From assembly GCA_033439255.1 (NCBI GenBank), contig CM065892.1, forward strand, positions 434,001 to 498,000: a stretch of 64,000 nt of DNA, given 5' to 3'. A program made the translations under genes and the position numbers. This DNA comes from Hericium rajendrae (lineage: Eukaryota > Basidiomycota > Agaricomycetes > Russulales > Hericiaceae). This document shows, one piece after another, positions 1 to 64,000 of this stretch (positions within the stretch are counted from its first letter, which is position 1; each line of letters begins with the position of its first letter). A model generated the notes under the pieces. The model did not search any database. It had not been told where the DNA came from and saw only the letters and a list, made by a program, of their open reading frames with translations.

Positions 1-1
1 C

Positions 2-118
2 TTCGTGACCGGTGCATGTTGGAAAGACATCTTTGCGGCTTATAAGGAGGAGGAGTACAAACGAGGAAAACAGGATAGCCTCGTGTCAACGTCTGTCAAG
101 TTGGATATGAACGCCTAG
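2..118 (+). CDS. probable 3' end of a gene cut by the left window edge
   Basis: The frame starting at base 2 is open for 38 codons up to TAG at 116-118. It reads as charged, protein-like sequence (for example DIFAAYKEEEYKRGKQ). There is no start codon or upstream exon in the window, so this would be a terminal exon of a plus-strand gene. I do not recognise the family. It could also be a chance open frame. Confidence 0.35.
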   Translation, partial: FVTGACWKDIFAAYKEEEYKRGKQDSLVSTSVKLDMNA

Positions 119-686
119 ACCGTGGCTTGATAGACCGTGGCTTGATGGCTATACACATAGAATGGTTTTCAGCAAGTCTGCACCGTTGCAGTTGTACAAT
201 GAGGTCGCGTATTGGGCAGCATGCGCGTGGAATTGCTACGGAAGCTCGAACCTTATTTGCACGTGACGATCAATTCGGTTCGTCTGTCCAACGCTTTCAT
301 GTCGATTCTTAGGTTTTCTTTCCAAATGTACGTCCATGGCGTCAATCTTTGCCACTCTATCCATCTCTAACATCTCCGCTGATAAGGGGGCACATACATC
401 TAGTCGAGGCGTGACAATAGAAATAAACCTGTCTTGCATATGTCTTCCCCATCTGGCATCAACAGATTCTTTCAAGCTGATAATTCCGAACTTGACTTGG
501 TAGCCACGTGCTCGCAAGTTAGGCATTGATAGTGCCGGGCGCTCGATCAATGAACATTGTGAGTGTGGGGAACTGGGGAACTGGGGGCTCATCACAACCA
601 CTATACGGTTCTTTGCACCTACATCACTGAAAGCCTGTCAGAAGCCTGATGTACAGTCGCCACAGACAGTCAACAAACAGTATTCA
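119..686. other. intergenic region, no supported gene
   Basis: This lies between the presumed 3' end at 118 and the stop of the ketopantoate reductase gene at 687. A minus-strand open frame (236-601, 121 codons) has no motif I recognise and is not called. The region probably holds the 3' UTRs of two convergent genes. Confidence 0.4.
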
Positions 687-2199
687 TTACGCCCCCCGTC
701 GACGCATCAACTGCTCCTGAATGACTCTCAGTTGCGCGTACACCGTATTGAGTCTGTCACACACTTCAATCATTTGCAATACGACGCAGAGCGGCACGCC
801 TACCTTGGTATGTCCACCATATGCGTTTCCGCTGCCCGGACTATAGCGCCCACAATCACCTCCACCTCAATCGGGCGCCCGGCTTCTAGATCCAGCAGCA
901 TCGATGGCTTGAATCTGCTCGGCGCCTCTGTCCTTTGATCGCTATACATGTCCAGGCATCTCTCGATGACGTCGTCCGCTGCCTGAGCTGGCAGCTGCTC
1001 CTCTGATATGCCAGCTTTACGAGCAACGGCCATGACCTGGTGCTCATCCATCAACACGATGATGAACACCACTGGATATGCCGGCCACTCACCTCTGCCA
1101 TCAACCCGCGGATCGTGGGCACCATGACGTCCAGAACGCGTACGCATAGGATATCAGCGACCGGCTGGCGCACAATTGTGCATAGTGTCGAGAACGTGAC
1201 GTTCCTGTGCACAACACGTGAGACGAAAACGCGTTGTTAAGACTATAGTCGCGCACCAGAGCACCTTGCGCCAGCGCGCTGCGTCGATCTCATCAACGGT
1301 CTCGCTCCCGGCCCCGCCGGCGACGAGCAGCTCGTCAAGCGTGCTCAGGACCGTCCTCCCGCGCGCAGCGGTCAGCGGTGCATGATGCGACGGCAAATAC
1401 GCGTGCAAGCCCGAGATCAGCTTGTCCTGTGCCGCAACGACAATGAGATCACGACATTGAGTGCAAGAGCGCCACGACCGCACCGGGCCCGTCTGCTCGA
1501 CCACTCGCCCGCCATCGAGCGGCGTCACGTCAATCCACGCGCAGCAAGAAATCACGTCCGCGTCCGGCCGCGCCTTTTGGAGATCAAGATGGATATCGAG
1601 CCCGTTCTGTATCAGAATGAAGGTGTCCGTGTGCGTGAGCAGTGGACCTAACAACCTCGGCGTCGTGACGACGTCGGGCAGTGCCCTGGCGCAGAACAGG
1701 GAATGATTGAGCTGGATGTGCGCGCGGCGAAGTGGACGTACTTGGTTGTGCAGATGATGAATTCGTACTTGCGGTCCGCCGCCTCTTCGGCCTTGGACAC
1801 AACTGTGCGGCATCAGCAGGCCATAGCGACGCCCGAAGCACCGAAGCATAGATCACCTCTGTGTGGTTTCCAGTGCCTGAAAATGCCAAGGCTGTCGGAG
1901 TGCACCGTCACGCCCTTCCCTGCATATCATTCGAGTTCAGCATCGACTTATATGGAGCAAGAGCTCTGCTGACAGGATAGAATCTGGTAGTTGGAACTGA
2001 TTGGCAGTGAGCTAGCAACAATCGCGAGCGTATATGGTAGATGGCGTACCGGCAGACCGCAGTGACGCGCGCCTTGCCTGATTTCTCGAGGGCGAGGGCG
2101 TAGAACGTTCCGATGGCTGGAACATAGCTGTACGACGATAAATGCGCCAGAATGGGCTGCGTGCGTACCTCCTAAGCCCACGATGCAGACGTCAATCAT
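687..2199 (-). CDS. ketopantoate reductase (ApbA/PanE) family protein
   Basis: Predicted NAD(P)-dependent reductase of the 2-dehydropantoate 2-reductase family. I joined nine exons on the complement: 2199-2169, 2116-2050, 1996-1974, 1919-1857, 1802-1742, 1685-1257, 1204-1093, 1036-804, 753-687. They total 1,086 nt, giving 361 residues with an intact frame. The N terminus carries the Rossmann loop (VGLGAIGTFYALALEKSG). The middle has IICTTKALPDVV and ILIQNGLD, and the C-terminal domain has the family motif FKPSMLLDLEAGRPIEVE. In single frames the gene looks broken, but splicing repairs every break; exon 3 is only 23 nt. True PanE makes pantoate for coenzyme A. Fungi carry several paralogues of this family, some in secondary metabolism, so the substrate is not certain. 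Confidence 0.85.
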
Positions 2200-4377
2200 C
2201 TCTCAAGTCCTTGGGAATCGAGTTGTCGTGACTCCTTCAGACATATCGGGGCAAGGTTCGGAGGTTCGAACTGCGCGCCCATAGGCTGCTGAGTCATCCG
2301 CGCTGACCGAACGCCTCGTGCTCGCAACTCTGCGCGTGTACGGAGTCCGGCTTTGGTATTCCCCAACATCGAGTTTGCAACACTCATCCTTCCAATTGTA
2401 AGTCCTCATCGCTCCATATCCCAGCAAATGTACCACTACGCCGAGCCACTATTCCATCTAGCTTTCCAAGCCATGGCTTAGTACGCTCCTGCGACTGAAT
2501 ACACAGCCAGACAGTGATACCCCATCTCCCGACATGTCCCTCGAATTCCACATCTTCCGCCAGATCACGGCCGCTAAGATCTGTGACTTCGTTCACGGAA
2601 GCGCGGAGCCTTCCTCTTGAGAAGCCAACGAACGCTTCTAAGAGACCAGCGGATGCTGAATTCCGTAGCTACGAGACCGTGCTCGTGAACGCGAAGTCAG
2701 TGTCACAACGTGCACGCGTCCCCCACTACACCGTGGCTCGATGTGCGTTCGACCGAGGTTACCGAGTGCGGGTCGTTCAGTGCACTTCGCCAAAACTTAC
2801 CTACCTTGATGCATGTCCTCACTCGGATGCTTAGACAGCCCAACATCGCGCCCACGCTGCACGAGCACTGCTTTCCGGGAGTACACGTTCCTCGCGCTCC
2901 ACGACGCGTCCCACCACGACCTAGCCCATGCACCGCGCCGCGCCCCCTCCCAGGCAGCCCACTCGCCTCGTCGCGTGCCGCGGCGCCTCCACACATAGCG
3001 CACCCTCACCTCCCAAACCCGGACCCCCCCCACCATAAACATGGTGCGCACCCACGCGTTTCAGCTCGCCAGAAATGGGTGCACCGCCACCTCATTATGG
3101 AGCAGGGGATAGCGGAGATTGGGTGCTTCGTTCCCAGCTGTGCGCGGCGAGATGCGAGCGCACGCGCTCGTGGATGCATGCGTGCTCATTGCTATCTCTA
3201 TCTCTGTCTCTGTCTCTGTCTGTCTCTATCTGGCTATCCTGGACATGCGGTGTGATGTCAGCCGTGCGCGTGGATCGCGACGCAGCGTGCTGTCTTCATA
3301 TTTGTCTCTATGCTATGCGGTGTACAGACAGACAGACAGTGCGATCGCGAGCGTTACCTCCGTCGGCACCATAATATCTGCAAATAGACGCATGATTCGC
3401 ACGCGCATCATCCACGCGCGCTTGCGAGCCCGAGGCAGGACGGCGGACGCAGAAGCACGCCCGCTGGGGCGAATTACCGTGCCCCGCGAATCAGCGCACC
3501 CATCGCCATCGCCATCACGGCGTCGTGCTAAGTCGCCTGTGCCGCGCGCCTCGGATACAACCTGCGCCTAGATCTGTCCCGCGTCTTGTTGGTGTCCAAA
3601 GCGTGCTTCGGGAAGGGACTGTGCACAGTATGATGTTCAGTGCTGCTTCTCCCGAGCAGACGGGGTGCCCCCGTTGCCTCTTGCAGCGCAGCCGTGATCC
3701 CGCCCTCTTCCCGCTTAAGTCGCCGGTCCTCACCAGCTCTAAGTACACCTCGGCGCCGCGCCCTCGCACCAAAGCAGCAGGTCCAGCCGGCGCAGGCGGC
3801 TCCGGACCCAGTTAGCAGACGCACGAGCGCCCCAGAGGATGTGCGCACTCCTTAATTGTACATGTTGCACAGGCCTCAGGGACGCAGTGCCGCCGCGATC
3901 ACAGGCGCCGGCGGCACTGCCGTCTGTACCTCGGCCTGGCGTCGACACTGACAGATGGCGAGGCTGGGCAATGACATGGACCTAGTAGTAGCGGGACAGG
4001 CGCCCCGCCGTGCCGCCGGGCGGCGGACTCCGAACTGCCTCCGCGCGCGCCAGCAGTGGTGCTTCACAGCCGAGCCCACGAGACGAAGAGACGCAGGGAT
4101 ATCAGGTGTTCATTGTATTTCTACCTAGGATTACACGACTTTTAGCATGACACAGTACGGCCGCGCGGGCGGGACAGAAGGGAACGAAATAAAATAAATC
4201 AAATCAACAGGAGCACGACGCAGAATAAGCAATGCGAGAGAGTGATACAATGCCGAGTACACATGGCCGGTGCGATGCGAGACAGTGCCGGGACCAATAA
4301 ATAAATAAAAATCTCACACGAACAATGCACAAGAAATGAACAACGAGCGGGGGGTGCGTGAGTGGGGGTGTCGCGGA
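2200..4377. other. 2.2 kb without a supported gene
   Basis: This lies between the start of the reductase gene (2199, minus) and the end of the GATA gene (4378, minus). It is GC-rich, with overlapping open frames in several registers that carry no recognisable domain. The best is a minus-strand frame at about 2384-2670 without a clear start. It also contains a TCTCTG-type microsatellite near 3190-3236 and a short ACAG run near 3323. The right part, rich in AAATAAA-like sequence around 4190-4310, is probably the 3' UTR of the GATA gene. Confidence 0.4.
3190..3236. repeat. TCTCTG/TCTA microsatellite
   Basis: An imperfect pyrimidine repeat made of TCTCTG and TCTCTA units, in the non-coding region upstream of the reductase gene. 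It is low-complexity sequence seen directly. Confidence 0.7.
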
Positions 4378-5881
4378 TCATGCGGCGACGGCCTTGGGCA
4401 CGGGACTGTGCTTGCCGCGCTTGAGCTCGCCCATCGGGACCGTCTGCCAGCCGGTGACCTCGGGCATCTGCCCCGGGAGCGACGCGCGGCGGCCGAAGAA
4501 GTCGCCCTGCATCGCGTCGCCCATGCCGTACTCGGGGGCGGTCGCGGCCTTGCGCGGCGCGAGCGAGGCGATGTCGGACAGCGGCGTGTTCGGCAGGCGG
4601 ATGCCGCCGTCGCGCGGCAGGAGCGGCGGCGAGTGGGAGGAGCGCTGGTCGAGCGGGAGGGAGAAGCTGGTCGCGGCGGGGGAGTTGAACGAGGACGGGG
4701 GCGCGGAGCCGGAGGACGAGTACATGGAGACTGCCAGCACGTCAGCTGGGCGCGTGAGGAGATCATGCGAGATGCTCACGGGAGTCGTCCCAGTCACTGC
4801 TCGACTGCGCAGAGGAAGTCGACGAGACTGACGCGCGGCGCGACATGGTCTCGCTTTCCTCCTTCTTGACGAGCGCCCTCGCTTTTGAGGCGGGTGAGCC
4901 GGCACCAGCCTTGGACTGTTTACGCGACTTGTTACCCGTGCGCAGCTCGTCGAAGCGGAGGGGGCGCGGGCGCAGATGCGTGCGCTCGTAAAGCCCGCAC
5001 TTGTTGCAGACGATCTTGCCCGGGTTGAGTGTCGAGCGGCGCCAGCTGGGCGGCTCGGTCTGCGAGCAGTTGAAACACCGGCGACGGAGGTATTGCGTCT
5101 CCTTGGAGGCGGCGTCGTCGGTGTGCTGCACGGGGAGGCCGGTATGGGGGGAGAGGTAGGACATGGGAGGCACAGCGCCGGAGGAGGAAGGGCGGTAGAG
5201 GCAGGTCTGGGACGGGACGATGACGGGGGCTGACTCTTCTAGTTTTACATTGGGGTCGAGCTTGTCAAATTCGTGGTAAGAAGAGGCGGGAGAAGAAGAC
5301 ATGGAGGAATGCATAGATGGAGCGGGGCCGAGGGAGATATATTGGGGCGAGTTGTCCATCATAGGGAGCGGCTCGCCGTAAAGGGTATCGGTGCGGGAGG
5401 TATACGGACCCATGAGGGGCTCGTCATGCTGGGGAATAAAGACGGGAGCAGGGTATGGGACGTCATCACGGTCCTGACGGACGTAGGGATAGGTGGCCCT
5501 GCGCATCATGGCGATCTCCGGGGCGTGGATAGGCTCTGACCGTTGATGGTAGGCGTCGTGATCGACATAGACGTCCTGGGGAATATGGTGCTCGGGGCCG
5601 ACGTCGTGGTCATAGAGCTCGGACAGCAGAGAGCCGCGCGAGCCGTTGTAGTTGTACTGGGGGCTTTGAAGGCCCTGCCACGGGCGGTGGCCCTCGGGGG
5701 TAACACCGTGCTCGTCATGCATCGGGTCAGAGAAGATGTTGCGGACCGGGGGGTCGAGCTCGGTCTTGTAAGTAGCGGGGGATTGGGAGAGAGGATGGAA
5801 GTCGTCAGAGCGGGGGGAGGGAGTGCGAGGAGTGGACGCGTCGGAGTAGGAGGTATAAGCGTCGTAGTGAAAGGGGTCCAT
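4378..5881 (-). CDS. GATA-type zinc finger transcription factor
   Basis: Two exons on the complement (5881-4780 and 4730-4378) with a 49-nt GT-AG intron between them; 484 residues. The start chosen is the ATG of MDPFHYDAY. An in-frame ATG at 6016 would add a low-complexity hydrophobic leader and is less likely. The GATA finger lies at about residues 275-305: CFNC, then 19 residues with PSWRRS, then CNKCGL, followed by the basic tail YERTHLRPRP. The loop of 19 residues is longer than the 17-18 of the classic AreA and WC-type fingers. The rest is Ser/Pro/Tyr-rich and disordered, as in activation domains. It should bind GATA sites in the nucleus. The regulated pathway cannot be told from sequence alone. 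Confidence 0.9.
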
Positions 5882-6859
5882 GAGCTGTGATGAAGAGGGA
5901 TGAGAGATGAATAAAGGAGAGTGGATGATAAATACCGAAAGGCTCGACGACGGGTGGGGAGGACGGAGGGAGCAACGGGGGAAGAGAAGGGCAGAAGCTT
6001 CTGTGTTTTGAACCATCTCAGGGTCTCATCGCCTAAACCTGTGTCCCCCATCTCCCGTTCCAGCTAGCCTCCAACATGTCACACTAGGTCACTCTCCGCC
6101 TCCAACCCGGGCCCCGGACCCGTGACGCGACGCGACGCGACCGACGTGACCGTGCGTCTCCCCGGACATTTCCTTCCGGTCCATGCTTCCGTCCCCTTTC
6201 TCATGGGAACTTTCGAAGTTCGAGGGACCCATCTCCCTTTTCCACCCTCTCTCCTCCCCTCCCTTGCCGTCATGCGCGCTGCCCCCGCCCGCTGCATTCT
6301 CCCCAGTCCACTTTGTCCGTTGCTCCTGTCAGTCCCACGCCGTCCATATACCACGTGCGTGCCTTCTGCCGCGGCCACCCCAGTCGCCAGACGCCACCCC
6401 CGACCCCGTCGTGCTCCTCCTGATCTTGCCTTCTTTGGCCTTTCTTCCTTTCTCTCCCATGCTCTTTAACTCCTTACGTACCGTCTACTTACCTCCCTCC
6501 GTACGTTGCTACGTGCTCCCGCCCCGTCTTCATATTGCGTTTCCACTCATGTACACGTCTGCCTATTTTGTAATCATGTCCATGTCCGTCAAACAGAGAC
6601 ATGCACGGCCTTACAGGTCTAGCGTCAGAGCTGTCAACCGCCGCCCTTGGATACGGGCGCCTCAAAGTCTATCGCTTGCCGAATTTGCTATCGTGCCGCT
6701 CCTTGCCGATTTATTGTCCTTTCCGTCTCACGCGGTACCCGCAGCGGCCCCACGTTGTCCACCAATAATGTCACAGTCCAAGTACATACAGATCCAGACA
6801 CCGATTCATCCCTCCCGCTGCCCAGCCCGCCGGGCCTCCCAGTCCTTCCATTTCCCGAC
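5882..6859. promoter_or_regulatory. intergenic region: GATA gene promoter and ING gene 3' end
   Basis: 978 bp between the GATA gene start (5881, minus) and the ING gene stop (6860, minus). Long pyrimidine-rich stretches (6170-6470 on the plus strand) and short GACGC repeats around 6122-6142 are visible. I find no convincing coding exon. Confidence 0.45.
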
Positions 6860-8060
6860 TTATCTCTTCCTCTTCCGCGAGCGCTCAGTCCCACCGCCTG
6901 CGAAATTCCCTGCCATCCCTTTCGCAATACAGTCTGAGCAGTACCACGTCTCCGGGAGCGGCGGCTTGATATTGACGCACGGCAGGTGGAACTAACACAC
7001 ACCAATTAGGCCACTCCACGACACCGAGTGCGCGAGACGTCGACTCACCCATTGATATGCACATGTTGGGTTGTCGCACGCGACCATCTGCGGCCTGTCA
7101 GTGTACGGAACGAAATGAAATAGACAGCGGAACGCACCTCGCCGTACGACCGCTCCTGGCAGAAGCAGTACAGTGACTTGTCCTCGTCGCCCTCGCCCTC
7201 GTCGCCCATGTCTTCTTCGCCCTCGGCCTCCGCTTCCTCTTCCGGCGGCGGCGGCGCCGCCTGAGCTTGCGCGCGCGGCGACGGCCGCGCGGACGCCGCT
7301 GCGCGCCGTGTCGACGGCGGCTGCACAACCGCAGGCGCGGGACTGGGCATCTTGATCGACGGCGTGCTCGCAACCGCCGCGACGCGCCGCCGCTTGGGCA
7401 GGGGCACCGCGGCCGGCGGCGCAGGCGCGGCGACAGGCTGCACGGGCAGCGCCTCAGGGAGCGTCACGGCCGCGCGCAGGCTCTCGTTGATCTGCGCGAC
7501 GGGCCCGCGCGCGGCGGGGTACGTGTGCGGCACGCTTGGCGCGGCGGCATCGCCCTGCAGCACGAGCACGCGGCCGAGGTCGTGGTCGAGGCGCGCACGC
7601 GCACGGCCGAGCAGCGTGAGGAGCCGCTCCGCGAGCGCGATTTTCTCAGCTGCGAGCGCGTCCGCCGCCGCATGGTCCGCCGCGACCTTCTGCGGGAGCG
7701 CGCCGTCCTTCGTGCTCAGCCCGCCGCGCACGGCGTGCCGGATGTACTTGGCGCTCTCCTTCGCGATCTCGGACTGCATCTCTGCATTGCGTCGGCAAAG
7801 CGTTCGAGCGGGTTAGTTTAGTGAGGTAAATAAATTTGAGGAAGGCAAGGGCTCGCCTTGTGATCGGGCCTCCTTGTGCTTTATCTCTGTAAGCAGGTGC
7901 TGTACCTCGCCGGGCAGGTTGTCCAGCGCTGCGTGGCGCCACAAAGAAGACACACGTGCCGAAGATAGTGGTCAGACGTTCTGCCAGCGCACGAAATAAA
8001 ACACCCGGACGCACTCGCGATGTACTCGGCCGCTATCGACGCCGCTTCCTCCATACTCAT
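6860..8060 (-). CDS. ING-family PHD-finger protein
   Basis: Histone H3K4me3 reader subunit of a chromatin-modifying complex (Yng1/Yng2/Pho23 group). Five exons on the complement: 8060-8015, 7928-7857, 7781-7138, 7087-7049, 6991-6860; together 933 nt, 310 residues. The N terminus has the ING helix motif LDNLPGEVQHLLTEIKHKE. The middle is Ala/Pro-rich and acidic. The C-terminal PHD finger has the C4HC3 order: YCFCQERSYGE, MVACDNPTCAYQWFHLPCV, then WYCSDC. It ends in a basic tail (RSRKRKR). An in-frame TGA just upstream fixes the start. The second intron has a GC donor (AAG/GCGAGC). Whether it belongs to a NuA4-type or an Rpd3L-type complex cannot be decided here. Confidence 0.9.
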
Positions 8061-11000
8061 GCTTCAGCTGTCGTGGGTAGTCGTGGATGGAGTCGAAGAG
8101 GTGTATGAGCTGCGGATGACGAAGCCGCCGTGCTTTCTGGAACCGGGGCGGGGTGTAAAGATGGCTGACGTAACGCAGCCACGAGGCAGAGGGCGGAGCG
8201 CAAAACGCCACGAATGGGCCGCGTAGCGGAGTGGCGGGGCTCCAACCGCGGCCGCTAGCTTGGACACCGGACGCGCGCGTCGTCGATCTGCGCTGCGGCG
8301 ACGACGGACATCCGAGCGGGCTCGGCGCTGCATCGATCTGCGCTGCTGGTCGCCGCCGCCACAAGCACATACCGGACGCGCGTTCCTGGCTGCCCGCAGT
8401 CTCTCTGTTTCTTGTTTCTGTCGTCCGGCGACAACGCGTCGACGAGCACTGGCGTCCGCGGACGAGCCGGACACACTGCGCTCCAGGACGCTCCTCCATC
8501 CCCTTGCGCTGCGCCACCGTGCGCAGCACCCATACGTCGCAAACGGGTTCCCGTTTCACCACGACGTACGCGTCATTATTGACAGCGTCCCGTTTCAGCG
8601 CCGTTTCACCTTTGACCTGCTATTTGCTCCCCTGCGTCCTGACGATCGCTCTTGCACAAGACGCAGATAGAGGGTAATGCCCCCACCCCGGATACCGACG
8701 TAACGCTGAGGATATACGCATAATCCCAACGCCCACACGAGGCGCGCTATTGCGTCCGCGACCAGAACAGCGGGTGCGGCGGTACGGCGCACCTGAGCAG
8801 ACCTGAGCCCGCGGCGCAGTGCCAGTGGGGCACCAGGAAAGGCATCATTTTTAGGCCGAAGAACGAATGAGGGCCGCGTATCGGCGTGACGCATCTCGCG
8901 TGCCCGATACTTATCGTGCTGCTTCAAGCTTGGCCTGCCAATCTCGTGCGTTGACGCGACTGCATGATCGATCTTGTGTTTTTGCGAGGGCTTGTGGTGC
9001 GTTTTAATTGGCTACGCCAGGTGCGTCTTATCGTGTTTGTGGGACAGCGGCTCTTACCATCCTGTTTGTTTTTCCCGTGCAGAATCCGTTGTGTTATACG
9101 AGGGCTTTGACCGCGTCCTCGTCTCGGGAGGTTATTTTGCAAAATCCAAATATCTGCACGCACCTTCGCACGTTTATCTCTCGTCCCCACCAGCACGCTG
9201 ACCGATAACCACGTGCGCGCCACGAAGAGTGCAACCATCTACAACCATCTATGCATCTACGACTCATGCATCATGTCTCGAGTGATCAAATACATGGCGA
9301 TGTCTGCGCAGGTACTAGTCTCGAGGATATGATATGTCCCTCCACGTGCGGCCGCGAGGCTCTGCGAGGATAGCCCAGTCCCGTTTCTACCACAGCAACC
9401 ACTGATCAAATATACATTTTTTCCCTAGACAAGGTTTCGGTGCGCAAGAAGATATACGCTCACACCACTTTTCTCAACCCGTTCCTTGTCATGCGTCGTT
9501 GAGCAGCGGTCGCAAACGTGCACGTATTTGATTCCAGTCGGACTAAGATTTCCCAACTTTGCTCCGAGCTCGACTCGGAGCCGCCACTCTCCCGTTCCAT
9601 TCCATTCCATCCTCCACCAAATTTTCGCGCACCCTGAAGTCGTCATGCAATTAGTCTCATACTAGGACCCGGTCACCCCACGCGTGAAGGGCTGACCGAG
9701 CCCAGTCATGCAACACGCTCACACCTCCCCGACCTCCATTCCCCGCCGCCAGTCCTCGCACGCGGCAAGCCCCAGCCCGAGCCGCACATCGAAAGCGCAA
9801 TCTCCATAATGCAAGTTTCCTCCGTTGATCCGGGCTACACCGATCTGTCTCCGTTGTCGAGTCGCCTCGCGTCCGTTATTGGCTAGCTGCAGATCTCACG
9901 CACCGCATCAGTGGCGGCCATCAGCGCGTTTTGATCCTCCTCGAGTGCGAGTCGCGATTTGGGCCTGAAGTGGTGGCGTCGCGCTGTTTCGTCTGGGCTT
10001 CTTTGCGACGCGTTTGGAGACGATGCAATGGGCGGGGATGGACGGGGTACATAGATCGTGCGTTGAGAGTCGCCGGCACACCGTAGGCCCCGGCGCAAAT
10101 GACATCTGAATATCAAGCAGTCATCCACATGCAGACCCACCTTGGCGGGAGCTACGATCACCGACGGGCCCACGAATCGCGAATCTGGGTGTGGGGCGTA
10201 AGGTGCTTTCTCGATCGTACAGTGACGCGGACGTCCCTGTCCGTCGTCTTTGTGGCACCACCGAGCCCTGAATACTGAGTGATCGCGAGCCTGCGCGATT
10301 GCCGCCGGATTCGATCGACGACGACCATCATGGCGCCAATCCTCCCCGCCGGAAGCATTTTTGCATTTTGCATTCTTGCCTTAGAACACAGAACGACTAT
10401 TTTCTTGTAAGGTTTGCTCGAGACTGCATTCTTGCGTTCTGCATTCTCAGGGTCGGCGTCGCGGACGGCATTGGCGTGGGCCACATGTAAAGCTCCTGCG
10501 ACGCTGCTGGTGCCACGGCGCCCTTGGCCGTCTGCACATTGAGTCTATCACAGCGCTGCGATAAGCTGATAGCGGGTGCGTAACCACTTGCGATAGAACG
10601 CACGCATCCTCTCACGCATCCTCTCACGCCCGCCCCAGCGACTCAGACGCAGACCTCCCGCGCACGAGCGTGCCTTTCGCGGGGCCGCGCTTCGGCTTCG
10701 CGCAGGTGCGTGGAACCTTCTCGAAGCGCGGTGCGCCCGCTTGTGAGCCTCGAGGCGATTTAAACGCGGATCTGACAAAAGTATGCAGGGCTTCGCGAAG
10801 CCGTAACCCAATACCGCCGGACAGAAGCGGACAGGTCAGGTCACAGCGGTCTCGGGGCACGCGTCTGTGGCCGCATATGTGTAAGTTATGTATTTCAGAT
10901 CTCTGCATTGCTGGTCGTGTCATGGGGCCGGGCCTGGCCGTGCCGTAACGCTGTCAGGGCACATCCGCGGCGAAACTCCTCAAAAGTGGGCGCCGCGCAG

Positions 11001-12812
11001 GCTGGCCCCACCACGGGGCTGGGCCGTGTGGGCAGGTGAGGTGGGATGGATTACATGTGTGGGTGCGTGGACGGGGAGCTGGCAGCGGAACCAGGGCGGG
11101 CGTTGCTACGTACTGCGTACATATGAACAGGTAACCTGAAGTTATGCCCGACGATGGAGAAGAGAAGAGACGCACTGATGGAGCTCTCTCAGTCTGCGGG
11201 CTGGTTGGTACTTGCCAAGAGAGGATGGAGAAGACAAACGAGAATGAAGACATATGGGCGACCCTGCTGCAGCCCTGAGGTGTAGAATGAAACACGGGAC
11301 TAGTACTGGAGATATGCTGGAGCCACGGAGCTTATCGCGTCGGTGTGGGAGGAGCGCGCGCGAGGACCGGATGCAGACATGCGCGCCGCTGGAGATCTTC
11401 GCAGCGGGCTCGAGCGATCTGTGGTTAGCAGCGGTCGACACCTGACAGCGACCTCCGCGGTTCTGCGTCTGAGAAGCAGAGGGACAGGGACCCGAAATAG
11501 CACGTCATCGCACATGCCACCGAGCCTCGTATTGCCGTGGGATTCCGGAGCTAGCCCTCCTCTCCCGCCGAGAACTCCGTCTTGGGTGCGTATCTGCGGA
11601 GGACTTCTCCGGAAAGAAGAGGAGCGGTCAGCAAGGTTTGCCTTTGAGGCGCAAGGACGCATCCGTACTAGAGCACCGGCTAGAATCCTTACGCTGCCAA
11701 GCAGGTCATCCGCACCCACGTCCGACGTAAGTTCATTTCGAATAGCCGACGCGACTAGGCAGAGATAGGCAATAATGCGCGCAGGCAGAAGGTTGACACT
11801 ATATTCTGACTGCATGACTATTAGGTGTGAGGACCTTCCTGTCATGGCGAATGGTTTGTGCGCCGTTATCTAGGTAAACATCATTAACTTCGGAAAGACA
11901 ATGGAGAAACATATAGGCGTCTACATACATACACCGGACAACTGTAATAGTCTGGACCTATTTAGCTTGGAGCGCTGGAATGGACACTGCAGTGCCTTCG
12001 AGAAAATGTCAGTGGGTAGACCAGACGCTGTCTGCACAGGAGACTAGGACGACGTTACTTCAACCACTGCTATCAGAGACCAGTCCGCATCGGCCGCATC
12101 ACTCGCCTTGGTATGTCGTCCATCACCAGAGAACGAGCTAACAAGACTTTACCGAGGATATGGGACTCAAGCTTCAGACGCCCACAAGGTCTGCTTGATC
12201 GTGGATTATCCGCAAAAAGCAGATGATTGATAGGCGAATACGAAAAATATCCTGTCCGAATTGCAGTTGATGATCGAAGAGCAACAAATGTCGCGCACCA
12301 GCTAGCGAGACCCTCCTCGACATTATTGCGATCAATCTCACTACGTCAGTGATAGGCAAACACAGGACCGACCTCAAAATGGAGGGTCTGTGACACTGGC
12401 AAGCCATGGCCATGGCCATCTCTGGCAACGTATTCGCTGCTAAGAAAAGACACGGAGGTTCAGTACAAGGGCGACTGAATTGTACACGGCCATCTGCCAC
12501 CGAGGCTCCGGGTGATATATCTGCACCGAAATGTATTTGAACGGAATGAATGCGGATTCAGCTGGTGACGCACGTCATGGAATGCAGCTGAGAGCTGTGT
12601 TCGATGCTGATAGTGAGTGGTGCAGACTGCAGAGGAGTGTGGGGTCATTCGAAGTCGCAACGGTATTGCACTTCCGGGACGTCCAGGAACAGAGGCCTGT
12701 GAAAGCTTGTGGCGCATGGGGCGCGGTGCAAACGAGGCGGCTGAGACCGTCTCAACGCCTGCCACACCCAGCGTACTTTGTCCACCTCTGCGAGAGGTTA
12801 TACCTCTCAAAT
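8061..12812. other. 4.75 kb gene-poor region
   Basis: This lies between the divergent starts of the ING gene (8060, minus) and the TRP-like gene (12813, plus). Open frames occur on both strands (such as 11300-11845 minus and 11343-11768 plus), but they overlap each other and show no domain or splice pattern I can support. Short repeats are present: a GCATTCTTGC-like cluster around 10363-10447 and a tandem CACGCATCCTCT pair near 10600-10625. No tRNA, rRNA or transposon terminal repeats were recognised. Confidence 0.4.
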
Positions 12813-15800
12813 ATGGCTGTCTGCCATCGTGCAAGCACGGCAATTCCCCACATTCTCCTGCTCTTTGCCATTCTTTTTGTTTCCGGCCTCTTCAGTCGTT
12901 GCGCGGCTGAACCCATTCTGGCTCCGTTCACTGATTGTTTCTCTGGCAATGCCTCGCAGAAACTGGACGTCGACTCCGTTTATTCCCAGATTACCCAGTC
13001 CGATTCGTTGGGACGACATTTGAATCTGACCGTCATCGGCCAGTCGCCCCAAACGATTGAAGGCTGGGCGAATGACAGTTCCTCCGCGGACACGGCCTAT
13101 TTGGGTGCGCATGACCGTAACTTTCGATCCACCAATTCATACTTACACTCCAGTAGCCACCCTCTTCTCGTCTACGGAAATTCTTACGTTCAACGTATGG
13201 AACAACAACTCATTCTTGTGCGCCACTCTACGGCCGCCCTCCCCGCTTCCATCCATGTCTCCGTCTCCGGACAACCTCATCGATTCGTTCTGTCCGGTTA
13301 ATGCTGGGCCCTTCGCGTTCTCTTCATACGTGCCTCTATCCACAAGCCACGAGCTAACCACTCTGCAAACGCGATTGCGCGCCGTCGACCCCTTCAGCAA
13401 CGAGCTTCTATGCATTGATGTCGCGAGCACACCTTTGCACCCCGGGCCTGTGGGCTCGGTGTACGGCCGCGCACGCATCATTCTGTACGCAAGCGTTGCC
13501 ATTGCTGCTGCATACTGGATTTTGGTTGGTATAGCACGGATATCGACGGCCTGGGAAAGACGCGCAGGCTGGTCAGGTCGCGGATTGCTCCCGCGAGTGG
13601 AGAACGCCGGTTTTGTCGTCGCCAGCGCCGTTAGTGGAGAGGGTTTGTCCAAGAGCCCTGCCCTAATGCGGTTTGGTATGTACGGTTCCCTTTCTGCGAT
13701 GTTGAATCATGATGGCGAGCGTTTATGTACAGTGTCGCCCTCGATGCGGGATGTCTTCTTTCACACGCAATGGTGTGCAGCGCTTGGGATGATCGCCGTC
13801 CAATGGCCGCGCTTTGTTTGTAGGTGCCGTCTGCTCACGCTGTTACCCTGAGATCTTATCCAAGTCCGCAGATCCTCTTCTCAGCCAGACAGCGTGGGCG
13901 CACCTTGTCTACAGTACGTCGCAGGCTTCCCCGTGATTTCACGTTCGCCGACTGACCACGGCGGTCAGACGTTACCATCACGCAGGGGAGAGATGCGTCT
14001 CAGGACCACTGGAATCCGGTGTCCGCGCCGTCATTTCAGCCCCCATCCAACTTCGCTGATCAGCTAAGCGATCCTACCTCGCCGCTGTTCATCGACACGA
14101 CGGTGCCTAACACCCTGTTCACGCTTCCCACCGATGCGCCTTCGGGCCTTGCCTCTCTTGCATGGACCATCGGCGTGCGTCCACAGGATCTGTTTGGGAT
14201 CTGTCTCACCATCTTCCTTGCCATCCTCGGCGGCACGATCGTCCTCAGCTGTCTAATCTGGGCCCTTGATTCTTGGGGCACGCGGATGGACAAGTCACTG
14301 AGCCAAGCTCGCACTGCCAATGCATATGCCGCCCGAAGTCCTCGGTACTCCGCCACGAGCAAGGATATGCTCGACGGTATTGGGCCGTCCCCTCCACCCG
14401 AGGAGGAGAGGTCTATGAACTCCCACTTCCTGTTCAGAGCCACGTCTCGCTTTCCAATCACGCCTCGCAAGTACTGGCGACTCCGCCCAAACTATAGCTC
14501 GCTGCATTTCAGCGTGCTGCATGGGAACTTGGTCCGGATCGTGATGTACTTCCATCTCCCAGTGACGATCTTTTCCAGTTACCAGATGACGCTCAGCCAC
14601 CTAGATGCATCGGTGGCGTCAATCGCGCTGGCTGCCGTCGCATTCGCTGTGTTCTCCGTGATTATACCCGCCCTTCTGATCCTACGCCTCTTCATGACGC
14701 CAACCAGCAAGCTGTACGACGATACGTGGACGCTTCTCTCGCTCGGCCCGCTCTACAATCACTACAGGCACGGCTCGCAGCTCTTCGCATGTCTGTTCTT
14801 CGCAACGAGTCTGGCGTTCGGGATCACCATCGGGTGCGGACAGAAGAGTGGCACCGCACAGGCCATCATCATCTTGGCCATCGAGGTCATCTGCGCCCTC
14901 GTTACTAGCGTGTGGTTGCCCTGGGCGCACGGGGCCAGTATGGGGCTGATCAGCTTCCTGTTCTGCGTAGCCCGGATCGTCATTGCCGTGTTGTTGGTAA
15001 TCCTCACCCCTACAGTAAGCCGCTGTCTTCTGCATCGATGATCAAACCCATACTCATAGAACTAGGTATCCATAGGCAGTGAGGCCGGGCAATGGGTCGC
15101 CTATGTCATCTTGTTCATTCTGGCCCTGATATACCTCGCGTTTGTGTTGTTGCTGGTCTGCAAGATCATCGAAGGCCTTGTTCGCATCTTCGGACGCATC
15201 GGGTTCGACAGGAGCAGACATGCAATTGACACCGGCCTGCTCGGTGCCTGCGGCATGCTGGGCTGTTGCGGCCCGCGCAAACGCGTCAGCCGTCGCCACC
15301 GTAGCAAGCTGTCGGACCTCCCTGTGGCCGCGATGCCGCCAGACTTCTCGCGCCCAACTTTCCATCAGGACTCGACACCGACACCATCGGTGGGACCCCC
15401 GTCCGTCCTGCGTCCGGAGCATGCGCTGCAGCCCTACAAGGAAGAGAGCGACGATGAGGGCGGGTTCATCATGGGTGCTTGGCGGCCGTTCCCGCGCCCC
15501 GGGTACAGTGCCGTCGAAGGCGGCTACCCGTCCGGCAGCCCTGGGGGCACATCGACCGGATCGAAATCTGGATTCTCGCGCGTGGGCGGTGGCCGCGCGC
15601 ACTACCAGGCGCCGTACGCCATCGCATCGGGCTCCAGCCTCACGTTCCCGTCCGTTGAGCGGAACGCGACCCCTCAGCAGCGCGTCTCTGACGACTCCTC
15701 CACCTCCCCGCCGTCGCCCTCAATAGTCAACGCCGAGCGGCCGATGCACCCGAACTACAACCTGCCGCCCGGCGCGATGCCACCGCACGTCCGCACGAAG

Positions 15801-16199
15801 TCGCAGACCGCCGTCATCGAGACGCCCGCCGCGCCCGCGAAGGTGTCCTCCGCGCACCAGGACGTCGCCGCCGCCGCGCGGCGGCAGAGTCTGCGCCCGG
15901 ACATCGTGAGCCCCGTCACGGACGACGACACGTCGGACATGCAGGAGCCAAAGAAGAAGCATTGGTACCAGATCCGCAAGCCGCGCCGATATAGCGAGGG
16001 CGCCGATGCGCACCGCACGGAGCCGGCGCGCGACGAGGAGCCTGGAAACTCGTTCGTCGTCGTCCGCAAGCGTCGAGCGTCGCAGCCGCTGGCGACCAGC
16101 CCGGGGCTACTCGAGCCAGACGCGGGGCCAAGTAGCGGCGACGCACCGTCGTCGTCCTTCGTCGTCGTCCGCAAGAAGAGTCCAGGCCCAGGCCAGTGA
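12813..16199 (+). CDS. TRP-like (Flc/Pkd2-type) membrane channel protein
   Basis: Five exons (12813-13104, 13154-13819, 13872-13913, 13969-15014, 15066-16199) give 1,059 residues with no frame conflict. The N terminus is a signal peptide (hydrophobic IPHILLLFAILFVSGLF), followed by a lumenal/extracellular ML-like domain with paired cysteines (TDCFSG, SFLCATLRPP, DSFCPVNAG, ELLCIDVA). Then come many membrane helices between about residues 240 and 720, matching the fungal TRP-like ion channel family (Pfam TRP). The C-terminal tail of about 330 residues is cytosolic, Ser/Pro-rich and repeats the short block SFVVVRK near its end. Relatives act in calcium or FAD transport and wall integrity; the exact role is inferred only from the family. 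The gene converges on the CNH-domain gene with 147 bp between stops. Confidence 0.85.
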
Positions 16200-16346
16200 T
16201 CGCCCACGGACTCCTCCATCTATCGCACCGTACTCGCTTTGGGCCCCGCAGATTTATGCGCATATGCTATGGACGTTATTGGGACACTGTTTGTTCGCGC
16301 TACCGCATGTGAATTAGCTACATAGATGCCACACTGTATTCCTACA

Positions 16347-18948
16347 CTAATGATAGTCCTCGTACGCGCCCGGCGGCTGCGTGCGCCCCGCGCCGCCCAG
16401 CCACACGACGCGCCAGTCCTCGACGCCCTTGCGCTGCCAGCCGTACATGCCCTCGTCGCGCCGCAGCGCCGCGACGAGCTCCTCCGTCGTGCTGTCGAAC
16501 GTCAGCGTCGACGCGCTGCTGCGCGTCGAGAACGCGCGCCCGAGCGGCGCGCCCGGGGGCCGGTGCCAGTGCCCGCCGTGCGCGAGGAAGCCCGAGTCGA
16601 CGCCGAATTCGGCCTGTGCGCGCACGGGCTCGTCCGCGCGTGCCTTCCCGTTGCCGCCGCCGAGGAAGGACAGCGAGAGCTCCTGCGTCTCGAGGCCGTC
16701 CTCGCCGAACGCGACGACCTGCAGGTACGCGCGCTGGTCTGCGCTCGCGGGGTAGACCACGCGCGGCGCGACGTACGACGGGGGCGACTGCCACGCGAGC
16801 GTCGTGAGCGGGGGGCACGCGGCGAGGTCGGGCGGGAGCGGGCTCGGGAGGATGTGCGTGTGCTTGCCGCGCGTGAGCAGGTGGATGCCCTGCGAGACGT
16901 CGAAGCGCGCCTTGGACGCGAGCGGGAGCTCGGCCGTCGCGGGCGGCGCCCAGTGGCCCTTGGGCTCGCGCGCGAAGCCGAGCTGGTCGTACGAGACGGA
17001 CATGCGCGACTTGCGCGTGGGGAGGGAGCCCGGCGCGGAGACCGGCGAGAGCGCCTGGCAGTCGTCGTAGAGCTCGACCTCGCCGACGGACGAGTCCGCG
17101 AGGCGGATCAGGCCCGCCTTTTTCTCGAAGATGACGAAGAGGCTGAGTTGGTTCCCGAATATGACTGACTTGATGACCATCGAGGTGTGCCGCTGCCGTG
17201 AGTGCTCCTTGGCGGGCGATAAACGCACATGACTTTGTGATTGGGGCGGCTGTCTGGACCCGGTTGCGTCGGATGGACTTCGCGACATGGGGTCGGAGAT
17301 AGTTTGTCGCACAAAGGTGACGCTTCGTGGGGTCAATGGGGTATAGAAATCCTACCATGGCATAATACATCGGCAAAATGTGCGGAGTGCGACCCATGAT
17401 TCAGCTCACCTTTACGAATCGGAAGGCCCGCTCGCCCTTTGGCGACTCGTAAAGCAGGATATTCGTCTTGGTGGCGACCGCCAATAGGGCGCCCCCTCGG
17501 ACTTGCCGTTCGCCGCGCCATAGATCATACGATAAGACGGAAGTATTCACCAGGCGCGATCCTGTGGAAGCAAGAGGAACATAATCCGTTGCCCAACGTA
17601 ATGGAAGGTCATCAACCAGGTCCCATCCGGATTCTGAAGATCCTCTGCGCGGGGTGGAAGGAGGAGGTTGACCGAGGACCGAGGCCCGGCTACTGCCGGC
17701 AGAAGGCAACATCCTGTGGTACGACGATGACGGCTCGATTGCACGTTGGCCCTCAGGCATGAGCGACTTCAAGCCCTTTGCCAAGCTCGCATGAGACTTG
17801 TGCTTCTTATGATTTGACTGCTGAGGGCTCCAATTTGCCGGGCGACGCAGATCAAGGGGGCGAGATCCCTAGCCACGAGCTCAAACTTACGTGGACGATT
17901 GAGTGAAATTTCAATAACACACCTTCTGCGAGATGGCCCATTTGGCTAAACTGATCAGGCTTGCGAGGTTGTACATGCGTAGCGATCTCAGGCCATCGGG
18001 CTCTTTCGAGTGCTCGGACTCCGAACCTACCAAGGCAAGGACCACTCCCTGCGGTATGCCCTCGCCTATGTCTTCAACTTCTACGATAGAAAGTTGGAGC
18101 ACACTGTTCCAGATCATGAGATGCGTGCTATCGGTACGGGTGTGTCAATTCTTACCTTTCGCCTTGCCAGATTGTGTGCGCCTGAGCCTCTGCAGGGCCT
18201 TTGTTTCGCAGCCCGCCGGTTTCCGTCCACTCCTGCGGAAACATGTTTAATACGGACAGGCCATCATCATGGCCAATCAGCAGGAGTTTATCGCCTAGTA
18301 GAGGAAGGAGGGTGCGGATTGGTGCGTTTGTATGTGGGAGGAATCGGGAACCAAATTGGTGGAGGTTAATGTGGGTGGGCGACAAGGGCTGGCCAATTAA
18401 TGGTGGGGCGTCTTCCGATGGCTCTTCCTCTGGGAAAATAGGAGGACTCGGTAGAGGTTTGTTGAATGTGGTCTGCACATGTAGCTGCAGCCGAGAGGCG
18501 GCTGAACCGCCCTGCGGGGGGAAGCCACTCGGCTGGGGAGCCCACTCTTGCTGCTCTGGCTGCCGGGACGGTGTTGTCTAGAATGCACAACATTGACCAA
18601 TCTAAAAATGAACAGTCTGAGAAGGACGCACTGGAGTGTTCCCCCATCCTCGTTCTCGTCTCCGTGCAAGTTCCTCGGGCGTGATATCGGTATACCGCTC
18701 GGCAGCTCTGCAGAGGAAGTGAGATCAATGCGAGAGCGCTGGAGTGCAATGCAAGGACGTGCCTCTTCTCTATCCAGCTCCTCCATCGGCCAAATCTTGG
18801 GGTAACTATATGAGCGCAAGGCCCGTATCCGTCGCTATGTGGCTTACCTCGAATTGGGACCGTGCTTCTCCGCGAGGTCGTCGTAAGTTGGCAGATCATC
18901 TCCTAGTCCTTCCTGGTCTTGCTCGGGTATCCCTCCGCGCTCAGACAT
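16347..18948 (-). CDS. CNH (citron homology) domain protein
   Basis: Multi-exon minus-strand gene. The start chosen is the ATG of MSERGGIPEQD (18948) and the stop is at 16347. The order is: an acidic N terminus (LPTYDDLAEKHGP), a short exon with FGRWRSWIEKR, a helical AAERYTDITPEELARRRERG stretch, a Pro/Gln-rich linker, then CNH-type beta strands (LLPLLGDKLLLIGHDDGLSVL, then VVLALVGSE, then LLAVATKTNILLYE, then SVIFGNQLSLFVIFEKKAGLIRL). The last exon (16347-17336) holds the remaining propeller-like strands. CNH domains bind small GTPases in Rho GEFs and in vacuole-tethering proteins. No kinase, DH or clathrin-repeat domain is visible here, so this is a stand-alone CNH protein of unknown partner. 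The exon joins in the N-terminal half are less certain. Confidence 0.7.
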
Positions 18949-19252
18949 GATTTCACCTCTACGGCGGGTGTAGACGGGATATATGGCTCTAGATATTGGG
19001 CTTCGTTCGCACCCAAAGTGGGCGGGGTTGGCGAATTGTTTCCTTGTCACGGTCGTCCAGACGACCACGTGCAAGTGAAAGTAAGAATGAGGGCTTGATG
19101 AAGGCCACAGCTTTGAGACAGAACGATTCCTTTCGGTCAAGTCGGAGGTCAGGCAAGAGCAACTATCATATATCAAACAGCCATGTACAGTTTATATGTA
19201 GGTTGACGTTCCCGCTATCACCACGCCACGGTCTATACAAGCCTACGCGCTT
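18949..19252. promoter_or_regulatory. intergenic: CNH gene promoter and downstream gene 3' end
   Basis: 304 bp between two minus-strand genes. I see no distinct motif; it should contain the promoter of the CNH gene and the 3' UTR of the 19253-20221 gene. Confidence 0.4.
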
Positions 19253-20221
19253 TCATGCAAATGCCAATCCTGTGAAGGTGGCCACAGCCCCAACCACAGC
19301 CCCTCCTGCAGCTACATTGATAGCCCGCATTCCCTTCTTTTTCACGTCCAGTGCCAGTCTGTCATACATCTTCTGCACTGCAGCGTCATCGCTGCCAATA
19401 ACCAGTATCCCGTCTGTCTCGCCCGATCCTTTTCGGGGTTCCAGTGCCCGTGTCTTGAAGCTAACCTTGGCAGCGGACGTCTGCAAGATATACAGGTCCA
19501 CCAGCGGCACAACATAGATGGATACAGGCGGCGCCTTGGATATCTGAGCGACCCCATTGAGGAACGCCTCCCTCTCGACCATGCTCATAGAGCGCGCGAG
19601 TGGCTGCGGGGTCCGACGTAAAGCGCTTTCATCTTCGACGTCCGTCTTCGTAACGTGTTCGGGACTGATCTGACCTTGGCTCGTTGCTGGCTCGGTTGGA
19701 ACAAGGCTGGATCTGGGGGTTATCAAAGTACCAGGCATGACCCTGCCCTCCTTCCGACGCACTGCGGCCTTCGTCGGGCTCTCCACCTTTTCCATATTTG
19801 TTCGCCATTTCTCGATGAACTGTGAGGCCGACTCGTCACCGTTTCCATCCATGATGCCCGGCTCCAGAAGCTTTCTGATGACTTCGCTGGATGTCGTGGA
19901 AAGAGAGGCGAGGCTCTGTTGTTGGGTGGGATGGGGACGCGCGGTAGGAGTCGGAGATGATCTCCCGGGCTCTTCAATTTGCATGGAGCCCAGCGCATCG
20001 GAGATGTCATGTGCGGGAGGGGTTGAAGGTGCCTCTGCGGCTTGGCTAGGCGCAGGCGAGGGTGAGTCTACATAGGGACAACCCTGGCGAGGATGACCGG
20101 CTCGCGGTCGGTGGCACTTTGTGCAGTGAGGAACTTTACGCGCACTGCTGTTCGGCGTAGTGCCAGATGCGGGCTTCTTGGAGGTGGGAGTGCTTGGCGC
20201 AGACCTGGTCGTAGGCGCCAT
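19253..20221 (-). CDS. hypothetical protein with N-terminal cysteine motif and C-terminal hydrophobic tail
   Basis: Single-exon gene of 322 residues, one of two genes here without or nearly without introns. Near residue 32 there is a possible zinc-binding motif (CTKCHRPRAGHPRQGCPY). The middle is Ser/Pro/Thr-rich and probably disordered, with a short helical segment (SEVIRKLLEPG, then ASQFIEKWRTNM). The C-terminal 100 residues look folded (VSIYVVPLVDLYILQTSAAKV, then DDAAVQKMYDRLALDVKKKG) and end in a Gly/Ala-rich hydrophobic segment (NVAAGGAVVGAVATFTGLAF) that could anchor it in a membrane. I do not recognise a named family. It is divergent from NOP14 across 336 bp. Confidence 0.75.
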   Translation of the reverse strand: MAPTTRSAPSTPTSKKPASGTTPNSSARKVPHCTKCHRPRAGHPRQGCPYVDSPSPAPSQAAEAPSTPPAHDISDALGSMQIEEPGRSSPTPTARPHPTQQQSLASLSTTSSEVIRKLLEPGIMDGNGDESASQFIEKWRTNMEKVESPTKAAVRRKEGRVMPGTLITPRSSLVPTEPATSQGQISPEHVTKTDVEDESALRRTPQPLARSMSMVEREAFLNGVAQISKAPPVSIYVVPLVDLYILQTSAAKVSFKTRALEPRKGSGETDGILVIGSDDAAVQKMYDRLALDVKKKGMRAINVAAGGAVVGAVATFTGLAFA

Positions 20222-20557
20222 GGATAGGCAGAGGGCGGGAACGAGGAGAGGCTATCGATCTTGACGGTCAGCGAGAGAACTTGGAAGATTAAGTATTGAA
20301 TGCCGTGGCGAGAAGAAAGACACCTATGCTTCGGACAAAAGAAAGTACGATAAGAAAGCGACTTGCATTGAGGGCACTTATGCCAAAGCTGGATTGCCGT
20401 ATGTTACTGTACCGGTGTACGCGTGCAGGTCAAAGCGGTGAAGGCGTCCAGGCATCGCACCAACGATCTTACGTGAGGCTGATCACGCTGCCTCCCGCAT
20501 TTGGCAGTACCGAGAGCTTTCGCCTTTTCGTCTCCCCTTCATCCCCTCGAGTTGCCA
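20222..20557. promoter_or_regulatory. bidirectional promoter region
   Basis: 336 bp between the divergent starts of the hypothetical gene (20221, minus) and NOP14 (20558, plus). It must hold both promoters and 5' UTRs. No individual site can be assigned. Confidence 0.5.
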
Positions 20558-23500
20558 ATGGCCAAGGGATCCCAGCTATCCCAGCTCAAGTCGGCGTTAT
20601 CGCAGGCTGGTATCTCGAAACAGCCCAATGGCAAGAAACGAAAACGCGCGCAGAATGAAGAAAAGGACAGGGAGAAGCGCTCCGCGAAACTCCTTGAGAT
20701 CCACCAGAAATTAAACCCGTTCGATGTGAAAGTCACCAAGCTGAAACACGATGTGGGTGGCCGAAAGCTCAAGGGAGTCACCGGCAAGCCTGCGCAGAGC
20801 AAGCAGGCTGGCATCGACCAGGTGCGCAAACCTGACACATAACTCGAATGTACTGCCGCTGACCAGAAGCCGGATTCTAGCGTAAAAAAACTCTGCTCAA
20901 AGAGTATGAGGAGAAGGGCCGCGCCGGGGGGATCGTGGACAAGCGGTTTGGTGAAAATGATCCGACCATGAACCCAGAGGAACGTATGCTCGAGCGGTTT
21001 ACTCGAGAGCGGCAGCGCGTCTCAAAAGGCGCGATATTTAATTTGGACGACGATGCCGAGTTGACGCACTATGGCCAAAGCTTGTCCAATCTGGACGACT
21101 TTGACAATGTGGGACTGGGCGTGGATGATGATGAAGACGAGCCTGGTACGTTCGTATGCGCCGTGTATATAGCTGTACTCACGATGTTAAAGGTCAAATT
21201 GATCGCGACACCGTCCAGAGGGCCCACTTTGGTGGTTTCAGCGATGATGAAGCTGGAGACGACCCGGATGAAGTTCGTGATATCATACTGTTTTTTTGCC
21301 TTGTCGGCTGACCGCCTGTATAGCCTGCAAGGAAGAAGTCGAAAGCCGAGGTCATGTCTGAAGTCATGGCTAAGAGCAAGGAGCACAAAGTAAGCCGAAG
21401 TTATTTTATTCCCCCCCCCACTTCCTGGTACTTAGTTTGGACAGCTTCAAAGACAAATAGACCGGGAAAGAGACGACAACATCCGACATCAACTTGACCA
21501 AGAGCTCGACTCGATACGTTCTCTGTTATTTAAGCCCGATCCGCTGTCGGCCTCCCTTGAAGAGGCGGACGCGCCCCCGACGATCGCCAAGGCAGCAGCT
21601 GCGCCGTCTGGCGCTGATCAGGAATACGATACCTTCGTCCGTCAGCTTGCTTTCGAGAAGCGTGCAAAACCCAAAGATCGCACGAAGACGGAGGAAGAGC
21701 AGGCGCTGGAAGAAAAGGAGGCATTGGAGAAGGCCGAGCGAAGGCGGATGCGACGCATGAATGGAGAGGAGGACTATGACAGCGAATATGAGAGTGCTAC
21801 TCTTGGGAAGCGGAAACGGGCGAAAGCGGCGGATGCGGATGACCTGGACGACGACTTCAACGAGGAAGAAAATGCGTGGGATGGTCTCGGTGGGGGCCTG
21901 CAGGTGGAGGGTAAAAGTGATACGGGTGAGGACGAGGAGGGCGACGAAGATGAGGAGGATGAAGATGAGGAGGGCTCAGAAGAGAGTGATGAAGAGGAAG
22001 GTGATGAAGAGGACGGATTGGAGAATGCTGAGTCCGAGGAGTCCGACGCATCAGAAGGTTCGGAGGGAGAGCAAGACGATCTCGTTTCGGCAAAGGCATC
22101 TCGTCCAAAATGCACAGGAGTAGTTGCTAAGAAGGAACTGCCGTTCACTTTCCCGTGTCCTTCAACACACGACGAGTTCCTTGACATTGTACAGGACATT
22201 CAAGATGACGACGTGCCGACTGTAGTCAAGCGCATACGAGCGTTATACCATCCAAGTCTTGGTGCCGACAATAAATTCAAGCTACAGGTACGCTCGTGTT
22301 ATGCCGGTGATTATCCATATTGACAATCCGTGCACAGGCACTGACAGGCGTTCTCATTGACCATATTCTATATGTCACGTCACCCCCGACACCTCGCCTG
22401 ACACTCCTGTCATCGCTCATTCTCCATCTCTTCGCCCTGACCAAAACATACCCAATTCAATCTGCCCAGCATTTCAATGCGAAGCTGACTTTAATGCAAA
22501 AGAACCTCAGACGAGGTCTTTCTCATGGTGCTAACGACGTCGACGCTAAAACATGGCCGGGTTTGCCTGAGCTGACTCTACTGAGGACGGTCGGCATGGT
22601 CTGGCCTACTAGTGACATGAATCATCACGTCGTCTCCCCCGCGCGGCTCTTGATGGGCTCCTACCTCGGTCTCTGTCGTGTGCGCTCCGTCAAGGATATT
22701 GCCAGTGGTCTGTTCATATGCTCGCTTTTTCTCCAGTACGAGGAATTGTCAAAGAGATTCGTGCCAGAGGCTGTCAATTTCCTCGTCAACACCGTCCTGT
22801 ATCTCGCTCCTCACTCCTTCAAGTCCGCACAAGCGTTGCCCGGCTCTTTTCCGTCGCCAGATTTTAGCTCCTTGCTCCGGATCAGCAAAAAGAAGGCGAA
22901 AGGACTGTCTGCGAACAAGCCGAATCTTTCTGCGCTTCTGCATGGAGACGTCGACGAGATACAGGCGAAGGTTGATCTTCTTGGGCTTGCTTTCGATATG
23001 TTGAGCAGGTTTTCGGAGATGTACAAAAGCCTGGAAGGCTTCGTCGATCTATACGATCCTGTCCTCGGCGTTCTCGAGAAAGTTAAGTCCGAGAAACTGC
23101 CTCAGGATCTGCAAGTCAGTAATACCTCATCCTAACATCCCGATCTGTACTCATCACTTTCCCCCTAGATCCATTTGTCAAAGCTCACAGACATCATCCA
23201 ACGGCTGCTCAAATTCTCAAGACAAGCGCGCAAGCCCCTTCATCTCCAAGCACACAAACCCATCCCGATCCCATCATACGCACCGAAATTCGAATCCTCC
23301 TCGTCGTCATATTGGCGTGCGCAAGACCCCGACCACGAGCGCAACGAGGCCTCGAAGCTGCGGAAGCAGTACAAGGACGAGCGCAAGGGCGCGATCCGCG
23401 AGCTGCGGAAGGACGCGCGGTTCTTGGCGGGCGTGGAGCAGGAGAAGCAGAGGGCGAAGGATAAGGAGTATAATGATCGCATGAAGAGGGTGTATGGCTC

Positions 23501-23579
23501 GATTGAGGGCGAGAGGGCTGAGGAGAAGGCCATGGAGAGGGAGAAGTCTCGGGAGAAGCGGAGAGCGGGGAGGAAGTAA
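20558..23579 (+). CDS. NOP14: nucleolar complex protein 14 (NOP14), SSU processome
   Basis: Needed for 18S rRNA processing and 40S subunit assembly in the nucleolus, as part of the small-subunit processome. The start is the ATG of MAKGSQLSQLK. Exon 1 (20558-20821) has NPFDVKVTKLKHDV. Exon 2 from 20881 has the family block KKTLLKEYEEKGRAGGIVDKRFGE followed by MLERFTRERQRVSKGAIFNL. The middle region (about 21860-22080) is very acidic, with runs of Glu/Asp. The C-terminal half is helical (for example TSPPTPRLTLLSSLILHLFAL), and the end is basic (KSREKRRAGRK). At least five short introns are present. One of them carries a run of nine C residues at 21411-21419, where sequencing slips easily. Order, length and motifs match fungal Nop14. 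Confidence 0.92.
21411..21419 (+). repeat. poly-C run in a NOP14 intron
   Basis: Nine consecutive C residues between the donor near 21390 and the acceptor near 21435. They are intronic, so slippage here would not change the protein. Confidence 0.8.
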
Positions 23580-23937
23580 TCGGTTAATTAGCTTAGATAC
23601 TACGCAAGGGCGTTACAATAGAGAGTTTGAGGTGTATCGGATTTATTCCTCGATATTTCACCCCAAGTTATGGTACAAATACTCTAGCAGTCTGGCTCAT
23701 GCATCGCATAGAGTCGGAGGAAAGAAAGGTAGTAACTTACTAGTACTGTGATTAGCGCGACCGCGTTGTTTGCTTCTATTGACGCGTCGTGTCTCCGGAA
23801 CGCGTCCTTGCCAATGTCATTTCCTCTCCTCTACCACTCCTCTCAGTACTGTGCTTTAGCACAGAGTGCCATGATTCGTACCCCTTCTGCGTCTGAAGAA
23901 TCACCATCTTCATGACCGAGCATTATACGACTTCAAC
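23580..23937. promoter_or_regulatory. intergenic: NOP14 3' UTR and ATR kinase promoter
   Basis: 358 bp between two genes on the same strand. Nothing beyond a plausible promoter and terminator region is visible. Confidence 0.4.
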
Positions 23938-32532
<8,595 letters not shown>

Positions 32533-32649
32533 TGCCTCCTTCGTCTATGCTCTTTGATGTTCTGTTATTAGATGTATTCTATTACCTTGCTACATATATA
32601 TCTATACAACTTTTAATCATACAAAAGACCGCGCAAAATCTGATATCCA

Positions 32650-33580
32650 TCATGACATATCCCCAAGCTCGCGCTGCAGCCTCTCCAGCTCCTTCTCCTT
32701 CTCAATCAACATCCCGCGCCACTTATCCTGCTCCGCAATAACCACCTTCCTTGCCGCCTCAAACCGCTCGATCTCCTCGCGCTCCATCGCCGCCGTAAAC
32801 TCCGGCACGCCGCCCTTGCTCGCCTCGAGCGCGCCGGGGTTGGCGGCGTGGAATGGCACGGGCCGGCGGCGCGTCTTCGGGAGCGGCGTCGGCGGGTGCG
32901 CGGTGAGCGTGTTGAGGAACTGCTGGAACGGGTCCGCGAACACGATCTCGTCGTACTGCCACGAGTGCACGGGGCCCGCGCGCGCGGCGACCTCTGTGGG
33001 CGGGGCTTCTGTGCCGTCTGCGCCGCTGGGCGCCCAGGGGTGCAGTTTGAGGTGGTGGTAGACCATGACGGATTTTTCGCCGGACTCGTTGACGAAGTTC
33101 ATGCGGATCTGGATCTCGAACTCGCCCCATCTGCTCGTGGTCAGCGGTGCGCGCGGGGTGAAATGGGGGCGTACGCACCCGGTCTCGGTCACCTCGAACG
33201 GGGGCTTGTCGACATCTGGAGGGATGTGTCAGCGGGGGGCAGAGCGAGAGGGCCAAGGAGTGCGCACTCCGCGTCGCGTTGGCGTACGTCTCGTGCAGCT
33301 TGAACGTGACGCGCTTGAGGAAGTAGCCAAGGTCGTCCGCGCCGCCGACGATATCAGAGTCGGGCGCGGACGCCGCGCTGCGCACAGCGACGGTCCAGCG
33401 GTGCGTGTGGTCGCGCGCGGCGGGCGGGAGCGCGGCGCGCTCCTCGTCGGTGAGCAGCACGGCGGTGTTGCCGTAGATGATGGGGCGGTGGATCGTCAGG
33501 CCCTGCGCTCGTTAGCCGGGGGGCGGAGAGGATGGGCGGGGACGCACCTTGACGCGCGTGCGGTCCGCGATGGTGGCCAT
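32650..33580 (-). CDS. YAF9: YEATS-domain protein Yaf9 (GAS41 homologue)
   Basis: Acyl-lysine reader shared by the NuA4 acetyltransferase and SWR1 remodelling complexes. Exon 1 (33580-33548) encodes MATIADRTRVK. The next begins GLTIHRPIIYGNTAVLL and continues with HTHRWTVAVRSA, DLGYFLKRVTFKLHETYAN, then PPFEVTETG and WGEFEIQIRMNFV, the ordered strands of a YEATS domain. The C terminus is a coiled coil (about the last 45 residues, AMEREEIERFEAARK onward), as in Yaf9/GAS41. It converges on the ATR gene with 117 bp between stops and diverges from the COX7-like gene across 155 bp. Confidence 0.93.
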
Positions 33581-33735
33581 GAGGGTCGCGTACAGGAGAG
33601 CGTCGAGGCGCGTCGCGCCTCGTCGCGCCCGAGCCGGATGGAGCCGGGATCGCGCGGTTTCGAACTCCGACGGCGTACTGGTATCAGCGGCGAGCGCAAT
33701 CTGCCTTGCAGACACCCAAACTCTCCTTACTCGCG
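33581..33735. promoter_or_regulatory. compact bidirectional promoter, YAF9 / COX7-like
   Basis: Only 155 bp separate the two start codons. Both promoters and 5' UTRs must fit here or overlap. No TATA-like element is evident. Confidence 0.5.
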
Positions 33736-34145
33736 ATGCTCGACGCTATCATCTACAGTGCGTCGCTTTCCTTGTGTTTTGGCCATTATTCTGACTTATT
33801 TTTGCAGAGAAGAATCTCGTTCCGGCCAGGCAGCGGGCGTACCAGGTTCGTCCCGCGCCCCTCGTGCGTCGACGTGGTCCTCATCTCGTTGTTTATCTGT
33901 AGGCCTCGCACGAGAAAATCTGGTACCGCCCTGCGCACGCCCGCCTCTACATAGGTCTGTCTATTCGAGGTGTGATATGCGATTCGTCCTGAATATGTTC
34001 AATAGGGATTTACAAGGTCGGCTTCACCGTTGGCATGGCCTCGCTTGGGTACAGCGTATTCATGCTGATCAAGGTGCGTGCGGTCTTAATATTGCACCTC
34101 ATCTGTGGCTGATGTCTGTGGACGCATTGGTAGGGCAAGAACTAG
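33736..34145 (+). CDS. cytochrome c oxidase subunit 7A-like small membrane protein
   Basis: A five-exon gene too short to appear as a single open frame: 33736-33757, 33808-33845, 33903-33954, 34006-34073, 34134-34145. It totals 192 nt for 63 residues, and every junction is GT-AG and in phase. The product starts MLDAIIYKKNLVPARQRAYQ, then SHEKIWYRPAHARLYIG, then one membrane helix (VGFTVGMASLGYSVFMLI) and ends KGKN. Length, the single helix and the basic N-terminal half match the Cox7/COX7A family of complex IV in the inner mitochondrial membrane. The last exon is 12 nt (GGCAAGAACTAG). Confidence 0.82.
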
Positions 34146-34545
34146 AGAGAGCTTTTGTACTGGTAGTTTCCTGCTCGTACACAATTCCATTGAACCTATG
34201 CACTGTGTGACCTAAGACTGCGACTCGAGTGATTCTCCTAATTTTGTCGTGACGCCTATGTATGGCGTCCAGAAAATGTATTTCCGTGTGAACCGATGTA
34301 GCTAGAAATGCGTCGCGGTTGTGCAATGCCGTTCGCCTTCTGGCGGGCGGCTGCGGCTCAGCCACAGCAATACCGGTCACAAATCTCGGTCCACGCCTCC
34401 GCTCATGTTTTCTCCGTGAAGTCAGCGGCGCCCCATCCCTCGCTCGCTCGCACGCTTTCTTCAGCATTTTACTGCCGCAGCTCGCTGACGCGCAGACGCT
34501 TATTTCTTGAGCTTGACATCGCCGGCGCAGCTGCCAGCATTCGCA
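34146..34545. promoter_or_regulatory. intergenic between COX7-like and COA3-like genes
   Basis: 400 bp between two genes on the same strand. It should hold the terminator of the first and the promoter of the second. No gene is seen. Confidence 0.4.
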
Positions 34546-35138
34546 ATGTCCGGAGACCCTCAATACATCGACCGCCGTGCGGCGACCAAGTCATACAGAC
34601 CCAAAAGCTATGTGCGTAGTCGCCCCATCGACTACGACTTTCTCTAACGCATCGCCTTCGGCTCTTCCGATATGCACAGGTGATGTCGCCCGGGCTCATG
34701 CGCGCACGGGAGCCGTACAGAGTGAAGAACGCGATTACCGGGATTGCGATCACGGCTTTCATAGTGGGCGCATGGGCGTACTCGATCAGCGCGGTAAAGC
34801 AGGACAGCTTCGACGACGTGGACGAGGAGGCGCGGGCGCTGGTGGGATCGGGCGCACGGAGTCTGGAGGACGATGAGCGCGCGCGCAAGGCTGAAATGGC
34901 GAAATTGGCGGCGACGGGCGCAAATACATCTACTGCGCGTGCTTCCGGACCATCCGCGCCTGCCGCCGCACCATCTCCTTCCAGCCAGGCCCCGGCCCTT
35001 GCACGAGGGGTGCTCGTGGGGGTGCTGGAGACGCGTTACTCTCGATTGTTGGATCCGAGGCGGAAGACGCTGGTGTGGGGTGCGCCATCGGTGGATAGGA
35101 TAGGACGGATTGGGGATAGGTCTCAGTTTTCGTTGTGA
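34546..35138 (+). CDS. COA3-like cytochrome c oxidase assembly factor
   Basis: Two exons (34546-34611 and 34680-35138) encode 174 residues. The core matches the Coa3/CCDC56 family: MSPGLMRAREPYRVKNAITG followed directly by one membrane helix (IAITAFIVGAWAYSISAVKQ) and an acidic stretch (DSFDDVDEEARAL). Coa3 sits in the inner mitochondrial membrane and regulates Cox1 synthesis and assembly with Cox14. The C-terminal extension of about 90 residues (Ala/Ser/Pro-rich, then LETRYSRLLDPRRKTLVWG) is longer than the minimal family core. It lies 400 bp downstream of another complex IV gene. Confidence 0.82.
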
Positions 35139-35338
35139 TTTCCGTAGCGTACCGGCTGCAAAATGCTATTCTGCACCACTCAAAGTATTACGTAATGGGA
35201 AATGACGTGGTGTTGCAGAGCCTCATCGAGTTGCTCTTGTCTGTCGTTTTGAGTATATTTTCATGGTCGATATCTCCTGTCCCTTTTTTTAAAGACAGGA
35301 ATTCCACTGCGCGCTGTTGCTCTCTTTAGACGACTCCC

Positions 35339-38300
35339 ATGGCCACGGCCAGCCAGTCTGCCTTTACTCTGCGCGACATTGAAGCCGGTACGTCCTCCTG
35401 TTCAATGTGAGTTACCGTTTCGTTGACAGCGTCGATCCCTAGGCACATCAGGACCACTCTACCAAGTCAAGCTCTTGTCCGCTCTCCGAAGTGGTGAGTT
35501 TCCTGCGACGAAATACCCAGCTCAGTCCGCCTCTGATCCAGCATTCTCATTCGTGCAAGGCGACCCTGCCCTTATACATCCTTTCCTCGCCGAGATCGGA
35601 AAGGAAAAGGAGCGACGGAAATCCCAGGAAAACGGGTCAGATGTCGGTGCAGCTGCTCTTCACCTAGCAATCCGCGTCGCTTCTAGTGCGTGCCCTCTTC
35701 TCTACTTGCATCTTCGTTCTCATGCACACACGCAACAGAGGATACCGTCGCGCTGCTTCTCTCACATCGCGCGATATCACCTAACGCCGTACATCCCCCG
35801 GGCTCCGGAACAACCGCCCTTCACCTCGCAGCGTCCCTCGGCCGTGCCGACGTTGTGAACCTCCTGTTAGATCAGGAGGGCGTCGATGATACCCTCCGCG
35901 ACCGCGACGGCAAAACATGTAAAGACGTCGCGCGCGGAAAAGACGTCGCGCGAACGATTAATGGTACGCCCTTGCGAGTGCGCTCCGAAATTGCCCCCGC
36001 TCATGTGCTGCCTGTGTAGACTCCCGGTCGTTCCTCACCGCATCGTACCGCTCGCTGCTGCGGACGTACATTCACTCGCCCCGCAAGGAAGGCCCGCCCC
36101 CAGCCTTGCTCGCGCTTCTGTCTTCTCCCCGTGTGCGCCTATTGAACCTTTCGTTCCTGAATGATGCCTCCGGCACAACCCTACTCCACGAAGCCGCCCG
36201 CCGACGAGACCTGCGGCTTATCGAGCTCGCGGTCCGCGGCGGCGCCGACATCTTCGTGCGCGATCGCAGAGGGAGGTCCGTGATGGACGTTGCCGGCAAG
36301 GACGACAAAGTGCGGGCATTCCTAAGGCAATGTGAGTCTGGCGCTACTTCTTACGCGAGCGATGCTGACGGCGTGTGGCGCGCTAGTCACCAACCAGGAC
36401 ACGACGCTCCTCGAGGATACGCCGCTGACTGAACCGCCGACGCTCAAGGGCTATCTGAACAAGTATACCAATGTTGCGCGCGGCTACAACACGCGCTGGT
36501 TCGTTCTCAAGGATGGTATCCTTTCCTGTGCGCGCATACATTCGACTGGGCTTGTGCGAGTGCTCATGCAGTTATCCAGATTACCGCCATCAGGAGGACG
36601 AACAGGTCGCAAGCCGAGGATCTATCTCCATGAAGTCTTGCGTCCTGCGCCCCTCGCAGACCGGCGAGAAGCTGCGCTTTGAAGTGCAGTCTCTGCCGTC
36701 GCGCGGGCACGCCAGCGTGCAGAAATGGTACCTCAAGGCGAACCACCCCGTTGAGGCGGCCCGCTGGATCCAAGCGATCTCGCGCGCAATCGATTGGTAC
36801 AAGCGAGAGGGTGAGGCCCCCGACAGCGACGCCGCATCGCGGTCGACGTCCATCCGCGGCAGTATCGGCTCGCTCGCGCCGTCCACGTTCACGCGCAAGC
36901 GTGAAAGGGAGGACTCCGCGTCCTTCTCGAGCTCGCTCGCAGAGACGAGCGGCGCCGACCTGGAGACAAGCCCGCAGCTGTCCCAGGACGCAAGTCCGCG
37001 GCTGCACCAGGCCGGCGACTCCCCCAGCGCTGTGTCGATGAAAGAGGAGACGGCCGAAGAGTCGTCCGAGGGCGAGAGCAGCGATGTCCTGGAGGACGGC
37101 TACACGCCGCCGTACGAGGCTTCCTTCAACCTGCATGGCAATTCGACCGCCGCGCAGCTCGAGCTCACCGGGCAGCTGCTTGCCAATCTTGCCGCGCCTG
37201 GCAACACCGCGGAGCGCCAGGCGGAGCTCAAGGCGGCGCTGCGCGAGTCGTTTGCGAGCGGGCAGGCCCTGTTCGGCGAATACCTGCTGATGGTGAAAGA
37301 GCGCGACGAGTGGTGGCATCACCGCCTCGCGCGTGAGCGCGAGCGCCAGTCGATATGGGAGGAGAGCCTCAAGTCCGTCGTCGAGGAGGGCGAGGTGCTC
37401 GAGCGCGAGCTGCGCGCGCAGGCGCGGCGGCGCAGCAAGCAGGCGGTGTCACCGCCGCTGACGGCTGTTCCGACGATCACGACCACCGAGGCGCCGGCGC
37501 CTCCCCCGCCGGCGCCCCTCCTCGAGCGACGGCAGCCGTCGGGCGTGACTTTGCGCCCTGTGACCATCGCGGCACGGCGTCCCACCATCGGAGAGGGTAT
37601 TCGGACGCCCGGCGCGGAGGAGGAAGTCGAAACCGACGAGGAGGACGAGTTTTTCGACGCCATCGAGTCCGGGGCGCTGCCGAACCTCGTGGTCACCGAG
37701 TCGCTTGTGGGTCATGCTGAGCCGCTGATCCCCCCGAGCTTTAACATCGAGCAGTACAGCGGGTACAGCCACCTGCGTACGTCGCTCGGGCTCGAGAACG
37801 ATAACCGCCCGCCGACGAGCCTGTGGAGTGTGCTGAAGCACAGCATCGGGAAGGATCTCACAAGGATCAGCTTCCCGGTGTTCTTCAACGAGCCGACGAG
37901 CATGCTGCAGCGTATGGTGCGTCCGCCTTTGCTCCGTGCTATCCCTGGCTATCGCTAACTAACGCGGACGTTGCGCTCTGTCTAGGCGGAGGACATGGAG
38001 TTCTCCGAGTGCCGTGAGTGTTACGTTCCTTGTTCGCTGAATTGGTTCTCATGCGATGCTCCTGTGCAGTTGACGCCGCCGCGGAGGAAGCGGACCCGCT
38101 CCGCCGCATCGCATTCGTGGGGGCCTTCGCGATGTCGAACTACTCCTCGACGATTGGCCGCATCGCAAAGCCGTTCAATCCCATGCTGGTAGGCACCGTG
38201 CTTCTCTGCTCCGCTGGCATTGTCGCTGACGCGCGCACGCAGAGCGAGACCTTTGAATACGTGCGCCTGGACAAGGAGTACCGCTATGTGTCCGAGCAGG

Positions 38301-39364
38301 TCAGCCACCACCCGCCCATCTCGGCGTGCTATGCCGAGAGTCCGCGGTGGCATTACTACGGCGAGGTGCGTGCCTTTCTGCACGTCGTCAGGCGTGGTCT
38401 GATTTCGCCTTGCTGGGCATAATGCAGGTCGACGCCCAGAACAGGTTCACCGGCAAGTCGTTCGAGATTCGGCCGACGGGCGTGGCTCACGCAGATCTGA
38501 TCCTCCCCACCGAGCGCGCGCCCAGCTATCCAAAGCTGCAGAGCGAGAAGTGGTATGACCGTGTCGTCGAGCACTATAGTTGGAAGAAAGTTACCACGTG
38601 TGTATCCGGGTTTATTCTCGGATCGCCGACGATCGACCATTACGGCGACATGGTGGTTCGTGCGCTCTTATCAGGCTGGCGTCCGCGGATGCTCACTCGG
38701 CGCTCTCCAGGTCACCAATCACCGCACGGGCGACCAGTGCGTGCTCACGTTCAAGCCGCGCGGCTGGCGCGGGAAAGACGCCTTCGAGATCTCGGGCTAC
38801 GTCGCGGACGTAGATGGCAACGTGGCATACGAGATCGCAGGGCGCTGGAACAGCCAGCTTATCGCGCGCGCGGTCGGCACCGGCGCGGGCATCTCGCTCA
38901 GCCCCGACGTGGACGTCGGCGCGGCGCCCGCGCCCGAGTTCATCCTCCTCTGGCGCAACTCGCCGAAGCCGCCCGCGCCGTTCAACCTGACGCCGTTTGC
39001 GATCACGCTGAACGACTGCCCGCGCGACACGCTTGCGCCGTACCTGGCCCCGACGGACTGCCGCCTGCGCCCGGACCAGCGCGCGTTCGAGCTCGGGCGC
39101 TATGAGCACGCGAACGAGCTCAAGCAGAAGCAGGAGGAGCGCCAGCGCGCGATACGCAAGGCGCGCGAGGAGGGCCGTATGCCACCGCATGAGCCGCGGT
39201 GGTTCAGCGCGGAGACGGAGCCGGACACGGGCGAGCGCGTGTGGACGCCTGCGCGCGAGGGGCAGGAGCTCGAGTACTGGCGGCAGCGCGAGCGCGTGTA
39301 CGCGTCCGGACGGAAGGATCCGTGGACAGATGTCGACGATATCTTTATTGAGGATGAGCCTTGA
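35339..39364 (+). CDS. oxysterol-binding protein with ankyrin repeats and PH domain (Osh1/Swh1-like)
   Basis: Lipid transfer protein acting at membrane contact sites. Start is the ATG of [17 protein letters not shown], then several short introns. Ankyrin repeats come first ([51 protein letters not shown]). A PH domain follows ([25 protein letters not shown], then [19 protein letters not shown]). A long linker contains [11 protein letters not shown], which looks like an FFAT motif for ER VAP proteins. The C-terminal ORD domain has the signature EQVSHHPP (near 38294), preceded by [14 protein letters not shown] after splicing. It ends with a Lys/Glu-rich helix and [13 protein letters not shown]. 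Domain order matches yeast Osh1/Osh2. Confidence 0.92.
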
Positions 39365-39598
39365 TGGTCGTCGCAGATGGTGTTGCAATCTATTCAATTT
39401 TCTCTCTGGTCTCGACGCATTCTGTAATTACCAGACAGTCACCCATGTTGTTCCACTAGTGTCAGCAATAATACATTCTACAGGATTCAGGAACACAGAT
39501 TTCGCTCGGCTCTTTGGAATAAATGGTATCTTGCACGTTGCAAACCATCTTCACACTTGGGCAGGATGCAGCACGCCAGGCTGGTGGCGCGCCCCATC

Positions 39599-40825
39599 CT
39601 ACCCAAGTCTGGAGACCGATGCAGTCCTAGTTGTCCTGCGAACACACGCATCAGCACCAGTCCACCCATAACGCAGACGATCGACACGCACCACCACGAC
39701 GCCCAAGCTTCGCAGCCCCTCCTTCGCCGCCTCGTTCTTCGCCGCGCGCTTCGTATTCCCGCGCCCCGTGCCGACGCACCCGAGCTCCGCAACATGCGCG
39801 CGCGCAACCCACACGGGCGTCGCGCGCGTGCCCTCGCCGACGCTGTCCGAGAAGATCCACTCGATCGCGCGGCCCTCCTGCTGCAGCCGCTGGTTGAACA
39901 GCCCGAGGTGCCCGACGGAGTGCCCCGCGGGCGCGTCGGGCGGCGGCGAGGGCGGGCCGCGTGCCTGCGCCGCGGGCGCGGGGAGCGGCGCGAGGCCGTG
40001 CTGCGCGCGCACGATGCCGTAGGCCGCGTGGATGTAGGGCGCGAAGAGGCGCTGGAGCCAGTGCTGCACGGCCGTGAGGCCCTGGTCTTTGTAGAGGCCG
40101 CCGACGTAGGACTGTGGGGGTGTTAGTGCGGCGCCGGTGGCAGAGGGAGAGGGTGGTACCTCAAAGACGTCCGCTGTGGGCGGGAAGAGAGGGTCAGCGT
40201 GCGGAGATGGGAGTAGAGGGGGACGCGCCTTGGACGTTCGTTGATGCGCGGAGGGTGACGATCTGCGCGGGGTGCAGGCGGAGGTGGTCCGTGAGGCGAT
40301 AGCGCACGGATCTGGTGCAAGACGAATTAATGGCGGACAATGCGCAGATGGGAGCACGCACATCGCGGCGAGCGTGGTGTTCCCTACAACCATCGCCCGC
40401 ACTTTCTGTGCACACAGTCAGCGCATCTCGACAACAAGCAGTGTGGAATAAACGCACGGTGGAAGGCCCGACCCTCAGGTACGGGTAGTGCGCCTGAAGG
40501 ATCTCCGTCACGACGAGACCAAGCACTTGATCGCCGAGGTGCTCGAGGCTGAAATTCAATTTCGGGATCGCCAATCGCACCATCAGTAAGCGAGATCGGA
40601 GCGTACATCTCGTTATCGGGCGCGGGGTCGGCAGCGCTGTCCTCAAAGATGTGCGTCGGCCGCGCGGCGAACGAGCGGTGCGTGAACACGCGCTGCCGGA
40701 GCTCGTCCGTGTGGATGTGCGGGAGCGGGGGCAGGCCGTCGGGGCCAAAGTCGGGGCTGAGGGGAACGTCAGCCGGCGAGCACGGACAAGAAAAGGCGCA
40801 TGCGTGCGTACTTCAGGGTAGCCAT
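39599..40825 (-). CDS. ribonuclease III with C-terminal dsRNA-binding domain
   Basis: Stand-alone class I type RNase III (Rnt1/Pac1-like arrangement). Proposed start MATLN at 40825, then exons reading PDFGPDGLPPLPHIHTDELR and QRVFTHRSFAARP. After a splice at about 40585 the signature reads NEILEHLGDQVLGLVVTEIL. The second catalytic motif is DVFESYVGGLYKDQGL. The family's acidic residues (the E and D of LEHLGD, the D and E of DVFE) are all present. A dsRNA-binding domain follows (GHLGLFNQRLQQEG to NTKRAAKNEAAKEGLRSLGV). Mitochondrial mL44/Mrpl3 proteins share the fold but usually lack the acidic set, so an active enzyme for pre-rRNA or snRNA processing is more likely. The start is uncertain: an open frame continues upstream (LPPGELDWFLDSLDK) to a possible acceptor near 40890. 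Confidence 0.83.
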
Positions 40826-41556
40826 CTTGTCGAGGGAGTCGAGAAACCAGTCGAGTTCGCCAGGGGGTAGATTCGGTATGCCAGTCCGCTGAGATATATA
40901 CCGAGGGAGGGGTATATACCGAGGGAGGGATATATACCGGGCAGGCCAGGGCTTAGTGATTACACGCGATGGCCATGAGGTGGAAAGCTTCCAAAGGTTC
41001 CGTGCATGTTGCGACAGCTTGAGCCGCCCATATCAATACTTGTCTTTGCGGCTGTACACACATGGTGACTATGATTGGAGGACTCACCATGGTTGTGCAT
41101 GCAAAGGATCTGCCGCCGACCCACTGATTCCGACGGATAACAGCAATGCGCGGCTGTCGAGAAGACTGTCATGTATGTATGAACAAAGAAGCTCGGCAAG
41201 CTCGGTGGATCATGTACGTAGCCCTACGATCGCCCCTTCCGCTTACATTGCGCTCAATCCAACGCACTGCTTCGAGATCTTCCAGCTTCTGCCGCCCAAT
41301 TAAAACTCATCATGGAGGGCGATCAGAATCACGAGAGAACGACATTGTGCAAATAATTCTATCTCTAGTACAGAAGATAAACGACGAAGATCCGGTCATG
41401 GAACGCACACAAACGTGGCCGTGCTTCCAATACAATAACAATGGCATGGACAGACTGAGACTACGCAGCGTTCATAAAGGCACGGCCTGAGCGTCTGCCG
41501 CGGCTTCCTGCAGACGCCATCAGTTTCATTTCCTAAAGGGCACCAAGAACAGGAGA
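40826..41556. promoter_or_regulatory. intergenic upstream of RNase III gene
   Basis: 731 bp between two minus-strand genes. It contains the TATATACC tandem repeat (40894-40940). No further gene is supported. Confidence 0.45.
40894..40940. repeat. 18-bp tandem repeat with TATATACC core
   Basis: Two full and one partial copy of TATATACCGAGGGAGG spaced exactly 18 bp apart (starting 40895, 40913 and 40931). It lies 70-115 bp upstream of the proposed RNase III start, so it could be promoter or 5' intron sequence. Confidence 0.8.
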
Positions 41557-42406
41557 TTAACCCCCCACCTGCGTTCCCAGCGGTGCCTTCCCCACAAAGT
41601 GATCCACATGCAGCCCGCACTCCGTCTTCTCCTCGCGCCCCGCCCACCGCCCTGCGCGCTCGCCCGCGTCGCCCTCTCCGCTCTTCGCCGTGCTGTGCCA
41701 GTCGCCGACGCTCTTGTACCCCTGGTCGAGCAGCGCGTTGCGCGGCACGCCGTGCTCCTTGATGTACCATTCCACGAGGTGGAAGTTCCACGCAAAGAGC
41801 GGGTTCAGCTTGAGCAGCCCTGCCGCGTCGACCTCGAGCGGCTGCAGCGACGCGCGCGCGCCGCCCTGCGAGGCGCGGCGGCCCGTGATCACGGACTGCA
41901 CGCCCAGCTCCGCGTACGCGCGGCGCGCGGGCTCGACCTGCCGGCACACAGGGCGTGAGCACCCCGCACGGCGCGAGCAGTCGCAGGCGTACCTTCACGG
42001 CAAAGTCGTACCCCGCCTCGTCCGTCTCCCAAAGCCGCGCGCCGTGCTTCTGCTCAAAGTCCGCGACCGTCGCGCAGCCCGCGGGCATGTACACGCGCAC
42101 CGGCACGCCGTACCGCGCCTTGACCGCCTCCACGAGCGCGTACGTCTCCGGGAAGTGGTACAGCGTGTCGAGAAAGATGAGCGGCGGCGGCGAGGTCGTG
42201 AGCTTCGAGAGCATGTCGATCGCGACGAGGCCGGTGAGGCCGAAGGCGGTCGTTTGGTAGAGGTTTGGGAGGTAGTCGATTGCCCAGCGCAGGATCTCTT
42301 CGGGGGTGAGCGGCCGCAGGTAGGCGTTGATCTTGTCGAGATCGGCTTGCGTGAGGGGGAGCGTGAGCGGCTTTGGCAGCGCTGGGGGTGCGGAGGCATC
42401 AGACAT
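41557..42406 (-). CDS. phosphoadenosine phosphosulfate (PAPS) reductase
   Basis: Reduces PAPS to sulfite and PAP with thioredoxin in sulfate assimilation (yeast Met16). Two exons on the complement (42406-41993, 41937-41557) give 264 residues. The N terminus reads TPEEILRWAIDYLPNLYQTT, followed by the phosphate-binding region and LIFLDTLYHFPETYAL. Exon 2 has ITGRRASQGGARASL and LFAWNFHLVEWYI, and near the C terminus the catalytic ECGLH motif (KTECGLHVDHF). Length and motif order match the family. A 55-nt intron separates FAVK from VEPARRAY. Confidence 0.93.
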
Positions 42407-42895
42407 ATCGGATGGAGAACAGCGTTTGGGTTTTCTAGGATTTGGGAATGGTGGGTGGATCGGAAGGTATTGGACGTGAGTGGGACATTGGGCTCGAGAC
42501 GTTTTGCAGAAATGGTGGAGTCGAGGCGCGATGATTGCGTGAGACGGCCAGAAATTAGAGCGCCCACATTCACCTACAGTACTCGGCTCGCCTTTGCTCT
42601 CGAGATCGCTGGTTTGCGATAGACCGTTGCTAATAGAATTCCATTTCTAGCCTTTCTGAATCCTCGTCTAAAACTATTAAATGTACAGATGCTGTTCATA
42701 AGAGAGGATTTCTCGCAGACATGACAGAATCTAATCTAATCTCATCGAGAGCGTCGCAGGTGTGCAGGTAAATCCCAGATAGTGTTTTCGAAATTTACAA
42801 GTCTATGGAAACCAAATAATGGCTTCCATCGGATGAGGGTATCTGACAGCTGTACAACCTCACAAAGCCCAGGATGGAAAGTCAATGGCCTCCAA
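42407..42895. promoter_or_regulatory. intergenic: PAPS reductase promoter and ArfGAP 3' UTR
   Basis: 489 bp between two minus-strand genes. It is AT-richer than its surroundings. No gene is seen. Confidence 0.4.
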
Positions 42896-44395
42896 TTAGA
42901 ACTCCTTCCACTCATCCCAATCGTCCCCCTTCGGTTTCGCAGGCGGCGCCGCAGACGCGCCCGCCCGCGTCCCTCCCACTCCCGTCCCTCCCGACGCGTA
43001 GCCATGTTGCGCGCTCCCCGCCGGCGCACCTGCATACTCCGTAAAGAAGTCATCGTCCTCCGCATCCTGGTACAGCGCGGACGTCTCCTCATCATACGCC
43101 CCGCCCGTCGGCACCGAGCCATACCCTCTCCTTTCCGGCCCGCCGCCCAACCGGTCCCGCGCCGCGCCGACCGCGCCCCCCACACCCCCCGCCACATCGA
43201 CTCCCAGCTGGCTCTTCCCCCACATATTCGCGCTGCGCCCCGCCTCGCCCGCGCGCCGTGCGGCCTCGCTCGCGTACCCGCGCACGCTCGCCTGGAACGC
43301 GGGGTCGCTGACGCGCTCGACGCCCGGCTGGATCACGTTCTCGCTGACCGCGCGCGACGCGCCCGCGACGGCGCCCGCGAAGAGCGACCAGCCCTTGCCG
43401 AGCGCGCCGAGCGGGTTGTCCTGCAGCTCCGCGAGCGTCGGCGCCGCGCGCGAGGAGAGCCCGTACGCGGGCGGCGGCGGCGCGGGCGTGCTGCCGAAGC
43501 CTTGGTACTTCCCGCCTTGCGAGGGCGGGAGCGTGTCGGGGCGCGACGCATTGAGCGAGTCGAGGGAGGCGAAGTACGTCTCGTTCTGGGATTTTGGGTT
43601 GGGCGTGCCGGGCGCGGAGGACTGTGGCGCGGGCGAGCCCGAGTTGGCGCGCGGGAGCTTGCCTGGGGCGCGGCCGGAGGCGCGCGATTTGCGAAGGCCT
43701 TGGGCGGAGGAGGGGCGGCCGGGGGAGCCGACGCTGCTTCCCGGGGAGGTGTACCCCTCTGGAGGGGCGGACGGCGACCAGGGCTTGTCCTGCAGCTCCG
43801 CGTCCAGCTGGGGGAGTTGTCAGATGACATCACATCCCACGCATGATCTGCGCACCTTCTCGCGGTACTGGGTCGCCGCCCAGCAGTGGTATTTGTCGTG
43901 TTGGCTCATGCCTTCTTTGTACCCGCCCTGTTCCGCGGGGGTATATGCCTGCATGAAGTCCAGAAATGGGCCGTTCCCACCGAGCTATGTTGCGTCATGC
44001 GTATGAAGAACGATGGGAGCGAGATAGAAGCCGCGTTGTGGCGCTGCGTACCTTCATGCGTCTAATTTGATCGTCCTGCCATGTATCCATCGAGACTGAG
44101 CGCACGAAGCTGCAGGCGCATGCTCGCATGGGTGTCACGCTACGCCAGCGGGTGGGGCTTACCTGATGTGCACACCGAAACCTCTATGTGTGCCGGCGCA
44201 CTGGAGACAAAGAAACACGGCAAAGCTGATGCGTGGCATGGGTATGGAGTATGGAACGAGATTCTGTTGTTTATCTGACCTGAGGGAAGCCCATTGCGGA
44301 TTCGGATTCCCGCAGTCTATGCAAGTCTTGTTTTTGAGATCTTCCCGCTTGATGAGCTCTTGGAGCGTACGTTTGGCTGCGGCCTGGTCTGCCAT
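42896..44395 (-). CDS. ADP-ribosylation factor GTPase-activating protein (ArfGAP1/Gcs1-like)
   Basis: Stimulates GTP hydrolysis on Arf in COPI vesicle traffic. Start [19 protein letters not shown]. The zinc finger is split by an intron: [14 protein letters not shown], then [18 protein letters not shown], the CX2C...CX2C pattern with the catalytic arginine in HRGFG. Downstream exons have [16 protein letters not shown] and [12 protein letters not shown], then [15 protein letters not shown]. The C-terminal half is Ser/Pro/Gly-rich with ALPS-like amphipathic segments ([20 protein letters not shown]) and ends in DDWDEWKEF. The last exon is long (42896 to about 43800). Its promoter side faces the transposon nest. 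Confidence 0.9.
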
Positions 44396-44691
44396 GGGAC
44401 GTACCGGGATTCAGAAAAGTAATGCGCTGGCGGGGAAGTCGAGGCGGTGAGATGGACGGGAGCGCGCAGACTCGAGAGCATGGCACCGTGAGAATTACAT
44501 CCTTATTGGATGGTTGCGATCATTATGCAGCAAGTACAGTACATCAGGCTCGCGCCCCTTCGGACTGGATGAACAGACAAGCTCTAGAACTTCTTCGTAC
44601 GGCGATACATCAAGCCATGTGGCCTGCGTAAAAAAACGCATGAGAGGAGAGGGAGCAATGGTTGGGAGCTGGAGTTTTGAACAAGCTGGCT
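44396..44691. promoter_or_regulatory. left remnant of the ArfGAP/velB divergent intergenic region
   Basis: 296 bp between the ArfGAP start codon and the left target-site duplication of the transposon nest. Before insertion it joined the sequence at 57618. Confidence 0.5.
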
Positions 44692-44699
44692 GGCCAGGG
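44692..44699. repeat. target-site duplication 1, left copy (GGCCAGGG)
   Basis: Eight bases directly before the terminal repeat at 44700. They are identical to 57610-57617 after the other end of the nest. Confidence 0.9.
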
Positions 44700-44733
44700 A
44701 GGCCCCCTGAAGCTCTTATGTATGGTTCCCGGC
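44700..44733 (+). repeat. 5' terminal repeat tip of element 1 with first copy of target duplication 2
   Basis: 34 bp: the T-variant of the terminal repeat (AGGCCCCCTGAAGCTCTT...) ending in TTCCCGGC at 44726-44733. The same 34 bp recur at 51159-51192 in the centre of the palindrome. Confidence 0.9.
44726..44733. repeat. target-site duplication 2, left copy (TTCCCGGC)
   Basis: The last eight bases of the separated 5' tip. The second copy is 51185-51192, on the other side of the inserted inverted element. Confidence 0.85.
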
Positions 44734-44968
44734 AGGCCCCCTGAAGCTCCTATGTATGGTTCCCGGTCGGAGGGGCCCGAATCTCCCCTAAAATCCCCAA
44801 CGTTTCGGGGTGAAATCCCCTAGTTTCGGGAAGGAATATATTTTTTTCTCATTTTTTCCGTGCTCCGTCGCAGCTGTTCCCGCCCACTGCCAAATACTAA
44901 GTAACTCAATACATACAGACTAAACCGATACATGAATGGATTCATCACGTCTCTGTATAAAATTTCGT

Positions 44969-47900
44969 TTACTCTTCCAAGATTGCATGAACACTCGATT
45001 GAGCAAGAAGTCCCCATCTCGATGCCGCAGTCTCTGTCAGTTGCACGAAGTTGCGTTGTATGCTGCTTTGGAACACCTTTGCTCCTAAGTTGTAAAGAAG
45101 GTCTGATGCCCTCGCATGCGTGAAGAGGACATATTGGTCATCCATACAAGAAAACGCGGGTGTCGGTGATGGCTTGGAGTTGTTCTTGGGGCGCAAATCA
45201 CTGCTTCGAATCTCTCCGCGACTCTGCGCTCACTGTGAGCATGCCAGTTGACAATAACGAAGTGGCATAAGACTTACATGAGTCAAAGGAAGGTACACAC
45301 GGAGCGCTAAGTAGGATAGACCAGCTGATGTGTTGACGGTATCAACTGACCCGTGTCGATGACACGCACCCTGCTTGTACAAGTCGAGTACTTCACCGAT
45401 ATAGAAGCGACAGCCTTCTGCTGTCTTGCTGCGCATGATGACGAAGTTATCACGGCAGAGAATGTTGATGGCATTGATGTTCTTCTCAAGTAGATTTGGA
45501 ACGAAGTCTACAATCGTAAGAAGCCAAGTATCAGCCTGCTTATTGTCGATGCAGAACCAGGCCGACACGCACCTTTCAAGTACAGTGATACCCGCTTCAA
45601 TGTCTGCGCCCCTTGCCAATGGAGTTCACGATCTGTCTTCGGCTTCCGCATCTCGGGATCAAGATCCTGAGCGAGACGGACTAGATGAGAACCCTCGCGG
45701 GCAGATAGCTTTGCTCCGGTACCAGCGGCCTTGATTTCGTTCTCTGTAGCGGTGATGGCTGCCTCAAACTTTGGATCGAGCATGATTGTCCGTTGTGACT
45801 TCACGCTCGTCCGTGACTGATGGCTTTGACGAGCATCCAAAACATTTTGAAGAATGAGCTGCCCACCAGTAACAAAAGTGCTTGACGACGAGGGCAACGA
45901 GATGCTTGAAATCATCTGTGGAGTGGGTAGCTCCACCTTTGAAAGCGCGCTGTCAGGAATGCCATCTCCGACTGCAGCATCATCAGCATCGCGAGCATCA
46001 AGAAGTGCCGAGTCTCTGGCCGCGTCTGCTGCAACTATAGCGACTGTCTCAGCGAGATCCCAAGATGCCGATGAGGGCTCAGAGCCGATAGCGCTTTCGT
46101 CGATCTCGTCCTCTGTTCCTTCCCCGAGTGCATTATCAGGCTCCAGATTAACTGACACTGCCAACTTGCCTGGCTTAGGAGGACCACTGAGTGGAATAAG
46201 CTGAAAGGGAAGAGGAGGGATGGCCATCGATAAGAAATCTTCAGAGAGCGACGAAGCCTCCAGATATCCTGTCTCTACCAATGCATCGAGCTCAGCTATG
46301 GTTAGGCGCACACAGGCACCAGCCAGTTCCTCATGAGTAAGCGGGGAATTGTCGAAGTCGAAGACATAGCCAGCGCGTGAAGTTCTTTCCTTCTTCTCGT
46401 CAAATTTCCCAGACAGGAGAATCCGTTGTCTGATCATGACATGCTTGACGAGAGCTAAGAACTGGGAATAGGTGAAGTTCGGGAGCATAGTTCTTGCAAG
46501 CCCGAAGAAATGCTCGACGTACTCGGTCCCAAGAAGCCACGGGCAGAACGGAATGTTGGGATAATATTTGGTATATATGAGGGCCAGCGCAATTAGAGTA
46601 TCGCATAGCCGGTTGAATATGTTGAAGCTTGGAGCAGAAATAAAAGAGCGCGCAGTCGAGTAAAGGTCTGGATATCGTGCAGCGAGTGTCGTGATGTGAG
46701 ATCGCCAGATGTGAAGGAAGAAGCGGGCACGTAGCGCCGCAATAAGTCGAGCGCGTATGTCAAGTCTGCGATTCAACCATGCATCATATAGTTCACCTAA
46801 TGATCCTGTTAATATGGAGAGATTCTTTCATGTCCCAGCCATGAAGAACTCACCAAAAATGAAAAGATAGGCAAATAAACCTCGGAATTTCTCGTGAACG
46901 TGTACCTCCCCATCCTCCTCGTACGTAGTAGCGAGGAGTGTCTGATAATGAAATATTCTCCGCGCTGCGCCATCGTCTTGTTTATCGACATTCTGAACAT
47001 CAGCAAGTTGAAGTCCGGCACGACCTGTCTTGTACACTTCAACAAGCGTGTTGTTGACGACAAAAGAGTTGCCGAAACTGGCATTATGCGTGCCATGTTG
47101 AGGCTGATTTCGTCCTGTTTTCATGGCGTGTGAAGGGTCTGTAATGGATACAAGTGGGCCAGTCTTTGAGAACACGACAGCCTTAATAAAGATACCATAT
47201 GCCGCATTTTCGTAGACCATAGGCGGGCGATCTGACTTCTCAGAGTCCATCAAGACTTGGGCTGCAAGTTCTGATGCTGCTCCATCGGCAGCAAATGAGA
47301 CAATTGGCAACCCCAGCTGAGCAGCCATGCGTAAAATCTGCATGTGCAGGTCATGAATACCAGAGGCGGTGTCAGACCCCGTAGTGGGAAGGAGGGCGAT
47401 GACAGTAGGCGGGACTTCAGGAAGAGGAATCTATCATTACATTAAATTCAGTACTGATATGAACACTTTGAATAGGTTTTACCTTAGCTAGGATCGCACG
47501 AACTTGAGAAGCGACAGATTTCGACGACTTGATCTTGTCTACAATTTTGTTGACATCTTTCGAGTTCTGGACCGCACATTCTTCGAGTGGAAGAGTTGAC
47601 CCAAGAACATGCCCGGCACCAAAGCTAGTTGAGTACGCTAGCCGTAGACGGACTTTTGTACAGTCGCCTGCAACAGCGATCGGACCGGAAAATGCGACAG
47701 CATCAACAAAGCGCTTGACACGGGCCATGTTTTCGAAGACAAGAGCGGGGTTTTGCAAAGCATCGCTTGACTTCGCCACTAGTGTTCTAAAGACAGCGCG
47801 GCATCAGAAAACCATATAGAGATTTTAACGAACACGTACTGTAAGTGGCGAGAAGATGGGCCACAAATCTGCGCGGTCACGATGGCATACTGGCGGGAGG

Positions 47901-48526
47901 AGTTTTGGCCATAAGATCGAAGAAGGGTCATGAAATTCAGGTAGTTCTCAGGGTAGCGCTGGCCATACTTCAGGTTTGTGTTGGAGCTACTGAGTCGTCG
48001 AACGCGGTCTGCAAGGACATCACAGATTTCGACAAAGGTCTTATGGCCCTGTAGCTTTCCGTCGATGGCGTACTTGTAGAGCGTTAAGAAGCAGTCTGTA
48101 TTTCGATCCCGCTCCAGATGATTCAGTATATCTTGGACTAGAGGGTCTTTGAGTTGTGTCTTGAGACTGCGGCCCTCGTGATCGCGAAATGTGTATGAAG
48201 CGTACTTGACCCGGTTAGCATGAATCTTTCTCTGCTCTTCAGGCGGGAGTGTGGACTCGAGAATTTTCTTGACGGAATGATTTGGGCTGTCAGAAGCTGG
48301 GTGTAATGTAACAAAAACGACTCACTCTGTGCACGGCGTCTTTGAAAGAAGGGTCCCGAGCCACTTTGCCACAGGCATCGCAAACTTGCGAGCGATTGAT
48401 GGTCAAACGCTGACAAACTGTCGATCTCGCTGTTCTGTTCTCGTAGTCCACCTCCCAGCGTGCAAAGGCCTTCAAGTTCCCATCCATTTTCTTGTGCTCC
48501 GTAGCCGTCCAGTATCTATGAGGCAC
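44969..48526 (-). CDS. transposase part, inner copy (RNase-H-like, P/hAT-like motifs)
   Basis: Mirror image of 53817-57374, where the domains and exons are described. It is identical in translation over the exons compared. The single base difference to the other copy (44984) is silent in this frame (Ala codon GCA against GCG near the C terminus). It carries the same frame break near 48325. It reads towards the ArfGAP gene, its stop being about 575 bp from that gene's start. Confidence 0.75.
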
Positions 48527-50901
48527 TCAAGAATTGCCATCATTAGGAATCTTTGGCCCCACGTCTGCTAGTGCACCCTCGTCAGCGCTACCAGCATCCG
48601 AATCGCTATCACCCTCCGACTCCGAGTCAGCATCGGCAGAATGAGACGCTTTCAGCTCGCCACGCTGAAGAGGGAAAGGCTTGTAAGGAAATAGCTGGCG
48701 TGCAACCTGCGCCCTTAACTTGGGCGCAACACCGCCTAAGCTCCGAGTTTGTGTTCTCAGCACATACTCTTCATACTTGCTTCCCGTCAGACCTTGGCAA
48801 GGTGTCTGTGGTGCTGTCTCGACAGATGCAGGTATGGGTTTGCCTTCACGTTCTCGTCCGTTGGTTCTGGATGATGATGATTTTGCGTTCAGATGCAGAA
48901 GTATGGAAGATTCCTAGGTACGTTGATCGTCAGCGAGTATTCAAATTTCCTGGTAGTGATTCTGCTAACTTACCGTCTTGACCGCCCTTACCACATATTT
49001 ATTCCTGATGCTTGGATCCTCAACCACGGGCAGATGAGTCGGCTCGCTCGTATCAGCGTCACCAGTCGTGGTCTTCGGCTTGAAGAATGACATGATCGAG
49101 CGATCCGATGCCGACTGTTAATTGTCCAGTGTAAGCAAGGATTCTCACTGGGTGATATCATGTACTCACACCCAGCAATCTAGGCCGCTTCTCCATAACA
49201 CGTTTATTGATTACGCCGGTAATTCCTTTGCACCTTTGCTTATGAACCTCCCAGTTTTTCTGATCGTATTTGCGCTTGGACTCCAGTTTGATCCATTTAT
49301 GACAGGCATTGCAGAGGACACGATCAGGCTCCACTTTCTCCGTCCAGGTATCTTGTTCCAGCTTTTCTTGTCGCTCGCCATCGCTAAGCCTTTTGGCTCT
49401 TGTTCCACGCGCCGCTTTGGATCTCACGGCAGTGACTTTCTCATCGTCCGTATTACAATCTTCCTCTGCATCTACCTGTACGTCCTTCTCAATCTCCTTC
49501 AAGCTCGTCTTGACCCTCTTTAACCTAAACAATACATAAGCACACAGACTAGGACATGAATGCAAAGCCTGACATACAGGCGCTTTCCCGTGGTGAGCAC
49601 CGATCGCCCGCTGATAGAAGATGAGTCAGAATTGTGGTCGCTGCTGTGCGTCTGCAATGCTGCAGCTGACGATGATATCGCTGATTCTGTGGGCTCATCG
49701 GATACCTTGTCGCACCTAGGACATAATGTTATCGTCAACTACTGTGCAGCGGATTGTAGAAAGCATCTCACATTTCGGTGTTCAAGTCGGGATTGGGTGT
49801 TGGCAGCCATTCTGAGTCGCCGGTGTAGTCTTCATCCTCGTCTCCAGCTGCAGCTTCAAGTGATGGTGACCGCGCCCGCTTCGATAGGTTCCCATCCTTG
49901 GGATAGTATCGCGTAACTCTGGTCAGTAGCATATTGTATTAGCGCGGCCCTTTGCTGATGAAAGATGACTTACTGTACTTGTACCATCGCTCGCATCGCT
50001 TCTTCACGAATGTCCTCTTTGCGACTGTTCGTGCAGCTCTCAAAATTGAACCCGGCGCGGGCAAATGCCTGCATGGCCATCATGACGAAAAGGCCACACG
50101 ACCATGAATCGCACTGGCGCTCTGACGGCGGCGGGCTATACAATCTGCTGCTCCATTTGTCGCCTTCCCAGTCGACACCTGGGAGACTGAGAGCGCAACG
50201 TATGGCGCCCACAACACGTTTAGACAGCTGCATAGGTAATTAATCATCAATCTGGCTGTACTTTCGTCTGCGCACTTACCGGCGCTGCCCATCTAGCCGA
50301 TTTGAACGCGGGCCCAAGACTATCGAAAATACCAATACTCTTTGCTTCGAAGTCGATAATGCTGAACACCCAGTGCAGCGGCTGTCCTCCGCAAAGCGGG
50401 AAACACCAGTATCGATGATTTGGTATTGCTGTTATGCCTTGTGGGCACTTCAATGTACGTGAGTTCACTTGTCGGCGATGTATAAACTGTACTCACTGCG
50501 GCATTAACGTGTACCTCAATCGTGCCTACAGCCCGAACGTTCTTCACCTTGCCCGCGGCAAGGGGTCCTAACCAGGAGGAGAAATACAAGAAATCTGTTT
50601 GGCCTCGGCACTTTTCTTGAACAAGTGCAGCAAATACATTCATACAAGTGCTCGCGATCTTAAGTTGATTTTTCGCATGGGTTGCAAGAGGGTATAGGTC
50701 AGTGTAATCAAATTCTATGTTACGAATCTGGCGGATGTGTGAATCTTGTATCAAGGCCGATAGTCCCGCAGGATCTAAAGGCATAGCTGATAAGTTTAGG
50801 TCTGCGCGTGTCGCTGAGGGGAGGTGGGAAGCAGGCGAGAAGTGGGCGGGGACGATTCGAAATCTGTCTCTCATTTCTCTATCATTACTGAGCCTTGGCA
50901 T
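48527..50901 (-). CDS. Ulp1-like protease and zinc-finger part, inner copy
   Basis: Mirror image of 51442-53816, with the same exons and the same TGA (complement of 48527-48529). All domain statements for that copy apply. Its start (50901) lies 541 bp from the start of the other copy, so the two genes are divergent around the palindrome centre and share mirrored 5' regions. Confidence 0.75.
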
Positions 50902-51158
50902 CTCTGAGGGATTCGCATACGGGGCTCCTGCAGTGACAGCGTGCTGAGCAGCGCCGCATCGAGCAGCACATCGAGCAACACTCGGGCTGTCTGATGAAGA
51001 TTGGTTCTGCCTGCACCGAAGTAGCTAAAGTCTTGCCTTAAGCGGCCTGAAATCCGCTACATGACCGGGAAAGTAGACCGTTATCTGGGCCCTAAATCCC
51101 CTACTTTCGGGAGGAAAAATCCAAAATTTCGCCCCCAATTCCCCTACTGAGCCGGGAA

Positions 51159-51184
51159 AGGCCCCCTGAAGCTCTTATGTATGG
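51159..51184 (+). repeat. 26-bp spacer at the palindrome centre (inverted terminal tip)
   Basis: Identical to the outer 26 bases of the 5' terminal repeat (44700-44725). A simple nested insertion predicts the reverse complement at this place. Being flanked by perfect inverted repeats, it can flip without any other change. Confidence 0.85.
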
Positions 51185-51192
51185 TTCCCGGC
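51185..51192. repeat. target-site duplication 2, right copy (TTCCCGGC)
   Basis: Continues directly into the body of element 1 at 51193 (TCAGTAGGGG). It matches 44726-44733. Confidence 0.85.
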
Positions 51193-51441
51193 TCAGTAGG
51201 GGAATTGGGGGCGAAATTTTGGATTTTTCCTCCCGAAAGTAGGGGATTTAGGGCCCAGATAACGGTCTACTTTCCCGGTCATGTAGCGGATTTCAGGCCG
51301 CTTAAGGCAAGACTTTAGCTACTTCGGTGCAGGCAGAACCAATCTTCATCAGACAGCCCGAGTGTTGCTCGATGTGCTGCTCGATGCGGCGCTGCTCAGC
51401 ACGCTGTCACTGCAGGAGCCCCGTATGCGAATCCCTCAGAG

Positions 51442-53816
51442 ATGCCAAGGCTCAGTAATGATAGAGAAATGAGAGACAGATTTCGAATCGTCCCCGCCCA
51501 CTTCTCGCCTGCTTCCCACCTCCCCTCAGCGACACGCGCAGACCTAAACTTATCAGCTATGCCTTTAGATCCTGCGGGACTATCGGCCTTGATACAAGAT
51601 TCACACATCCGCCAGATTCGTAACATAGAATTTGATTACACTGACCTATACCCTCTTGCAACCCATGCGAAAAATCAACTTAAGATCGCGAGCACTTGTA
51701 TGAATGTATTTGCTGCACTTGTTCAAGAAAAGTGCCGAGGCCAAACAGATTTCTTGTATTTCTCCTCCTGGTTAGGACCCCTTGCCGCGGGCAAGGTGAA
51801 GAACGTTCGGGCTGTAGGCACGATTGAGGTACACGTTAATGCCGCAGTGAGTACAGTTTATACATCGCCGACAAGTGAACTCACGTACATTGAAGTGCCC
51901 ACAAGGCATAACAGCAATACCAAATCATCGATACTGGTGTTTCCCGCTTTGCGGAGGACAGCCGCTGCACTGGGTGTTCAGCATTATCGACTTCGAAGCA
52001 AAGAGTATTGGTATTTTCGATAGTCTTGGGCCCGCGTTCAAATCGGCTAGATGGGCAGCGCCGGTAAGTGCGCAGACGAAAGTACAGCCAGATTGATGAT
52101 TAATTACCTATGCAGCTGTCTAAACGTGTTGTGGGCGCCATACGTTGCGCTCTCAGTCTCCCAGGTGTCGACTGGGAAGGCGACAAATGGAGCAGCAGAT
52201 TGTATAGCCCGCCGCCGTCAGAGCGCCAGTGCGATTCATGGTCGTGTGGCCTTTTCGTCATGATGGCCATGCAGGCATTTGCCCGCGCCGGGTTCAATTT
52301 TGAGAGCTGCACGAACAGTCGCAAAGAGGACATTCGTGAAGAAGCGATGCGAGCGATGGTACAAGTACAGTAAGTCATCTTTCATCAGCAAAGGGCCGCG
52401 CTAATACAATATGCTACTGACCAGAGTTACGCGATACTATCCCAAGGATGGGAACCTATCGAAGCGGGCGCGGTCACCATCACTTGAAGCTGCAGCTGGA
52501 GACGAGGATGAAGACTACACCGGCGACTCAGAATGGCTGCCAACACCCAATCCCGACTTGAACACCGAAATGTGAGATGCTTTCTACAATCCGCTGCACA
52601 GTAGTTGACGATAACATTATGTCCTAGGTGCGACAAGGTATCCGATGAGCCCACAGAATCAGCGATATCATCGTCAGCTGCAGCATTGCAGACGCACAGC
52701 AGCGACCACAATTCTGACTCATCTTCTATCAGCGGGCGATCGGTGCTCACCACGGGAAAGCGCCTGTATGTCAGGCTTTGCATTCATGTCCTAGTCTGTG
52801 TGCTTATGTATTGTTTAGGTTAAAGAGGGTCAAGACGAGCTTGAAGGAGATTGAGAAGGACGTACAGGTAGATGCAGAGGAAGATTGTAATACGGACGAT
52901 GAGAAAGTCACTGCCGTGAGATCCAAAGCGGCGCGTGGAACAAGAGCCAAAAGGCTTAGCGATGGCGAGCGACAAGAAAAGCTGGAACAAGATACCTGGA
53001 CGGAGAAAGTGGAGCCTGATCGTGTCCTCTGCAATGCCTGTCATAAATGGATCAAACTGGAGTCCAAGCGCAAATACGATCAGAAAAACTGGGAGGTTCA
53101 TAAGCAAAGGTGCAAAGGAATTACCGGCGTAATCAATAAACGTGTTATGGAGAAGCGGCCTAGATTGCTGGGTGTGAGTACATGATATCACCCAGTGAGA
53201 ATCCTTGCTTACACTGGACAATTAACAGTCGGCATCGGATCGCTCGATCATGTCATTCTTCAAGCCGAAGACCACGACTGGTGACGCTGATACGAGCGAG
53301 CCGACTCATCTGCCCGTGGTTGAGGATCCAAGCATCAGGAATAAATATGTGGTAAGGGCGGTCAAGACGGTAAGTTAGCAGAATCACTACCAGGAAATTT
53401 GAATACTCGCTGACGATCAACGTACCTAGGAATCTTCCATACTTCTGCATCTGAACGCAAAATCATCATCATCCAGAACCAACGGACGAGAACGTGAAGG
53501 CAAACCCATACCTGCATCTGTCGAGACAGCACCACAGACACCTTGCCAAGGTCTGACGGGAAGCAAGTATGAAGAGTATGTGCTGAGAACACAAACTCGG
53601 AGCTTAGGCGGTGTTGCGCCCAAGTTAAGGGCGCAGGTTGCACGCCAGCTATTTCCTTACAAGCCTTTCCCTCTTCAGCGTGGCGAGCTGAAAGCGTCTC
53701 ATTCTGCCGATGCTGACTCGGAGTCGGAGGGTGATAGCGATTCGGATGCTGGTAGCGCTGACGAGGGTGCACTAGCAGACGTGGGGCCAAAGATTCCTAA
53801 TGATGGCAATTCTTGA
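51442..53816 (+). CDS. Ulp1-like cysteine protease with C2HC zinc finger, outer copy
   Basis: Eight exons joined in phase: 51442-51846, 51896-52063, 52116-52369, 52425-52571, 52628-52765, 52819-53173, 53229-53369, 53430-53816; 664 residues to TGA. The N-terminal part ends in the Ulp1/C48 peptidase core. The triad is spread over two exons: His in PLHWVFSIIDF (51968), Asp in GIFDSLG (52019), Gln and Cys in QCDSWSCGLFVM (52227 and 52245). Such enzymes cut SUMO or related modifiers. Downstream, a C2HC zinc finger (LCNACHKWI ... WEVHKQRC) and an acidic region follow. The frame continues directly past the TGA into the transposase part, so this is probably the N-terminal half of one fusion protein rather than a separate gene. 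The ATG at 51442 is the first in this frame; a stop lies at 51316. Confidence 0.8.
53814..53816 (+). other. in-frame TGA between protease and transposase parts
   Basis: The codon separates DGNS from VPHRYW in one otherwise open frame. The same stop is in the other copy (complement of 48527-48529). A CGA to TGA change at a CpG would produce it. Confidence 0.7.
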
Positions 53817-56800
53817 GTGCCTCATAGATACTGGACGGCTACGGAGCACAAGAAAATGGATGGGAACTTGAAGGCCTTTGCACGCTGGGAGGTGGACTAC
53901 GAGAACAGAACAGCGAGATCGACAGTTTGTCAGCGTTTGACCATCAATCGCTCGCAAGTTTGCGATGCCTGTGGCAAAGTGGCTCGGGACCCTTCTTTCA
54001 AAGACGCCGTGCACAGAGTGAGTCGTTTTTGTTACATTACACCCAGCTTCTGACAGCCCAAATCATTCCGTCAAGAAAATTCTCGAGTCCACACTCCCGC
54101 CTGAAGAGCAGAGAAAGATTCATGCTAACCGGGTCAAGTACGCTTCATACACATTTCGCGATCACGAGGGCCGCAGTCTCAAGACACAACTCAAAGACCC
54201 TCTAGTCCAAGATATACTGAATCATCTGGAGCGGGATCGAAATACAGACTGCTTCTTAACGCTCTACAAGTACGCCATCGACGGAAAGCTACAGGGCCAT
54301 AAGACCTTTGTCGAAATCTGTGATGTCCTTGCAGACCGCGTTCGACGACTCAGTAGCTCCAACACAAACCTGAAGTATGGCCAGCGCTACCCTGAGAACT
54401 ACCTGAATTTCATGACCCTTCTTCGATCTTATGGCCAAAACTCCTCCCGCCAGTATGCCATCGTGACCGCGCAGATTTGTGGCCCATCTTCTCGCCACTT
54501 ACAGTACGTGTTCGTTAAAATCTCTATATGGTTTTCTGATGCCGCGCTGTCTTTAGAACACTAGTGGCGAAGTCAAGCGATGCTTTGCAAAACCCCGCTC
54601 TTGTCTTCGAAAACATGGCCCGTGTCAAGCGCTTTGTTGATGCTGTCGCATTTTCCGGTCCGATCGCTGTTGCAGGCGACTGTACAAAAGTCCGTCTACG
54701 GCTAGCGTACTCAACTAGCTTTGGTGCCGGGCATGTTCTTGGGTCAACTCTTCCACTCGAAGAATGTGCGGTCCAGAACTCGAAAGATGTCAACAAAATT
54801 GTAGACAAGATCAAGTCGTCGAAATCTGTCGCTTCTCAAGTTCGTGCGATCCTAGCTAAGGTAAAACCTATTCAAAGTGTTCATATCAGTACTGAATTTA
54901 ATGTAATGATAGATTCCTCTTCCTGAAGTCCCGCCTACTGTCATCGCCCTCCTTCCCACTACGGGGTCTGACACCGCCTCTGGTATTCATGACCTGCACA
55001 TGCAGATTTTACGCATGGCTGCTCAGCTGGGGTTGCCAATTGTCTCATTTGCTGCCGATGGAGCAGCATCAGAACTTGCAGCCCAAGTCTTGATGGACTC
55101 TGAGAAGTCAGATCGCCCGCCTATGGTCTACGAAAATGCGGCATATGGTATCTTTATTAAGGCTGTCGTGTTCTCAAAGACTGGCCCACTTGTATCCATT
55201 ACAGACCCTTCACACGCCATGAAAACAGGACGAAATCAGCCTCAACATGGCACGCATAATGCCAGTTTCGGCAACTCTTTTGTCGTCAACAACACGCTTG
55301 TTGAAGTGTACAAGACAGGTCGTGCCGGACTTCAACTTGCTGATGTTCAGAATGTCGATAAACAAGACGATGGCGCAGCGCGGAGAATATTTCATTATCA
55401 GACACTCCTCGCTACTACGTACGAGGAGGATGGGGAGGTACACGTTCACGAGAAATTCCGAGGTTTATTTGCCTATCTTTTCATTTTTGGTGAGTTCTTC
55501 ATGGCTGGGACATGAAAGAATCTCTCCATATTAACAGGATCATTAGGTGAACTATATGATGCATGGTTGAATCGCAGACTTGACATACGCGCTCGACTTA
55601 TTGCGGCGCTACGTGCCCGCTTCTTCCTTCACATCTGGCGATCTCACATCACGACACTCGCTGCACGATATCCAGACCTTTACTCGACTGCGCGCTCTTT
55701 TATTTCTGCTCCAAGCTTCAACATATTCAACCGGCTATGCGATACTCTAATTGCGCTGGCCCTCATATATACCAAATATTATCCCAACATTCCGTTCTGC
55801 CCGTGGCTTCTTGGGACCGAGTACGTCGAGCATTTCTTCGGGCTTGCAAGAACTATGCTCCCGAACTTCACCTATTCCCAGTTCTTAGCTCTCGTCAAGC
55901 ATGTCATGATCAGACAACGGATTCTCCTGTCTGGGAAATTTGACGAGAAGAAGGAAAGAACTTCACGCGCTGGCTATGTCTTCGACTTCGACAATTCCCC
56001 GCTTACTCATGAGGAACTGGCTGGTGCCTGTGTGCGCCTAACCATAGCTGAGCTCGATGCATTGGTAGAGACAGGATATCTGGAGGCTTCGTCGCTCTCT
56101 GAAGATTTCTTATCGATGGCCATCCCTCCTCTTCCCTTTCAGCTTATTCCACTCAGTGGTCCTCCTAAGCCAGGCAAGTTGGCAGTGTCAGTTAATCTGG
56201 AGCCTGATAATGCACTCGGGGAAGGAACAGAGGACGAGATCGACGAAAGCGCTATCGGCTCTGAGCCCTCATCGGCATCTTGGGATCTCGCTGAGACAGT
56301 CGCTATAGTTGCAGCAGACGCGGCCAGAGACTCGGCACTTCTTGATGCTCGCGATGCTGATGATGCTGCAGTCGGAGATGGCATTCCTGACAGCGCGCTT
56401 TCAAAGGTGGAGCTACCCACTCCACAGATGATTTCAAGCATCTCGTTGCCCTCGTCGTCAAGCACTTTTGTTACTGGTGGGCAGCTCATTCTTCAAAATG
56501 TTTTGGATGCTCGTCAAAGCCATCAGTCACGGACGAGCGTGAAGTCACAACGGACAATCATGCTCGATCCAAAGTTTGAGGCAGCCATCACCGCTACAGA
56601 GAACGAAATCAAGGCCGCTGGTACCGGAGCAAAGCTATCTGCCCGCGAGGGTTCTCATCTAGTCCGTCTCGCTCAGGATCTTGATCCCGAGATGCGGAAG
56701 CCGAAGACAGATCGTGAACTCCATTGGCAAGGGGCGCAGACATTGAAGCGGGTATCACTGTACTTGAAAGGTGCGTGTCGGCCTGGTTCTGCATCGACAA

Positions 56801-57374
56801 TAAGCAGGCTGATACTTGGCTTCTTACGATTGTAGACTTCGTTCCAAATCTACTTGAGAAGAACATCAATGCCATCAACATTCTCTGCCGTGATAACTTC
56901 GTCATCATGCGCAGCAAGACAGCAGAAGGCTGTCGCTTCTATATCGGTGAAGTACTCGACTTGTACAAGCAGGGTGCGTGTCATCGACACGGGTCAGTTG
57001 ATACCGTCAACACATCAGCTGGTCTATCCTACTTAGCGCTCCGTGTGTACCTTCCTTTGACTCATGTAAGTCTTATGCCACTTCGTTATTGTCAACTGGC
57101 ATGCTCACAGTGAGCGCAGAGTCGCGGAGAGATTCGAAGCAGTGATTTGCGCCCCAAGAACAACTCCAAGCCATCACCGACACCCGCGTTTTCTTGTATG
57201 GATGACCAATATGTCCTCTTCACGCATGCGAGGGCATCAGACCTTCTTTACAACTTAGGAGCAAAGGTGTTCCAAAGCAGCATACAACGCAACTTCGTGC
57301 AACTGACAGAGACTGCGGCATCGAGATGGGGACTTCTTGCTCAATCGAGTGTTCATGCGATCTTGGAAGAGTAA
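53817..57374 (+). CDS. transposase part, outer copy (RNase-H-like, P/hAT-like motifs)
   Basis: Follows the TGA at 53814-53816 in the same frame. It begins with a second cysteine motif (VCDACGKVARDP) and continues in spliced exons: 54047-54503, 54557-54860, 54913-55489, 55547 to about 56771, then three more to TAA at 57372-57374. Candidate catalytic residues: Asp in AVAGDCTKVR (54678), Asp in FAADGAASELAA (55057), DPSHAMKTGRN (55203), and Glu in GTEYVEHFFGLAR (55819). A DxxHxxxKxxRN block followed by an ExFFG block recalls P-element/THAP9 and hAT enzymes. Between 54018 and 54047 no GT-AG pair restores the frame. One extra G at the donor would do so. If the part is separate, the first ATG is 53856. 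Confidence 0.72.
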
Positions 57375-57576
57375 ACGAAATTTTATACAGAGACGTGATG
57401 AATCCATTCATGTATCGGTTTAGTCTGTATGTATTGAGTTACTTAGTATTTGGCAGTGGGCGGGAACAGCTGCGACGGAGCACGGAAAAAATGAGAAAAA
57501 AATATATTCCTTCCCGAAACTAGGGGATTTCACCCCGAAACGTTGGGGATTTTAGGGGAGATTCGGGCCCCTCCGA

Positions 57577-57609
57577 CCGGGAACCATACATAGGAGCTTC
57601 AGGGGGCCT
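57577..57609 (-). repeat. 3' terminal inverted repeat of element 1
   Basis: 33 bp, reverse complement of the C-variant AGGCCCCCTGAAGCTCCT... It matches 44734-44766 perfectly and the 5' repeat with one mismatch. Confidence 0.9.
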
Positions 57610-57617
57610 GGCCAGGG
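57610..57617. repeat. target-site duplication 1, right copy (GGCCAGGG)
   Basis: Directly follows the terminal repeat ending ...GGGGGCCT at 57609. It is identical to 44692-44699. Confidence 0.9.
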
Positions 57618-58297
57618 CACGGTTCCGAAAGAGTGGGCATGCATACCATTGAGCTGGGCCCGCATTCTCAAGCTGATGGGTATCCGATTGTTGCCCAGGG
57701 AAAGTCCTATCAGATAAAACCCTGTTTTGCAAGCATCGTTTCCGAGTTGTGTACATAACTCGAACGGCGGTGTACACGGGTCGGGGGGAATAAAGCAGCT
57801 ATCTAGATAAGATTAGGGAGCAGCCGAAGCGCTTAGATGCGTAAGTAATCCAGCCAGGCGCAAGGGGTCTCTGAGTCGCCGTACCTCCCACCGACAACGG
57901 TCTGTCACCTTCTGCGACTCGTCCAGCAAGAGGAGCATCACTGACAAACAACCTCGGAGTGTAGTCGCTGGGCCACGCGAGTCGCTGCGAACAACGGAGT
58001 GCTAGCAACCACGAGTGCATTGGCATAGTTGAATCGCGAGCTGTTCCACTGCACTGGGTCGACCCGTGTCATTGACCGGCTACCGCTCTCTATCACGCCT
58101 CTACTCCTCTGCGACTTTTCTGCAGCCAGGCCCTCGCGACGTGGGAAGTCAAGTAAGTCCCACCTGCCTCTCTTCCCCGCGTCCAGCACATATAACACTC
58201 ACGTCTTTCTCTTGGCCCCCTCCTTCGTCTCTGCTCCGTCAGCAGACAACATCAACGGCCCATATCGCGCACTGTAAAGCCTGCACGACGGACCGCC
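57618..58297. promoter_or_regulatory. velB upstream region, right remnant of the divergent intergenic region
   Basis: 680 bp between the transposon nest and the velB start. It should contain the velB promoter and 5' UTR. No separate gene is supported. Confidence 0.5.
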
Positions 58298-60319
58298 ATG
58301 ATCCAGAAGACAAACGCTCGTCGTGGGAGCACCGCAGTCGCGCCGTACCGACAATCGACGAGCGTCGACAGCGACGGTCCCGAGACTTGGGGAACATGGC
58401 TAAATGGCAGGTACGTGGCAATTGTGATGTGCTGCAGCGCTTTCCGATCACAGTTCGCCCAGATTCTATACTCTGGATGTTATACAGCAACCCATTCGTG
58501 CCCGGATGTGCGGCTTTGGAGACAAGGCATGCTCGTTGCCCCCTAATGCTACCGCACCGTTCTTAACATCCCCGCGTTCAATTCTTAGGACCGAAGACCA
58601 CTGGCCCCAGCAGCAGTAGTGAAGATGGTAGTGAAAAGAAACGACGACAGTATAATTGACGAAGAGTCAGTCCCTAATCTCCCACCTTTTCGCAGGACCT
58701 CACACGGTTCCGTAGTGACCTCGACTGCTCGTTCTTCCTCGTAACCGCAGACCTATGGTCCTCGGATGGCAAACGCGAAATGAATCTCGTTCTCCACCCT
58801 ACCTCGTCCGATCGATATATCACAACCAACGCTCCAAAACGGCGAAGAGGGAACGCGACAGCCCCCCAGCCTCTCACGCCTGCGGATCAGCATAGTCCTC
58901 CAGACCCGGGAACTTCACCCAGCAGCTCGAGGCTTGCTATGCGACAACCTGGCCACGACGTTCAACACCAGGTAAATCTTTTCTTGAACTAGGCCTGCCG
59001 AGAGCTCACGTAGAATCTAGTCCACTGGACTCACCCCAATAAGTCCGATGGGTCCTGGATACGGCACTCAACAAGGCTATCCATTCCCCCAGCACGGTCC
59101 CAATTTAGGACCAGATCCCATACCGTTTCAGCCTGTGCAACCGTACAATGCCATGTCGGACCCCTCCGCATGGTCATACAGCATTCCGGCTACATCCCCC
59201 AACTCTTATTCCGCGGTTCCCTCCATCAGCCGCACCTTCTCAACAGGCATGGCCGCCGGTTTGGGCTCACGTTCTGGTCCTGCTGTGACCGCGACAGACC
59301 CATGGCAGCAGGCTGACCCCTCTGCTGCGGAAGCAGACGCTGGCCCATACAGGTCCTGGACATCCGATCCTCAGTACGGGACGCTAGAACCCCTTCAGCC
59401 CGCGCCCGTACCCGTTGCATCCGGCAGCTCGACAACGCTCGACCAACCGCTGCGCTCGATGCCCGCGCCGTACCCCAGCGACAGCACCTGGCCGCCGCCC
59501 GCACCCGCGCCCGACGCCTACGCCGCGTCGCCCACCACGGCCGTGGGCCCGCACAACCCGCCGTACGACCAGAGCATGTACGCGTCCGCGTCGTACGGGC
59601 AGCGCCCGCCGCCGCCGACGGCGTACTCGCAGACGCACGCGCCGAGCGCGCCGAACCCCGCGTCGACGATCCCGCCGCTCCCGCGGCACACGTACACGCG
59701 CACGCTCGTCGGCCCGCTGTCCGCGAACGCGTGCCGCCTGCTCGACGAGCACCGCAAGCCGGGCGTGTTCTTCCTCTTCCAGGACCTGTCTATCCGCACG
59801 GAGGGTGCGCCCTGCTGTCCCTTCCGTCGCTGCTCATACACTGACACATGTCGGCAGGGACGTTCCGCCTGCGCCTGCGGCTCATGAACATCGGCGCGTA
59901 AGCACGCCCGTCCTCCCGCGCGCCCTCGCGAGTGCTGACGCCGCATTTCCTTCCAGCCCCCCCGCGCCCGAGTCGGGCGCGATGAGTGTGCACACGGACG
60001 TGTCGCCCGTGCTCGCGCAGACATTCACGGAGCCGTTCGACGTGTACTCCGCGAAACGCTTCCCCGGCGTCCCCGGTGAGTACCATTACTGCGGCCCGAT
60101 CGCGCGCTCGGCGGCGCTGATGCGGCGGCGTGCAGACACCACTGCTCTCTCGATCGCATTTGGGAACCAGGGCCAGAAGCTCCCTTTGGTATGTGCGCTC
60201 TGCCTGCGCGCCCTGTGCCTGCTAACGCGGATATGCAGCGGAACCGACATGCGACCAGCAAGCAGGGCACGCGGCGGCGGCGGGACGACTCAGACTCGGA
60301 CGACTCAGACGGGGCTTAG
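58298..60319 (+). CDS. velB: velvet-domain regulator, VelB-like
   Basis: Nuclear regulator of development and secondary metabolism that pairs with VeA and other velvet proteins. Nine exons: 58298-58410, 58454-58526, 58589-58665, 58716-58971, 59021-59804, 59858-59897, 59957-60075, 60136-60188, 60239-60319; 1,596 nt, 531 residues. The velvet domain begins FYTLDVIQQPIRARMCGFGD, then KDRRPLAPAAVVKMVVKRND and DCSFFLVTADLWSSDG. A Pro/Ser/Tyr-rich insert of more than 250 residues interrupts it, as in VelB. It resumes at TLVGPLSANACRLLDEHRKP, GVFFLFQDLSIRTEGTFRLR, FDVYSAKRFPGVP and TTALSIAFGNQGQKLPLR. The end is acidic and basic mixed (RRRRDDSDSDDSDG). Intron 2 has a GC donor (AAG/GCATGC). The promoter is next to the transposon nest. 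Confidence 0.9.
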
Positions 60320-60439
60320 ATGTATTGTACCTTGCAAACGGATGGATATGTGTGGATGACGTGGACGGGCGCGTTATTAGTGTTCGTTCTTCCCGAGCCG
60401 CTGTATCCAAGTAATAATTGTATATGCTATCTGACATTG

Positions 60440-63400
60440 CTATCCCAACCCCTCGCCGCTCGCGAGCGCGCTCTGCATCCTCGATCGCTCCCCACGCGAC
60501 ATCTCTATGCGCCGGAACTCCTCGATCGCTTCGACCGCCTGCGGACACTCCTCGCAGATGCGCACGAACAGCGCCTCCGCGCGCTCCCACTCGTCGTCGT
60601 CCGCGTCGTCCGGCAGCGGCGGGTCGTCCTCGCGCAGCACGGGCCGCACGAGCCGCCCCGAGCGCAGGTGCACGAGTACGGCGGACAGCACGCGCAGCGT
60701 CGACCCGAACGGGCGCCACGCCATCCAGCGCGGCGCGATCTGGCCCAGGATGTGCAGCGGGCGCGCGCGGTCGTCCGGCCGGCTCGCGTCCGCGTCAAAG
60801 TCGAGCCACGCGTCGTCGGTGTCCGGTTCTGGGGGATCGTGCACAGCCGGCGTGCGGCGCTTCCCGCGGTAGACGGGGTAGATGAGCATGTCGGGCTCCG
60901 CGTCCTCCGCGGGCACGTCGAAGACGAGCGGCGACGGCGCGTGCGCAGGGCGCTCGGTCTCGAGCTCCTGCTCGAGCACCTGCGACGGGATGATGACCTT
61001 CTCGACGACCTCGAACGCGCGCACGGGCTCGCCCGCGCGCACGAGCGCGACGACGAGCTGGTTCCAGTTGTAGATGTCGAACGCGAAGCCCTGCGCGCGC
61101 AGCGCGCCCCACAGCCGCGCGACGTCGCCGTGGCACCCGCCCACGGAGAGCGCGTCCATGTACATCGAGAGCGGGTGCCACAGCATCTGGTCGCGCTGCC
61201 GCATGTGCTCCGGCGAGAGGCCGCCGCCGGGCCCGAGGAAGAGCTCGACGTCCGGCGCGCGGAACACGAGCTCGACGATGCGCGCCCACACCTCGCGCGC
61301 GGGCTCGAGCTCGCCCAAGTGGCAGTACATCTCGAGCAGCGCCGACCACGCGCGCAGCGTCATCTCGCCACCGTTCTCTTGCATCTCCTCCACGAGCCGC
61401 TCGACGGCCTCCGGCGGCTGCGTGCCCACGAATCTCGCGAGCAGCGGTCCGTAGAGGTGGTCCAGCCCGTGGATCGCGATGCGCTTCCGCGCGAGCCACT
61501 TGCGCCGCGTGGGCTCCGTCTCCATGAGCGACTTGATGAAGTCTTGCGCAGCGAGCACGCTTTGCTCGTCCCGCTCGCAGCAGTACGAGCGGATGATGGC
61601 GCCGAAGGTGACGGATGTCGGCTGGATGCCGCGCGCGATCATCTCATCGTACACTTGCTTCGCGTTCGTGCGCAGGCCGGCGCGCAGATAGCCGGTCATG
61701 ATGAGCGTCAGCGCGTGGACGGTGACGAAGAGGTTGCATTCGAGGGCGCGCTCGGCGCTCTGCATGCGCATGAGGATCCGGTTTGCGATGTCCATCGCGC
61801 CCGCCTCGCAGGCGGACTGGATAAGCAGGCAGTACGTGCGCGGCGATGGCGTGACGCCCTCGCGCTCGACCCGGCTGAAGAGCTCGTTGACCACGGGGAA
61901 TGGCGCGCCGAGGCGCACGTAGGCTTTGAGCAGGATGTTATACACGTCGATGTGAGGCCGTAATTGCCGCTCGTTCGAGGTCTCCATGTAGTCATATATG
62001 CGGACGACGCCCCGCCAGGAGCCTGCACGCGCATGTGCATGCATTAATGCAGACATCATCCACCGATTGGGTTTGACGCCTTCTTCGATGGCGCGCTTGT
62101 ACACCGCTTCTGCAGACACCGCGTCCTTGCGGTCGCCGAAGTACGAGATCAGAGACGTATACACCACGATACCTGGCTCAAAACCTGCGGCGCGCATCGC
62201 CTCGAGCACTAATAATGCTTGATCGAAGTGCCCATGGTCCGCGTAGCCCTGGAAAATGATGTGGTATGCGTACTCGTCGGGCTCGAAGGAGGCCTCCTTC
62301 ATTTTTGTGAACCATTCGTATACGCCGTCCCAGTCGCCCGCTCGAGCATGGGCCAGGATGACCTCGGAATAGTGGTATATGCTGACTTTGTAACCGGACA
62401 GCGAGGGTCCGTCCTCTGGGAAGTACTTGTCGAAGATGCCGATAACGCTGGCGACGTCAGCGTGCACGGCATAAGCGTGCATGAGCGTGGCAACCTGATC
62501 TCGCCCTGACAGCCCCCGAGCCTCCGCGTCGTCGAACACTGCCTGGCTACGCGCGACGTCAGACTGCTGGGCGAGCAGCTGCAGACGGGTCGAGATGACG
62601 GCGCGTTGTATATTGTGATCAGGTGTGGTATTCCATTCGGCATGCTGAAGACCAGCGGTGGCAAGGACGTCTGCGCGCCACCGCGTGAGGGCGCGCATGA
62701 TCGCGACCCTGACGATCTTGTTGACCCCGAGATTTTGCGCGTCCATGTTCTCCATGACGGTATAGGCGTCTTCCGGGGCCTCTCTTGCTAAAAGCCACGT
62801 CATGAAGATATGTCCCACCCGGGTCCGATACTCAGATGATCTGTTCTTGTACGCATCCAGTAGCCGCGCGGCGGGTGCGGTGTTGCTGTCCAGAATCGCG
62901 AAGACCGTATCGACGACCACCTGCAAGCTGGGCCCCGATTCGACAGTCCGCACGATCTCCTTCCCCACGCCCAACCACTCCTCGACTAGCCAATCCAGCA
63001 CTGCGTCCCTGCCATGCGTGCGGTTTACCGCAAGAACGACCCCGCGCACCGCCCGCGCCATGACCGCCGGCATATTCTTCCACGGATACCGCTCCCTTTT
63101 CAGCCGCCGCATCCCCGCCGTCGCCTCCTTCAGATCGCCCGCAATCGCCGCCGCGCGCACCCGCAGACACCCCCGCTGAAACCCGCAGTTGTCCGCGCGG
63201 TCCAGCAGCGTGCGCAGCCGCCGCGCCCACGCACGCAGCGCGTCCGCGTCGTCGAGCGTGTCCTCCACCGCCGTCTCGATGCGGTCGATGAAGTCGAGGT
63301 ACCAGAGGGCCCTAAAGAAGCCCCGATCGGGCAGCGCGTTCGCGTCCTGCAGTACGCGGAAGGCGCTCCACGCGTCCTCCGCGCAGATCTGTTGCTCGTC

Positions 63401-63896
63401 TGGATACTCTGCGTCGCGATCGCGCATGAATGACGCGATCACCGCCTGGGGATCCGCTGGCGGCGCCTGGGGCACGACAGCGTGCGAACTGGCTGTGCTG
63501 AAAGTACGTGGGTTTCCTGGAGCTGTCCTAGGGACTGCGAGCGTTGGGCGCGTGGGCGCGTGCAGCGTGTGGAGCGCCTTGTGGTGCGGCACAGGATAGG
63601 AGACGAAGAGTCGACTCCGACCTGGATTCATAGTACACGATGAGAATGCAGTCACGGATAACGGCACGGGACGTACAGTTGCTGCTGAGGAGCCATTCCG
63701 CACACTCGAGCCAATCGCTATCAGGGAGCGCCTTTTCTTTTCCTTTGCACCGGCGGGCGCGCGACGCAGCATCATGATAATGCATTAGGTGGTATGCTGA
63801 GGCGAGGACTGCGTGAGAAGAAACCGAGCGGGCTGCAAGGGCGGGGTTTGCGATGATTGCGTTGAGTGAGGTCAGGAAGGGTTTGACCATCACCAT
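60440..63896 (-). CDS. mitochondrial pentatricopeptide repeat (PPR) protein
   Basis: Two exons on the complement: 63896-63677 and 63621-60440; 3,402 nt, 1,133 residues. Exon 1 supplies a basic, Ala/Ser-rich N terminus with the look of a mitochondrial presequence (MVMVKPFLTSLNAIIANPAL, then AARSVSSHAVLASAYH). The second exon carries helical repeats of about 35 residues. The clearest are at about residues 480-680: EPDEYAYHIIFQGYADHGHF, EPGIVVYTSLISYFGDRKDA, KPNRWMMSALMHAHARAGSW, RPHIDVYNILLKAYVRLGAP and TPSPRTYCLLIQSACEAGAM. PPR proteins bind organellar RNA and act in its processing or translation. The specific target is unknown. The C-terminal quarter is less repetitive and Arg/Asp-rich. It converges on velB with 120 bp between stops. 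Confidence 0.88.
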
Positions 63897-64000
63897 TTAC
63901 TGAACAGCCCGTCCAGCACGATTCCAGAGAGCCGAGAGACTAAAAAATGGAGCATGCCCTGTCTTGAGTTGGCTTCCCGTTACAAACACACGAAACGGAT
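63897..64000. promoter_or_regulatory. upstream end of PPR gene at window edge
   Basis: 104 bp upstream of the PPR start. No other feature is visible before the window ends. Confidence 0.3.

Follow-up and report, generated by a model that had tools for sequence, protein, structure and literature searches.

The 64,000-nucleotide window of the Hericium rajendrae genome analysed here contains a 12.9-kb palindrome, which we explain as one cut-and-paste DNA transposon inserted in inverted orientation into itself, very probably by its transposase. We tentatively propose, at somewhat less than even likelihood, that this fungal transposon, which is not recognised by the libraries searched, inserted into its own terminus by a hybrid-end transposition between sister chromatids, leaving divergent transposase genes in the two arms of the palindrome and surplus transposon ends. 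If true, the palindrome would be a built-in, putative chromosome-breaking locus, and the 26 bp at its centre would provide a one-look signature that distinguishes end-swapping from simple self-insertion.

Structure of the palindrome

The palindrome is confirmed as real in the assembled sequence. Its two inverted arms (44733–51158 and 51185–57610), of 6,426 nt each, differ at exactly one of the 6,425 element bases compared, element position 6201 (44984 versus 57359). This corresponds to 99.98% identity and agrees with the single difference that an earlier sequence-only reading of this DNA had counted. A near-perfect inverted pair of 6.4 kb is far beyond chance; the only other inverted repeats of at least 40 nt in the window are a single pair derived from the terminal repeats. 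The same reading had the palindrome pairing throughout, which fails at its central 26 bases (51159–51184), an unpaired and asymmetric spacer between the arms. The parts of the structure, some of which overlap, are as follows.

44692–44699, no strand: outer 8-bp target duplication GGCCAGGG, left copy (sequence match)
44700–44733, + strand: 34-bp 5′ tip, element bases 1–34, joined to the left flank (matches exactly the start of the complete element at 51159–57609)
44726–44733, no strand: inner 8-bp duplication TTCCCGGC, left copy, element bases 27–34
44734–51158, − strand: body of the element in inverse orientation, from base 6451 to base 27, without bases 1–26 at its 5′ end (one difference from the right copy in 6,425 bases)
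51159–51184, + strand: 26-bp unpaired centre, element bases 1–26 in direct orientation (opposite in the product of a simple insertion)
51159–57609, + strand: complete element of 6,451 bp, with a terminal inverted repeat at either end
51185–51192, no strand: inner 8-bp duplication TTCCCGGC, right copy, bases 27–34 of the complete element
57610–57617, no strand: outer 8-bp target duplication GGCCAGGG, right copy (sequence match)

The outer GGCCAGGG pair is that of an ordinary insertion site; a third copy of this octamer is found in the window at 40944. Both nested duplications lie where the sequence-only reading had placed them (44692 and 57610 for the outer pair, 44726 and 51185 for the inner one), and its arithmetic of equal lengths, 34 + 6,417 = 6,451, is correct. 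The segment 44734–51184, which it had regarded as an inner element, does measure 6,451 bp but is not intact: because its last 26 bases, element bases 1–26, are direct instead of inverted, it lacks two correct ends. The only complete element in the palindrome is the one at 51159–57609.

The element and its family

The element, a DNA transposon, is 6,451 bp long and has terminal inverted repeats of 33 bp that are 97% complementary (one mismatch). Judged by its sequence, it is of the cut-and-paste type, with 8-bp target duplications and a putative transposase. Elsewhere in the genome, 11 two-ended relatives were examined, of which 10 are flanked by 8-bp duplications, comprising seven distinct sequences, and one has a 7-bp duplication. 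The closest relatives share 67–74% of amino acids with the element over the two stretches compared. Three DNA queries that cover the whole element retrieved only the two palindrome copies in the genome search, the copy numbers of which are lower bounds for repeats. The gene of the complete copy was modelled as follows.

51177–57555, + strand: predicted spliced gene of 1,818 aa with 16 putative introns (mechanical model)
54556–56125, + strand: transposase-like core exons, approximate (from an alignment that includes two close relatives and several distant ones)

The model is open and intron-rich, with a doubtful first exon and start codon, and the predicted protein would consist of a Ulp1-like C48 protease domain followed by the transposase-like core. 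In the Pfam search of the protein only the protease domain reaches the cut-off, and the core has no significant match in Pfam or PDB. Neither the TNP-like RNase H and THAP models of Pfam nor hAT transposase models match the element at E values up to 10. With the wider alignment, one of eight members, a distant relative, matches PF21787 below the cut-off (E 0.026), and the wider profile retrieves from PDB just three chance-level chains (E 0.84 or worse). The core motifs follow one another in the alignment in the order Asp ... DxxHxxKTxxN ... EHxFGxxR, which we take to resemble the order in P-like transposases. The family, unclassified in the libraries searched, may stand near the P-like transposases. 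Target duplications of 8 bp, which an excerpt of PMC1562414 reports for P elements, are common to the fungal element and P-element/THAP9-like transposases; in contrast to the latter, the fungal element shows no significant core match and no reported THAP domain, and it has a Ulp1-like protease domain. According to an excerpt of PMC12730594, Zisupton makes 8-bp duplications as well, and two Kyakuja families make 7-bp duplications and have no terminal inverted repeats. The fungal element resembles Zisupton in its 8-bp duplications but has no match to the KDZ transposase models of Pfam at E values up to 10.

Joints between the two copies

Both joints fall exactly on the element's terminal AGGCCCC, and homology ends at each of them. 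The overlap at the joints is 8 bp (element bases 27–34), the same as the duplication length of the family. Given their position exactly at the termini and the 8-bp overlap, the joints were very probably made by the transposase, and both fold-back and template switching are rejected. An artefact of assembly or library preparation, with a fold-back read or collapse turning a single ordinary insertion into a palindrome, would be in keeping with the lack of another copy in the genome search, with the identity of the arms and with the palindrome being known from the assembly alone. However, predicted products were simulated and compared with the window over 13,118 nt, and the product of a perfect fold-back differs from it in length and lacks the asymmetric spacer at its centre; nor would a fold-back produce the exact termini at both joints, the 8-bp overlap or the base difference. 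We regard such an artefact as very unlikely.

Still less probable is an inverted duplication based on homology or replication, for example by a template switch from one inverted terminal repeat to the other. With 33 bp and one mismatch, these repeats could serve as its substrate, but the switches would have to lead from base 34 to base 1 of the other repeat and from base 27 to base 1. These are not matching positions, and there is no homology beyond either joint, so that template switching at the terminal repeats is contradicted by the positions of the joints.

Orientation of the centre and route of formation

Among the simulated products, direct-orientation insertion is rejected by 4,741 mismatches. 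Simple inverted insertion leaves 21 mismatches in 13,118 nt and mispredicts 20 of the 26 central bases, whereas the hybrid-end product leaves one, the known difference at 44984. The sequence-only reading is supported in that element ends were joined into bases 27–34 at the 5′ end of an identical copy; a plain inverted insertion of the whole copy is not supported. To give the isomer seen in the window, the element bodies must change places, whether by hybrid-end transposition, by a later crossover between the arms or by a misoriented spacer in the assembly.

We favour, with a likelihood that comes close to even without reaching it, the one-step hybrid-end route, in which two copies swap ends. 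After replication, the transposase would bring together two ends of the element from different sister chromatids, the 3′ end from the first and the 5′ end from the second, and this hybrid pair of ends would integrate into bases 27–34 of the first element. The 3′ end would join base 34, the released body (bases 27–6451) would flip, and base 27 would be linked to the complete element of the sister at its 5′ end. The predicted product would read, in order, left flank, tip 1–34, inverted 6451–27, complete 1–6451 and right flank. For this event we infer the involvement of sister chromatids, its timing and the activity of the transposase. The partner copy was probably that of the sister: no other copy was found in the genome search, and the sister is therefore the natural source of an identical partner. 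An independent donor elsewhere in the genome was rejected on the result of the three queries covering the element, with the counts taken as lower bounds. The reciprocal product of hybrid-end transposition would be a repaired empty site, which is expected to have segregated away; neither a second haplotype nor an empty site is found in the assembly, where each flank occurs once. Against the hybrid-end route, there is no second case: the 11 other two-ended elements of the family that were examined contain no self-insertion, which also speaks against self-insertion being habitual in the family.

The same sequence, with the same single mismatch in 13,118 nt, is predicted if a whole copy from the sister or from a since-lost site inserted into bases 27–34 and a crossover between the 6.4-kb arms later inverted the centre. 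Nested inverted Ds elements in maize are a precedent for the first step, and recombination is to be expected between long inverted repeats that lie only a short spacer apart. This route is a serious but doubtful alternative: it takes two events against one, and if arm flipping were frequent both orientations should coexist, which an assembly cannot show. It is unlikely, though less so than an artefact of the whole palindrome, that the insertion was simple and inverted and that the assembler misoriented the spacer, in which case the molecule would hold an intact inner element. Where the arms are identical, it takes reads of more than about 6.6 kb to orient a 26-bp spacer between them, so that the assembled orientation, and with it the case for hybrid-end transposition, may be wrong unless longer reads tie the spacer to a unique flank; simple insertion would then account for everything else. 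However, the assembly, with 46.77 Mb in 19 contigs, suggests long reads, which are usually able to orient such a spacer.

Comparison with known systems

Chromosome breakage in maize is classically the work of transposons that carry extra or nested ends. In the maize double Ds, a chromosome-breaking form of Ds from the hAT superfamily, two identical copies are arranged one inverted inside the other, with 8-bp duplications and extra transposon ends. The palindrome shares all of these features: its second copy lies inverted inside the first, with the duplication length of the family and exact termini, and there are surplus ends here too. Unlike double Ds, the fungal palindrome is built of full-length copies, each arm holding a gene, from a family without a hAT match; moreover, its inverted copy is incomplete at the centre, where the 26-bp spacer has the swapped orientation, and so does not carry two correctly oriented ends. 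Alongside double Ds, the closest known counterpart of the palindrome is hybrid element insertion by P elements.

Sister chromatid transposition of Ac/Ds can yield flanking inverted duplications (PMC3744419, in excerpt), and hybrid element insertion by P elements is described in an excerpt of PMC2775673 as the work of copies on sister chromatids or homologues. Events of this kind predict the fungal product exactly if the target is the element's own end. In the Ac/Ds and P-element cases, as far as these excerpts go, the rearranged segment is flanking chromosome, whereas here the target would be the element and only the element would be duplicated; the fungal event is inferred from sequence. Literature searches, several of them poorly aimed, turned up no fungal case, although one may be in print. 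An excerpt of PMC3260210 mentions nested Ds and double Ds and argues that nested transposons are selected against. That a near-identical, full-length case occurs in a fungal assembly suggests that structures of this kind are able to persist, at least temporarily, as very long palindromes. Where the arms are identical, the orientation of the short centre tells whether the ends came from two different copies (or the arms recombined), and other assemblies can therefore be screened for end-swapping.

Structure of the palindrome

The 12.9-kb inverted repeat consists of two arms of 6,426 nt each (44733–51158 and 51185–57610) with 26 nt between them; the only other inverted repeat of at least 40 nt found in the window is one short pair that originates from the terminal repeats. 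Both pairs of 8-bp duplications, GGCCAGGG on the outside and TTCCCGGC inside, were found where the sequence-only reading had placed them. From left to right, the order is GGCCAGGG, element bases 1–34, an inverted stretch running from base 6451 down to base 27, a complete copy (bases 1–6451), and GGCCAGGG again. The first joint connects element base 34 to the 3' terminus and the second connects base 27 to the 5' terminus, so that bases 27–34 (TTCCCGGC) are duplicated, which is like a transposase insertion of the type seen in this element family.

The stretch 44734–51184 had been taken for an intact inner element. However, the palindrome centre reads ...GCCGGGAA-AGGCCCCCTGAAGCTCTTATGTATGG-TTCCCGGC..., whereas the product expected from inserting a complete inverted copy would read ...GCCGGGAA-CCATACATAAGAGCTTCAGGGGGCCT-TTCCCGGC...; the 26-bp centre is thus reversed relative to such an insertion, and 44734–51184 is therefore not an intact element. 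The intact element is the right-hand copy, extending to the outer flank:

51159–57609, 6,451 bp: complete element, right-hand copy, both ends present

Four transposon ends are present in all. The 5' ends are the 34-bp tip at 44700 and the complete end at 51159, and the 3' ends lie at 44734 and 57609. Base-by-base comparison of the arm copies gave 1 difference in 6,425 positions, the same count as in the sequence-only reading, at element base 6201 (44984 versus 57359). On the element strand the right copy has CpG here and the left copy CpA; in the gene model this is a third codon position and the change is silent. The difference fits either one later CpG transition (deamination of a methylated cytosine) or a consensus error, and the near-identity of the arms means either that the event was recent or that gene conversion is still going on.

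The element and its gene

The complete element is bounded by terminal inverted repeats of 33 bp, which are 97% complementary. A mechanical splice model of its gene, with an uncertain first exon and start codon, has 16 introns, encodes 1,818 amino acids and scored 1,418 versus 112 for the runner-up on the same strand; two close relatives scored 1,416 and 1,495 on the coding strand versus 283 and 599 on the non-coding one. The two gene copies in the palindrome are directed away from its centre. The only Pfam domain detected in the protein is that of a Ulp1-like protease, at E 0.00018 (21.9 bits, cut-off 20.7), and the transposase core had no match at E up to 10 in either Pfam or PDB.

Elsewhere in the genome the family extends to eleven distant relatives of the core (L062–L072, 29–38% identity), ten of them in open frames of 439–515 amino acids; the six scanned had no Pfam match above the cut-off. 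In an eight-row alignment of six of the 11 with the window element and a relative on contig C14, a DG pair and the motifs DxxHxxKTxxN and EHxFGxxR are invariant, in an order that resembles that of P-like transposases. The sole database support for this likeness is PF21787, matched by one of the eight members at E 0.026, below the cut-off; a PDB search with the alignment returned three matches at chance level.

Family copies in the genome

The terminal motif, with at most one mismatch allowed, occurs at 33 places versus 5 for the reversed control pattern, four of the 33 being the ends inside the window. Eighteen loci from this search were inspected: 11 carry two-ended elements, of which nine are short and two, at 6,431 and 7,177 bp, have autonomous size, and the remaining seven show one end or a chance match. 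Target duplications are 8 bp long in ten of the 11 two-ended relatives and 7 bp in one. The 8-bp duplications comprise just seven distinct sequences because four short copies have one site, GCTGAGGG, in common; the copy with the 7-bp duplication likewise sits at GCTGAGGG. None of the 11 is nested or inverted-duplicated.

Non-autonomous relatives of 1.47–1.49 kb occupy GCTGAGGG at no more than about 120 kb from contig ends:

Short relatives at GCTGAGGG
L025, L026, L028, L031, L032: two-ended
L027, L029: one end

Given their common target near contig ends, these copies probably spread along with a duplicated subtelomeric segment. The last bases of contig C15 and the first bases of contig C7 match each other in sequence, in opposite orientation. 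Three short elements on contig C8 (L043, L044 and L045; 421, 421 and 856 bp), whose ends are related and which each have a separate 8-bp duplication, are apparently miniature members of the family.

Origin of the palindrome

Predicted products were scored against 13,118 nt of the window (44600 to 57717). Direct insertion gave 4,741 mismatches. Fold-back without a spacer predicts 13,092 nt, the wrong length, in agreement with the earlier rejection of a fold-back chimera. Simple inverted insertion mispredicted 21 bases, namely the arm difference and 20 positions of the centre; that the spacer was misoriented in the assembly seems improbable to us. Simple insertion with a later arm crossover that flips the spacer left 1 mismatch, equal to the score of hybrid-end transposition, in which the 3' end of one sister's element pairs with the 5' end of the other's; we regard the crossover route as possible, though somewhat less likely.

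Three DNA queries covering the element detected no further copy in the genome (46.77 Mb in 19 contigs; search counts are lower bounds). This makes the sister copy, present at the same site after replication, the probable identical partner; we tentatively favour hybrid-end transposition as the most likely route. One sister would supply the 3' end and the other the 5' end; these would be cut and inserted as a pair into bases 27–34 of the first sister's element, and the released body would flip, giving the product exactly as found in the window. Sister chromatid transposition of Ac/Ds can yield flanking inverted duplications, according to PMC3744419, and its P-element equivalent is hybrid element insertion (PMC2775673). 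Alternatively, since the 12,910-bp composite as a whole is bordered by GGCCAGGG, with a 5' tip on one side and a 3' end on the other, it might have formed elsewhere and then moved as a unit.

If the structure is real, the right element, which has kept both ends, could still be mobile, provided that its transposase works. According to PMC3260210, chromosome-breaking Ds elements carry multiple transposon ends, selection would act against nested Ds, and B73 yielded no double Ds.

Neighbouring genes

A domain scan of eight neighbouring frames revealed eukaryotic domains, with two of the eight lacking a match. Together with the intron-containing gene models and the genome of 46.77 Mb in 19 contigs, these domains point to a fungal host. 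One frame encodes an oxysterol-binding protein. Another, at 26972–28453, has UME and ATR M-HEAT domains and represents a segment of a gene for an ATR-like checkpoint kinase. The insertion is flanked by a frame with a PAPS reductase domain (41396–42406) and one for a 1,111-amino-acid PPR protein (60440–63775).
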